Assembly (NCBI RefSeq): GCF_017985075.1
Contig: NZ_JAGNYF010000013.1
Coordinates: 1 to 45,556, forward strand
Reading direction: 5' to 3'
DNA: 45,556 nucleotides
From: Flavobacterium sp.
Lineage (GTDB): Bacteria; Bacteroidota; Bacteroidia; Flavobacteriales; Flavobacteriaceae
Both the position numbers and the translations under genes were made by a program. The notes below the pieces were generated by a model. The model ran no database searches and was not told the DNA's origin. It worked only from the letters and a program-made list of their open reading frames with translations. How positions within the stretch are numbered: the stretch's first letter is position 1; each line of letters opens with the position of its first letter. Below, piece by piece: positions 1 through 45,556 of this stretch.

Positions 1-2
1 TA

Positions 3-266
3 ATTGATAAAGTTAATTTTATACCAAATATGAGTGAATTGAAAGGTAATCAACAATTAATAAAAAAAGTAATATTAATGTTAAGCCCAGAGGATTTAAA
101 TCAGATGAATATTACTGGAAATTATTATAGTAGAACTATAAAACATAATGACTATTTTGAGCTTTATAATATGACCTATAACAAAATATCAAAAGAGACT
201 TGGGATAGATACGCCCCTTATTTATTGCCTTTAATGGATATTGATGGAACTGTTAATCTTAATTAA
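3..266 (+). CDS. C-terminal part of an unrecognised protein (cut by window edge)
   Basis: The reading frame is open from the first complete codon of the window (I-D-K-V-N-F) up to the TAA at 264-266. The first ATG at 30 is therefore probably internal and the gene starts outside the window. The visible 87 residues are polar with several Tyr, Asn and Lys and no membrane segment or motif that I recognise. It ends 7 bases before the start of the TPR gene on the same strand, so the two may be co-transcribed. Function unknown; the gene is likely real because of frame continuity and spacing, but the identity cannot be judged from this tail. Confidence 0.5.
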   Translation: MDKVNFIPNMSELKGNQQLIKKVILMLSPEDLNQMNITGNYYSRTIKHNDYFELYNMTYNKISKETWDRYAPYLLPLMDIDGTVNLN

Positions 267-273
267 ATTAGAA

Positions 274-678
274 ATGAAAAAAAATATTATCCTAACTTTG
301 TTTTTATTCTTTTGCTCAATAAGTTTTGCTCAAAACACAAAGGCATCATACGAAAAAGCAAATGCTTATTTTCAAGAGAAAAATTATTTTGCAGCTATTC
401 AAGAATTAAATAAATTAATAAAAATAAATCCAAAAAACAAAAAAGCAATAGAATTAAGAGGAATGGCAAAACATAATCTTAAAGATGAGCGAGGAGCTAT
501 TTCCGACTTTACCCTAATAATAAGTATAGATAAAAATTACGCAAACGCTTATTTTTTGCGAGGTGTTTCAAGAATATTAAATAACCAAAAAGAAGAAGGT
601 TGCCAAGATTTAAGCAAAGCAGGCGAACTAGGAATTAGCGACGCTTACACTATAATCGAAGCCCAGTGTAGAGATTAA
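274..678 (+). CDS. Exported TPR-repeat protein
   Basis: A 134-residue protein starting at the ATG of 274, because MKKNIILTLFLFFCSISFAQ is a clean signal peptide ending in a Bacteroidota-style FAQ cleavage site; a TTG 33 bases upstream would bury it. After the signal come tandem TPR units: A-x-x-Y-F-x-x-K-N-Y-x-A-A-I near residue 30, then R-G-M-A-K-H-N-L-x-D-x-x-G-A-I, then A-Y-F-L-R-G-x-S with a C-terminal G-C-x-D-L-x-K-A-x-E-L-G, the usual end of short Flavobacterium TPR proteins. TPRs mediate protein-protein contacts, so a periplasmic scaffold role is an inference. It converges on the GYF_2 gene, whose stop codon abuts this one (678/679). Confidence 0.8.
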   Translation: MKKNIILTLFLFFCSISFAQNTKASYEKANAYFQEKNYFAAIQELNKLIKINPKNKKAIELRGMAKHNLKDERGAISDFTLIISIDKNYANAYFLRGVSRILNNQKEEGCQDLSKAGELGISDAYTIIEAQCRD

Positions 679-1908
679 TTATTCTAACACAATTCTTTTT
701 CTATTTTTCATTATGAAATAAATAATGATTGAAAGTATTATCCCAATAGTTGAATAAATAGAAAAATATATTAAAAACGCCCATTTTTTTGGTTCTAAAG
801 AATAACGATTATAATAACTTTTATACCAGACTATCCAATCTGATGTAAAAACATAGCCATCATTTCTACTTGTTGATGATGTAATTTTATCGTCATTTAT
901 AATATGGTTTTTATCACCATTTGGTCTTATAATATGTATTGTATCACCCAATTTAAAATACTTATCGCCTACTTGATTAACTTCATAATAATCATTTTTA
1001 TATTTACCTAAATGTAAATCCAAAATTTTAGAATAAGCCCCTGGAATGAAAGTACTATCTTTATCTTCCTTTGTTAAAAATTCAGCTGCACCTATGTAGC
1101 AATTTTTTATTGAAGGTCTGTATGTTGGTAAATCATAACCGGGTGTAGAAAAATAACCATAGTTAGTACCACTATGATGAATTTTTTCTGGTACTTTATA
1201 TGCCATATCACCACCCAAGTAAGTGACTATTGTAAATACATCATCATTACGCCATAGATTTAGTGCGGTAAAACCATCACTATAAACATCTTTTATGTAA
1301 TATTGTTTTAAATTTTTAAATATATCCCATTGTTTTAATTCTTTATCATACCAATAACCATCTTTATCATTCTCCCTTTTAATAGGTTGATAAGCTAGAA
1401 TTATATCATTAGCTTTTACTGAAGCATTTTTAAAATCAATACCCATCTCTGTATCTGATGGACGATAAACTACATCGTGTAAATTACCATCTAAACGATC
1501 ATCACAATAGTAATCGGAAATAGAGGTTTTGCTTTTAAAAAGTTCATTTATTTCATCGCTAATTTTATTATAATCATTTTTTTGTTGAAAATAAGTAATT
1601 AAAGCAGCAATACCGATTGAAGCAAGTATAAGTATAATTAAAATAGTATGCTTAGGTAATTTAATTTTAACCTCATCAGTAGTAATAGTTTCTTCTTTAT
1701 CAATATTACTCACAACTTCGATTGGGATTATTACATCTTCACTTTCAATGGTTTCAATTTGATTTAATTCTTCAAAATCAGACAAGGCTAGCCAATTTGT
1801 TTTATCCTCACGGTAAATCATAGTATCAGAACTAAGATTTCTAGAAATTATTTCCTCTAAAGTATAAGGACCTTTTTTTTCAATGCCATCTAGGTAATAA
1901 TATTTCAT
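679..1908 (-). CDS. GYF_2-domain membrane protein, function unknown
   Basis: 409 residues. The N-terminus M-K-Y-Y-Y-L-D-G-x-x-K-K-G-P-Y-T-L-E-E-I followed by W-L-A-L-S-D-F-E-E-L matches the GYF_2 domain of Bacteroidota, a small peptide-binding module usually fused to membrane segments. A first transmembrane helix lies near residues 85-107 (I-L-I-I-L-I-L-A-S-I-G-I-A-A-L-I), then a long extracytoplasmic-looking domain of about 270 residues rich in Tyr and Asp, and a second helix near 378-400 followed by K-N-R-K-R. The middle domain is not one I recognise. A second, shorter GYF_2 protein lies at 19,988-20,701, so the element carries two. Role unknown. Confidence 0.75.
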   Translation of the reverse strand: MKYYYLDGIEKKGPYTLEEIISRNLSSDTMIYREDKTNWLALSDFEELNQIETIESEDVIIPIEVVSNIDKEETITTDEVKIKLPKHTILIILILASIGIAALITYFQQKNDYNKISDEINELFKSKTSISDYYCDDRLDGNLHDVVYRPSDTEMGIDFKNASVKANDIILAYQPIKRENDKDGYWYDKELKQWDIFKNLKQYYIKDVYSDGFTALNLWRNDDVFTIVTYLGGDMAYKVPEKIHHSGTNYGYFSTPGYDLPTYRPSIKNCYIGAAEFLTKEDKDSTFIPGAYSKILDLHLGKYKNDYYEVNQVGDKYFKLGDTIHIIRPNGDKNHIINDDKITSSTSRNDGYVFTSDWIVWYKSYYNRYSLEPKKWAFLIYFSIYSTIGIILSIIIYFIMKNRKRIVLE

Positions 1909-2138
1909 ATTTTAAAATGTTTGATTAACATTAATGCAAAGCAATATTTAAACTAATATAACTTTAAACTAAGAGTTTTAATTAATTCAAAGATAATTTT
2001 TTTTTCTATTTGTTCATATGTTATTAAAAATAAACGAAATAATCATTTATTAACGAAATGAAGCAAACAAACAATTGATGCTAGGAATACTTGGACTAGG
2101 AGCGATTTTTGTGCAGGTGAATGAGGTAATAATTATTG
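1909..2138. other. Intergenic stretch, AT-rich, holding the first copy of a dispersed repeat
   Basis: This holds the 5' side of the GYF_2 gene and the downstream side of the 212-residue gene. Apart from the repeat at 2049-2130, described separately, I see no gene or RNA. Confidence 0.5.
2049..2130 (+). repeat. Dispersed repeat, copy 1 (left border of three-gene cassette)
   Basis: This stretch matches 4238-4340 almost base for base, apart from a 22-base insertion in the other copy. Frame 2057 onward reads a coherent peptide (N-E-A-N-K-Q-L-M-L-G-I-L-G-L-G-A-I-F-V) without an upstream start, so it looks like a fossil of a coding sequence ending in a membrane-like segment. The two copies are in direct orientation and bracket the genes at 2139-4061. 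Confidence 0.65.
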
Positions 2139-2777
2139 TTATTTTAAATAATTTTCTTCTAACAATAATTTAAAATCTACTTTCTCATTTTTAGCATGTT
2201 TTTTTAGTAGTACTCGTACTGAGTTTGAAATCCTTTTTAAATTACCTTTAGACACCTTGCCATCTTTGTGTAATTCAAAAAAATATCTGCCATCATTAAA
2301 AAGCCATCTAATAGAAAAATGCCAAAAATTCCATTTGGCTGGAGTGTGAATAATTTTGCAGTGAAAAGTATTCTCAATATCACCATCAGTATGTAAATAT
2401 GTCAATGGCTCATCATTAATCATACCAATATTAATACACCAAAAATCTCTATCATTTGTAAAATAAAAATGGTCCAAATATCTTGGAATTAATGTACTAA
2501 AATCATTGTCACAATACATACCAAATTCTTTGCCTCCCCATTTAGTCAAAGCAACAGAAATATCGACATAAGTAAAAATACTTAATAAACTTGTAGACAT
2601 GTCCCCTAGCTTGTCTGAAGGGCTAAATAAATATTTGTCTTCAATTAAGCCATTTGCATCTAAAATTGGCAATTCAGGATTAACAACCTCAAAGTGTCTT
2701 ATCAAAAAGTATTCTGCTAAATCACATTCGATTGATTTATATTCTACTTTGGGTAAAAGATATAAAGGAAAAATCAC
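2139..2777 (-). CDS. Unrecognised 212-residue protein, third gene of a TIGR04255-linked operon
   Basis: Starts at a GTG (2775-2777), 4 bases after the stop of the preceding gene, which fits translational coupling; no ATG lies nearby in frame. The protein is soluble, rich in aromatic residues (W-G-G-K-E-F-G-M-Y, F-Y-F-T-N-D-R-D-F-W-C-I-N, W-N-F-W-H-F-S-I-R-W-L-F) and ends in a Lys-rich helix. I cannot name a family. As the last gene of a three-gene unit bordered by direct repeats and surrounded by abortive-infection genes, it may belong to a defence or conflict module, but nothing in the protein itself proves that. Confidence 0.7.
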   Translation of the reverse strand: MIFPLYLLPKVEYKSIECDLAEYFLIRHFEVVNPELPILDANGLIEDKYLFSPSDKLGDMSTSLLSIFTYVDISVALTKWGGKEFGMYCDNDFSTLIPRYLDHFYFTNDRDFWCINIGMINDEPLTYLHTDGDIENTFHCKIIHTPAKWNFWHFSIRWLFNDGRYFFELHKDGKVSKGNLKRISNSVRVLLKKHAKNEKVDFKLLLEENYLK

Positions 2778-2781
2778 GCTA

Positions 2782-3330
2782 TTAAGCTAATTCGTAGGAT
2801 AACAACTCTTTTGACAAGACTTTACTCAACTTTGAATATCTGGTCTCTATTGAGTAATTATCATTATTTGAAATATTTGAAAAAATTATTTCAACATCAT
2901 CTTCTTCGTTAGGGTCAAAATCGATGAAGTATTGAAGTATGTACTTATTATTATTTTTGTCTAAAGAAAAAATTAGAGTGTTATCAAAAGTAAATTCTAC
3001 AGACATTTTATTAAAATCAAATGCTATCAATTCGCTGTAGATTTTTGAGAATTTATTTTTAACAATTTGTAATGAATAATCATTATTGCACAAATGATAT
3101 TCTTTTTCAATTTTATTCAAGAAATTGATATAATTCTTATCAAACAAACTATCTATATCATTTGTAGCATCAACTGAAATCATTGTAGTTGCAGGAGAAT
3201 TAATAAAATCATTCCCTCTTGATTGAATATAAGCTGACCTAAAAAACATTGCCCCGTAATGTCTTTCAATCGGTCTAACAATACTAATAAGCGAATTGAA
3301 TTCTACACTATTATAATCTGTATATGCCAT
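2782..3330 (-). CDS. Unrecognised 182-residue protein, second gene of the TIGR04255-linked operon
   Basis: Starts 2 bases downstream of the TIGR04255-like gene (ATG at 3328-3330) and is followed 4 bases later by the 212-residue gene. The sequence begins M-A-Y-T-D-Y-N-S-V-E-F-N-S-L-I and has no signal peptide, no membrane helix and no catalytic motif that I recognise. The middle is acidic (D-P-N-E-E-D-D-V-E) with alternating hydrophobic residues that suggest beta strands. The tight spacing argues that all three products are made together and may form a complex. Function unknown. Confidence 0.7.
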   Translation of the reverse strand: MAYTDYNSVEFNSLISIVRPIERHYGAMFFRSAYIQSRGNDFINSPATTMISVDATNDIDSLFDKNYINFLNKIEKEYHLCNNDYSLQIVKNKFSKIYSELIAFDFNKMSVEFTFDNTLIFSLDKNNNKYILQYFIDFDPNEEDDVEIIFSNISNNDNYSIETRYSKLSKVLSKELLSYELA

Positions 3331-3332
3331 AA

Positions 3333-4061
3333 TTAATATTTAGGGTTTAGGCTTGCTAAAAATTCTTTTCTTATTAATTTAAAAAAAACTTCTTTTTCAA
3401 GAGTATGAGCGTCATCTATAATATTAAATAGTTCGTGATGACTATTTACATTTAAATTCATCTTAATAATATCAACATCAATCACTGATGTTGGTGTTAC
3501 TTTATTATCAATTACTATTGGTACATTATTATTTAAGTTAAGCACTACTTTATGTTCTTTTAAATCAAATTCAGAGGTAAAAGAATACGAATTAGAAACT
3601 ATATCAGGAAAACCAAATGAGAAATTGAAATTAATACTATCTGTCAAATTAATATCTTTATATTCACTGATGTATCTAACGCCAACTCTTTTAAATGTTT
3701 TGACAACATTAGTTGAAGCAATTTTTGTTAATACATTTTTGATTTCAACAAAGTAATTTTCCCATAAAATATATTCACCCTGGCAATTAAAAGCTATAGA
3801 ATTGTTGTTAATTTGGAATTTAATTTTATCATTATAAAACAAACTAATACCTCCTAATGACAATGTGAATTCTTTATTAAAACTATTTGAATTAGATGAT
3901 AATTGTTGTGTCCCTATTGGTTTATTAGAATATTTATAATCATCTTTTAAAGCACTAAAAAAAACCCCTAAATTTACTTCATTTGGGTAATCACTTTCAA
4001 AGTTGATTTCAACAATTGCATCTTTAATTCTGTCTGGTGCAATAGATTTAGGTATTTTCAT
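3333..4061 (-). CDS. TIGR04255-like family protein
   Basis: 242 residues, first gene of the three-gene operon. The N-terminus (P-D-R-I-K-D-A-I-V-E-I-N-F) resembles the opening motif of the TIGR04255 family, a sporadically distributed group of unknown function, and the C-terminus has the D-D-A-H-x-x-E-K-E-V-F-F-K-L-I element that I associate with its end. Members are cytosolic and typically scattered by horizontal transfer. A promoter can be seen upstream: on the minus strand TATATTTG lies at 4094-4101 with a TTTG at 4124-4127. The family assignment rests on motif memory and is moderately sure; the biochemical role is unknown. Confidence 0.65.
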   Translation of the reverse strand: MKIPKSIAPDRIKDAIVEINFESDYPNEVNLGVFFSALKDDYKYSNKPIGTQQLSSNSNSFNKEFTLSLGGISLFYNDKIKFQINNNSIAFNCQGEYILWENYFVEIKNVLTKIASTNVVKTFKRVGVRYISEYKDINLTDSINFNFSFGFPDIVSNSYSFTSEFDLKEHKVVLNLNNNVPIVIDNKVTPTSVIDVDIIKMNLNVNSHHELFNIIDDAHTLEKEVFFKLIRKEFLASLNPKY

Positions 4062-4093
4062 ATAGTAAAAAGCTAAACTTTGTTTAATTAAAC

Positions 4094-4127
4094 CAAATAT
4101 AAGTATAAATTAGAAAAGGTTTGCAAA
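4094..4127 (-). promoter_or_regulatory. Bacteroidota-type promoter of the TIGR04255-like operon
   Basis: On the minus strand a -7 box TATATTTG (4094-4101) is preceded by TTTG (4124-4127) with a spacer of 22 bases, close to the flavobacterial consensus TTTG-N19-21-TAnnTTTG. The ATG of the first gene follows 33 bases downstream. Confidence 0.5.
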
Positions 4128-4237
4128 TATAATGTTAATATTTGTATTAGCAAAATACAGAACTATTATACCATAATGTATACAAAATAGACACACTAAA
4201 TAACATAAAAAATAAAAAAATATTTACTTAAAGGCTT

Positions 4238-4340
4238 ATTAATGAAATGAAGCAAACAAAGAATTGATACTAGGAATACTTGGATACCGATAGTTATCGG
4301 CACAGTCTAAGAGCCATTTTTGTTTAGCTTAATGAGGTAA
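4238..4340 (+). repeat. Dispersed repeat, copy 2, with a 22-base hairpin insertion
   Basis: Direct repeat of 2049-2130. Relative to copy 1 it carries 22 extra bases (4285-4306) whose core CCGATAGTTATCGG (4287-4300) is a perfect inverted repeat with a 2-base loop. The insertion shifts the residual reading frame (N-E-A-N-K-E-L-I-L-G-I-L-G before it, A-I-F-V after it), and the frame also has a stop, so this is a fossil. Confidence 0.65.
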
Positions 4341-4429
4341 TGAATATGTTGGTAGTTGAAAAGATGGAATCAATGATCATTGTATAGATCGTAATACAGG
4401 TAATATGTCAGGTAAAGTATAGAAAAAAC

Positions 4430-4459
4430 TTGACATTTAAAATAAAATTGTTATCTTTG
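4430..4459 (+). promoter_or_regulatory. Promoter of the abiEi-like gene
   Basis: TTG at 4430-4432, a 19-base spacer and TATCTTTG at 4452-4459 match the flavobacterial promoter consensus. It ends only 9 bases before the ATG at 4469, so the leader is very short and the start at 4430 sometimes proposed by frame alone is impossible. Confidence 0.65.
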
Positions 4460-4468
4460 TTGCTGAAT

Positions 4469-5197
4469 ATGAAAGTAACAGATAAAATAGTAGCTAAAAT
4501 AAATCGAATAGATACTGGTGATGTATTCGGATATGATACTCTTGGATTAACTTCAGATGAAATTATTGCTGGTTCTAAAGCATTAAGTAGATTAGTAGAT
4601 AAAGGTGTTATAAAAAGAGCTAGAAAAGGTTATTATTATAAACCAAAAGTTTCTGTATTTGGTGAACAAAAACCTAGAGAAGATGTTTTGCTTTCGCTTT
4701 ATTTGTTTGAGAAAAACAAGCAAGTTGCCTATATTACTGGGACGAGACTGTATAATAGATTGGGATTAACCACACAAGTTCCAAGTTCTATACGAGTGGC
4801 TTCTTTGGACAGACAAGTTAAAGGTAAAGTAGGTAATGTTGTGATTAAGCCAGCGAAAAGTTATGTAAAAGTAACTGCTGACACTATTAAATATTTGGAA
4901 TTATTGGATGTTATAAAAGATTTGAATACTATTCCGGACTTGCAAAAAAGTGATGGACTTGTTTATTTAAAAAAGACTATTTATAATTTTGAAACCATAG
5001 AATTGAAAAAACTAATTACTTATGGTGTTGCTTATCCTCCTAAAGTTAGAGCTTTGCTTGGTGCTCTTTTGGAAGCAATGAATATTGATACAACCAACCT
5101 TTCTTTATTGAAAAAATCAATTAATCCTTCGAGTAGTTATGACTATGGAATTAGTCCCAAAATGCTTTCGACTGTTAACGCTTGGAATATAGTATAA
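4469..5197 (+). CDS. AbiEi-type antitoxin / DUF6088-like regulator
   Basis: 242 residues from the ATG at 4469, chosen because the promoter -7 box lies immediately upstream. The N-terminal half is a winged helix: a helix pair around D-T-L-G-L-T-S-D-E-I-I-A-G-S-K-A-L-S-R-L, then the wing G-V-I-K-R-A-R-K-G-Y-Y-Y-K-P. The second half carries Y-I-T-G-T-R-L-Y-N-R-L-G-L-T-T-Q-V-P, typical of the AbiEi/DUF6088 group, whose members are DNA-binding antitoxins that repress their own promoter. Its stop overlaps the start of an AbiEii-type toxin gene (TAATG), the usual pairing, but that toxin is truncated. It is therefore an orphan antitoxin that may still act as a repressor. Confidence 0.8.
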   Translation: MKVTDKIVAKINRIDTGDVFGYDTLGLTSDEIIAGSKALSRLVDKGVIKRARKGYYYKPKVSVFGEQKPREDVLLSLYLFEKNKQVAYITGTRLYNRLGLTTQVPSSIRVASLDRQVKGKVGNVVIKPAKSYVKVTADTIKYLELLDVIKDLNTIPDLQKSDGLVYLKKTIYNFETIELKKLITYGVAYPPKVRALLGALLEAMNIDTTNLSLLKKSINPSSSYDYGISPKMLSTVNAWNIV

Positions 5198-5316
5198 TGA
5201 ATTTACATTTAGATAAAAACAACTTTGAAGGTGCTATTGTTGCAGCTGCTGACTATTTTCAAATTCCTGAGATTTTCATTGAAAAAGATTATTGGGTAAC
5301 TTATGCTTTGCTATAG
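5197..5316 (+). pseudogene. Truncated AbiEii-type nucleotidyltransferase toxin
   Basis: An ATG overlaps the stop of the antitoxin gene and reads 39 codons (M-N-L-H-L-D-K-N-N-F-E-G-A-I ... F-I-E-K-D-Y-W-V-T-Y-A-L-L) before TAG. The E-K-D-Y-W-V-T element is the N-terminal hallmark of AbiEii/AbiGii toxins, which are normally about 300 residues. The catalytic G-G-S/T and D-x-D motifs are absent and the following DNA contains only hairpins, so the toxin is dead and most of it has been deleted. Confidence 0.8.
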
Positions 5317-5553
5317 TTATATAACCTATTACAATATTTAATAAATGATTTTATTCCTTTAATTTTGTCCCACTTGCGTTTTGCTACACATTGTGTAGAG
5401 TTACGCAAATAGTTTATTAGCTAGTCTAATAACAAAATTATTTGAACTCGAATTGTAAATTCGAGCTATCTTGGTTCATAAGTTATTCAAATATTTAACG
5501 CGAAAGAATTAACTAATTTAATTATATTACGCGAACGTGAGTTGGAATTAAAA
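5317..5553. repeat. Hairpin-rich intergenic region replacing the deleted toxin body
   Basis: Three inverted repeats stand in a row: TTGCGT/ACGCAA outside CTACACA-T-TGTGTAG (5374-5408); TTATTAG/CTAATAA (5414-5432); and CTCGAATT-GTA-AATTCGAG (5447-5465). The last resembles the CGGATT-ACA-AATCCG hairpins at 13,538, 14,104 and 16,359, including the trailing ATCNTGGTT. A REP-like CGCGAAAGAATT motif follows near 5500. No gene is visible. Confidence 0.55.
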
Positions 5554-6264
5554 TTATTTTTTTTTATTACTTTTTACATACTCTTTATATGTTTGTCCAA
5601 AATAAGAATTATACTTTAATGCTTCTAATGGTTTGACATATTTGATTTTCATTTTCTGGCAAAACTTGTTTCCAAAAACATCATGGATCTTTACTTCAAT
5701 ATCTACTAAATCATTATTTTCTAATCTAGGCATTAAATTGCCATAAGCTTCATATTCTTCAAAATATGCAACACCTGTTATCTGTTTCCCTACTTCTAAA
5801 AAAGTATCAACTTCTTTTGAATATAATTGATTACGTTGAGTTAAAAATGGATATACTTTAAGCTTATCACTATCAGGTAGTTCAATTTTAAAATCTTCTT
5901 TACTAATTGTTTGTTTAACCCATCTTCTTTTTGAACAAAATTTAGTTTTAAAGTCTGCTTTATAATAACCTAATTCAACTTTATGAATGCTGGATGAGAT
6001 ATTACCGATGTTTGAAACATTTAAATAAACTACAAATGCAGTCTTATGTACTGGTAAGTCATTATATGTTTCGTTTAAATCAATAATTGTACAAAAAGTA
6101 CATTGTTCTAATTTTTCAATTCTAAACTTCGGACTAATAATAATTGACTTAAAAAAACCTGATACCCAACCTAATATAAAGGTTGCTATAAATAAAACTA
6201 ATGACAAAAAACCTGAATTGACATTACACCAATGAATTATATTTGTAATTTCAATTTTTTCCAT
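5554..6264 (-). CDS. Unrecognised protein with one N-terminal membrane helix
   Basis: 236 residues. One hydrophobic helix lies near residues 18-40 (F-L-S-L-V-L-F-I-A-T-F-I-L-G-W-V-S-G-F-F), followed by a domain of alternating polar and hydrophobic residues consistent with beta strands (Y-L-N-V-S-N-I-G-N-I-S-S-S-I-H-K-V-E-L-G-Y) and a Lys-rich C-terminus. No catalytic motif is seen. The gene lies downstream of the large P-loop NTPase in the same orientation, 275 bases away with a fossil between, so operon membership is uncertain. The pairing of a membrane protein with a membrane NTPase could be functional, but that is inference. Confidence 0.7.
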   Translation of the reverse strand: MEKIEITNIIHWCNVNSGFLSLVLFIATFILGWVSGFFKSIIISPKFRIEKLEQCTFCTIIDLNETYNDLPVHKTAFVVYLNVSNIGNISSSIHKVELGYYKADFKTKFCSKRRWVKQTISKEDFKIELPDSDKLKVYPFLTQRNQLYSKEVDTFLEVGKQITGVAYFEEYEAYGNLMPRLENNDLVDIEVKIHDVFGNKFCQKMKIKYVKPLEALKYNSYFGQTYKEYVKSNKKK

Positions 6265-6350
6265 ATTTAACTAATCTTCATAATTCCAATTTATTCACTC
6301 TTTATTATTTTACATATGGAGTTCATAAATCAAAATCGATAGATTTTAAT

Positions 6351-6440
6351 TTATGATTTTTCTTTGATTTCGATTTCCTCCTAACTCAAATTAAACATCA
6401 AATACATCATCAAATCTAACTCAAACTCTAAAGCTTTTGT
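6351..6440 (-). pseudogene. Fossil of a restriction-methylase-like C-terminal tail, copy 1
   Basis: On the minus strand a frame reads A-L-E-F-E-L-D-L-M-M-Y-L-M-F-N-L-S, a stop, then E-E-I-E-I-K-E-K-S and the final stop at 6351-6353. With the stop repaired this resembles the L-Y-x-L-S/T-E-E-E-I-x-I-V-E ending of Eco57I/TaqI-like restriction-modification enzymes. The last 45 bases recur at 10,290-10,330. Confidence 0.45.
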
Positions 6441-6448
6441 ATTGTTGA

Positions 6449-6480
6449 ATGCGAAAGGATTATCACACGAGCGGGGGTGT
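6449..6480 (+). repeat. REP-like element
   Basis: GCGAAAGGATT followed by CACGAGCGGGGGTGT resembles the REP units beside the RAYT gene (24,054-24,084: GCGAAAGGATT then GCGGCAGCGGTGG). It is degenerate and isolated here. Confidence 0.4.
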
Positions 6481-6539
6481 ATAAATGTCAAAAGCATTTA
6501 GATTAAATTTTAATTACTATATTTTATATAGTTAGTATT

Positions 6540-9500
6540 TTACTTTTTATTTCTCAATTGCCAAATTTTTATTTTACCATTTTTTACTTTTTTCTGACCA
6601 AGTATTCTATCTGATAAGAGCGTATATAATTGATTATTTTCAATTGTATCTAATAGTTCAATTGTTTCTAGACTTCCAATTAGTTTATTAAAAGGACTAC
6701 CTAGAGAATTTAATCTTGCATTGAGTATATCTAAACTAAGAGAAGGATTATAATATTTATTAAATAGAGAAACCTTGGTTTTTAATAAGTTATTTGAAGA
6801 TAGCAAAGAATTTATCAAAACTTCACTTATTGGAATGTTTGTTTGTCTTAAAAGAAATATACATGTGAACGATTGTAGATTTTTATCATCAACAATTAAA
6901 TTTTCATTTATAGTTTTAATGATATCAATTTTATTTTCTTCATTGAACACTTCTGAATTCATTATTTTTAAAACAATTGCACTTGTAATAGGAAGTTCAT
7001 CAATTAATTCTAAAAAATCTTTCTTATTCAGTTCCGAATAAATTGTAGTTAAGTTTTCATAATTATCACTAATGCTAGTAAAATTATCAACTGAGAAGGG
7101 TATAACCTCATTTTTAATAAGAATTTCGATTTTATCTATTTCGACATCCTCCAGTTCAGAAAATTCAAAAGTAAAAGGAATTTTAGGCGCAAGTGAATTA
7201 AAGCTTTCTATAGGAATTGTACTATGTATTAGTTTTGTTATAAATTGAGTTTTAATTTCGTCTTCATTCTCTAAAATATCTTCATTTGAAAGAATATCAA
7301 TTACTTCTTGATGTTTTAAATAATTTATAAGAACATCATCAAATTCATTGACCACTTTAAAGTATTCAATTACATTTTGCCATGAAACTTTTAATTTACT
7401 ATTATTAAGAAATACTGGCCACAGATTTTTATCTTTTATGTCTGTAAGTTTATTTATTAATAATTCATTCTTTTCAATTAATCCAATTTCCAGATCTTGG
7501 GGTACTACTAATTCGTTCAAAATTTTTAAAATACTTGGTTCAGACTCATTTAAATTATTTTCAAACTCAAACAATACACATTCAATATAATATTCTATTT
7601 CATTATCTATATAAGAATTTAATTTTGAACAGCCAGAATTCGAAATCAATGTATAATTTGATACATTTAATTCCTCTAAATTAACCTCGTTTTCATGAAA
7701 ACTTGAAATCATTAATTCAATCATGTCAAAATTAATTTTATATAGATTGTTTTCATAAATAAATTTTAATAATTGAAGGTGCTCTTCTTCAAAAATTAAC
7801 CTTTCAAATTGAATTTTCTCGTCTATAAAGAACTGTTTTACTTTATTTTTATTTACATCATCGTCAAAATAAATAGGGGTTAAAGATTCTAAATAATTTA
7901 AAAAATAAACAATTGATTTGTCTTTATTCAATTCTTTTATCTTCGATAGTGAGTTATTTGCAAATATTAATCTTAAATAAAATGATTTTTTGTCAATTGA
8001 ATATTCTGTTGAATTTTCTAAATAATTAAAAATATTAGTCCATTCATTTGATAAATTTATGATAAAAATATTTTTATTTTCATCATTAGTGTATTGTAAA
8101 TATTCATCAATAAACAAAATTGAATTCTCCGTTTCATTTTTTACAACATTCATTATTTTGATTATTTCAACTGATTTATTATTCTCAATGAGATAATCCA
8201 TCAATGAAAAATTTAATATTTCTGGTCTGTGTAAATAGATATCATCAATTTTACTTAATATACTATTAAACTCATTTAATTTTACATCAAATGATAACTG
8301 TTTCGAGTTAAAACTTAATAAGAAATCTCTATCTTCTTTAGATAAATTTCCATCTTGTCTTGAAATATAATGTTCATAATCTTCATCTATATATCCAACT
8401 TTAACTAAAAAATTAATCAAATCATAATTTTTTATTTTTTTCTTAATTTCGTCAGGCATTTTTAGTGAATTCTCATATTCCGTTTGTCTTTGAACAAAAT
8501 AACTATTACTTTCAAATTCATTAAGTAGCTCTGATAGTTTCTTTGAATTTAAGGACTTAATTTTGTTTTGGTTTAATTCAACTTTAATTCTAAGTTCTTC
8601 ATTATTCTTAAAAGCTTTATTTGTAATCCTTTCCAGTCTTTGTAAGTAAGTTGTTGAAGGATGTACGGCTTTTTCAATTTCTTTAAATGTTAAGTGTATA
8701 GTTGTATTATTTGAATTATACCAATAATAATTTATTGAATCAATCTCGGTAAATATTTTAAAATTAACATCATTCACTAAATCTGAAGGGATGATGTTCT
8801 GGGAGTTTAACATCACACTTATAACCCCTTGGTTATTTCTCTTATTTACAATTTCAAGGAACTTGGCTACATAAAGCATTCGTAAATCTTTAGAGTTAGT
8901 TATTATCTCTTTATTTGCTAAATCAATCAGACTATCAAAAGTTTTTGTTTCTTCTTCTATTGCTACTATTGTATCATCTGTAAGTTTACTCTTGTTTTTC
9001 AACAATCCATAAACATATCCTTTTTGCTTATTCAATAAATCGAAGTCTGTTGGTTCTACATTTTTGTATACCATCATAGCAAAAAGTTTTTTCTCGTCTA
9101 TATTTTCATTAAGAATATTTTTATATACTTTATATTCGTTTGCAACAGATATTATTACTCTCATATCGCTTAAATAAAGAGATACTTTTTCTATAAAGTT
9201 TTTAAATTCTCTCTTTTCTTTTACGTTTTTAATTGATTCAATTTCATTGTTAAATCTTGTAATAAGTTCGATAGCAGAATTTGTATAGTTAATTATCGGA
9301 ACGACAGGTAATATGAAATCGAAGAATTTCGTTCTCTCATTTTGTGTAAAAATATCGTCAATTACTGCGTAAACAAAAGTTACTTTTCCTTTTTCTTTAA
9401 TTGGCTTGTAATTATTAATGAGGAAATTAATCTCTCGAAGTTTTATATAAATTTCAGTATTATTAAATCTATCTAAATCTTCAAAAAAAACTACATCTAT

Positions 9501-10274
9501 TGGATTTCTTTCAAAAAAATATAAAATTTCATCAATCTCATTTTCAAAATTTATTGTTGCTTTTTCATGTTTACTTTCCAATTCTGCTTCATTTATCTTA
9601 AATTTTGTCATTTTAAAATTGATAAAAAAATCATATACTTTATAGACAATAAAGATAAGACCGGTAAGTGAAACTATACTATAAACTCTATTAAATAAAG
9701 AAGAATAAAAGTCTAATCCTAATGCAAAAATTAAAGAATCTAAAATACTATTATTTGTAAAATATAAAATTGAAATTAACCACAAGAAAAATAAAAATGA
9801 TTTTACAGCAATATACTTATGATTTACAATTCTTTTAAATCTTGATTCAGGAACTTTATCAGGATGAACTTTATAAAAGAGTTGTTTTAATATACAATAT
9901 TCTAATTTTGATGTAATCTTATTATCATCTTCAACAAATTTGTCATCAAAAGTTGCCAATGATATATCCATATATCTAAGAGAATATATATGTTTAAAAG
10001 TTTTTATAATTGATGTTTTTCCAGAACCATAAGGACCCGATAAGGCAATATTGTAAATATTACTATCTTCTATAGCTTCTCTTAGCAAAACAGAATGTTT
10101 GTCTTGTTCTTTAATCAAAATCTTCGCAGAAAAACTTTCAATAGACCTTTCGGTAAAACCAATTGATTTTTTATTAGCTAAATCATTTAATTTCAATATT
10201 ATAATATTATCAATTAAGAATTGATTTACTTCAGCTTTATATTTTTTCAGCTTTATTTTTAATTTTTTAATCAT
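6540..10274 (-). CDS. YobI/KAP-like membrane-anchored P-loop NTPase
   Basis: 1,244 residues. Walker A is G-P-Y-G-S-G-K-T at about 80-87; two hydrophobic segments follow near 155-175 and 195-217; Walker B is V-V-F-F-E-D-L-D-R-F at about 261-270 with the D-L-D-R signature of KAP/YobI-type STAND-like NTPases, whose ATPase domain is interrupted by transmembrane helices. The remaining ~900 residues are acidic, Asn- and Ile-rich helical repeats (E-L-I, L-N-E, K-I patterns) without a recognised effector domain. KAP-type NTPases are often found in prokaryotic conflict islands, and the neighbourhood is of that kind. The gene is flanked by two remnants of the same tail (6,351 and 10,290). Activity and target are unknown. 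Confidence 0.8.
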   Translation of the reverse strand: MIKKLKIKLKKYKAEVNQFLIDNIIILKLNDLANKKSIGFTERSIESFSAKILIKEQDKHSVLLREAIEDSNIYNIALSGPYGSGKTSIIKTFKHIYSLRYMDISLATFDDKFVEDDNKITSKLEYCILKQLFYKVHPDKVPESRFKRIVNHKYIAVKSFLFFLWLISILYFTNNSILDSLIFALGLDFYSSLFNRVYSIVSLTGLIFIVYKVYDFFINFKMTKFKINEAELESKHEKATINFENEIDEILYFFERNPIDVVFFEDLDRFNNTEIYIKLREINFLINNYKPIKEKGKVTFVYAVIDDIFTQNERTKFFDFILPVVPIINYTNSAIELITRFNNEIESIKNVKEKREFKNFIEKVSLYLSDMRVIISVANEYKVYKNILNENIDEKKLFAMMVYKNVEPTDFDLLNKQKGYVYGLLKNKSKLTDDTIVAIEEETKTFDSLIDLANKEIITNSKDLRMLYVAKFLEIVNKRNNQGVISVMLNSQNIIPSDLVNDVNFKIFTEIDSINYYWYNSNNTTIHLTFKEIEKAVHPSTTYLQRLERITNKAFKNNEELRIKVELNQNKIKSLNSKKLSELLNEFESNSYFVQRQTEYENSLKMPDEIKKKIKNYDLINFLVKVGYIDEDYEHYISRQDGNLSKEDRDFLLSFNSKQLSFDVKLNEFNSILSKIDDIYLHRPEILNFSLMDYLIENNKSVEIIKIMNVVKNETENSILFIDEYLQYTNDENKNIFIINLSNEWTNIFNYLENSTEYSIDKKSFYLRLIFANNSLSKIKELNKDKSIVYFLNYLESLTPIYFDDDVNKNKVKQFFIDEKIQFERLIFEEEHLQLLKFIYENNLYKINFDMIELMISSFHENEVNLEELNVSNYTLISNSGCSKLNSYIDNEIEYYIECVLFEFENNLNESEPSILKILNELVVPQDLEIGLIEKNELLINKLTDIKDKNLWPVFLNNSKLKVSWQNVIEYFKVVNEFDDVLINYLKHQEVIDILSNEDILENEDEIKTQFITKLIHSTIPIESFNSLAPKIPFTFEFSELEDVEIDKIEILIKNEVIPFSVDNFTSISDNYENLTTIYSELNKKDFLELIDELPITSAIVLKIMNSEVFNEENKIDIIKTINENLIVDDKNLQSFTCIFLLRQTNIPISEVLINSLLSSNNLLKTKVSLFNKYYNPSLSLDILNARLNSLGSPFNKLIGSLETIELLDTIENNQLYTLLSDRILGQKKVKNGKIKIWQLRNKK

Positions 10275-10289
10275 AGTTTAATTTTTAAT

Positions 10290-10334
10290 TTATGATTTTT
10301 TTACGATTTTGATTTCTTCCACCGTCAACCCATA
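10290..10334 (-). pseudogene. Fossil of a restriction-methylase-like C-terminal tail, copy 2
   Basis: The minus strand reads Y-G-L-T-V-E-E-I-K-I-V-K-K-S and a stop, closely matching the L-Y-G-L-T-E-E-E-I-K-I-V-E-K ending common in Eco57I-like methylase/endonucleases. A stop lies directly in front of it. It begins 16 bases upstream of the NTPase start and is a direct repeat of the copy at 6,351. Confidence 0.5.
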
Positions 10335-10510
10335 TTAGGCATACTTATAACATCTGTCTCGCTTCAAAAAATTATATTTTCTTTTCATTCTACTCCTTCT
10401 TGCTCTGAGCTTGTCGATGGGCAAACAACCTGACTGTATATGTCTTATACAACTCAAATATAAACACCATGCGTTTGGCCTAGCTTGTGAAAGCTTTTTG
10501 GTTTTAAGTT

Positions 10511-10549
10511 GCACCAAGTTTAACTTATTTTATCGTTTGAACTTAGTGC
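10511..10549 (-). terminator. Imperfect stem-loop downstream of the AbiEii gene
   Basis: GCACCAAGTTTAAC (10511-10524) pairs imperfectly with GTTTGAACTTAGTGC (10535-10549), 7 bases after the toxin stop codon. No long T-run follows, so its role as a terminator is only likely. Confidence 0.4.
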
Positions 10550-10555
10550 CATTTC

Positions 10556-11605
10556 TTATTTGTTTAATTGTAGCGCTTTATACCAATAATAAAAAGCTTC
10601 AGGGTTGTTCTTTTTTAATTTATTTAATTTGTTGTATTGTGGGGCTTCGATACTCCAGTCTTTTATTTCGAGTGGATTTGTAAATCGTACTATTTTAACT
10701 TCTTTCTCATTTTGTAGTAATTGGGTTAGATAGGCCACTTTTGCTGCTGCTGTTATTGCCTGGTCTATATTGAATTGTTCAATAGGGAAGTTAGTGAAAT
10801 TGGTAATGCCCTTTTGTAATTGTTTAAAGTCTGCTGATTTTTCATTTCTTTCGGCTAGATTATAACTGGCTTGCCAGGTATCTTCTAGAACTTCTTTAGC
10901 TGTTATGTCTAATTTTCGGAATCCGATTTCTTCCTGAACCACTTTGTTGTAACTGTTTTTTACTACAGTTAAATCAGCTATGTTATCGAATAGAAAAGCG
11001 ATGTCGTATAGTTGTTTTATGATTTCCGCCGGTCTGTTTTTACTGTAGAGTATTCCGGTTGTTTTTGGGGCGAATGCGGTTAATTTATCTCCTAAAATAG
11101 CATCAAATGTTGGCATTGTGATTGTAACCTCATCACCAGATGTGATTAGCCACGAGTGTTTTATTGGAACTTCTTGCGTTTCAGGATAAGGATTGGGTGT
11201 ATATAGTAGGTCTAACAAAATTGGTTCAATATTACCATCTATTACACTTTTATAATAGGCTTTGAAATGTCCTATTGGCGCATCAGGTGTATGTTTACGG
11301 TTGTTGTCGTCTTCCCAACTCAAGAATATTTTATCGTCCACTATTTTTTGTAAAACTGCGGTTATTTCTTTTTCGGAATGTTCTGTAATTATATCGATGT
11401 CGATTGAAAATCGTTTTGGTTTTTCGGTTGCTAAGACTAAAGCCGTACCGCCTTTGAATATAAAGTTTAAACTGTTTATTTGTAATTGTTCCAATAGTGT
11501 TAGTGCCCAAATTACTTTTTCAATTAATTTGGCATCGCTATGTTTTCCTAACTTTCTTTTTAAGTTAAGAATCCAATTACTGGTATGTGTTTCGTTATTT
11601 ATCAT
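10556..11605 (-). CDS. AbiEii-type nucleotidyltransferase toxin
   Basis: 349 residues, complete. The nucleotidyltransferase signature is present: F-K-G-G-T-A-L at about 50-56 and R-F-S-I-D-I-D-I at 65-72, that is, the G-G-T and D-x-D motifs (Asp 69 and 71) that bind the nucleotide and metal. AbiEii proteins are toxins of type IV-like abortive-infection systems, blocking growth on phage infection; some relatives transfer nucleotides to tRNA. The gene follows its AbiEi-like partner by 23 bases in the same direction, the normal antitoxin-toxin order. Unlike the fragment at 5,197 it is intact, so this pair is the working AbiE locus. Confidence 0.85.
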   Translation of the reverse strand: MINNETHTSNWILNLKRKLGKHSDAKLIEKVIWALTLLEQLQINSLNFIFKGGTALVLATEKPKRFSIDIDIITEHSEKEITAVLQKIVDDKIFLSWEDDNNRKHTPDAPIGHFKAYYKSVIDGNIEPILLDLLYTPNPYPETQEVPIKHSWLITSGDEVTITMPTFDAILGDKLTAFAPKTTGILYSKNRPAEIIKQLYDIAFLFDNIADLTVVKNSYNKVVQEEIGFRKLDITAKEVLEDTWQASYNLAERNEKSADFKQLQKGITNFTNFPIEQFNIDQAITAAAKVAYLTQLLQNEKEVKIVRFTNPLEIKDWSIEAPQYNKLNKLKKNNPEAFYYWYKALQLNK

Positions 11606-11628
11606 TTTATAGTATTGGCAAAAACGGT

Positions 11629-12354
11629 TTATTTTGCCTTAATTATATTGGTTTGGTTTTTAATTTCAGATACGCGATTTCTTCTCGATGCGTAGCGTTT
11701 CATTTTTGATTCGTTGATGTTGTATTTGTCAAATGCACTTTTGAAAATAAATTCTAGTTCGCCTTGCTGTGCTGAAAATAGTTTCTCGTCTGCAATTATG
11801 TCTACTAAAATTTTTTCTAATGTTGGTACATTGATGTTTTTCCATTTTAGTATTGGCGCTTCTGAATTTAAATTTTTGATGATTATGGCATTATCTAAAG
11901 CTCCGATGTATCGTTCAATTGTTTTTTCGTCTGGATTGATGAAAACATTTGAGAAGTTGTTATTGAGCTGGTTGAATACTTGTTCAATGGCTATTTTTTC
12001 TACTTCTACAATTGTGAAATTTTTGAACGTTTGATGCCGCATTACATCATTCAACCATGCGCTTTCCCACACGCAATACTCTACAAAAGGGAATGTTTTG
12101 TTTATGATTGATGCTATTTTAACTAATTTATTGTTTAGATGCGGTTGAAATGTTTCTTCTTTACCTAAGGCATACATGCCTCTTGAAAGGGAATGGATAA
12201 TACCTTTCTTTTGTAAAATAGATAAATAAATATTGATAGTATTATCTGTCCAATTTGTAAAATCTTTTTTGATTAATACCAATAGTTCTTCTCTAGAGAT
12301 TTTGTCTCTAGATTTAAAATATATATTTATTTGATTTTCTATTGTAACACTCAT
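11629..12354 (-). CDS. AbiEi-like antitoxin (DUF6577-like)
   Basis: 241 residues, directly upstream of the toxin gene. Residues 1-65 form a winged helix: I-S-R-E-E-L-L-V-L-I, then N-I-Y-L-S-I-L-Q-K-K-G-I and the wing S-L-S-R-G-M-Y-A-L-G. The rest (F-V-E-Y-C-V-W-E-S-A-W-L-N) fits Bacteroidota AbiEi-like proteins, which I recall as DUF6577; the exact family number is less certain than the role. AbiEi proteins neutralise AbiEii and repress transcription by binding inverted repeats. A 22-bp-arm palindrome lies 39 bases upstream of the ATG, and a -7 box TATATTTG stands between them at 12,372-12,379. Confidence 0.78.
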   Translation of the reverse strand: MSVTIENQINIYFKSRDKISREELLVLIKKDFTNWTDNTINIYLSILQKKGIIHSLSRGMYALGKEETFQPHLNNKLVKIASIINKTFPFVEYCVWESAWLNDVMRHQTFKNFTIVEVEKIAIEQVFNQLNNNFSNVFINPDEKTIERYIGALDNAIIIKNLNSEAPILKWKNINVPTLEKILVDIIADEKLFSAQQGELEFIFKSAFDKYNINESKMKRYASRRNRVSEIKNQTNIIKAK

Positions 12355-12371
12355 TTTTCGCTTATTTTAAG

Positions 12372-12379
12372 CAAATATA
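12372..12379 (-). promoter_or_regulatory. -7 box of the abiE promoter
   Basis: TATATTTG on the minus strand, 18 bases upstream of the antitoxin ATG. A clear -33 TTG at the usual spacing is not seen; the place where it would be is occupied by the large palindrome. Confidence 0.55.
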
Positions 12380-12392
12380 CATCTTTTTTTTA

Positions 12393-12443
12393 ATTAATAT
12401 AAAATTGGCAAAAATATTTATTTTTTGCCAATTTTATATTAAT
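12393..12443. promoter_or_regulatory. Perfect palindrome, 22-bp arms, likely AbiEi operator
   Basis: Left arm 12393-12414 and right arm 12422-12443 are exact reverse complements around the 7-base loop TATTTAT; the inner core is ATTGGCAAAAA / TTTTTGCCAAT. It overlaps the stop codon of the small ORF at 12,439 and the upstream part of the abiE promoter. A half-similar TTGGCAAAAA stands at the junction of the two abiE genes near 11,610. It could act as operator for negative autoregulation, as shown for AbiEi of other bacteria, and also as a terminator of the small ORF. Confidence 0.65.
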
Positions 12444-12576
12444 CGTTTGGTTTGTGTTTGTGTGGTTTTAAATCAGGGTGTTTTGGTTTTGTTTCGGGTG
12501 TTACTCTTCTTCTTTTGTCTGGTGTTCCGTCTTCTTTTTTTGGTTTTGGTCCTGGTTTGATTGCTTGTATGGTCAT
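12439..12576 (-). CDS. Small basic proline-rich protein, family copy A
   Basis: A 45-residue frame starting M-T-I-Q-A-I-K-P-G-P-K-P-K-K-E-D-G-T-P-D and continuing with R-R-R and repeated K-P-x-x pairs to the stop at 12439-12441. A paralogue with the same opening lies at 13,368-13,508, and a third copy with a stop is at 15,022-15,056. Conservation of the M-T-x-Q-x-I-K-x-G-P-K start between copies with unlike tails argues that the frame is or was translated. The protein is highly charged, disordered and has no known domain. It lies between the 211-residue gene and abiEi. Confidence 0.55.
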   Translation of the reverse strand: MTIQAIKPGPKPKKEDGTPDKRRRVTPETKPKHPDLKPHKHKPND

Positions 12577-12640
12577 ATTTGTTTTTAGTATTTAGTTGTT
12601 TGCTACACGATGGGAATCGCTCAGTAGTGGTTGTAGTACT

Positions 12641-13276
12641 TTATATTAGAGAATAAATCTTTTCTATAAATAGAATTATTTTTCCAAATTTATATATTTT
12701 TCCAGCTTTTGATTTTATGACACTTATTGTATTTGTTGATTCTATTTCTAGTTTAATTAAATTAAAAATTTGTTCGTAATTTTTTCTGTTTTCAGTAGAA
12801 ATTTGTTCCATTATGAAACTAACTTTTAATAATAAACCTTCAAGTTCTAAATATGATTTTTCGACAGTATTCTCTTTTAATGAACAAAAAAAGTAATCAA
12901 TAATTTCCTTTTCCTTTACTTGAAAAAATAAAATTGCTGGTGTTTTAACTTTATCTTCTACTTCAAATTCTTCAAAAAGAAATCTATTCATTTCTTCTAC
13001 AAAATTATTTCTAGATTTCTGTTTATATTCAGAAGTTAACTCAAGGTAAAATACCGTTAAATTATGACCCGATATTTCATTCAGAGAATTGAAGTATTCA
13101 TCATCTTTAAGTACTTTAGTTACTTGAGGATTTTTAAAATCGTGAATAATCAATGCGAAGGAACTTGCTTTGCCTTCTTCTTGATGTTCGGAACAAATCT
13201 TTTTGAAATTTTGAGCAAATTCTTTTATGTAAATTCTTTCACCAGTTCCTGGATTTCTAACGTAAATTGGAAACAT
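12641..13276 (-). CDS. Unrecognised 211-residue protein
   Basis: Begins M-F-P-I-Y-V-R-N-P-G-T-G-E-R-I-Y-I-K-E-F and contains S-S-F-A-L-I-I-H-D-F-K-N-P-Q-V-T-K-V-L-K-D-D followed by L-N-E-I-S-G-H-N-L-T-V-F-Y-L. The latter pair recalls a family of uncharacterised proteins with a thioredoxin-like alternation of strands and helices, but no C-x-x-C is present. The C-terminal third is helical with a hydrophobic end (I-I-L-F-I-E-K-I-Y-S-L-I). It lies between two members of the small basic protein family, so it may be a cassette of its own. Function unknown. Confidence 0.65.
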   Translation of the reverse strand: MFPIYVRNPGTGERIYIKEFAQNFKKICSEHQEEGKASSFALIIHDFKNPQVTKVLKDDEYFNSLNEISGHNLTVFYLELTSEYKQKSRNNFVEEMNRFLFEEFEVEDKVKTPAILFFQVKEKEIIDYFFCSLKENTVEKSYLELEGLLLKVSFIMEQISTENRKNYEQIFNLIKLEIESTNTISVIKSKAGKIYKFGKIILFIEKIYSLI

Positions 13277-13367
13277 ATATGTATCGTATTTTTTATTATT
13301 ACCGCTAACATGGTAATATCATCAATGCTATGTAACTTTTTAAGCTTTGGTTAATTATATATTAATT

Positions 13368-13508
13368 CTATTTTTTTTGTGTTGATTTTGATGGTTTTAA
13401 CGATTGTGTATTGCCTGGTGTTCCTTTATTATCACGTTGACGTTGGTCAGGCTTTCCTGTTGATTTTGCTATTCTTTTTGGTCCTGTTTTGATTGGTTGT
13501 CTGGTCAT
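13368..13508 (-). CDS. Small basic protein, family copy B
   Basis: 46 residues starting M-T-R-Q-P-I-K-T-G-P-K-R-I-A-K and ending K-P-S-K-S-T-Q-K-K. The first eleven residues match copy A (12,439) at seven positions, and both are followed by a G-T-P or G-K-P-D element and an Arg/Gln-rich stretch. It is upstream of the 211-residue gene in the same orientation. No domain is recognised; charge suggests nucleic-acid contact or disorder. Confidence 0.5.
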   Translation of the reverse strand: MTRQPIKTGPKRIAKSTGKPDQRQRDNKGTPGNTQSLKPSKSTQKK

Positions 13509-13530
13509 ATGATTTTAATTTTAAAATTGA

Positions 13531-13566
13531 TTAAGCACGGATTACAAATCCGCGACATCATGGTTT
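13531..13566 (+). repeat. REP-like hairpin repeat, family CGGATT-ACA-AATCCG, copy 1
   Basis: TTAAGCACGGATTACAAATC then CGCGACATCATGGTTT; the stem is CGGATT (13538-13543) with AATCCG (13547-13552) around ACA. Further copies are at 14,097 and 16,352 and a relative is at 5,447. Such elements are common between Flavobacterium genes. Confidence 0.6.
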
Positions 13567-13646
13567 GTAATCTGTGTCTTTTTGGTTTGTTATTAATTGA
13601 AGGGATCTATTATTTTGCAATATAATTTATCTATTCATCAAAAGGA

Positions 13647-13664
13647 ATACGTATAAATACGTAT
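13647..13664. promoter_or_regulatory. ATACGTAT double palindrome, site 1 (perfect)
   Basis: ATACGTAT-AA-ATACGTAT. Each octamer is itself palindromic and the pair forms an 18-bp dyad. It is in gene-free DNA upstream of the minus-strand small-ORF/AbiE block. Confidence 0.6.
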
Positions 13665-14096
13665 TATTAAATTTGAGTACTATCAAAAAAATTGTATGAA
13701 TGTTATCTAAAAATCGCTCGATACTTTGTTGAAGTTCAAAGCTATTCATCCCAATGCACTATCAAAAGATAGTATAATACAATAATAACAAAGGAGTTAT
13801 TTTGTTTTTAGACGGAAAAATTAAATAGTTTGTCGTGAAAGATTTTACGATTTTCCTGACAATTCGTTACTATTGATGATAATTGTAGTTTTCCAAGCGC
13901 ATGGCTTACTGTGTTTTGAGACAAGATGGTTAAGTTCATTTCAATATGGGTATTTAAGTTTGGGATTGGAAAAGTACTAAAAATACTAATATATAGTTTA
14001 ATTTTTAGTATTTTTTTTTGTAGTAACTATATAAAAGGGTTCTTAATACATTTTAAGGGGTTGCTACGTCAGTTAGTTAAAACTCGGGTTAAAAGA

Positions 14097-14132
14097 TTAA
14101 GCACGGATTACAAATCCGCGCCATCATGGTTC
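14097..14132 (+). repeat. REP-like hairpin repeat, copy 2
   Basis: Near-identical to the copy at 13,531 (TTAAGCACGGATTACAAATC then CGCGCCATCATGGTTC). It lies 47 bases downstream of the stop codon of the minus-strand 242-residue gene. Confidence 0.6.
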
Positions 14133-14178
14133 GTTTATTGAATTTTAGATATTAATAAGTTTTATTTCTTAAGTTAAA

Positions 14179-14907
14179 TTAGAAAACTATATCGACTAAT
14201 TCAGCTGATTCGTCACTACCACCTTTTACTTTTATTATTGCTCCAAAATTTTTGTTTCTTACTTTTTTTCTTAATTCTTTCCATTTATTTGCAAGAAACC
14301 ATGAACCTCCACTTGTACCCCATTCTCCTAATCCAGCAACACATATATGTGTTCTATTAGGGAAAAGTCGATCATTAAATTTTATAATCACTGCATAATC
14401 ATTTACCCCGTCAACTTTATATATTTTCTTTCTATCTTTTTTATTGACAATGAAATCAGCTTTAAATTCAAAAAAAATATTTTGTACACTTTCTATTACT
14501 TCAATTGTTTTATAATTATTGAACCCTCCTAATGAGCAATATGAAATATCAATTTTATCTTTAATTTCATCATCAGAGATAAGTTTTGGACTTTTTTTGA
14601 GAAACTTTGAATAAGATTCTGATAAATATTTAGCAGCCTTTGTTTCTGCAAATGAAACAGGGTTACTCATATTAAATTCTCCATTTGTTTCTGGCTTTAA
14701 GAAAGGATATCTGTCTTGGGAATAATATTTAGGTTTTAAAATCATTTTTCCATAAACAATATAAAAATTTTGTGTGTCAGTGCCAAATATTTGTTTGTAT
14801 CTGAAACCTTTAAATTTTATCATTAGGTAAATAAAAAGACGATCAAAAACTGCAACTAAAATCCCTCCTAAAAGATTAATGAATAAATTATGAATATCTG
14901 TGTCCAT
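14179..14907 (-). CDS. Membrane-anchored protein with a Rossmann-like motif set, unrecognised
   Basis: 242 residues. One hydrophobic helix near residues 8-28 (L-F-I-N-L-L-G-G-I-L-V-A-V-F-D-R-L-F-I) is followed by a soluble domain. Two motifs stand out: S-Y-C-S-L-G-G-F-N-N-Y-K-T near residue 122 and I-C-V-A-G-L-G-E-W-G-T-S-G-G-S-W-F-L-A-N-K-W near 200. The first looks like a nucleotide-binding G-G-x-x-N turn and the second like a Gly-rich loop followed by a helix, as in SLOG or TIR-like sensors, but I cannot place the family. It lies downstream of a dead copy of the small basic protein family and of the PIN-like gene. A role in nucleotide sensing at the membrane is inference. Confidence 0.65.
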   Translation of the reverse strand: MDTDIHNLFINLLGGILVAVFDRLFIYLMIKFKGFRYKQIFGTDTQNFYIVYGKMILKPKYYSQDRYPFLKPETNGEFNMSNPVSFAETKAAKYLSESYSKFLKKSPKLISDDEIKDKIDISYCSLGGFNNYKTIEVIESVQNIFFEFKADFIVNKKDRKKIYKVDGVNDYAVIIKFNDRLFPNRTHICVAGLGEWGTSGGSWFLANKWKELRKKVRNKNFGAIIKVKGGSDESAELVDIVF

Positions 14908-15021
14908 TGTGTTTTGTTATTAAATGTTATATATAAATTTTGAGAATGTAGAAAAACAAGTTACTGATTATTGGAAGTAAATAGTAATGTTACACTTACA
15001 GTCGTTGTTTTTCATTTTTTT

Positions 15022-15056
15022 TATTTTGGTCCTGTTTTGATTGCTTAGAGGGGCAT
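15022..15056 (-). pseudogene. Dead copy C of the small basic protein family
   Basis: The minus strand reads M-P-L-stop-A-I-K-T-G-P-K-stop. Aligned with copy A (M-T-I-Q-A-I-K-P-G-P-K-P), the fourth codon CAA has become TAA. The similarity ends shortly after. It sits 115 bases upstream of the 242-residue gene, the same relative place as the other copies. Confidence 0.5.
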
Positions 15057-15137
15057 AGGTTATATTTTTAGGTTAGTTGTTAATTTGTTCTTTAATGCAG
15101 CTTCAAACTCGGGAGACTCTAGAGACCAGGGATTAAA

Positions 15138-16328
15138 TTATTTGCTTTTATCTCCTTGATTTAATCCTGATGAGTCATTATCATTACTTTTATTCTTATT
15201 TATATTTATATTGTTTTTAAGTTGTATGGTTTTTGATAAATCTCCGAAACCCTTCCAATAATTAGTATCATTCATCGTTTGATTAATTTTAGCTATTGTC
15301 TCATATAATTCATTAGGCCACAAATAATTCAAATTGTTCATGTGTTGTACATTTTGCATCAAAGAACTAGTATTCTCATTTAATGGAATTAATGTATTAG
15401 ATCCTAAACTAGAAATGTTTCCTAGAAATTCATTTCTAGCTTCATCAGAGATTCTAATATCTTTTATTTCTTCTATTGTTTTATCTTTTAGGTCTGTTAC
15501 TAATCCTCTCTGTTTTGCAAATTTTAAGAATTGGTCTGAATTATATATTAATATTCTTATTCCAGTTAGATCATAAAATTCTTTTATTAGCTCTTCTCTA
15601 GGTCTTATTGTTATACCATTTTCTTTCTTCCACCAATCATCTTTTCCATCATCAGTTACAAAAATTAGTGGTTTTTTATTTCTTTTTGAATATTCAATAA
15701 GTTCTTTCCAAATTAATAAATCACCATATAGATGCCTTTGCCCTTTTTTTTCTTTTTCTTTTAAATCTTTATAACCAGGGGGGATTTCCTCCAAATATCT
15801 TTCTTTACCTTCTTCGTAAATTTTTTTTAAATCTGATTTTAAAGGTTCTTTTCCTATACAACATTCAAATAACAATGTAAGCTCATCAAGAATATAATCT
15901 TTAGTTTTAAAATCGGGATGCTTCTTTTTTTGTTTTTCTAATAGAAGTGATATTTTATTTAAAAAATCTTCATTCTGTTTTAAAAGTGATTGAATTTCAA
16001 TTGAAGGATGACGTTTATAGTTATTAATGGCTGTTTTTAAATTATTCTGGAAGATATTATTGTAAGATTGTTCTAAACCTATATAGGATTTTTCTAAATC
16101 ATCAATTACTTTTATTCTATTGTTTAAATATTCAAAAGCAACTTGAAAAGGAATGAATAAGTTTTCTTTAATAAATTTTAAAACATGTAAAAAGTCTTTT
16201 CTAGTAACATCTGTATATCTGTATAAATTTAATAAAGTATTTGCGTCAAATGCGAATACTCCATTAGTCCAAGCATCTTCGATTTCTTGTTCTGTTGGAT
16301 CATAAAATCCAATAAATTTTTTTTTCAT
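15138..16328 (-). CDS. PIN_8-like (DUF4935) nuclease-domain protein
   Basis: 396 residues from the ATG at 16,328, preferred over an upstream ATG at 16,376 because the extra codons would translate a hairpin repeat. The N-terminus F-A-F-D-A-N-T-L-L-N-L-Y-R-Y carries the first PIN acidic residue (Asp 28). A-F-E-Y-L-N-N-R follows, and the core Y-G-D-L-L-I-W-K-E-L plus I-F-V-T-D-D-G-K-D-D-W-W near 215-245 supply the remaining acidic ligands. This is the PIN_8 arrangement, with a long helical insertion between. PIN domains are Mg-dependent RNases; such standalone proteins occur in defence islands. The C-terminal ~100 residues are Asn- and Ser-rich and probably disordered. Substrate unknown. Confidence 0.78.
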   Translation of the reverse strand: MKKKFIGFYDPTEQEIEDAWTNGVFAFDANTLLNLYRYTDVTRKDFLHVLKFIKENLFIPFQVAFEYLNNRIKVIDDLEKSYIGLEQSYNNIFQNNLKTAINNYKRHPSIEIQSLLKQNEDFLNKISLLLEKQKKKHPDFKTKDYILDELTLLFECCIGKEPLKSDLKKIYEEGKERYLEEIPPGYKDLKEKEKKGQRHLYGDLLIWKELIEYSKRNKKPLIFVTDDGKDDWWKKENGITIRPREELIKEFYDLTGIRILIYNSDQFLKFAKQRGLVTDLKDKTIEEIKDIRISDEARNEFLGNISSLGSNTLIPLNENTSSLMQNVQHMNNLNYLWPNELYETIAKINQTMNDTNYWKGFGDLSKTIQLKNNININKNKSNDNDSSGLNQGDKSK

Positions 16329-16351
16329 ATAAAAGTAAATTTTTAAATTTA

Positions 16352-16385
16352 TTAAGCACGGTTTACAAATCCGCACTATCGTGAG
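16352..16385 (+). repeat. REP-like hairpin repeat, copy 3 (diverged)
   Basis: TTAAGCACGGTTTACAAATC then CGCACTATCGTGAGC; the stem is weakened by one mismatch. It lies just upstream of the PIN-like gene start. Confidence 0.5.
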
Positions 16386-16469
16386 CTAAACCCGCATATA
16401 GATTTTTGTTGGCATGTTTAAGGTATGTTTTAATATTTTCAAATCTATATATTGATTTATAATTTTCAA

Positions 16470-16487
16470 ATACGTATTTATACGTAT
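16470..16487. promoter_or_regulatory. ATACGTAT double palindrome, site 2 (perfect)
   Basis: ATACGTAT-TT-ATACGTAT, ending one base before the stop codon of the DnaC-like gene (16488-16490). It lies in the 140-base gap upstream of the PIN-like gene. Confidence 0.6.
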
Positions 16488-17114
16488 TTACTTACGTTTG
16501 TCGTTTGTGGTGTTATCAAAGGCGATGAGGTTGCATAGTTCTCTTAGTCGGGAGCGTACTCGGTTGCCGTAGTGTTTTTCTATTTCGGTGGCGGATAAGT
16601 TTGTGGTGATGTGGGTTTTAAGTTTTTTTGAAATGAATAGGTCGTATCTGCTTAATATGATTTCTGCCATGACGTTGCATTCATTACCGAAGTATTTTAG
16701 GTTGTTTTCTGTGCCTAAATCGTCAAAGCAATAGGTTCTTGGTTCGGAATGATAGAGTTGGCCTATGCTGTATTTGTGGATGATTTGGTAGCCGTCTTGT
16801 ATGAATTCGAAGCTGATGTCACGACAGGGTTTTATGGCGAATTTATTTTCGGGTTGGGCCAAAAGTTTCATTAGATTCATTAGTGTGGTTTTTCCGCTGC
16901 CAATTGGTCCGGTTAATATTATTCCTTTATTTAGGTTTATGCCGTATTGGGAACATACTGGTTCGTCGTTTAGGAAATAAGCTAATAGTTTGTGCACGAT
17001 TGGGTAATCGGTTTCAAGGATTTTGAAATTATTGCCGTATAGTTCAATGCCTTTTTTTTCTAGCCAATTGATTACTTCGGTGTAGTTGTAATTGGTTTTT
17101 ATTTCTGTTTTCAT
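16488..17114 (-). CDS. DnaC-like AAA+ ATPase of the element
   Basis: 208 residues from the ATG at 17,114 (M-K-T-E-I-K-T-N-Y-N-Y); a longer start at 17,162 would translate intergenic tandem-repeat sequence. Walker A is G-P-I-G-S-G-K-T (about 80-87), Walker B Y-C-F-D-D-L-G-T-E, and sensor-type T-H-I-T-T-N-L-S plus R-V-R-S-R-L-R-E-L match the DnaC/IstB-type helicase-loader ATPases. In Bacteroidota mobile elements such a gene typically lies next to a replication-type HTH protein, as here. A helicase-loading role in element replication is the family expectation. Confidence 0.85.
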   Translation of the reverse strand: MKTEIKTNYNYTEVINWLEKKGIELYGNNFKILETDYPIVHKLLAYFLNDEPVCSQYGINLNKGIILTGPIGSGKTTLMNLMKLLAQPENKFAIKPCRDISFEFIQDGYQIIHKYSIGQLYHSEPRTYCFDDLGTENNLKYFGNECNVMAEIILSRYDLFISKKLKTHITTNLSATEIEKHYGNRVRSRLRELCNLIAFDNTTNDKRK

Positions 17115-17164
17115 AGTTTTAGATTTAACCGCAAAGTCCGCAAAGATTGACGCAAGGTTCACAA

Positions 17165-17456
17165 AGGTTTTTTAGCCACGGATTAAAAGGATTTACAAGG
17201 ATTTTTTAATTTGAACCACATAGAAACATAGGTTTTATAGTTTTTTTGGATTGTGTGAAAGGCGCTTCGCTTTGGATAGGTTAGCATAGGTTTAACCGCA
17301 AAGAGCGCAAAGGTTTTTTAGCCACGGATTAAAAGGATTTACACGGATTTTTTAATTTGAACCACATAGAAACATAGGTTTTATAGTTTTTTTAGATTGT
17401 GTGAAAGGCGCTTCGCTTTGGATAGGTTAGCATAGGTTTAACCGCAAAGAACGCAA
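17165..17456. repeat. Two tandem 146-bp direct repeats upstream of the DnaC-like gene
   Basis: Unit 1 (about 17165-17310) and unit 2 (17311-17456) are nearly identical: AGGTTTTTTAGCCACGGATT is followed in both by GAACCACATAGAAACATAGG and GTGAAAGGCGCTTCGCTTTG. Partial AACCGCAAAGNNCGCAAAG motifs flank both sides (17130-17160 and 17440-17460). It fills the 402-base gap between the replication-type gene and the ATPase gene. No gene is visible. The period is far longer than plasmid iterons. Confidence 0.7.
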
Positions 17457-17482
17457 AGATTGAGGTTGGGTTCGCAAGGATT

Positions 17483-17510
17483 GAGATACTGAAACAAGTT
17501 CAGTATGACA
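17483..17510. repeat. Short palindromic dispersed repeat
   Basis: GAGATACTGAAACAAGTTCA then GTATGACA: the inner ACTGAA-acaag-TTCAGT is a hairpin framed by GAGAT and ATGACA, the same frame as the GAGATACCTC...GGTATGACA units at 17,788 and 18,500. Confidence 0.5.
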
Positions 17511-17516
17511 AGAAGT

Positions 17517-18425
17517 TTATAAAGGTTCTGCATAGTCTTTGTCGGTTGTGGTGTTTAGTTGTTTTGGTCGATTAGTTGGTGATGTGTCGGTGTTGTGATT
17601 AAAATTAATGCTGTTTAGGATCCAATTTTGTGCAGCGGCTTGCCAGTTGTGCATCGGGATCTTCCCTCCTATTAACCAGCCGATACTGGAGAAATAATTG
17701 AAGAATTTTTGAGCTTCGATTTCTGGAAAGTTGTTTTCTTGGAAATAGATTTTGACTTCTTCGATTGTTGGTGGTGTCTTTTTTAAAGGAGATACCTCGG
17801 CTTCGCTCGGTATGACACGAACATCTTTTTCTTTTTCTTTTTCTTTTTTTGCGGAACTTTTTTCTTTTTGTGTTCCCTCGCTTTCGCTAGGGACTACAAT
17901 TTTATCTGAAGAATTATCAATTTCTTCAAAATTATTTGTGTGCTTTTGCACGTTTGAAACGTTATTTTCGTTTAAATTATTTGTATTGTTTATATAGTTT
18001 ATAGAAGGTACTAACGCTTGTTCAACACTAGTCTCACTACTCGTACAAGACTTGTTTAAAACTTGTTCAGAAACAAGTTCATTTTTTGGTTCATATTTTG
18101 GTTTTCTTTCGGATTTTGAAAATGGTTTTAAATCTTCTGAAAAGTTGAAAAGAATGACGTGGCTCCCTCTAAATGGGTTATAGGACGGTTGGTAGTCTAT
18201 ATATCCTAAAGCATGTAAATTCTTTAAACATTTGTGATAAGTGGCTTTGGAACTAATTTTACTTATTCGCATTATCTCATCGCGACTTATGCTTATTGGA
18301 TTTTTGAATCGGTTGCAGTTCCAAAATTGGAATAAGGCGATGTATAGACTAATGTGTGTTGGATTTAGTGTTCGGTCTAGGGCTACTTTTTCGAAGAAGC
18401 CGGTTAGGTGTTTGATGTAGTTCAT
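17517..18425 (-). CDS. Replication-type winged-helix protein of the element
   Basis: 302 residues. The N-terminal part (H-L-T-G-F-F-E-K, L-N-P-T-H-I-S-L-Y-I-A-L-F-Q-F-W-N, then S-R-D-E-I-M-R-I-S-K-I-S-S-K-A-T-Y-H-K) is a winged helix of the DnaD/replication-initiator kind. The C-terminus F-F-N-Y-F-S-S-I-G-W-L-I-G-G-K-I-P-M-H-N-W-x-A-A-A-Q-N-W is the conserved end of these Bacteroidota proteins. Between them a low-complexity linker contains K-E-K-E-K-E-K and two in-frame pieces, V-V-P-S-E-S-E-G and V-I-P-S-E-A-E-V-S, which are translations of dispersed palindromic repeats. Located between the HTH_17 gene and the DnaC-like gene; role in element replication inferred. Confidence 0.75.
   Translation of the reverse strand: MNYIKHLTGFFEKVALDRTLNPTHISLYIALFQFWNCNRFKNPISISRDEIMRISKISSKATYHKCLKNLHALGYIDYQPSYNPFRGSHVILFNFSEDLKPFSKSERKPKYEPKNELVSEQVLNKSCTSSETSVEQALVPSINYINNTNNLNENNVSNVQKHTNNFEEIDNSSDKIVVPSESEGTQKEKSSAKKEKEKEKDVRVIPSEAEVSPLKKTPPTIEEVKIYFQENNFPEIEAQKFFNYFSSIGWLIGGKIPMHNWQAAAQNWILNSINFNHNTDTSPTNRPKQLNTTTDKDYAEPL
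17788..17816. repeat. Palindromic repeat inside the replication-type gene
   Basis: GGAGATACCTCGGCTTCGCT then CGGTATGAC. The same unit occurs in intergenic DNA at 18,500-18,528 with one change. It encodes V-I-P-S-E-A-E-V-S on the minus strand without breaking the frame. Confidence 0.7.
17875..17897. repeat. Second palindromic repeat inside the replication-type gene
   Basis: CCCTCGCTTTCGCTAGGGAC followed by TAC: CCCT/AGGG arms around CGCTTTCGCT, encoding V-V-P-S-E-S-E-G. It is of the same general kind as the unit at 17,788 but a different sequence. Confidence 0.55.
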
Positions 18426-18499
18426 TTACTAGTGATTAGTGATTAGTAAAAAGTGATTAGAGCAGCTTGAACTTTGTTCAAGAATTGACCAGCTTTGCA

Positions 18500-18528
18500 G
18501 GAGATACCTCAGCTTCGCTCGGTATGAC
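18500..18528. repeat. Intergenic copy of the palindromic repeat
   Basis: GGAGATACCTCAGCTTCGCT then CGGTATGAC, identical to 17,788-17,816 but for one base. It lies 13 bases downstream of the HTH_17 gene. Neighbouring GTGATTAGTGATTAGT at 18,428-18,443 is a simple repeat. Confidence 0.65.
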
Positions 18529-18540
18529 AAATAAGTTACT

Positions 18541-18828
18541 CTACTTAAATAGAGTTGGTAAGGCCTGTACCTTGTTTCCATTTAATAGCTTGTCAATATC
18601 TGTATTGTCATAATACATGATGCCTCCTATTTTGGTATAGGATAGGGTTCCGTTAATGCGGAGGTTTTGTAAAGTGCCTGGTGAGATGTTTAACAGTTTG
18701 CGGACTTCATTTGATTTGAGCCACTGTTTGGATTGTTGCGGTTTGGATTGAATGATTTCTTTTAAATCGTTCAAAAGAAGACTTCTGAATTCGTTTAAGT
18801 CTTCAATGGTAATAATTTGTACTGCCAT
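18541..18828 (-). CDS. HTH_17 (excisionase-like) DNA-binding protein
   Basis: 95 residues. The centre W-L-K-S-N-E-V-R-K-L-L-N-I-S-P-G-T-L-Q-N-L-R-I-N-G-T-L-S-Y-T-K-I-G-G-I is a MerR-like HTH_17 domain with the short wing typical of excisionase-type proteins, followed by Y-Y-D-N-T-D-I-D-K-L-L. In Bacteroidota integrative elements this kind of gene acts in excision or in control of replication and transfer genes. It stands between rteC and the replication-type gene, all on the minus strand, so a common operon is likely. Assignment to the domain is secure; the precise role is inferred. Confidence 0.82.
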   Translation of the reverse strand: MAVQIITIEDLNEFRSLLLNDLKEIIQSKPQQSKQWLKSNEVRKLLNISPGTLQNLRINGTLSYTKIGGIMYYDNTDIDKLLNGNKVQALPTLFK

Positions 18829-18917
18829 AACTTATGATTTAAATTGTTATGGGACAAAATTGAAGGTTTTGATTTATTTTCTTTCACAACGGAGGTTGTG
18901 TTGTGAACGATTTTTAT

Positions 18918-19766
18918 TTAAATTACCTCATCGGAGTTTTCCATACGTTTTAAAAGTTGGTCGTTAAGTGTATTGATAAATTTTGTTTTATCACTCTTTC
19001 TTGCCCTAATTTCAAGGAATACTCGACGGTATTGCCCTAGGTCTATTTCAAATATGTGCTCAAAATATTCGGCTATGTCTTTTAAATCGGCTGCGCCATT
19101 ATTGAAAACACCTTCTGTTTGTAATGCATACATTAATTCTACAAGGGCTACTTTTGAGCCTGTCCATGTCATTTTCACGTTCGGTTTGCGTTGTGATTTT
19201 TCTGAGTATTCATTATTATCTAGCATGAGCAATTGATTTTCTAAATATAATTGTATTAAATCATTGGCCAGAATAGTAGCTACTTTGAAATCGTGAGAAG
19301 TTGAAAATGATGTGTCGGTTTCGAAATAATAAGAATCTAGTGCTAATTTAATATCAAATTTTCCTCGTAGGAAATATTTATAATCTAAATAGGTGCTACT
19401 AGAACGAAAATACTGGTAAAACTCTAATTCATTATCGAAGAATGCTTTGAGTTTTAGTAGTTCGTTATTATAATATTTTTTAAGTATTCGATTTCCACCA
19501 TTGGGTTTTTTCATTTCAATTTTGTACACGCGATTGAAATAAATTAATTTTGAGGTAAATTGGGGTTTAATCTCTTTGAAGAATTGGATTTCTTCCGTTT
19601 CGGTTTTAAAATTTGATTTGGTTGTTATTTTTTTAAGTTCATTACTTGACTTTAATATTATAGTAATCGCCTGCTCACACTTCTTGATTTGATCGTCTAT
19701 TTCTAAATCAATAAAGTTGAGTTGTTCGTTGAGGTGATTTAATAGGGTTGTATATTTGGGATTCAA
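18918..19766 (-). CDS. rteC: RteC-family regulator
   Basis: 282 residues. The family pattern is clear: E-I-Q-F-F-K-E-I-K-P-Q-F-x-S-K-L-I-Y-F-N-R-V-Y-K-I-E, then K-K-Y-Y-N-N-E-L-L-K-L-K-A-F-F-D-N-E-L-E-F-Y-Q-Y-F-R-S-S-S-T-Y-L-D and Y-F-L-R-G-K-F, with the C-terminal L-M-Y-A-L-Q-T-E-G-V-F-N-N-G and R-V-F-L-E-I-R-A-R-K. In CTnDOT, RteC binds inverted half-sites and activates excision genes. The start is a TTG (19764-19766); no in-frame ATG or GTG lies upstream before a stop. It precedes the HTH_17 gene, so it probably controls the excision and replication block here. The ATACGTAT dyads of this element are candidate targets. Confidence 0.88.
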   Translation of the reverse strand: MNPKYTTLLNHLNEQLNFIDLEIDDQIKKCEQAITIILKSSNELKKITTKSNFKTETEEIQFFKEIKPQFTSKLIYFNRVYKIEMKKPNGGNRILKKYYNNELLKLKAFFDNELEFYQYFRSSSTYLDYKYFLRGKFDIKLALDSYYFETDTSFSTSHDFKVATILANDLIQLYLENQLLMLDNNEYSEKSQRKPNVKMTWTGSKVALVELMYALQTEGVFNNGAADLKDIAEYFEHIFEIDLGQYRRVFLEIRARKSDKTKFINTLNDQLLKRMENSDEVI

Positions 19767-19789
19767 GGGGGCTTGAGTTTTGATTATTA

Positions 19790-19972
19790 CTATTTAACAG
19801 CGCACACCCCACAACTTCCACCATTTTTAGCACAGTGTTTGCAGTACTTGCAATTTTTACAGGCGGTACAGTTTTTTGAGCCCGTGCATTTTTTACCTGC
19901 TGTGTAATAGGTGGCTGAACTTACTACTGTAGTTAGTATAACGATTGCTGAAATAATAAGTGTTTTTTTCAT
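19790..19972 (-). CDS. Small Cys-rich membrane-anchored or exported peptide
   Basis: 60 residues. An N-terminal hydrophobic stretch (L-I-I-S-A-I-V-I-L-T-T-V-V-S-S-A) is followed by a Lys/Cys-rich tail with nine cysteines in a tight pattern: K-K-C-x5-C-x2-C-x2-C-x2-C-x2-C-x6-C-x2-C. Such spacing could bind metal (Fe-S, Zn or Cu) or form disulphides outside the membrane. It sits 23 bases upstream of rteC and 15 bases downstream of the GYF_2 gene on the same strand. No family recognised. Confidence 0.65.
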   Translation of the reverse strand: MKKTLIISAIVILTTVVSSATYYTAGKKCTGSKNCTACKNCKYCKHCAKNGGSCGVCAVK

Positions 19973-19987
19973 TTTTATATTTAATTT

Positions 19988-20701
19988 TTAGTTTTTGCAA
20001 ATAAAAGGGTCTGGATTTCCTGGGACAATAGGCTTGTTATTATCATAACATAGGTTGAGTTGTTTTGAGTAAATACTTTTAATGTAAACGCGAACGGTTT
20101 TACCTCTGTTGCTATCTGGCGCCCTAACCGATTTTGTATCGTTTGGGCTACTGTTTTTCAATACTAACTTTTCGACATTGAAAATACCTCCATTTTTTTT
20201 GATGTATTCGACTTCAACCATTACCTCATCTAAAATATAATTGGTATTGTTTGTAACCGTAATATCTAGGTTAGATATACCTCCCAATCCGTTACTAGTG
20301 TATTCATTTGTGTTTGCTACTACTAGCGTTGTAATTGCATTTCGTGTTTGTTGTTCTGCTTCTTGCTTTAGCTCCTGTTGTATTAATTTATCTTCTTCTT
20401 TACTGACTTCGTTATAGATTGCTAACCCTACTGCTGCTATACAACCTATTACAAAAAAGCCAAAAAACCAATTTAAGACCGTTTTTTTCCAAATTCTATT
20501 TTTTGGTTTTTGGTGTTGTGTGATTGGAGGTGGTGTATTAAAAAATAATTCATGAAGATCTTCATAATTTTCTGCACAAGTCCATCTTTCTTTGCCTTCT
20601 ACCCAAACTGGAGTGGTTTTAACTATACCAAGTTGTTTGAGTTCTTTTTTATCGAATGGGCCTATACTATCTGTGCCATTGTGTAAAAAATATTTTTTCA
20701 T
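19988..20701 (-). CDS. GYF_2-domain membrane protein (second copy type)
   Basis: 237 residues. The N-terminus M-K-K-Y-F-L-H-N-G-T-D-S-I-G-P-F-D-K-K-E-L followed by T-P-V-W-V-E-G-K-E-R-W-T-C-A-E is a GYF_2 domain. One membrane helix lies near 75-95 (W-F-F-G-F-F-V-I-G-C-I-A-A-V-G-L-A-I-Y), then a short coiled segment (E-E-D-K-L-I-Q-Q-E-L-K-Q-E-A-E-Q) and an Ig-like beta domain (L-D-I-T-V-T-N-N-T-N-Y-I-L-D-E-V-M-V-E-V-E-Y-I). The last part resembles domains that detect or modify envelope proteins, but the role is unknown. It diverges from the gene at 20,886, with two ATACGTAT dyads between. Confidence 0.75.
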   Translation of the reverse strand: MKKYFLHNGTDSIGPFDKKELKQLGIVKTTPVWVEGKERWTCAENYEDLHELFFNTPPPITQHQKPKNRIWKKTVLNWFFGFFVIGCIAAVGLAIYNEVSKEEDKLIQQELKQEAEQQTRNAITTLVVANTNEYTSNGLGGISNLDITVTNNTNYILDEVMVEVEYIKKNGGIFNVEKLVLKNSSPNDTKSVRAPDSNRGKTVRVYIKSIYSKQLNLCYDNNKPIVPGNPDPFICKN

Positions 20702-20754
20702 TATTTTAGAATGTTTATATAGTGCTAAAGTCTACTCTTTAGATTATTTAGACA

Positions 20755-20772
20755 ATACGTATTTATACTAAT
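20755..20772. promoter_or_regulatory. ATACGTAT double palindrome, site 3 (one half degenerate)
   Basis: ATACGTAT-TT-ATACTAAT, between the divergent GYF_2 gene and the gene at 20,886. Confidence 0.5.
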
Positions 20773-20810
20773 CTTGTTTTATTTGTGTTTTTAAAAATTT
20801 ATGCGTTTCT

Positions 20811-20828
20811 ATACGTATAAATACGTAT
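20811..20828. promoter_or_regulatory. ATACGTAT double palindrome, site 4 (perfect)
   Basis: ATACGTAT-AA-ATACGTAT, ending 21 bases before the -7 box TACATTTG (20850-20857) of the plus-strand gene. The position, abutting the -33 region, is what an activator or repressor site would occupy. Confidence 0.62.
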
Positions 20829-20849
20829 TTTAGTACCGAAAAACCATAT

Positions 20850-20857
20850 TACATTTG
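20850..20857 (+). promoter_or_regulatory. -7 box of the promoter for the signalling cluster
   Basis: TACATTTG, 28 bases upstream of the ATG at 20,886. No good -33 TTG is seen, which fits a promoter that needs an activator. Confidence 0.5.
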
Positions 20858-20885
20858 GCGTTATTAATTTTAAAAATTTCATTTT

Positions 20886-21197
20886 ATGAGTTTAAATCCA
20901 AACACAGGGAGTATTATTACTAAAGAAGAAGCCCAAACATTAATAGCTGCCTTTGGCAAAAAATTTCCAGGAGAAGTAGTTGCTTCTTTTATTGGAGAAA
21001 ACAATGTAAAACAAATATTAGAACAAGACAATTGTATAGGCTTGCGTATTTATAATGGCTATAATGATGCTGAACAAAAAATAAGCTTGGTTATGGTAGG
21101 TGTGGATGCGGAAGAGCAAGATATGTTGGATGGAAATATTATTTATGATAAAATGGTTACATGCCCACCTATTTGTGCTCATAATGGTTTGGTTTAA
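20886..21197 (+). CDS. Small 103-residue protein ahead of a two-component system
   Basis: M-S-L-N-P-N-T-G-S-I-I-T-K-E-E-A-Q-T-L-I and a mixed alpha/beta middle (V-A-S-F-I-G-E-N-N-V-K-Q-I-L, I-G-L-R-I-Y-N-G-Y) end in V-T-C-P-P-I-C-A-H-N-G-L-V. Small flavobacterial proteins ending in a C-P-P-x-C motif are often found near histidine kinases, which I recall without a named family. There is no signal peptide. It is separated from the next gene by a perfect palindrome at 21,210. A role as a ligand or partner of the kinase downstream is only suggested by position. Confidence 0.6.
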   Translation: MSLNPNTGSIITKEEAQTLIAAFGKKFPGEVVASFIGENNVKQILEQDNCIGLRIYNGYNDAEQKISLVMVGVDAEEQDMLDGNIIYDKMVTCPPICAHNGLV

Positions 21198-21204
21198 TTA
21201 AAAA

Positions 21205-21232
21205 GTAAGCCTATCGTATACGATAGGTTTAC
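21205..21232. promoter_or_regulatory. Perfect 18-bp palindrome with extended arms (attenuator or operator)
   Basis: CCTATCGTATACGATAGG (21210-21227) is an exact palindrome, and GTAA/TTAC lengthens it to 28 bases with one G-T pair. A T-rich run (ATATTTTTATTT) follows on the plus strand. It stands 12 bases after one stop codon and 15 bases before the next ATG, so it could end most transcripts of the small gene and lower expression of the membrane and kinase genes. Confidence 0.6.
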
Positions 21233-21247
21233 ATATTTTTATTTCTA

Positions 21248-21883
21248 ATGTTTTTACTATATTTTATTATTATTTTTGGCGCTTGCCCTTTACTTTACTT
21301 TTTAATTGCTAAAAGAAAAGATTATAGAGAATTGAAGCCAATACTACCTTTTGTTGTACTTACATTTATAGCTAGTTTTTATGAATTTTTTGGATCATTA
21401 TTTTTAAAATTAAATGTTTCTTATTGGTTCGTTATTTATGATATTCTATCATTTTTCTGTATTTATTATTTTTACTTACAAGTTTTACACAAGCATTTTT
21501 CGAAATTATTCCAACTATTTTTAGTTGCATTCTTTATACTATGTATTACAATGTATCCATATTTTAAAGTTGATGAATTTTTAATTATTACTTCTTACAT
21601 CGACACATTTATTACATTATTTATTCTCTTTTTTACAATTATTTGGTTTAGAAAGCTAATACTAGAAGCATATATAGAAAACCTGTTGCAGAATAGTACT
21701 TTTTATTTTATTTCGGGGTTTATATTGTATTATTGTGGTACACTGTTTTTATTTTTACTAAGTAATTACATTTATAAAGTTGAATCAAGCATGTTTCAAT
21801 CCTATTGGGTGATTAATATATTATTAAATTTGGTTTTACGAACTCTTTTACTTGTGGGGCTATGGAAGGCGAGAACGAATTAA
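21248..21883 (+). CDS. Multipass membrane protein of the signalling cluster
   Basis: 211 residues with six or seven hydrophobic helices covering almost the whole length (M-F-L-L-Y-F-I-I-I-F-G to L-R-T-L-L-L-V-G-L-W-K-A-R). The pattern, short loops with aromatic residues, resembles the membrane sensor domains that precede flavobacterial histidine kinases. Its last 22 bases overlap the start of the kinase gene in another frame, so the two are translationally coupled, as if a sensor and its kinase were split into two proteins. Ligand unknown. Confidence 0.75.
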   Translation: MFLLYFIIIFGACPLLYFLIAKRKDYRELKPILPFVVLTFIASFYEFFGSLFLKLNVSYWFVIYDILSFFCIYYFYLQVLHKHFSKLFQLFLVAFFILCITMYPYFKVDEFLIITSYIDTFITLFILFFTIIWFRKLILEAYIENLLQNSTFYFISGFILYYCGTLFLFLLSNYIYKVESSMFQSYWVINILLNLVLRTLLLVGLWKARTN

Positions 21884-22632
21884 AATCTATAATTTTTATT
21901 GGTACCTTTTTAATGTTATTTTTAGCATTTGGTTTGTTGTTTATGGTGTTGTTTTATCAACGTCATTTGGCAAAAATTAAAAAGAAAGAAGCTGAATTAT
22001 TATTAAAAACCGCATTAAAAAGTGAGAAAAAAGAACGTAAACGTATCGCTAAAGATTTGCATGATGCTATTCAGAGTGATTTGAATGCGATTCGTAATTA
22101 TGTTATTTTATTTTCTAAAAAGAATAGTCATACGGATGCGCCTGAGCTTTTAGAAGCCATTCATACCTCTTTGGAACAAACTATTGAAAATACCCGATTG
22201 ATTTCTTATCAATTGATGCCTCCATTATTAGAAACAGCTGGATTTAATTTGGCATTACGTGATTATTTTGAACAATTGAGTGCTTCGAGTGGTAAGCGTT
22301 TTGAATTGGATATGAACTTGGCCGAAACTTTAGTTTCTGATAAAATTAGTTATGAAATGTTTCGTGTGGTTCAGGAATTGACTTCTAATATGCTTAAATA
22401 TGGTTCTATGACCATTTGTACCGCTCGATTGAATACAACTTCTAAAGGTGTTTGTTTTGAACTGATTGATGATGGTATTCCTTTTGATTTTAAAATGGCC
22501 TATAAACAAACCAAAGGAACCGGACTTCAAAATATTCAATCGCGATTAAAAAGTATTTCTGCGACCTTAGAGCAAGAAACCATTGCTAAAGGCAATCATT
22601 ATAAAATTTATTTATTTCCTATTTATGATTAA
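21862..22632 (+). CDS. Sensor histidine kinase, NarL/HisKA_3 type
   Basis: 256 residues. One N-terminal membrane helix (I-I-F-I-G-T-F-L-M-L-F-L-A-F-G-L-L-F-M-V-L), then a coiled coil and the HisKA_3 H-box K-E-R-K-R-I-A-K-D-L-H-D-A-I-Q-S-D-L with His 67 as phosphate acceptor. The ATPase domain shows the N-box V-Q-E-L-T-S-N-M-L-K-Y-G, the G1 box D-D-G-I-P-F-D and the G2 box G-T-G-L-Q-N-I-Q-S-R-L. All key residues are present. It overlaps the response-regulator gene by 8 bases, so the pair is made together; the sensory part is probably the membrane protein encoded just upstream. Confidence 0.88.
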   Translation: MEGENELKSIIFIGTFLMLFLAFGLLFMVLFYQRHLAKIKKKEAELLLKTALKSEKKERKRIAKDLHDAIQSDLNAIRNYVILFSKKNSHTDAPELLEAIHTSLEQTIENTRLISYQLMPPLLETAGFNLALRDYFEQLSASSGKRFELDMNLAETLVSDKISYEMFRVVQELTSNMLKYGSMTICTARLNTTSKGVCFELIDDGIPFDFKMAYKQTKGTGLQNIQSRLKSISATLEQETIAKGNHYKIYLFPIYD

Positions 22633-23284
22633 AGTTGCTTTAGTTGACGACCATCAGCTATTTAGAAAAAGTTTGTCGTTATTATTATCTTCATGTGAAG
22701 GTATTTCTGTTGTGTATGATACTTCTGATGGTATGGCTTTTTTAAAGTATTTAGAAGAAGCCGAACTGGACGTATTACTATTGGATTTAGAAATGCCCAT
22801 AGTTCATGGATCCGATGTTTGTAAGCAAGCAAAGTTTATTGATCCTGATCTTAAAGTAATTATTCTATCGCAATTGACTTCTAAAGAAGCTGTGCATCAA
22901 GTTATGGAAATAGGTGCAAATGGTTATTTTACAAAAAATTCGTCTCCAGATATTTTAGAAGATGCTATTAGAAATGTTTTTGATAAAGATTATTATTTTG
23001 ATATCGCTTTGAGTACTGTTATACGTGAAGCTTTGTTGTGGAAGAGAAAACGAAATACCTTTTCCGATACGCCTAGCGTTCATTTAACGCCTAGAGAAAT
23101 ACAAATTATACAATTGGCCACTAAGGAGAAATGTAGTAAGGAAATTGCTGATTCACTTAATATTAGTACACGAACAGTAGAAAAGCATCGTAAACATATT
23201 ATGGAGAAAACAGATTCTAAAAACTTTATTGGGGTTATTTTGTATGCTTTGAAGTCTAATTTGATTCTTTTAGAGGACGTGTAA
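22625..23284 (+). CDS. NarL/LuxR-type response regulator
   Basis: 219 residues from the ATG at 22,625, because M-I-K-V-A-L-V-D-D-H is the normal receiver start; an upstream start would translate the kinase end. The receiver has D-D-H at 8-10, phospho-acceptor Asp 54 in L-L-L-D-L-E-M-P, then I-L-S-Q-L-T and G-A-N-G-Y-F-T-K with the invariant Lys. The C-terminal LuxR helix-turn-helix reads L-T-P-R-E-I-Q-I-I-Q-L-A-T-K-E-K-C-S-K-E-I-A-D-S-L-N-I-S-T-R-T-V-E-K-H. It is a transcription factor partnered with the kinase. Its targets are not visible; the divergent promoter region with ATACGTAT sites is one candidate. Confidence 0.9.
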   Translation: MIKVALVDDHQLFRKSLSLLLSSCEGISVVYDTSDGMAFLKYLEEAELDVLLLDLEMPIVHGSDVCKQAKFIDPDLKVIILSQLTSKEAVHQVMEIGANGYFTKNSSPDILEDAIRNVFDKDYYFDIALSTVIREALLWKRKRNTFSDTPSVHLTPREIQIIQLATKEKCSKEIADSLNISTRTVEKHRKHIMEKTDSKNFIGVILYALKSNLILLEDV

Positions 23285-23375
23285 AAAATAGATTATTGTT
23301 CTTAAAATTCAGATTTTCAACCTGATACAACAACTACAACCACTCCTAATAAAAAACTATATTTTTAAACAAATA

Positions 23376-23417
23376 TCGCGCGAAATGAACTTCAGCGTAG
23401 CTAATCCTTCGCGTGGC
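23376..23417 (-). repeat. REP-like palindrome at the 3' edge of the RAYT gene
   Basis: Read on the minus strand: GCCACGCGAAGGATTAGC ... TTCATTTCGCGCGA, sharing CCACGCGAAGGATT and GCGCG with the units upstream of the transposase at 24,054 and 24,167. It lies directly after the ancestral stop codon. Confidence 0.55.
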
Positions 23418-23418
23418 T

Positions 23419-23985
23419 TTACAATTTAAAATATTGAAAAACATAAATATTATCTAACAATCCTTTTTCCCCTGCATAATCAGGAGCACTACTGTATTTA
23501 TAATCTTCTGGTTTAAACACAATTCCTTCTTCTACAGGATTATTGTGAATATAATCAATTTTTTACTGAATTACTTCATTACTCCATAACTCTATTGGTT
23601 TGTTATCATGGCTCCAAAACTGAAAATTAGTTGTATTGGAACTTTTCTCAGCTTCTTTCTTAAAATAATCTAATAAAAATTCTTTTCTACTTTCTTTAGG
23701 ATTCTCTTGTATGGCTTTGATAACACTTCGGCTTGTAAATCTTTTAAAATCGCCTAATAAAAGCTCCGGTTTTTGTTCTTCTGTATTTCTAAATATCAAA
23801 TGAACGTGATTGGTCATTATGCACCAAGCATGTATCTCCATCCCCTTACTATTTTGACAAAATTCTAAGCTTTCTAAAAGTAAATCTTTGTATTCGTTTC
23901 TCGTGAATACATCTAACCAACCCACAACTGCAAAGCTTACAAAATATAAACCCTCTGGATTATGAAATTTATAATTTCTACTCAT
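23419..23985 (-). pseudogene. REP-associated tyrosine transposase (RAYT, Y1_Tnp) with a nonsense mutation
   Basis: The frame starts at 23,985 (M-S-R-N-Y-K-F-H-N-P-E-G-L-Y-F-V-S-F-A-V-V) and carries the HUH motif N-H-V-H-L-I. TAA at 23563-23565 stops it after 140 residues, but the frame goes on: K-I-D-Y-I-H-N-N-P-V-E-E-G-I-V-F-K-P-E-D-Y ... Y-V-F-Q-Y-F-K-L to the stop at 23,419. Repairing TAA to CAA restores a protein of about 188 residues, the usual length. The Tyr in D-Y-I-H-N-N-P is the expected catalytic residue and lies after the premature stop. The transposase is therefore probably inactive, though REP-like units remain on both sides. Confidence 0.82.
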
Positions 23986-24297
23986 ATTTTACTTTTTTCA
24001 AATATAACAATATATTTTAATTCATATGACTAGAACCACGGATGGAGATAGAACCACGCGAAAGGATTCGCGCGGCAGCGGTGGTATGACTTTTAATATA
24101 GTATTTATTGACAAACCACTTAAATAATGATTGTATTTAATAATTACTGTATTCGTTTTTTAGTTACCACGCGAAGGGATTCGCGCGGCAGCGGGGGGGA
24201 TTCGCGCGGCAGCGGTGGAGAAACTATTCCGTCTAACGGAATGGTTTCTCTATTTTTTAAACCTGTTACATAGGCAAATTATTTTTTAGTTTTTTAT
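23986..24297. repeat. REP-rich region upstream of the RAYT pseudogene
   Basis: Units CCACGCGAAAGGATTCGCGC followed by GGCAGCGGTGG lie at 24,054-24,084, and a full plus a partial unit back to back at 24,167-24,217. A truncated ACCACGGATGG is at 24,034. No gene is visible in these 312 bases. Confidence 0.7.
24218..24257 (+). terminator. Strong stem-loop with T-run on the plus strand
   Basis: GAGAAACTATTCCGT (24218-24232) pairs with ACGGAATGGTTTCTC (24236-24250), followed by TATTTTTT. Its T-run is on the plus strand although the adjoining gene (24,298-24,855) is on the minus strand and there is no plus-strand gene near enough to need it. Confidence 0.6.
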
Positions 24298-24855
24298 TTA
24301 GTAATGCATATCAAATCTACCTTCACGCACTTTTACAATTTCTCCATTAGAATTTATAGCATCATACCAAAATGTACCACTCAATATTGCATTATTATAA
24401 TTATGGTAAGTTATTTTAAATTCGCCAGTAATAATTGAGTTTGAAGAATAGTAACCTGGGTCGGGCGAAGCAACTGCATTAATAACATACTCTCCAGATT
24501 TTGAATTAGCACCATATTCTATTAAAGGAAAAGTTACACCAACATTATCATGAAGATTTTGATTAAATGAGCTAATCAAAATTGTTCTAATATTTTCATT
24601 TCCTCCTTGAATTATACTTTCTCTTATTCCAAGTGTAAAATCTTTACCATCTATATAATAACAAACTAGATTACCTGTGGTAAAATAGCCCTTTGGCAAA
24701 AAAGCAACACCATTAACCAAACAACCTGCTGTGTTAGCCCCTGTTTGTGTAGCTGGTGGTAGTTTTTCGAGTTCTGTTTTAGGTTGTTCGTCATCGCCTT
24801 TATTACAGCAACTTATTACGAAAGTTGTTAACAGTAGTAAAATTAAATTTTTCAT
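24298..24855 (-). CDS. Lipoprotein of the TQTGANT family, unit 1 (without a hydrolase)
   Basis: 185 residues. The lipobox is F-V-I-S-C-C with a short signal (M-K-N-L-I-L-L-L-L-T-T-F-V-I-S). After a charged linker comes L-P-P-A-T-Q-T-G-A-N-T-A-G-C-L-V-N-G-V-A-F-L-P, the diagnostic opening of a Bacteroidota lipoprotein family (I recall DUF6252, not certain), and beta-rich sequence ending in G-R-F-D-M-H-Y. The paralogues at 28,465 and 33,062 are each followed by a secreted hydrolase; here the hydrolase is missing and REP DNA follows. The lipoprotein probably sits on the outer membrane facing outward or inward; role unknown. Confidence 0.78.
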   Translation of the reverse strand: MKNLILLLLTTFVISCCNKGDDEQPKTELEKLPPATQTGANTAGCLVNGVAFLPKGYFTTGNLVCYYIDGKDFTLGIRESIIQGGNENIRTILISSFNQNLHDNVGVTFPLIEYGANSKSGEYVINAVASPDPGYYSSNSIITGEFKITYHNYNNAILSGTFWYDAINSNGEIVKVREGRFDMHY

Positions 24856-24879
24856 AGTGAATTATTTTAATATGTTTAT

Positions 24880-24887
24880 CAAATATA
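24880..24887 (-). promoter_or_regulatory. -7 box of lipoprotein unit 1
   Basis: TATATTTG on the minus strand, 25 bases upstream of the start codon. Identical boxes are at 29,122-29,129 and 33,680-33,687. Confidence 0.55.
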
Positions 24888-25002
24888 ATTAAATATTGTC
24901 ATGAAATTGTTCATAAAAGTTTACTACTAAATTGTTTTTAAAATATAAAATACTATTTAGTGTAATATTTTTTTAAAATTATATATTACAAAACATACAT
25001 AT

Positions 25003-25020
25003 ATACGTGTTTATACGTAT
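25003..25020. promoter_or_regulatory. ATACGTAT double palindrome, site 5
   Basis: ATACGTGT-TT-ATACGTAT: one base away from the perfect dyad. It lies between the integrase-tail fossil and the lipoprotein promoter. Confidence 0.55.
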
Positions 25021-25045
25021 TTATTCATTCAAAAAAACACACACC

Positions 25046-25111
25046 TTACGAAGTTTTAGAAAGCATAGTATTCTGTGAGAATTTATTTTTGAGTATTTTT
25101 ATGCCTTCGCT
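25046..25111 (-). pseudogene. Fossil of an integrase 3' end, copy 1
   Basis: Reads S-E-G-I-K-I-L-K-N-K-F-S-Q-N-T-M-L-S-K-T-S-stop; the intact integrase ends S-E-D-M-K-M-L-K-D-K-F-S-H-N-N-M-L-S-K-T-S-stop. Upstream of the Ser codon the frame hits stops, so only about 21 codons survive. The DNA between it and the lipoprotein is also shared with the region downstream of the intact integrase. Confidence 0.75.
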
Positions 25112-25136
25112 TCATTATGTCATTGGCCAGTGCTTT

Positions 25137-25180
25137 AAATAAAAAAAACTGTTTTTGAAAGTTCCAAAAACTGTTTTTAT
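25137..25180 (-). terminator. Terminator of hydrolase gene 1
   Basis: On the minus strand AAACAGTTTTTG, an 8-base loop and CAAAAACAGTTT pair except for one central mismatch, and TTTTTATTTAAA follows. It begins about 8 bases after the hydrolase stop codon. Confidence 0.65.
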
Positions 25181-25187
25181 AATTTGT

Positions 25188-28100
25188 TTATTCTACAGCT
25201 ATTTGATGACTTTCTATTTGGCTATCTATGTAAATTTTTAAAACATAAATTCCTTTATTAAGCCCTTTAACTGAAAAATTTGACTTGTTGTTATATATTT
25301 CAACTTTTGATTTTGATTGTCCCATCATATCAAAAAGTTCGCCTGAAACTGTTGCACTTTTTACGGGTATATTGTTTGCATCTCTAATTTCAATATTTAC
25401 TATATCATTTGATGGATTAGGATAAATTTTAAATATGTTATTGTTTGCAATTCTTCCAAAGTCACAATCATATTGTAAAGTTGTGCTGCCGCAAGCGTTT
25501 GTTGCTGTTGCATTAACACAAAAAACATTTGTTCCTCTAACACAATATGGCCCACCCCAGTTAGATATAAATTCATTATTGGAAGTAGTGTAAATAACAT
25601 TTGTAACTCCTTGTTGAGCTAATGTTAAATTTGACACATCACTTATAGCACAAAGGGTAGATTTTACTGGTTGTGGTTCAAAATATGTGTACTCAAATGT
25701 GAATGATGGTTTTCCTACCCAAATGGTTTTTGTTAGTGTTTGTTCGTTTTGAAAGGTTGCTTTTACAAAACCCGGACCATCTACTACTTTAGAAACGGTA
25801 ATTGAATATGCCGATTGACTTACAATTTGAAGGTTGGAAGATACAGACCATGTTACTGTACTTGGGATCTTACATATATCCGGAAAAGAATAAGTTGTGG
25901 TACTACATACTAAATCAGGACCTGACATTGCATTTTCTTGAATTGGAAAATTGGGTGCTTGATGAGAAGGCGGATTTGTATTATCTCCTAGTTCTTTTAA
26001 TAGCCAATTTACACTTCTAAAATTAAGCGCGATATGTGCTGTATTATTCGATTCTCCAAAATAACTATCAAAATAGGTTTCATTACAAGTTACTAAATTA
26101 CGATTTAATGGATTTGCCCAATTTTGGTTTGGATTTTTCATCCCAATACTTGAATAGGTTGGTATAAAACATTGGTCTGCAATTAATGCATGCGTTTCCC
26201 ATTGCGCCCCATTACCAAATTGATTTGCATACCAATAAGCTAAATTATCTGATGTATATTGCCAAAAACTGCCTCTTACTCCAGTTACACCTGTGCCAGT
26301 TATGGTACTATGAATTACACCAGTTGCATCAATTAAACCGCCAGGAATTAGATCTAAATTACCTCGAAAATTCAGATTTATTACAGGTGTAGATTGAGTA
26401 CGACCTATCCCTTTAGTTAAAGATGCGCTTTCTGCTATGATTCCAGTTGAGGGCATTAAACGAGCTTGTGCTGTTGCTAGTTTTGTGGTATAGCAAACCG
26501 ATGGTTTCCAACCGAATAAACTAAATGGTTTGAAGCAGGCTTGGGTAATCAGTCGGGTATCTAGCACTAAATCGTTGTTATTTCCTAATGGCCTAACTCC
26601 TGATAAAGAACCATTTACAATAGCAATTTTTCGCAAATTCATAGGAAAACCTTTTGAATTAGGCAATCCGTTGGTAAACTGGTTGTTGAAATGTGTTTGA
26701 AAATAGGGGTTTCCCTCATTTGTAGGCATTCCTTGTGCTATTGTTGAAGCGTTTAGATAGGAATTATTAATACTTCCTTCATTTGCTGTTTGCTGATGTA
26801 ATTCTATCATCAGTTCCTTCGATGCTGTAGAATTAAGCTTGTTTTTGTATGTATCATCAGCTTCTGCATTTGCACCACCATCTCTTAGTAAATTAACTAA
26901 TGCTTGGTCTCCAAATGGGACATTTGCTCCATGGTTTGGGCTATCAAAAGCAACCCATAGGCGAGTGTTGTGTTTCCATTTGTTTTGCTCAATAACAGTA
27001 GTAGCTTCCGCTTCTTTCTTTTCCATATAAGCAAGTGCATAACGAGAAATTTGACCGCCCATACTAGGTCCTACTACAACCATTTTTTCGGTACTTCCGT
27101 TTTGTTGTAGTTTGCTATTTAGGTTTTTAAGTAAAGTAACTAGAGCTAGACCATTACGTTCTATAAAGTCGGCACCACCATCCACTTTTATTCCTTGGGG
27201 AGTGTTGTAGGTAGGCTGGTTTACCACTACTATATCATAGCCTTTGGAACGGAGAACTCTTATTAAATTATCATTTATTCCAAAAGAATCTTTATATCCC
27301 ATTAATTCCTGTATCGATTGATGAATTTGTGGATCATAAAGCTCTGCACTATTTCGGTTGGCATATTGGCAGTCACCTGTTGGGTCATTTTCGCAATCGC
27401 AATCGGTTATTTTTCGCTTATCGCCTGGATCGAAACCATCTATAATTATTATGGGTTTGCGTAATGTCTTCTGATGATTCGGATCATAAAAAATTCTAAC
27501 TTCTAGCTTGCCTTTCAGAGCAATTGCATCACCAATACCTTGAAAGGCTTCATTGGCTTCTATAAGATTTGCTACAGGGTATAAAACTTCACTGTCTATG
27601 TCACCATCGCAAGGAGTAGAAGTAGTTGCCATAGACATAGTTGTAGTATTGATATTTTTGCTTACAAAAATTTTGCCATAAGTAGTGATACTCACATTAT
27701 TACTAAGTGTAACTGTAAAGGTAATTTTTTGATTAGCGTTTGATACCGTGTTATTTATACTTACACTGTTGGTTATTAGAGCGTTGTTGCTAATTATGGT
27801 GCGGTTTATACCATCGCCAAAATTGGCTATCAATGTTTTTATGGTGTAATTACCATTATTTATAATCAAATTATTGTTAAATTTATAGGTAATGGTATTA
27901 CCACTAATCACATTTTTTAGTGGGGCTATTACTAATGCCTGCAAATCATAAAAAGGAACTTTGTTTATAATGGGTCTAAAATAAGTGCCATCAAACGTTA
28001 ATCCTCCGTTTGTGGGGTTTGCTGAATCGTAATTCATGACCTGAAGCGAGGAGTTTATAATACCAATATTTACTTCGTTTCCATTGGTGGCGTTTATATT

Positions 28101-28382
28101 GCGATTTTCCAATCCTTGCAAAGAGATGAGTCTTGTGTTGTTACTTGACTTATACAGTTCGGCAAGCGCTTGTTTGAAAAAAACAAAATTGGCAGTATTG
28201 TGCAAATTATCAGGTTGGTTATAGGCAAACAAGTTGGTAGTTCGTAAAGACCTTTCGTATATAATGCCACTGGTAACAGAACTTTGATTTATATAAACCA
28301 ATTGTGCGTCTAAAGGATTTGTGGTTTGTGCTAAGGTGTTTAAAAAAAACACCAAAAAGAGGGTAATGAAAATTTTTTTCAT
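25188..28382 (-). CDS. Secreted alpha/beta-hydrolase (lipase/esterase-like) with T9SS tail, paralogue 1
   Basis: 1,064 residues. Signal peptide M-K-K-I-F-I-T-L-F-L-V-F-F-L-N-T-L-A-Q. Residues 20-300 are a beta-rich region unlike known domains. The hydrolase core follows: K-P-I-I-I-I-D-G-F-D-P near 310, V-D-G-G-A-D-F-I-E-R-N-G, the nucleophile elbow V-V-G-P-S-M-G-G with Ser ~440, and F-D-S-P-N-H-G-A-N-V-P near 480. The last ~80 residues (I-Y-P-N-P-S-N-D-I-V-N-I-E-I to Q-I-A-V-E) are a Por secretion tail, so the enzyme is exported by T9SS. The preceding Ig-like region (about 810-980) is almost identical to paralogue 2. Substrate unknown. It is downstream of lipoprotein unit 2. Confidence 0.82.
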   Translation of the reverse strand: MKKIFITLFLVFFLNTLAQTTNPLDAQLVYINQSSVTSGIIYERSLRTTNLFAYNQPDNLHNTANFVFFKQALAELYKSSNNTRLISLQGLENRNINATNGNEVNIGIINSSLQVMNYDSANPTNGGLTFDGTYFRPIINKVPFYDLQALVIAPLKNVISGNTITYKFNNNLIINNGNYTIKTLIANFGDGINRTIISNNALITNSVSINNTVSNANQKITFTVTLSNNVSITTYGKIFVSKNINTTTMSMATTSTPCDGDIDSEVLYPVANLIEANEAFQGIGDAIALKGKLEVRIFYDPNHQKTLRKPIIIIDGFDPGDKRKITDCDCENDPTGDCQYANRNSAELYDPQIHQSIQELMGYKDSFGINDNLIRVLRSKGYDIVVVNQPTYNTPQGIKVDGGADFIERNGLALVTLLKNLNSKLQQNGSTEKMVVVGPSMGGQISRYALAYMEKKEAEATTVIEQNKWKHNTRLWVAFDSPNHGANVPFGDQALVNLLRDGGANAEADDTYKNKLNSTASKELMIELHQQTANEGSINNSYLNASTIAQGMPTNEGNPYFQTHFNNQFTNGLPNSKGFPMNLRKIAIVNGSLSGVRPLGNNNDLVLDTRLITQACFKPFSLFGWKPSVCYTTKLATAQARLMPSTGIIAESASLTKGIGRTQSTPVINLNFRGNLDLIPGGLIDATGVIHSTITGTGVTGVRGSFWQYTSDNLAYWYANQFGNGAQWETHALIADQCFIPTYSSIGMKNPNQNWANPLNRNLVTCNETYFDSYFGESNNTAHIALNFRSVNWLLKELGDNTNPPSHQAPNFPIQENAMSGPDLVCSTTTYSFPDICKIPSTVTWSVSSNLQIVSQSAYSITVSKVVDGPGFVKATFQNEQTLTKTIWVGKPSFTFEYTYFEPQPVKSTLCAISDVSNLTLAQQGVTNVIYTTSNNEFISNWGGPYCVRGTNVFCVNATATNACGSTTLQYDCDFGRIANNNIFKIYPNPSNDIVNIEIRDANNIPVKSATVSGELFDMMGQSKSKVEIYNNKSNFSVKGLNKGIYVLKIYIDSQIESHQIAVE

Positions 28383-28431
28383 AAATTTGTTTTGAGTTTT
28401 TGGATTAGTAATTATTTTGTTAATCTAAATT

Positions 28432-28466
28432 TTGGGTTGCTATGTCCAGTAGCAACCCTTTTTTTT
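28432..28466 (+). terminator. Stem-loop between lipoprotein 2 and hydrolase 1, T-run on the plus strand
   Basis: GGGTTGCTA, loop TGTCCAG, TAGCAACCC, then TTTTTTTT. In the direction of the two minus-strand genes the hairpin has no T-run, so it is not a normal terminator between them and may be a processing or attenuation element, or a stop for antisense RNA. Confidence 0.6.
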
Positions 28467-29097
28467 AAGGAAAAGGAGTTATATCTAATGTGCTCCATTT
28501 GAAATCAAATCTTCCGTTTAATATTTCTATTTCTTCTGTTCCATTGTAAAGTCTTAATTTTCCGCTAAAATTTCCTGAAACAATTCTGTTGGGTAAATCA
28601 AATCGAGTTATAGTCACTTTACCTGAGTTTTCAAAAGAACCATAATACTTCCAAGTGCTGGAAGCAGGAACAAATATTCTAGCATATACATAATTTTGCA
28701 TTAAACCATCGATACTGTTCTGAAAATTTGAAGGATGCCAAATGTATTCTCCTTCTTGGTTTTGAAATAAATCTTGTAAATGAATTATCATTAAAGCACA
28801 AGGCTTACCGTCTTGGGCATTTTTTATTTCTATTTCATTCCAAGTGTAATCTGGTCCATCTCCTGAAAATATCAAGCCTTTAGTTCCTGGCACATAAAGT
28901 GATCCTGTACCATCACGAGGGTAAAAAATTTGATTATTTATAATACAACCAAAAGTATTTGCACCTGTTTGGGTTTCTGGAGGTAGTTTTGCAAATGGGT
29001 CTTCATGGGTTTGGGAGTCGTCTTTTGAGCAAGAGAAGCCCCCTAACCCCCAGAGGGGGAATGTGATGATGAATAAAAAAAGTGTTGATTTTTTCAT
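28465..29097 (-). CDS. Lipoprotein of the TQTGANT family, unit 2
   Basis: 210 residues. The signal peptide is odd: M-K-K-S-T-L-F-L-F-I-I-T-F-P-L-W-G-L-G-G-F-S-C with the lipobox Cys at 23; the stretch P-L-W-G-L-G-G-F is the translation of a dispersed C/G-run palindrome (29,038-29,061). Then come L-P-P-E-T-Q-T-G-A-N-T-F-G-C-I-I-N-N-Q-I-F-Y-P-R-D and a beta-rich domain ending G-R-F-D-F-K-W. It is followed by hydrolase 1 after 82 bases, so lipoprotein and hydrolase are likely one transcription unit. Function unknown; pairing with the hydrolase is repeated in the next unit. Confidence 0.78.
   Translation of the reverse strand: MKKSTLFLFIITFPLWGLGGFSCSKDDSQTHEDPFAKLPPETQTGANTFGCIINNQIFYPRDGTGSLYVPGTKGLIFSGDGPDYTWNEIEIKNAQDGKPCALMIIHLQDLFQNQEGEYIWHPSNFQNSIDGLMQNYVYARIFVPASSTWKYYGSFENSGKVTITRFDLPNRIVSGNFSGKLRLYNGTEEIEILNGRFDFKWSTLDITPFP
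29038..29061. repeat. C/G-run palindrome inside a lipoprotein signal peptide
   Basis: GCCCCCTAACCCCCAGAGGG then GGAA. Such CCCCCTAACCCCC(N)GGGGG units are widespread between Bacteroidota genes. Here one is read in frame as part of the signal peptide of the gene at 28,465. Confidence 0.65.
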
Positions 29098-29121
29098 AGT
29101 GTATTGTTTTTAAATGTTTAT

Positions 29122-29129
29122 CAAATATA
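29122..29129 (-). promoter_or_regulatory. -7 box of lipoprotein unit 2
   Basis: TATATTTG on the minus strand, same position relative to the gene as in the other two units. Confidence 0.55.
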
Positions 29130-29244
29130 ATTAAATATTGTCATGAAATTGTTCATAAAAGTTTGCTACTAAATTGTTTTTAAAATATAAAATACTATTT
29201 AGTGTAATATTTTTTTAAAATTATATATTACAAAACATACATAT

Positions 29245-29262
29245 ATACGTGTTTATACGTAT
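29245..29262. promoter_or_regulatory. ATACGTAT double palindrome, site 6
   Basis: ATACGTGT-TT-ATACGTAT, copy of site 5. Confidence 0.55.
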
Positions 29263-29287
29263 TTATTCATTCAAAAAAACACACACC

Positions 29288-29353
29288 TTACGAAGTTTTA
29301 GAAAGCATAGTATTCTGTGAGAATTTATTTTTGAGTATTTTTATGCCTTCGCT
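29288..29353 (-). pseudogene. Fossil of an integrase 3' end, copy 2
   Basis: Identical in sequence and setting to 25,046-25,111: S-E-G-I-K-I-L-K ... M-L-S-K-T-S-stop, between lipoprotein unit 2 and hydrolase 2. Confidence 0.75.
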
Positions 29354-29378
29354 TCATTATGTCATTGGCCAGTGCTTT

Positions 29379-29422
29379 AAATAAAAAAAACTGTTTTTGA
29401 AAGTTCCAAAAACTGTTTTTAT
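29379..29422 (-). terminator. Terminator of hydrolase gene 2
   Basis: Same stem with one central mismatch and T-run as at 25,137-25,180, 8 bases after the stop codon of hydrolase 2. Confidence 0.65.
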
Positions 29423-29429
29423 AATTTGT

Positions 29430-32400
29430 TTATTCTACAGCTATTTGATGACTTTCTATTTGGCTATCTATGTAAATTTTTAAAACATAAATTCCTTTAT
29501 TAAGCCCTTTAACTGAAAAATTTGACTTGTTGTTATATATTTCAACTTTTGATTTTGATTGTCCCATCATATCAAAAAGTTCGCCTGAAACTGTTGCACT
29601 TTTTACGGGTATATTGTTTGCATCTCTAATTTCAATATTTACTATATCATTTGATGGATTAGGATAAATTTTAAATATGTTATTGTTTGCAATTCTTCCA
29701 AAGTCACAATCATATTGTAAAGTTGTGCTACCGCAAGCGTTTGTTGCTGTTGCATTAACACAAAAAACATTTGTTCCTCTAACACAATATGGTCCACCCC
29801 AGTTAGATATAAATTCATTATTGGAAGTAGTGTATACAACATTTGTAACTCCTTGTTGAGCTAATGTTAAATTTGTCACATCACTTATAGCACAAAGGGT
29901 AGATTTTACTGGTTGTGGTTCAAAATATGTGTACTCAAATGTAAATGATGGTTTACCTACCCAAATGGTTTTGGTCAGTGTTTGTTCATTTTGAAAGGTT
30001 GCTTTTACAAAACCCGGACCATCTACTACTTTAGAAACGGTAATTGAATATGCCGATTGACTTACAATTTGAAGATTGGAAGATATAGACCATGTTACTG
30101 TACTTGGGATCTTACATATATCCGGAAAAGAATAAGTTGTGGTACTACATACTAAATCAGGACCTGACATTGCATTTTCTTGAATTGGAAAATTTGGAAC
30201 TTGAGGAATTTCATCTAATTCTTTAAAAAGCCAATCTATACTTTCTTTAGTAAAAGAAGTATGCTCTGTATTGTTTGCTGTACCATAGTAACTATCAAAT
30301 GGTGTTTGCTTGTTTGTAGGACATGTTAAATTAGTATTTAAAGGATTACCCCAATTTTGATTTGGATTTAAATGACCAATTGCTGAAAACGTTGGGATAA
30401 AAGAATGATTTTCAATGTAATCTCTAGTTTCCTGTCTAACACCTGCTTCACTTAACCCATCAGAAACTGCTTCTCTAATATATTTGACAGTTTTAAAAAA
30501 CCCTCCAGGTACAACGTCTAAACTTCCTTTGATACTATTGTTATTTACATTTAAAGTATATCTTGGGTGAGAAAAATCTACATACCAATGATTGAACCCA
30601 ATATTAATAGTACTGTTTTGCCCATCACCTTTAAAAACAGTACCTGACTGAAATGATGCTGGCATAAAATTATCTTGTAATCTTAAAAATGTAATAGTCC
30701 AGTTAGAAAATAGCATTGTTGCCAAACCTGCTAATGGAGATAGTATAAAACCTGCTGCATTTGCTTTAGCATAACCTCTCATATATAAAAATGTTTGTTG
30801 CTCTGAAGCATCTTTTTTACCAGTAAATGAACCGTTTACCATCGAAATTTTTCTGAAATTTGCGTTTGAAACAGGATAACCATTTGACCCTGAAACACCG
30901 TTTGTATTTAGATTATTGTAATAAGTTGTAAAAAAACTGTTGCCATTTAAGTAGCCTGTTTCCCTAGCATTTTGAAACTGACTAATAATTTGTTGTTTTC
31001 CAGCAACTGAATTTAACTCTTCATAATACTGAATTTTTGCTGGTTCTTTTCCTAATCGGTCAGCTAAAAACCAAATGTTTGCTTGTGCACCTACAGGAAT
31101 ATTTGCCCCTAAATGTGGACTATCTACACTTACCCATAAACGCGCATTATGTTGCCATTTTGGTTTTTCTAAAGGGTCAGTTTCTTCGGCAAATCTTTTC
31201 TCCATATATGCAAGGGCATATCGAGTAATTTGACCACCCATACTAGGCCCAATTAATACTAATTGTTGTGTACTACCCACAGTATTTTGGTCTTCTTTAA
31301 TTTTTTGAATATAAGACGCTAAAGTTCTACCATTACGCTCTATATAATCTGCACCTCCATCAATAGTAACCGATTGTCCTGCTAAATTTGTAGTAGTGTA
31401 AGTTGGATTGTTAATTACAATAACGTCGTAACCTTTTTTTCTTAGTTCAATGATTAAATTTGTTTTTTTTGGTAAGCCTGTAACAGGATCAATAGTTCCA
31501 TCATTGTAATACATCAAATCTTCTAACGATTCGTGATTTTCAGGATTGAAAACACCATTGTCATCATCATCATTATTTATTACACAGGTTGGGTCTTGTT
31601 CGCAATCACAATCTAGTACTTTTCTTTTGTCTTTTGGGTCAAAGCCATCAACTATAATAATTGGCTTTAGCATATGTTTAGCATTGTTATTATTACCATA
31701 AAAAATAGTGTATTCCGTTCTGCCAAATACAGGTGAAGTTTCTGTATAACCTTGAAATGATATAGTTGAAGTAAACATACCTTTGTCTTTTAATGGTTCG
31801 TAACATGGTGAATTTGTATTATTTGTAGTAAATGTTTGTACATTTGAGCTGTATTTTATGTAAATTTTTCCATACGTTATCAGAGTGGTATTGTCAGAAT
31901 AGGTTATCGTAAATTTTAGTGTTTTCATACCTGTTGATGAATAATTTACGGTTTTTGATGGTATAACAATTGTGCTGTTGGAAATGACTGTAGATGGAGT
32001 AGTTCCGTCTGTAAAATCAACAATCAATGTTTTTATAGTTGTTGTAGCATTATTTAAAATTAAATTGTTTTTGAAATTAAATACAAAACTACTTCCTGTT
32101 ACAAATTCTTTTAATGGAGCTATTATACTAATTTTTTTACTTATGAATGAAGGTTGACCCGCAATTACAACAAATTTACCTGTACTTTGATTAAAAGTTA
32201 CACCGCCAACACTAGGATTTTCTTCGTTAAAAAGTAGTTTTTGAAATGAGGTGTTAATAATTCCAATATCAACCGAATTATTTGCTGTTGTTGATGCTGT
32301 TCTATTTTTCAGTTCTGTTATTGAAATAAACCTTGCTTGGTCGGATGCACGATACAATTCACTTAATGCTTGATTAAATTGTTCCTTGTTTGACCAATTG

Positions 32401-32606
32401 TTTTCAATAGAATTATAGTTTATGATGTTTGCAAAAGAGGTTACTTTGTCAATCAGCACACCGGAGGTAATTTGAGATGTATTCAAGTTAGAAAGCATAA
32501 CAGGCCAGTTGGGTGTTACTTCTGTTTGTTGAATCGTAGGATTGTCTTGTGCAACTACTTGGGAGAGTTGAAAACAAAAAATGAATGAAATTAAGATTTT
32601 TTTCAT
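29430..32606 (-). CDS. Secreted alpha/beta-hydrolase (lipase/esterase-like) with T9SS tail, paralogue 2
   Basis: 1,058 residues, signal peptide M-K-K-I-L-I-S-F-I-F-C-F-Q-L-S-Q-V-V-A-Q. It has the same architecture as paralogue 1: beta-rich N-terminal region, K-P-I-I-I-V-D-G-F-D-P, V-D-G-G-A-D-Y-I-E-R-N-G-R, elbow L-I-G-P-S-M-G-G, V-D-S-P-H-L-G-A-N-I-P, and the secretion tail. The first ~800 residues are only moderately similar to paralogue 1 while the last ~255 are almost identical, a sign of gene conversion or of exchange of catalytic halves onto a constant tail. It follows two lipoprotein genes and is probably co-transcribed with them. Substrate unknown. Confidence 0.82.
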   Translation of the reverse strand: MKKILISFIFCFQLSQVVAQDNPTIQQTEVTPNWPVMLSNLNTSQITSGVLIDKVTSFANIINYNSIENNWSNKEQFNQALSELYRASDQARFISITELKNRTASTTANNSVDIGIINTSFQKLLFNEENPSVGGVTFNQSTGKFVVIAGQPSFISKKISIIAPLKEFVTGSSFVFNFKNNLILNNATTTIKTLIVDFTDGTTPSTVISNSTIVIPSKTVNYSSTGMKTLKFTITYSDNTTLITYGKIYIKYSSNVQTFTTNNTNSPCYEPLKDKGMFTSTISFQGYTETSPVFGRTEYTIFYGNNNNAKHMLKPIIIVDGFDPKDKRKVLDCDCEQDPTCVINNDDDDNGVFNPENHESLEDLMYYNDGTIDPVTGLPKKTNLIIELRKKGYDVIVINNPTYTTTNLAGQSVTIDGGADYIERNGRTLASYIQKIKEDQNTVGSTQQLVLIGPSMGGQITRYALAYMEKRFAEETDPLEKPKWQHNARLWVSVDSPHLGANIPVGAQANIWFLADRLGKEPAKIQYYEELNSVAGKQQIISQFQNARETGYLNGNSFFTTYYNNLNTNGVSGSNGYPVSNANFRKISMVNGSFTGKKDASEQQTFLYMRGYAKANAAGFILSPLAGLATMLFSNWTITFLRLQDNFMPASFQSGTVFKGDGQNSTINIGFNHWYVDFSHPRYTLNVNNNSIKGSLDVVPGGFFKTVKYIREAVSDGLSEAGVRQETRDYIENHSFIPTFSAIGHLNPNQNWGNPLNTNLTCPTNKQTPFDSYYGTANNTEHTSFTKESIDWLFKELDEIPQVPNFPIQENAMSGPDLVCSTTTYSFPDICKIPSTVTWSISSNLQIVSQSAYSITVSKVVDGPGFVKATFQNEQTLTKTIWVGKPSFTFEYTYFEPQPVKSTLCAISDVTNLTLAQQGVTNVVYTTSNNEFISNWGGPYCVRGTNVFCVNATATNACGSTTLQYDCDFGRIANNNIFKIYPNPSNDIVNIEIRDANNIPVKSATVSGELFDMMGQSKSKVEIYNNKSNFSVKGLNKGIYVLKIYIDSQIESHQIAVE

Positions 32607-32661
32607 AATTTTGAAGTTAGATTAGAATTAATGTTAGAACAGTTATTTTTAATTTATTAGT

Positions 32662-32690
32662 AAGAGGCAATTGGCGTTGCCTCTTTATTA
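32662..32690. terminator. Stem-loop between hydrolase 2 and the small lipoprotein gene
   Basis: AAGAGGCAA (32662-32670), loop TTGGCGT minus one base, TTGCCTCTT (32678-32686), then TATTATTTATT on the plus strand; on the minus strand ACTAATAAATT follows. Like those at 24,218 and 28,432 it follows the lipoprotein gene(s) of a unit. Confidence 0.55.
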
Positions 32691-32691
32691 T

Positions 32692-33048
32692 TTATTGATA
32701 GTTGTATTTCCAGTTACCATATGAATTTAATAAAGATAGAATTGTTACAATAATTAAAGGAGGCATCACAGCAACTGCAGTTTTTTCTAAACTGAATTTA
32801 TTAATTTTCATAATATCAGTTTTGGTGACTTTTAATTCTTTATTTTGGTAAATACCAATTATACTTTCATTTGTTTCGTTAATAAACTTAAAGTGCCTAA
32901 TAGTGCCTATACTTTTAGTTTTAATAATATATAGGTTGTTTTCTTTTAGAACATAATAATCTTGCTTGTTACTTGCATTAATTTTTGTTGTAACACAAGA
33001 ACTTAATAAAAGTAAAAATAGCATACAAAAGATTGTTGTTGTTTTCAT
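32692..33048 (-). CDS. Small lipoprotein, unrecognised
   Basis: 118 residues. The signal M-K-T-T-T-I-F-C-M-L-F-L-L-L-L-S-S-C gives a lipobox Cys at 18. The mature part has a short beta-rich domain (Y-Y-V-L-K-E-N-N-L-Y-I-I-K-T-K) and a hydrophobic helix near the C-terminus (A-V-A-V-M-P-P-L-I-I-V-T-I-L-S-L-L). It starts 13 bases after lipoprotein unit 3 ends and lies before hydrolase 2, so this unit has an extra gene that the other units lack. Function unknown. Confidence 0.7.
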   Translation of the reverse strand: MKTTTIFCMLFLLLLSSCVTTKINASNKQDYYVLKENNLYIIKTKSIGTIRHFKFINETNESIIGIYQNKELKVTKTDIMKINKFSLEKTAVAVMPPLIIVTILSLLNSYGNWKYNYQ

Positions 33049-33061
33049 AATTTATAAGGTT

Positions 33062-33655
33062 TTATGGAAAAGGATGATTAGGTAAGGTAAAACCATTAAT
33101 ATCAAATCTACCATCTGTAATTTGAATAAAATTATTAGGATTGTCATAGCGGAAAAATTTTCCGAAAAATTTTCCAGATAAAATTCCACTGTCTAATCTT
33201 GTAATATTTAAAAAACATTCATTTTCAACAGAACCATAATACGCATAATTACTAATATTGCTATCCCATATTTTAAAATAAATATGACTATTTCTAATAC
33301 TATCTATGTTATCTTGAAAATTGCTTTGTTTTAGTGTAATCTGTCCTGTTGATATCAATGGCTCCATATGAATAACCATATTAAAACCAACAGAACTTGC
33401 ACCATCTTTAATTTCTAATTCATACCAAGAATTATCTGATGTACCCCATAAAACCATTCCTTTGCCACTTCCCAGTACCCCTCCTCCTGTTGGATCTCTA
33501 GGTATATATACTTTGCCATTAATAGTAACGCCAAAAGTGTTTGCTCCTATTTGAGTTTCAGGCGGTAAGGTAAACGTTGGGTTTTTAGTTACGTTATTGT
33601 CTTTGCTGCAACTTTGCAGTATTATTAACGTAATAGTTAAAATTAAATTTCTCAT
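33062..33655 (-). CDS. Lipoprotein of the TQTGANT family, unit 3
   Basis: 197 residues. Lipobox L-I-I-L-Q-S-C with Cys 16, linker, then L-P-P-E-T-Q-I-G-A-N-T-F-G-V-T-I-N-G-K-V-Y-I-P-R-D-P-T-G and a beta-rich domain ending G-R-F-D-I-N-G-F. It lacks the Cys of the G-C-x-x-N element found in units 1 and 2. It is clearly closer to unit 2 (shared Y-Y-G-S-x-E-N and W-x-E-L/I-E-I-K) than to unit 1. It is the first gene after the intact integrase tail and starts the unit that ends with hydrolase 2. Confidence 0.78.
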   Translation of the reverse strand: MRNLILTITLIILQSCSKDNNVTKNPTFTLPPETQIGANTFGVTINGKVYIPRDPTGGGVLGSGKGMVLWGTSDNSWYELEIKDGASSVGFNMVIHMEPLISTGQITLKQSNFQDNIDSIRNSHIYFKIWDSNISNYAYYGSVENECFLNITRLDSGILSGKFFGKFFRYDNPNNFIQITDGRFDINGFTLPNHPFP

Positions 33656-33679
33656 AGAGTGTTATTTTTAATTGTTTAT

Positions 33680-33687
33680 CAAATATA
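33680..33687 (-). promoter_or_regulatory. -7 box of lipoprotein unit 3
   Basis: TATATTTG on the minus strand within a 170-base stretch (33,673-33,843) that is about 90 percent identical to the matching stretches in units 1 and 2. Confidence 0.55.
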
Positions 33688-33804
33688 ATTAAATATTGTC
33701 ATGAAATTGTTTACATAAGTTTGCTACTAAATTGTTCTTAAAATTTAAAATACCATTTAGTGTAATATTTTTTTTTAAAATTATATATTACAAAGTATAC
33801 ATAT

Positions 33805-33822
33805 ATACGTGTTTATACGTAT
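33805..33822. promoter_or_regulatory. ATACGTAT double palindrome, site 7
   Basis: ATACGTGT-TT-ATACGTAT, 23 bases downstream of the intact integrase stop codon. Confidence 0.55.
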
Positions 33823-33844
33823 TTATTAATTCAAAAAACACCCT

Positions 33845-35083
33845 CTAAGAAGTTTTTGAAAGCATATTGTTATGCGAGAACTTGTCCTTGAGCATTTTCA
33901 TGTCCTCACTTACCTTTCTATCTAAAACCTTGGCGTAATGCTGTGTAGTGCGCAGGTTTTTGTGACCTAGCATTTTGCTAACGCTTTCTATAGGCACGCC
34001 GTTAGTTAGCGTTATCGTTGTTGCAAAGGTATGTCGGGCAATGTGAAAGGTTAATTCTTTTTCGATTTCACAAACTGATGCTATTTCTTTTAAATAAGCG
34101 TTCATTTTTTGGTTCGATAAAATAGGAAGTAGTTTATCCTCGTTATTACTTTGCGGATGGTTTTCGTATTTGTCGATTATCATTTGTGTAACTGGAAGGA
34201 TTGGAATTTTGGAAGCACTTTCCGTTTTTTGTCTGTGCGTGAATATCCATTTTTCACCGTCAATACCATAGCTTATATGCGACTTTGTTAGGTTTTTGAC
34301 ATCAATGTAGGCTAGACCTGTAAAGCAGCTAAAAAGGAAGATATCGCGTACAAGTGATAATCTTTCTGTTTTAAAGTCTTTTTCAATTATGGATTGGATT
34401 TCTTCTTCAGTTAAATACACGCGCTCCACTTCTTTGACTTTTGATTTGTAATTAGCAAATGGATTTTTATCTAGCCAGTCATTGGCCAAACAAAGTTTGA
34501 TGATTTTATTGAAATTTTTTAGGTATTTAACCGCTGTGTTGTTTGCGCAGTTTCTAACACTTCGAAGCCAGAATTCATAATCGGTAACAAAAGCATGATC
34601 AATCTTTGTAATATCGATATCCGAAACGTTGTATTTCCATTGCATGAACTCAATGGTATGTTTCAATGAGGTGGTATAGCGTTCTAAAGTGCCCGGAGCA
34701 TATTCTTTTCCAATAAGCTTTTTTATTTTGTTATTGTGGTCTTGGAATATGGGTACAAGCATTCTTGCTCTTTCATCAATACCTAAAAGTTTGCTCTTAA
34801 TTGTTTCAATAGTAACTGGTGCCTTTTTATGGATTAATTCCATTTCAGCATCTCGTATTTGATTTTTGAGTAAATCGAGATGATTATTTATTAAACGAGC
34901 TTCTTCTGAAGTGCCTTTCATTTTGTTACCTTCTGTAGACCATTTAGAAATTTCTACAAAGCGGTTTGTACTTTGTTCAAAACGTTTTCCATTGATTGTA
35001 ATTCTGGTATAGATAGGAACTAAACCATTTGCGGCTGCTTTTGCTCTCTTTGTGTAAAAGAGAATTGATACTTTTGTTTTCAT
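33845..35083 (-). CDS. int: Tyrosine recombinase (integrase), IntDOT-like
   Basis: 412 residues from the ATG at 35,083 (M-K-T-K-V-S-I-L-F-Y-T-K-R-A-K), where arm-binding domains of this group begin; an ATG at 35,137 adds 18 atypical residues. Order: arm-binding domain 1-90, SAM-like core-binding domain about 105-205, catalytic domain about 215-395. Catalytic residues seen are H-x-x-R-H at 347-351, G-H-K at 373-375 and nucleophile Tyr 383 in Q-H-Y-A-K. The canonical first Arg is replaced in C-F-T-G-L-A-Y-I-D, as in IntDOT relatives. The gene lies next to the 3' end of tRNA-Ser, the likely attachment site. Intact; two fossil tails of a relative lie at 25,046 and 29,288. Confidence 0.88.
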   Translation of the reverse strand: MKTKVSILFYTKRAKAAANGLVPIYTRITINGKRFEQSTNRFVEISKWSTEGNKMKGTSEEARLINNHLDLLKNQIRDAEMELIHKKAPVTIETIKSKLLGIDERARMLVPIFQDHNNKIKKLIGKEYAPGTLERYTTSLKHTIEFMQWKYNVSDIDITKIDHAFVTDYEFWLRSVRNCANNTAVKYLKNFNKIIKLCLANDWLDKNPFANYKSKVKEVERVYLTEEEIQSIIEKDFKTERLSLVRDIFLFSCFTGLAYIDVKNLTKSHISYGIDGEKWIFTHRQKTESASKIPILPVTQMIIDKYENHPQSNNEDKLLPILSNQKMNAYLKEIASVCEIEKELTFHIARHTFATTITLTNGVPIESVSKMLGHKNLRTTQHYAKVLDRKVSEDMKMLKDKFSHNNMLSKTS

Positions 35084-35202
35084 TGTGGTGACCTTTTTAG
35101 TGTTATTAAATGTAACTTCAATATGACTAATCCACAAGATGTACAGTTATTAAACTGGTTGTTGAACTGGCTGTAAAGCCTTGTGAATGTTAGTCTGAGA
35201 CA

Positions 35203-35248
35203 AAAATCGGTTACCCTAGATTAGGTTTTTTTTAGGGTAACCGATTTT
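35203..35248. repeat. Perfect 16-bp-arm inverted repeat between integrase and tRNA
   Basis: AAAATCGGTTACCCTA (35203-35218) and TAGGGTAACCGATTTT (35233-35248) are exact complements around a 14-base T-rich loop. It lies about 105 bases past the tRNA 3' end and 120 bases from the integrase start, so it could be a terminator or belong to the attachment region. Confidence 0.6.
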
Positions 35249-35294
35249 ATCCCTTTTGGTTCACGAATGAATGAATATTTTGATATGTGATAAA

Positions 35295-35333
35295 AAGAAA
35301 AAACCCCTAAAATCATACGATTTTAAGGGTTTT
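35295..35333 (-). terminator. Terminator downstream of tRNA-Ser
   Basis: On the minus strand AAAACCCTTAAAATC, loop GTAT, GATTTTAGGGGTTTT (35300-35333 on the plus strand), followed by TTTCTTTTTATC. It begins about 20 bases after the tRNA 3' end. Confidence 0.7.
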
Positions 35334-35353
35334 AGTTCAATTTGCTTTTCAGC

Positions 35354-35441
35354 TGGCGGAGAAAGAGGGATTCGAACCCCCGGACCTGTTACAGTCAACA
35401 GTTTTCAAGACTGCCGCATTCGACCGCTCTGCCATTTCTCC
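35354..35441 (-). tRNA. tRNA-Ser(UGA)
   Basis: 88 nt including an encoded CCA. Acceptor stem GGAGAAA/TTTCTCC with discriminator G; anticodon arm GCAGT-CTTGAAA-ACTGT with anticodon TGA; a long variable arm; T-arm ending GGTTCGAATCC. The 3' end faces the integrase gene, the normal arrangement for an element integrated into a tRNA gene. Confidence 0.95.
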
Positions 35442-35576
35442 AATAAGACGTGCACTACTTTCGTATTGCGAGTGCAAATATAAAAGGTTTTTTCTATTAA
35501 AAAAACAATTGCATTACTTTTTTTAGAAGTTTTTATTAAATAGCTGATAGTCAATATTTACTACCTGCGTTTTTAA

Positions 35577-36707
35577 TTAATAATTCAAATATTCGGTTAT
35601 TTCTAAGCCGTAACCTATCATTCCCACACGTTTGTTTTGGTAAGAGTTGGTTAATAACTTAATCTTAGTGATGTCCAAATCATGTAAAATTTGCGCACCA
35701 ATACCAAAGTCTTTTGTATCTACAGCAATTCGTGGTGTCGTAAAATCACCTGCCGCTTGCAAGCGTTTCAACTCGGCCAAACGATCCAACAATTCCACCG
35801 ACTGCATTTCCTGATTAATAAACAAAATCGCACACTTCTCATACGATTCAAATTTCTTAAAGATATCTTCTAACTTCTTATTTAAGGTATCGGTTAAACT
35901 ACCCAATATATCATTCGTGACTTGCGTAGAGTTAATACGGGTTAAAATGGCCTCCCCCATACTCCAACTTCCTTTAGTTAAAGCAATATGCACCTGTTTG
36001 TTCGTAACTTGCAAATACGCACGCAAACGGTACGTTCCAAAACGGGTTTGTATTTCAAAGTCTTCTTTTTTCTTAATCAAACTGTCATGTTGCATTCTGT
36101 ACGCCACCAAGTCTTCAATAGAAACCAATTTCAAATCGAATTTCTTCGCCACCTCAACCAATTCTGGTAAACGTGCCATTGTACCATCATCATTCATAAT
36201 TTCACAAATGACACCAGCTGAGGAATACCCTGCCAAACGGGCAAAATCAATGGCTGCTTCTGTGTGTCCTGTTCTTCGTAACACCCCACCTTGACGGGCA
36301 ATTAAAGGAAAAATATGTCCTGGTCGTCCCAATTCGTAAGGTTTGGTATCTGGATGCACTAAGGCTTCAATAGTTTTAGCACGGTCGGCAGCAGAAATAC
36401 CGGTGGTAACCCCATTCCCTTTTAAATCTACAGAAACTGTAAATGCCGTTTCCATGTTGTCCGTATTGTTCGTCACCATGGTATGCAATTCCAATTCCTT
36501 ACATCTCGATTCGGTTAACGGAACGCAAATAAGCCCTTTTCCGTGCGTAGCCATAAAGTTGATCATTTCTGGCGTAACTTTGTCAGCAGCGGCTAAAAAA
36601 TCGCCTTCATTTTCTCTATCTTCATCATCTACCACAATAATCATTTTACCCTGACGGATATCTTCAATGGCTTCTTCTATGGTATTCAGTTGTATTTTAT
36701 GACTCAT
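35577..36707 (-). CDS. ribB: 3,4-dihydroxy-2-butanone-4-phosphate synthase with degenerate GTP cyclohydrolase II domain
   Basis: 376 residues. The DHBP synthase domain (residues 1 to about 205) has the acidic loop [12 protein letters not shown] and G-R-P-G-H-I-F-P-L with [11 protein letters not shown], so it should make the riboflavin precursor from ribulose 5-phosphate. The second domain (about 210-376) has the GTP cyclohydrolase II length but lacks the three zinc cysteines; the region where they should be reads [13 protein letters not shown]. Cyclohydrolase activity is therefore unlikely, and a separate ribA should exist in the genome. Last gene of the operon; its start overlaps the lpt gene end by 11 bases. 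Confidence 0.88.
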
Positions 36708-38184
36708 TAGTTGTAATGTTTTCGCCTGGTAGCGAATTAGTATTTTGTTTCGTAAACATTTTTTTAATAGGGGTTATCAGCCAATCTAAATCGATAGTCA
36801 ATCCCATATCTTTAGTAGCTCGGTACGTAAATAATATCGCAAATGGGGTTAGTATCAAAGCACCCGCTGCAACTCCAATAAACGGAGGAATGGCATCTTG
36901 TCCGGCTAATTTCTTACCAAAAGTATTGGCAAAATTAAAGATTATAAAAATCAATATCGCAAATACAATAGGCAAGCCCAACCCGCCTTTTCTAATAATG
37001 GCACCTAACGGAGCACCAATAAAAAACATCAACAAACACGAATAGGCAATTAGTATTTTATCGTAATACCCAATCCAGTGGTCGTTAATATTGTTTTGTT
37101 TAAACTCCAAATCGGTTTTATATCCGTCCAAAGTAAAAATAGTATTGTTAATATTGTTTTTCGCTACATCCAACACCATCGCTTTTTTATCTGTTGGAAA
37201 CAAATCAAGTAAATCATCAGATATTTTAATCTTCTTAGGCACCACTACAGAAGAGGACACGGGCACATTATACACCATAGCAAGACTTTCAGCACTTTTA
37301 TCTAAGTTATCACTGTACGAGGCAACATCTTTGTTAAACGTCTTTTGTAACGAATCAATGGTATATTTCAATTCGCTCATATTAAGCATGTTGTAGGCAT
37401 TCACAATCTCAGCACCTTCATCCGATGCGCCGTTTAGTTTCGCCAAATCAATTGTAACGGTATATTTCTTAAAACTACTTTTAGCAAAAGGCAGCTTGTC
37501 GCGTTCTTCAAACTTTTTAGGTTGAATGTCTTCGTAGTAATTCCCATCTAACAAATCCAATTGCAATAAATTGGTCGATTCATCACTTTTCAAAACACCT
37601 TTTTTGGCTTTAATAACGGTGGTAACGGTTCCAAACTCCCCTTTCTTCATATGCATCGTAACACCTTCTAAAAACGAGCCGTTTTCCCCTGATTTCTTTT
37701 CTACATGTATTGAGGTAGTGGTACCTATTTTACTAAATTGTCCTTCACCAATAGCCATAGCCGGTTTGGTTTGGATAATGGATTTTCGCAAATTAATAAA
37801 ACGGTATTGCGCTTCCGGAATGATGTTATTGGCAAATAAAAAAGCAATACCACTAAACAAAACCGAACAAACAATTAAATACTTCATGGCACGTCCTAAA
37901 GATATTCCGCCCGACTTCATTGCCGCAAATTCATAGTTTTCTGCAAAGCTACCAAAAGTCATAATAGATGCCAATAAAATAGACAAAGGCAATACCAAAG
38001 GCACCATAATAGGCGAATAGTAAAAGATAAATTTAAAGATGGTCATGAAATCTAAATCCTTACCTGCTAATTCGGCAATAAACAACCAAATACTTTGCAA
38101 TACGAAAATAAAAAAAAGGATTACGAATACCGTAGCAAACGTAATCAGGAATGATTTTAATAAATATTTATCAATTATTTTCAT
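36697..38184 (-). CDS. LptF/LptG-family permease for lipopolysaccharide export
   Basis: 495 residues. M-K-I-I-D-K-Y-L-L-K-S-F-L-I-T-F is the typical LptF/G opening; three helices follow in the first 120 residues, then a periplasmic beta-jellyroll region (about 130-360) and three more helices from about 375 (Y-S-C-L-L-M-F-F-I-G-A-P-L-G-A-I-I-R-K-G-G-L-G). The G-A-P-L-G-A-x-I-R-K-G-G motif is diagnostic. It forms the inner-membrane channel of the Lpt bridge. Between lolA and ribB on the minus strand. Confidence 0.9.
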   Translation of the reverse strand: MKIIDKYLLKSFLITFATVFVILFFIFVLQSIWLFIAELAGKDLDFMTIFKFIFYYSPIMVPLVLPLSILLASIMTFGSFAENYEFAAMKSGGISLGRAMKYLIVCSVLFSGIAFLFANNIIPEAQYRFINLRKSIIQTKPAMAIGEGQFSKIGTTTSIHVEKKSGENGSFLEGVTMHMKKGEFGTVTTVIKAKKGVLKSDESTNLLQLDLLDGNYYEDIQPKKFEERDKLPFAKSSFKKYTVTIDLAKLNGASDEGAEIVNAYNMLNMSELKYTIDSLQKTFNKDVASYSDNLDKSAESLAMVYNVPVSSSVVVPKKIKISDDLLDLFPTDKKAMVLDVAKNNINNTIFTLDGYKTDLEFKQNNINDHWIGYYDKILIAYSCLLMFFIGAPLGAIIRKGGLGLPIVFAILIFIIFNFANTFGKKLAGQDAIPPFIGVAAGALILTPFAILFTYRATKDMGLTIDLDWLITPIKKMFTKQNTNSLPGENITTNES

Positions 38185-38211
38185 GGAGTAGTTATACGTA
38201 AATGCTACAGA

Positions 38212-38874
38212 TTAGTCCGCTTTATTAATATAATAATTTGGATATTTAGCTTTTACAAAGGTAAACTGATTTTTTGCTAACGTTTGGTTAAATTTAAACG
38301 AAGAAACTGTTAAAGTAGTTCTAGTACCATTTTTACCTACTTCAATAAGGTTATAAATATGATTGGTTTTGGTATCAATACCAATTAAGATTTCTTTACG
38401 TTTATCCGTTACGCTAGAAGGCGTAAGCTTTACATACTGAATGGTTTTCCCAGCCATAGGTTGTTTGATGTCCATAGCGAATTTAAATCCTTTTTTAAAG
38501 AAGGTAAATATCTTGTTTGGTGACATGGTGTTGGGATCACTTTCATCATGATTAGAAACCGTAATCTCTTCATCTTCTGGAACAATTGTGTATATTTTCT
38601 TTCCATCAAATAGTTTTGTAACACCCATAAAAGATAAATGATACTTGTTCCCTTGTAACATTACTTTACCCGTACTCTCCTGATTGATTTTTTCTGCGGT
38701 ATTGTTAATAGCATACTTAAAGTCAATCACCATATTTTTGTACGATTTTGCCTTGCTAACTACTTTATCTAATAACGCTTTACCTGCATTTTTCTCTTTC
38801 GGTGGATTATTTTCTACAGTTGTAAACGCCACTAAAAATAGGGCTATAACTGATAATGTAACTAATTTTTTCAT
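38212..38874 (-). CDS. LolA-like outer-membrane lipoprotein carrier protein
   Basis: 220 residues with signal M-K-K-L-V-T-L-S-V-I-A-L-F-L-V-A-F. The body shows the LolA half-barrel pattern: A-L-L-D-K-V-V-S-K-A-K-S-Y-K-N-M-V-I-D-F-K-Y, G-K-V-M-L-Q-G-N-K-Y-H-L-S-F, L-F-D-G-K-K-I-Y-T-I-V-P-E-D-E-E-I, and the strand T-N-H-I-Y-N-L-I-E-V-G-K-N-G-T-R. It would carry lipoproteins across the periplasm. It lies between ftsK and the lpt gene with short gaps. Confidence 0.85.
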   Translation of the reverse strand: MKKLVTLSVIALFLVAFTTVENNPPKEKNAGKALLDKVVSKAKSYKNMVIDFKYAINNTAEKINQESTGKVMLQGNKYHLSFMGVTKLFDGKKIYTIVPEDEEITVSNHDESDPNTMSPNKIFTFFKKGFKFAMDIKQPMAGKTIQYVKLTPSSVTDKRKEILIGIDTKTNHIYNLIEVGKNGTRTTLTVSSFKFNQTLAKNQFTFVKAKYPNYYINKAD

Positions 38875-38889
38875 TATATTGTAATCAAT

Positions 38890-41370
38890 CTATTGTTCGT
38901 TCTTAAAAAATATTTCTAACGAATTCATATCCGTTATTAAAACTTGTCTGGCTTTGCTACCTTCAAAAGGTCCTACAATTCCAGCTGCTTCTAATTGGTC
39001 AATAATACGTCCAGCGCGGTTATACCCAAGCTTTAGTTTTCTTTGTATTAAAGAAGCCGAACCTTGTTGTGCCGAAACAACAACCTCAGCCGCATCTCTA
39101 AATAATGAATCACGTTCTGATATATCCATATCAAGTTTTATGCCACTATCTTCACCCACATAATCTGGTAGTAAATACGCATCGGCATACGCTTTCTGTG
39201 AACCAATAAAATCACAAATGCGTTCTACTTCTGGAGTATCTACAAAGGCACACTGCACACGAATTAAATCATTTCCGTTAGAAAACAACAAATCCCCTCT
39301 ACCAATTAATTGGTCAGCACCTCCTGAATCTAAAATGGTTCTTGAGTCAATTTTAGACGTTACTCTAAAGGCAATTCGTGCTGGGAAATTGGCTTTAATC
39401 ATACCCGTAATTACATTCACTGACGGACGCTGCGTTGCAATAATCAAATGAATTCCGATAGCACGAGCCAATTGAGCCAAACGAGCGATAGGCATTTCTA
39501 CCTCTTTACCCGCTGTCATAATTAAATCGGCAAACTCATCCACCACTAAAACGATATACGGTAAAAAACGATGTCCGTTTTCAGGGTTTAATTTACGCTG
39601 TTTGAACTTTTCATTGTACTCTTTAATATTACGCACCATCGCATCTTTAAGCAAAGAATAGCGATTGTCCATTTCCAAACACAACGAGTTTAACGTATTA
39701 ATTACTTTCGCATTATCGGTAATAATCGCCTCATCTGTATCAGGTAATTTAGCCAAATAATGACGTTCTATTTTATTAAAAAGAGTCAACTCTACTTTCT
39801 TAGGATCTACCAAAACAAACTTCACTTCTGCTGGATGTTTTTTGTATAATAACGAAGTCAATACCGCATTTAATCCTACCGATTTACCTTGTCCAGTAGC
39901 TCCTGCCATCAATAAGTGAGGCATTTTAGCCAAATCCACAACCAAGGTTTCATTAGAAATGGTTTTTCCTAAAGCAATAGGCAATTCCATTTCCGCTTGT
40001 TGGAATTTCGGAGAAGCAATTGCACTTCTCATAGAAACCATCGACGGATTGGCATTTGGTACTTCAATACCAATAGTTCCTTTACCAGGTATTGGCGCAA
40101 TGATACGAATACCTAATGCCGATAATGACAAGGCAATATCATCTTCCAAACTCTTAATTTTAGAGATACGAATACCCGCTTCTGGTACAATTTCGTATAA
40201 AGTAACCGTAGGTCCTACAGTCGCTTTAATCTGAGCGATTTCTATTTTGTAGTTCTTTAAGGTATCTACAATTTTATTTTTATTTTCTTCTAATTCCGCT
40301 TGATTAATGGTAATCCCCACTCCCGAATAATCTTTCAACAATTCAATAGAAGGCATCTGAAAATTAGACAACTCTAAAGTTGGATCAAATTCCCCGAAAT
40401 CCTGCACCAAACGTTGAGCAATACTTTCTTCAACAATATCTTCTTCTTCTGGTTTTTCGATAATGAAAGAGGAATCTTCCGTTTCAATAATTTCAGGTTG
40501 TTTCGGTGTTTCTTGTGGTGGTGTGTCTAATTTAATTTCAGACGCATTTTGTATGGTAGGCTTTAACGCCGTTTTATCTATTTCAAAAGCAGATGGCGCA
40601 TCACGGTCAATCACTTGCATGTTTGTCCATTCCTCATCAGGCGTTTCTTCAATAATTGGACTTTTCTTAAAAGAAGTTACCGGAACAGGTGTTTCCTCTT
40701 CTTCTTCTTCAACTAATGCTGGAGTTCCCATTGGTGTTACAGCTTCTTCATCAGTCTCAGAAGCATCCGCTACAGCTACAGGTGAAGCTTTCGCATCTAA
40801 ATAGTCTTTTAGTTTGTCTGGAGATACTTTAACCTTAAAGATTAAAAATACAATTACATTGAAGACTAAAATCATAATCGTACCAATATTCCCAGCATAA
40901 TCTTGAATTAAATCATGCAATTCGAAACCAATTACTCCAGATAAATGAGGAACATACTCCCAAATAAGTCCAAAAAATAATGAAATGGTAACCATCGCAT
41001 ACAAATCCCAAAAGGTAGATTTTTTTATTTTACCTAATGGCAAATCAATTAGTAAGTACGCACCAATTAAAAAGAAAATCTTAACAAATAAGAAAGAAGC
41101 GATACCAAAACCTTGATACAAGAAAAAATCAGCCAACCAAGCCCCTATTTTACCCAACCAATTTTCAACAACTACGTTTCTATTAGCCAGCTCATTTATT
41201 TGACTTTGGTCGTTACTACCTGAAATATAATACGATATAAAAGATAATAATAAAAACAATGCAATTATAATGAAGAAAAAACCAGCAACGAACTTTTGCC
41301 CACGGGTGGTTTTAAAAAGGGAAGTACGCAATTTTTTATCGGATGCGTTTGAAGTTTCTTTTTTAGCCAT
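38890..41370 (-). CDS. ftsK: DNA translocase FtsK/SpoIIIE
   Basis: 826 residues. Four membrane helices lie in the first 180 residues, followed by an acidic Pro/Glu-rich linker to about 330. The motor domain has Walker A G-A-T-G-Q-G-K-S at 490-497, Walker B V-L-V-V-D-E-F-A-D-L, and A-I-G-I-H-L-I-I-A-T-Q-R-P-S. The C-terminal winged gamma domain (L-I-Q-R-K-L-K-L-G-Y-N-R-A-G-R-I-I-D-Q-L-E-A-A-G-I-V-G) recognises KOPS-like sequence. It moves chromosome ends through the septum during division. Length and domains are normal. Confidence 0.95.
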   Translation of the reverse strand: MAKKETSNASDKKLRTSLFKTTRGQKFVAGFFFIIIALFLLLSFISYYISGSNDQSQINELANRNVVVENWLGKIGAWLADFFLYQGFGIASFLFVKIFFLIGAYLLIDLPLGKIKKSTFWDLYAMVTISLFFGLIWEYVPHLSGVIGFELHDLIQDYAGNIGTIMILVFNVIVFLIFKVKVSPDKLKDYLDAKASPVAVADASETDEEAVTPMGTPALVEEEEEETPVPVTSFKKSPIIEETPDEEWTNMQVIDRDAPSAFEIDKTALKPTIQNASEIKLDTPPQETPKQPEIIETEDSSFIIEKPEEEDIVEESIAQRLVQDFGEFDPTLELSNFQMPSIELLKDYSGVGITINQAELEENKNKIVDTLKNYKIEIAQIKATVGPTVTLYEIVPEAGIRISKIKSLEDDIALSLSALGIRIIAPIPGKGTIGIEVPNANPSMVSMRSAIASPKFQQAEMELPIALGKTISNETLVVDLAKMPHLLMAGATGQGKSVGLNAVLTSLLYKKHPAEVKFVLVDPKKVELTLFNKIERHYLAKLPDTDEAIITDNAKVINTLNSLCLEMDNRYSLLKDAMVRNIKEYNEKFKQRKLNPENGHRFLPYIVLVVDEFADLIMTAGKEVEMPIARLAQLARAIGIHLIIATQRPSVNVITGMIKANFPARIAFRVTSKIDSRTILDSGGADQLIGRGDLLFSNGNDLIRVQCAFVDTPEVERICDFIGSQKAYADAYLLPDYVGEDSGIKLDMDISERDSLFRDAAEVVVSAQQGSASLIQRKLKLGYNRAGRIIDQLEAAGIVGPFEGSKARQVLITDMNSLEIFFKNEQ

Positions 41371-41376
41371 TAATTT

Positions 41377-41751
41377 CTATAAATTAAATAGTTTCGGTAC
41401 ATAAATTAAAGCACCAACAGTTAATGCGCTACTTGCGGCAAACAAAACAGCGCCAGCAGCAATATCTTTAATAAAACCAATTCGATCATGAAATTCAGGG
41501 TGAATAAAATCGGCTATTTTTTCTACAGCAGTATTTAACCCTTCAATTCCTAATACCAAACCGAAAGCTAAGGTTTGTAGCATCCATTCTTCTCTACTAA
41601 TGTGAAAATAAAAACCAGCAAAAATCATTAAAAGCATAATGGAAAATTGCACCATTATACTATGTTCCGTAGAAACTAATTTAAAGGCACCTTTTACAGC
41701 AAATCCAATACTTTTAATTCTGCCAGAAACAAATCGTTTGTCTTGAATCAT
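41377..41751 (-). CDS. dgkA: Diacylglycerol/undecaprenol kinase family protein
   Basis: 124 residues, three membrane helices. The hallmark E-G-L-N-T-A-V-E-K-I-A-D-F-I-H-P-E-F-H and I-K-D-I-A-A-G-A-V-L place it in the DgkA family; the Glu and Asn of E-x-L-N-T-A-x-E bind ATP-metal. In Gram-positives relatives act on undecaprenol; the substrate in Bacteroidota is less clear. 6 bases separate it from ftsK and 9 from tpx. Confidence 0.9.
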   Translation of the reverse strand: MIQDKRFVSGRIKSIGFAVKGAFKLVSTEHSIMVQFSIMLLMIFAGFYFHISREEWMLQTLAFGLVLGIEGLNTAVEKIADFIHPEFHDRIGFIKDIAAGAVLFAASSALTVGALIYVPKLFNL

Positions 41752-41760
41752 AACAATGGT

Positions 41761-42255
41761 TTATGCGTTTAAAGCCGCGTCGTAATTTGGTTCATTAGCA
41801 ATTTCGCTAACCAATTCAGAATAAGCCACTTTTCCAGTTTCATCAATTACAACAATCGCTCTTGCGTGTAATCCTTTTAAAACAGAATCAATTAAAGTAA
41901 CACCATAATCAGTTCCGAAACTTCCATCTCTAAAATCAGATAAGTTCACTACATTTTCTAATCCTTCCGAACCACAAAAACGTTTTTGAGCAAAAGGTAA
42001 ATCTTTAGAAATACACAATACTTTAGTGTTGGCTAACGAATTAGCTAACGTATTGAAAGTACGTACCGATGTAGCACAAGTTGGCGTATCAATACTTGGA
42101 AAAATATTTAAGATAACACGTTGACCTAAATAGTCGTGTAAAGAAACTTCTGATAAATCAGTTGCAACTAATTGAAATTGTGGTGCCGCAGAACCAATAG
42201 CTGGTAAAGCGTTATTTGTGTTTACAGGATTTCCTCCTAAAGTTATTGTTGACAT
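41761..42255 (-). CDS. tpx: Thiol peroxidase
   Basis: 164 residues. The peroxidatic Cys is at 60 in F-P-S-I-D-T-P-T-C-A-T-S-V-R-T-F and the resolving Cys at 94 in K-R-F-C-G-S-E-G, the atypical 2-Cys arrangement of Tpx. It reduces peroxides with thioredoxin. First gene of the operon; a -7 box TACTTTTG lies on the minus strand at 42,275-42,282. Confidence 0.95.
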   Translation of the reverse strand: MSTITLGGNPVNTNNALPAIGSAAPQFQLVATDLSEVSLHDYLGQRVILNIFPSIDTPTCATSVRTFNTLANSLANTKVLCISKDLPFAQKRFCGSEGLENVVNLSDFRDGSFGTDYGVTLIDSVLKGLHARAIVVIDETGKVAYSELVSEIANEPNYDAALNA

Positions 42256-42274
42256 CGTAATAATTTTTAAGCAT

Positions 42275-42309
42275 CAAAAGTACAAAAAATATTTTTGCCG
42301 AATATCAAA
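42275..42309 (-). promoter_or_regulatory. Promoter of the tpx operon
   Basis: TACTTTTG (42275-42282) as -7 box and TTTG (42306-42309) as -33 box, 23 bases apart, read on the minus strand; slightly longer spacing than consensus. Confidence 0.5.
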
Positions 42310-42373
42310 TAAGTAAAGTTTATTTTGATTTGGGATTTACGATTTGGGTGTTGGTTATTAGGTATTGGGTTCC

Positions 42374-42401
42374 TTTCACCTTTCACCTTTCACCTTTCAC
42401 C
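42374..42401. repeat. Four perfect 7-bp tandem repeats (CTTTCAC)
   Basis: CTTTCAC four times without error in the 166-base gap between the pseudouridine synthase and tpx genes. A likely microsatellite prone to slippage; no regulatory role is evident. Confidence 0.75.
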
Positions 42402-42421
42402 CTATACCCTTTACCTTATTC

Positions 42422-43111
42422 CTAAACTAACTTCCACAACACATCGTCCGGAACTGGAGCGATAAGTTCTAATGGATCTTTGGTAACAGGATGCGTTAAC
42501 ACTAATTTTCTGGCATGTAAATGAATACCTCCGTTGGGATTACTTCTATCAAATCCGTATTTTAAGTCGCCTTTAATTGGGCAACCTACAGCAGTAAGTT
42601 GTGCTCTAATTTGATGATGACGTCCGGTATGTAAATCGATTTCTAAAGCGTAATAATTATCTAATTTCTTAATTATTTTATACGATAGTTTTGCTTCTTT
42701 AGCATCAGGTACTTCTTTTAAATGTGCTTTAGAGGTATTGTTTTTAGTATTTCTTCTTAAGAAATGCACCAAAGTATCTTCCGTTTTTGGCGGCGCATTT
42801 TTCACAATCGCCCAATAGGTTTTTTGCGTTTCTCTGTTTTTAAAGGTTTCGTTCAAACGGGTTAGGGCTTTTGATGTTTTAGCAAACACCACAATACCCG
42901 TAGTAGGTCTGTCCAAACGATGTACCACACCTAAAAACACCTCTCCAGGTTTGTCGTACGCCACTTTTAAATACGATTTCACAATATCCGATAAAGGCTC
43001 ATCACCGGTTTTATCTCCTTGTACGATATCGCCAACGCGCTTATTTACTACTATTATATGATTGTCTTCGTGAAGAATTTGAAGATTTTTTGAATCGGAA
43101 ACTATTTTCAT
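42422..43111 (-). CDS. RluA-family pseudouridine synthase
   Basis: 229 residues without an S4 domain. Motif H-R-L-D-R-P-T-T-G contains the catalytic Asp 67; the other family motifs Y-W-A-I-V-K, G-R-H-H-Q-I-R-A-Q-L and H-L-H-A-R-K-L are present. It isomerises uridine in rRNA or tRNA; which site cannot be told from the sequence. It lies between panB and tpx on the same strand with gaps of 100 and 166 bases, so it is probably transcribed on its own. Confidence 0.9.
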   Translation of the reverse strand: MKIVSDSKNLQILHEDNHIIVVNKRVGDIVQGDKTGDEPLSDIVKSYLKVAYDKPGEVFLGVVHRLDRPTTGIVVFAKTSKALTRLNETFKNRETQKTYWAIVKNAPPKTEDTLVHFLRRNTKNNTSKAHLKEVPDAKEAKLSYKIIKKLDNYYALEIDLHTGRHHQIRAQLTAVGCPIKGDLKYGFDRSNPNGGIHLHARKLVLTHPVTKDPLELIAPVPDDVLWKLV

Positions 43112-43211
43112 TTGTATGGGATGTAAGTGATAAGTTAATAGTAATTAGTAAATAGTGTTTGTTATAAATAATTAGCAGAAAAACTACTTACTAATTACTT
43201 GTCACTAATCA

Positions 43212-44030
43212 CTAATATTGTTCGTTAGCATTAGGAAAATCAACCGATTTTACATCAGCTACATATTGTCCGATAGCTTTTGTCATATCTTCAAATAAAT
43301 TCATATATCTGCGTAAGAATCTTGGACTAAATTCGTGCGTCATACCCACCATATCGTGTAATACCAACACTTGACCGTCTACGCCACTCCCCGCTCCAAT
43401 TCCAATTACGGGAATAGAAATACTTTCAGCTACTTTTTGTGCTAATTTCGCTGGAATTTTTTCTAAAACTAAAGCAAAACAACCAATTCGTTCTAACATT
43501 TTAGCGTCTTCTAACAATTGATCTGCTTCTTCCTCTTCTTTTGCACGAACGGTGTACGTTCCGAATTTATATATCGATTGTGGTGTCAACCCCAAATGCC
43601 CCATTACAGGAATTCCAGCATTTAATATTTTCTTTATAGAGGATTCAATTTCTTTTCCACCTTCTAATTTTACAGCATGTCCGCCGCTTTCTTTCATAAT
43701 ACGAATAGAAGAACGCAACGCCTCTTTAGGATCCGATTGATAACTTCCGAAAGGCAAATCTACCACAACTAATGCTCTGTCAACAGCTTTAACCACACTA
43801 CTAGCGTGATAAATCATTTGGTCTAACGTAATTGGCAATGTGGTTTCGTTTCCTGCCATTACATTACTGGCCGAATCGCCAACTAAAATAACATCAATAC
43901 CCGCTGTATCTACAATTTTAGCCATTGTGTAATCGTATGCCGTTAGCATAGAAATTTTTTCACCATTGGCTTTCATATCAATTAACGACTTCGTTGTAAT
44001 TTTTTTATAATCTTTTTTTGCTACAGACAT
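43212..44030 (-). CDS. panB: 3-methyl-2-oxobutanoate hydroxymethyltransferase
   Basis: 272 residues, the usual length. Motifs are [21 protein letters not shown] with metal-binding Asp, [23 protein letters not shown] and I-P-V-I-G-I-G-A-G. It adds a hydroxymethyl group from methylene-tetrahydrofolate to 2-oxoisovalerate, the first step of pantothenate and CoA synthesis. It diverges from the exported NTF2-like gene. Confidence 0.95.
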
Positions 44031-44162
44031 ATGCTTTAGTGTTCAGTTATCAGTTTTTAGTGTTCAGTAAATACCGAATGAAATATTTTGTAAAATTAAT
44101 ATAAAGATATGGATTGTAACAATTTTTCGACATTTAATACCAATAATAAAAATGCAACAACT

Positions 44163-44603
44163 ATGAGACAAGTATTTATTTTACTATTTTTTGGTTTTAG
44201 TGTAGGAATTTCCGCACAAGAAGAAACGGCAATTAAACAAACGATTTCAACATTTTTTGAAGGCCTACAAACCGGTGACACATTAAAAATACAATCGGTT
44301 TGCCATAAAGACATGAAACTGCAATCGATAACCGAAAAAAACGCCATTGGAACATTATCATTTGACAGCAATTCAGATTTTTATAAATCCATAGCAGCTA
44401 TACCCAAAAACCTAAAAATTGAAGAACGTCTTTTAAGTTATAACATCCAAATAGATGGCACTATGGCAAACGTTTGGACACCTTACGAATTTTATGTGAA
44501 TGAAAAACAAAGTCATATTGGAACAAATTCCTTTACTTTGCTATTAGAAAACAACAGTTGGAAAATTGTGCACATTATTGATACACGAAGAAAAAAGATT
44601 TAA
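44163..44603 (+). CDS. Exported NTF2-like (SnoaL-type) protein
   Basis: 146 residues from the ATG at 44,163: M-R-Q-V-F-I-L-L-F-F-G-F-S-V-G-I-S-A-Q is a signal peptide, whereas an upstream ATG at 44,109 would put 18 polar residues in front. The mature part has the NTF2-fold pattern: I-K-Q-T-I-S-T-F-F-E-G-L-Q-T-G-D, a middle strand V-W-T-P-Y-E-F-Y-V-N and the final N-S-W-K-I-V-H-I-I-D-T-R. No catalytic pair is evident. It is followed after 1 base by an outer-membrane barrel gene. Confidence 0.8.
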   Translation: MRQVFILLFFGFSVGISAQEETAIKQTISTFFEGLQTGDTLKIQSVCHKDMKLQSITEKNAIGTLSFDSNSDFYKSIAAIPKNLKIEERLLSYNIQIDGTMANVWTPYEFYVNEKQSHIGTNSFTLLLENNSWKIVHIIDTRRKKI

Positions 44604-44604
44604 A

Positions 44605-45556
44605 ATGAAAAACACAGTTGCCTTATTTTTCTTAACGATAGTCTCAATTTCGTTTGCTCAAGAAAATCCAAAAAAAACATTAAAAATAGTGCTTTCAGGT
44701 TACATTGACACCTACTATTCCTATGATTTTGATTCGCCTGAAACACAAGACAAACAAACTTTTTTATACAATTACAACAAACAAAACAACTTTAATATAA
44801 ACATCGCATTACTAAGAGCTTCAATTAGTTATGAAAATGTTTACGCAAAAGTTTCGGTGCATTCTGGAACGTATGTAAAAGCTAATTACGCTGCCGAAAA
44901 AACCAAATACTTAAACGAAGCGTATGTAGGAGTGTTTTTAAATAAAAACAAAACAACCACTTTAGAAGCGGGAATTATGCCCAGTTATATTGGTTTCGAA
45001 TCTGCCATAACTCACGCTAATTTAACCGCAACACGTTCTATACTTGCCGAAAATTCTCCTTATTTTATGACGGGTGTAAAACTGAATCATCAATTTAATG
45101 AAAAATGGAGTGTAGCTGGATTACTAACCAACGGTTGGCAACGTATTGAAAAAGCAAAAAGCAATTTAGCGCCATCATTTGGTACACAATTGATATACAA
45201 ACCAAATAGCAAAAACACGTTAAATTGGAGCACTTTTATAGGCAAGGAAGCGTATGCTGAAGAGTTTAATACGCGCTATTTTAGTAATCTATATTGGGAC
45301 AAAACTTGGAATACAAAATGGCATTCTATACTTGGTTTCGATTATGGTTTGCAAGATATTTCCTCTCAAAACACGGAGAAAGCAACTTGGTACAGTCCGG
45401 TTGTAATTACACAATATTCGTTCAATTCGAAATGGCAAATGGCACACAGAATTGAATATTATCAAGATAAGAAGCAGGCAATAATAGCTAGTCAAATTCC
45501 TTTTGAAACGGTAGGAAATTCAATAAATTTAGATTTTTTACCCAATTCGAAGTTTA
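44605..45556 (+). CDS. Outer-membrane beta-barrel protein, BBP2/OmpL-like (cut by window edge)
   Basis: The frame starts one base after the NTF2-like gene stop and is open for 317 codons to the window end. Signal M-K-N-T-V-A-L-F-F-L-T-I-V-S-I-S-F-A-Q, then S-G-Y-I-D-T-Y-Y-S-Y-D-F, typical of Bacteroidota putative porins of the BBP_2 group, and alternating strands (A-L-L-R-A-S-I-S-Y, L-E-A-G-I-M-P-S-Y-I-G-F-E-S). The G-x-x-P-S-x-x-G-x-E pattern is shared with that family. It would sit in the outer membrane; its substrate is unknown. Confidence 0.82.
   Translation, partial: MKNTVALFFLTIVSISFAQENPKKTLKIVLSGYIDTYYSYDFDSPETQDKQTFLYNYNKQNNFNINIALLRASISYENVYAKVSVHSGTYVKANYAAEKTKYLNEAYVGVFLNKNKTTTLEAGIMPSYIGFESAITHANLTATRSILAENSPYFMTGVKLNHQFNEKWSVAGLLTNGWQRIEKAKSNLAPSFGTQLIYKPNSKNTLNWSTFIGKEAYAEEFNTRYFSNLYWDKTWNTKWHSILGFDYGLQDISSQNTEKATWYSPVVITQYSFNSKWQMAHRIEYYQDKKQAIIASQIPFETVGNSINLDFLPNSKF

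Follow-up and report, generated by a model that had tools for sequence, protein, structure and literature searches.

A 45,556-nt stretch of DNA from a Flavobacterium-like host (the window) was found to contain three blocks of about 300 nt, two units that pair a lipoprotein with a hydrolase, and a further lipoprotein gene that stands without hydrolase. We consider it probable that this array is the regulated cargo slot of an integrative island, whose modules were gained by recombination between repeats. The original prediction of a tandem array proved real, and the intact integrase that it had placed at the outer end was located there with its domains present. The features of this region are as follows.

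35354..35441, minus strand: tRNA-Ser(tga)
35356-35372: tRNA-Ser 3' end, proposed attachment core, sequence AATCCCTCTTTCTCCGC
33845..35080, minus strand: intact tyrosine integrase (Arm-DNA-bind_5, Phage_int_SAM_5, Phage_integrase)
33643-33942, 29085-29384, 24843-25142: three copies of the ~300-nt block (integrase tail, palindrome and lipoprotein promoter)
33845..33910, minus strand: resident integrase tail, last 21 codons and stop, reading SEDMKMLKDKFSHNNMLSKTS and stop
33655-33062 and 32606-29430, minus strand: unit 1 (A), lipoprotein and hydrolase
33062..33655, minus strand: lipoprotein A, Riean_0653 family, 119.3 bits
32692..33048, minus strand: 118-aa ORF of unit A, a lipoprotein by eye, no Pfam match
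32662..32685, plus strand (as the scan lists it): stem-loop before hydrolase A
29430..32606, minus strand: hydrolase A, 1058 aa, DUF676 and T9SS sorting domain
29090..30421, minus strand: constant block, unit A copy
29288..29353, minus strand: fossil integrase tail 1, reading SEGIKILKNKFSQNTMLSKTS and stop
29097-28465 and 28382-25188, minus strand: unit 2 (B), lipoprotein and hydrolase
28465..29097, minus strand: lipoprotein B, Riean_0653 family, 131.9 bits
28434..28458, plus strand (as the scan lists it): stem-loop before hydrolase B
25188..28382, minus strand: hydrolase B, 1064 aa, T9SS sorting domain
24848..26187, minus strand: constant block, unit B copy
25046..25111, minus strand: fossil integrase tail 2, reading SEGIKILKNKFSQNTMLSKTS and stop, same as tail 1 over 66 nt
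24855-24298, minus strand: unit 3 (C), lipoprotein without hydrolase
24298..24855, minus strand: lipoprotein C, Riean_0653 family, 154.3 bits
18918..19766, minus strand: RteC protein, island backbone

Some details of the predicted unit had to be revised. The stem-loop ahead of each hydrolase was located by the scan in both units, while the terminator claimed to follow each hydrolase was not returned, and a short AT-rich repeat lies there instead (25144-25185 and 29386-29427). Overall, the terminator scan gave 7 versus 4.5 in shuffles, and in the promoter scan shuffles scored as many, with no excess. The order of the elements, given as site and then integrase tail, is reversed: the tail precedes the palindrome. 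Unit A also carries the 118-aa ORF (33048-32692), which was missing from the earlier description; its counterpart in another genome, G179 (67% identity), likewise lies between lipoprotein and hydrolase.

The island presumably belongs to the integrative islands of Bacteroidota that target tRNA genes and carry RteC. It has in common with them a tyrosine integrase adjoining a tRNA 3' end, tRNA-end repeats, tandem copies in relatives and RteC, the gene from which transfer or mobilisation was judged; unlike in those islands, the slot behind the integrase opens with an operator-like palindrome tied to an island-borne histidine kinase/response regulator operon. The tRNA-Ser 3' end lies 276 bp before the integrase gene in the window, and in all five cases measured the integrase was found 255-276 bp inside this end. 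A survey of 10 chosen genomes for AATCCCTCTTTCTCCGC revealed four copies in G142, three each in G218 and G193 (in tandem in all three genomes), and two in the window's genome. Based on these sequences, we propose that the tRNA-Ser 3' end is the attachment core of the integrase family. The second copy in the window's genome is on contig C64, the two contigs not being joined, and a gene near it resembles a gene near the second copy in G104. With as many as 5 of 24 positions allowed to mismatch, the window showed no further copy of the tRNA 3' end, and the right end of the island is on another contig. The locus had been expected to vary, and indeed G104 shares the tRNA-Ser, the flanking gene and the island backbone yet carries other cargo, namely PDC-S06. 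The backbone is also common to G138, where it is found at tmRNA with DUF4297-HerA as cargo, and to G410, which has a CBASS cyclase and a phospholipase at the second slot. Defence genes occupy the corresponding slot in two relatives.

All three lipoproteins pass the cut-off of 57 bits of NF052634, the model of the family named after the gene Riean_0653; the model name states no function, and a PDB profile search with the lipoprotein gave no significant match. The tree distances among the three are 1.2-3.6 versus 0.06-0.51 to their nearest relatives, which are found in other genomes or elsewhere in the window's genome. Since the nearest relative of each lies outside the array, the array is heterogeneous and its units were gained piecemeal, as had been predicted. 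Both hydrolases carry the type A C-terminal sorting domain (TIGR04183, 36.5 bits vs 23) that marks T9SS cargo. DUF676 was recognized in hydrolase A with 23.9 bits (Pfam cut-off 20.3), and was unreported for hydrolase B at E 0.001. The serine nucleophile motif is present, with S455, M456 and G458 invariant and G453 and G457 nearly so among 12 aligned relatives. In the PDB profile search the hydrolase matched best to sorting domains and to a Lipase chain, the latter outside the catalytic part, and PDB lipases over the nucleophile region reached no better than E 0.16-0.29. Taken at the level of sequence, the module probably yields a lipase-like enzyme, secreted or at the surface, that has its own dedicated lipoprotein as partner. 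Alpha/beta-hydrolase toxins are treated in PMC3482391, the part considered here not naming this family; in the literature search the family name turned up in one paper.

Lipoprotein–hydrolase modules with tandem lipoproteins are spread across Bacteroidota. In the hydrolase search, all 20 loci of the long class, delimited by eye (478 vs 366 bits), were immediately preceded by a lipoprotein match, judged from coordinates, and a lipoprotein was present in 17 of the 19 such loci checked in the DNA examined; the next hydrolase below this class, from G073, had none in the DNA examined. Lipoprotein and catalytic-region distances were strongly correlated (Mantel r 0.89, 0/2000 permutations, 35 pairs). 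Such co-inheritance within a heterogeneous array would also suit a reading in which the hydrolase serves as an antibacterial effector against which the lipoprotein gives immunity, lipoproteins accumulating as effectors are displaced. We hold this to be possible but doubtful. It is about function and is compatible with assembly by recombination. Partner genes from different lineages, as found here, are what a displacement array would contain, and further points in its favour are the occurrence of at least two lipoproteins of at least 100 aa in 20 of the 36 loci with a hydrolase match, 25 loci with lipoproteins only (DNA being available for 3.5 kb or more downstream of each), 81-aa hydrolase stubs between lipoproteins in G269, split hydrolases in G022, G093 and G176, and the defence genes in the slot of relatives. 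Against it we counted that the T9SS is not known as an injector. Furthermore, a helper role fits better than immunity, because in Riemerella anatipestifer insertions in Riean_0653 lowered haemolysis and that gene alone restored it, as reported in the part of PMC7881567 considered here. The nearest parallel we considered is the effector-displacement immunity arrays of Vibrio cholerae type VI clusters, which, according to the part of PMC5361080 considered here, have in common with the window a large effector gene accompanied by heterogeneous arrays of small partners, mosaic genes, an effector 3' end that is shifted back, and assembly for which recombination and illegitimate insertion were proposed; the authors remarked on the likeness to integrons and on the lack of evidence for an integrase. 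Unlike them, the window has the lipoprotein partner encoded upstream, T9SS export, and an integrase end and putative operator as remnant, and immunity would here be hypothetical.

The repeated blocks bear on how the units were joined. With the middle block as a query against the window's genome, the other two copies were retrieved with E 1.1e-121 and 1.8e-83, and all remaining matches had E 9e-4 or worse; one on contig C31 was dismissed as a chance match. The claim that the tails are genuine integrase ends held: both fossil tails align with the resident end with 15 of 21 residues identical and no indel, scoring 54 versus 25 for the best of 2000 shuffles. The 15 nucleotide changes comprise 9 synonymous and 6 nonsynonymous ones, and because 9 of the 15 are synonymous, this suggests that the fossil tails derive from another integrase allele. 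The corresponding substitution test gave p 1e-4 with equal mutation rates, p 0.007 with GC-to-AT changes favoured 5x and transitions 3x, and p 0.08 if GC-to-AT transitions alone occur; mutation bias therefore weakens it, and an AT-decayed copy of the resident integrase stays compatible. Little weight was given to two fossil-tail residues differing at positions invariant in 41 other integrases, since the search anchor itself demanded M and D or E at those positions. Between the two fossil blocks, 259 of 264 nt are the same (98%), and their similarity stays high backwards through the hydrolase C-terminus; the constant blocks of units A and B match at 92% over 1350 aligned nt. Hydrolase A is a mosaic: in 50-residue blocks, residues 1-800 show 66-100% identity to G179 and 18-66% to hydrolase B, whereas residues 801-1058 show 94-100% to hydrolase B and 52-100% to G179. 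If a single ancestral unit had simply been duplicated in tandem, together with its promoter and the adjoining integrase end, and the copies had then diverged, this would account for units alike in order and promoter block and for the 98% identity of the fossil blocks, and AT-biased decay of a copied tail would be compatible with it. We find such a history improbable, given that each lipoprotein is nearest to one from outside the array, that residues 1-800 of hydrolase A are nearest to G179 and not to hydrolase B, and that in G179 unit A is present while the 1.3 kb upstream of it, up to the contig end, contain no palindrome, integrase tail or integrase.

The palindrome within the blocks recurs elsewhere in the window.

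33805..33822, minus strand: palindrome copy 0, proposed operator, ATACGTATAAACACGTAT
29245..29262, minus strand: proposed operator copy 1
25003..25020, minus strand: proposed operator copy 2
20886..23284, plus strand: regulatory operon (103-aa and 211-aa proteins, HisKA_3 histidine kinase, NarL/LuxR-type response regulator at 22625-23284)
20811..20828, plus strand: proposed operator before the regulatory operon
16470..16487, minus strand: proposed operator of the second cargo slot, between IstB-like and PIN_8 genes
13647..13664, plus strand: further palindrome copy, no gene start within 200 bp

Because it recurs beside the NarL-type response-regulator operon, the ATACGT palindrome looks like an operator. 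A regulator match of at least 45% identity was found in 13/21 site-bearing versus 1/21 site-less genomes (Fisher p 8e-5), both sets being chosen by us and the comparison run with the wide pattern WTACGYAWAAAYACGTAT; G104, G138, G219 and G242 carry palindrome variants only, and without these four the regulator is present in 11/17. Among the 8 of 21 site-bearing genomes without a regulator at 45%, G410 and G219 are incomplete and their contig stops at that point. In G009 about 46 kb separate the regulator from the palindrome. A gene start lies within 200 bp of 43 of 53 intergenic sites versus 51% of random intergenic positions (p 5e-6), the other 10 including the site at 13647, and the distance between the palindrome and the start of the first cargo gene is 102 bp in G104, 129 bp in G138 and 345 bp in G410. 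Coupling of the Riean_0653 family to the candidate operator was seen in the window only: neither the exact 18-mer ATACGTATAAAYACGTAT nor the tail part of the block was found in any of 101 other lipoprotein loci (some counted twice). A match to this integrase was present in 1 of 78 lipoprotein loci.

The original prediction had cassettes added serially at the integrase 3' end, with tails left behind. Read as integron-like capture, the integrase would recombine at the palindrome adjoining its 3' end and so insert the lipoprotein–hydrolase cassettes. An integron likewise has an array of gene units adjoining an integrase gene; here no more than 110 nt separate the palindrome from the integrase stop in the window, G138 and G219, the palindrome stands ahead of each unit, and the cargo between integrase and regulator operon varies by genome. 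This mechanism is nevertheless very unlikely, as tRNA 3' ends are repeated in tandem and accompanied by integrases, palindromes occur at regulator operons, none of the 39 other exact-18-mer loci matches this integrase, a palindrome is missing from the 110 nt around the stop in 40 of 43 integrase loci (and from 1000 nt around it in 39 of 43), the 18-mer is absent from the 101 other lipoprotein loci, the shared block reaches up to about 1.3 kb into the hydrolase, well beyond the palindrome, and the integron-integrase model TIGR02249 gave 53.9 bits, far below its cut-off of 265. The palindrome was thus ruled out as an attachment site, and the window appears to differ from an integron in its integrase, its tRNA attachment and the presence of the palindrome without this integrase, no attachment site for cassettes being apparent beside the integrase.

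We favour instead the following course of assembly by recombination between repeats. The island would have entered at the tRNA-Ser 3' end, with a variable slot reaching from the integrase 3' end to the histidine kinase/response regulator operon and opening with the palindromic operator, of which the response regulator is the probable, predicted binder. Modules in which a lipoprotein of the Riean_0653 family accompanies a hydrolase exported by T9SS would have come from different lineages and fallen under this operator. At least one of them was probably linked on arrival to the 3' end of a second allele of the integrase; the body of that allele would later have disappeared, perhaps as tandem islands collapsed. 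Later recombination between the constant parts (hydrolase C-terminus, tail, operator and promoter) may have copied the block, and lipoprotein and catalytic region would therefore now behave as a variable segment between constant ones. In this way, and with no need of an integron, heterologous modules may gather in an island slot behind a control block that was copied, the junction being marked by what is left of an integrase, and the tandem modules across Bacteroidota can be tied to testable functions. The proposed regulator and operator may also place defence genes and secreted cargo of mobile islands under joint control. More tentatively, the two-component operon might act as a master switch that the island brings along together with its operator, and the integrase 3' end plus operator might serve as a landing promoter; conceivably, the mobile arsenal under it would comprise phage-defence systems, RHS-like secreted proteins and lipoprotein–hydrolase modules. 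If so, cargo recombined behind the landing promoter would be switched at once, and the tail would travel in the landing block.

The pattern WTACGYAWAAAYACGTAT was dropped as too wide, since it matched in 70/399 genomes, many of them with TTACG variants that lie between nitrate-reductase-like and Crp/Fnr-like genes, as named from their sequences.

The array lies on the minus strand after two genes:

35441-35354, minus strand, tRNA-Ser(tga)
35080-33845, minus strand, intact integrase

The integrase is followed by lipoprotein A, a 118-aa ORF, hydrolase A, lipoprotein B, hydrolase B, and lipoprotein C, the small proteins being read as lipoproteins from their N-termini by eye. The array exists in the window as originally described, with blocks of about 300 nt, one upstream of each of the three lipoproteins; block 1 is the integrase end itself, and blocks 2 and 3 are fossil copies. 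The described unit layout was also observed, except for the order of its elements, which was found to be tail, palindrome, and promoter. Between the resident and first fossil blocks, the palindrome is the same at all 18 nt, the tail at 49 of 65 nt, and the stretch between palindrome and lipoprotein start at 136 of 150 nt; the fossil blocks share 259 of 264 nt with each other.

The array lipoproteins are members of the NCBIfam family Riean_0653, and a T9SS sorting domain is present in both hydrolases; hydrolase A passed the DUF676 cut-off, and hydrolase B was not reported for DUF676. Of 250 genomes in the genus, 37 carry the lipoprotein. Genome contigs were also scanned, and the 80 best matches correspond to 78 loci spread over Bacteroidota, two of them without an ORF match and many cut by contig ends. 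A hydrolase match (one at 19 bits only) was found in 36 of these 78 loci, always on the same strand and downstream of the lipoprotein, with a gap of -31 to 1312 bp (≤112 bp in 29 loci), while 41 contained at least two lipoprotein ORFs, fragments counted, and a single one held a match to the window integrase. In the separately fetched genome G108, an integrase at tRNA-Arg directly precedes two lipoproteins and a hydrolase. A hydrolase-based search yielded 20 loci in 19 genomes for the long class, whose lower limit was set by eye in the gap from 478 down to 366 bits; the coordinates place a lipoprotein match directly upstream in all 20 (one a fragment), and within the retrieved sequence this was seen in 17 of 19 long-class versus 0 of 11 other hydrolase loci. 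Distances of the lipoproteins and catalytic regions were correlated (r = 0.89, 35 pairs), as expected under co-inheritance. Riean_0653-family lipoproteins also occur in longer series: seven matches form a long tandem array in G022 (L180), four in G269 (L183) have hydrolase stubs among them, and four stand in tandem in Riemerella columbina (L212), with no hydrolase within the retrieved sequence.

The only experiment on this family that we found in the literature is a haemolysis study of Riean_0653 itself. That article (PMC7881567) reports that in R. anatipestifer haemolysis was lowered by Riean_0653 insertions and restored by the gene alone, and that the purified protein was not haemolytic. These results favor a role of the lipoprotein as a helper for a membrane-active enzyme. 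Tandem lipoproteins, orphan lipoproteins, and hydrolase stubs favor an immunity-like one. The helper role seems slightly more likely.

The fossil tail retains, in the integrase frame, 21 codons and the stop, and 15 of 21 residues are the same as in the resident tail, so the tails are real integrase ends, as had been claimed. Nine of the changes between them are synonymous and six nonsynonymous, whereas the expected synonymous share is 16% at equal mutation rates (p = 1e-4), 27% with GC-to-AT changes weighted 5-fold and transitions 3-fold (p = 0.007), and 39% if GC-to-AT transitions alone occur (p = 0.08). Given these tests, the fossil tail was probably still part of a functional integrase, of a different allele, while it diverged; under a strong AT bias, it may instead be a decayed copy. 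Tail position 6 is I in the fossil and in 36 of 41 other integrases, and M in the resident (one of the 43 integrase loci, without an anchor, was left out).

The original prediction that the integrase adds cassettes serially at its own 3' end, in an integron-like manner, was not borne out: a palindrome lay within 110 nt of the stop in 0 of 40 fetched loci of the nearest integrases (≤93% identity), a match to the window integrase was found in 0 of 39 exact-18-mer loci outside the window (some overlapping), and tRNA-Ser 3' ends are repeated together with integrases. Within 1000 nt, the palindrome was found in one of the 40 loci (G104); with the window, G138, and G219 added, three of 43 had it within 110 nt and four within 1000 nt. 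The window integrase and its 93% relative are 78-100% identical per 40-residue block to residue 400 and 43% identical over residues 390-411, while with G138 and G219 identity over residues 390-411 is 81%, yet 67-68% overall. Copies of the 17-nt tRNA-Ser 3' end number four in G142, three each in G218 and G193, and two in the window's genome, and an integrase lies 255-276 bp inside such a copy at five measured places. In G142, G218, and G193 the copies are consecutive, several with an integrase just inside. Repeated 3' ends with integrases read as the pattern of tRNA islands stacked in tandem at one tRNA. The G138 and G219 islands are sited at tmRNA.

G104 shares with the window the tRNA-Ser, the neighboring gene, the regulator operon, the RteC backbone, and the palindrome, its integrase being 85% identical; we take the shared gene beside the tRNA to be ribBA-like. 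Its slot holds PDC-S06 plus two smaller ORFs, and G138 has DUF4297-HerA and more ORFs between integrase and regulator operon. Since these relatives with the same backbone hold other genes there, we read the array as cargo in a slot that is filled with defence genes in two relatives. G410 also has the backbone, although its contig ends within the regulator operon; in its second slot CBASS genes stand behind a palindrome, at the position of the window's PIN_8 gene. Further left, the window also contains matches to AbiEi, AbiEii, and Tmn. Two proteins of the regulator operon, 103 and 211 aa long (20886-21883), matched nothing in Pfam or NCBIfam, yet in many compared loci they likewise stand upstream of kinase and regulator. 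At 23563-23985 and 24053-24218, an IS200-like Y1 transposase lies beside a CG-rich 32-nt repeat present in three copies, an arrangement that resembles a REP-associated transposase and its repeats; in L246, an ORF with a similar start follows a Riean_0653-family lipoprotein.

In a tree of 158 lipoproteins, lipoprotein A is closest to an orphan from its own genome (contig C77), with G179 next, while B is closest to Flavobacterium branchiophilum and C to Flavobacterium sp. FEMGT703F. The orphan (G000:C77, L179, 4465-5109) is 93% identical to lipoprotein A and has no hydrolase within the 10 kb examined. The G179 copy of unit A has no palindrome, tail, or integrase in the 1.3 kb of upstream sequence retrieved. 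Hydrolase A is a mosaic, G179-like to residue 800 and hydrolase-B-like after it, a switch that points to a variable part, bounded by the lipoprotein start and roughly hydrolase residue 800, and a constant part that continues through tail, operator, and promoter. Copies would arise by recombination between constant parts, with no need for integrase action, and the first joining of integrase end to hydrolase end would have been an illegitimate event, e.g., two tandem islands collapsing. We consider this full explanation, cargo in a tRNA-Ser island slot with modules gained by recombination between repeats, fairly probable, the mutation-bias control of the tail substitution test having lowered our confidence slightly. 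We read the array as accretive cargo in a tRNA island, resembling effector-displacement arrays in its build.

The palindrome, ATACGTATAAAYACGTAT, taken as a putative operator, occurs at six window places, of which three belong to the array, one precedes the regulator operon, and two lie beyond; at ≤3 mismatches, 14 matches were found over both strands versus 0.24 expected. Elsewhere in the genus, it adjoins regulator operons of the window's kind, and lies upstream of an RHS-like protein with DUF6443 (G411) and of proteins that begin much like a G060 protein with a T9SS tail. There are 55 distinct exact sites; 53 fall between genes, and for 43 of those 53 a gene starts no more than 200 bp away. 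Regulators with ≥45% identity were present in 13 of 21 site-bearing versus 1 of 21 site-less genomes, both sets being hand-picked; without four site-bearing genomes that hold palindrome variants only, the count is 11 of 17. The regulator lay 6-3747 bp from the nearest palindrome in the 14 of these 21 genomes in which the distance was measured (three of these regulators below 45% identity), and about 46 kb away in G009. Many genomes of the genus (L109, L113, L115, L117, L122, and others) carry another sequence, TTACGTATAAATACGTAT, perhaps an Fnr-type operator, between two genes named by eye as molybdopterin-oxidoreductase-like and Crp/Fnr-like.
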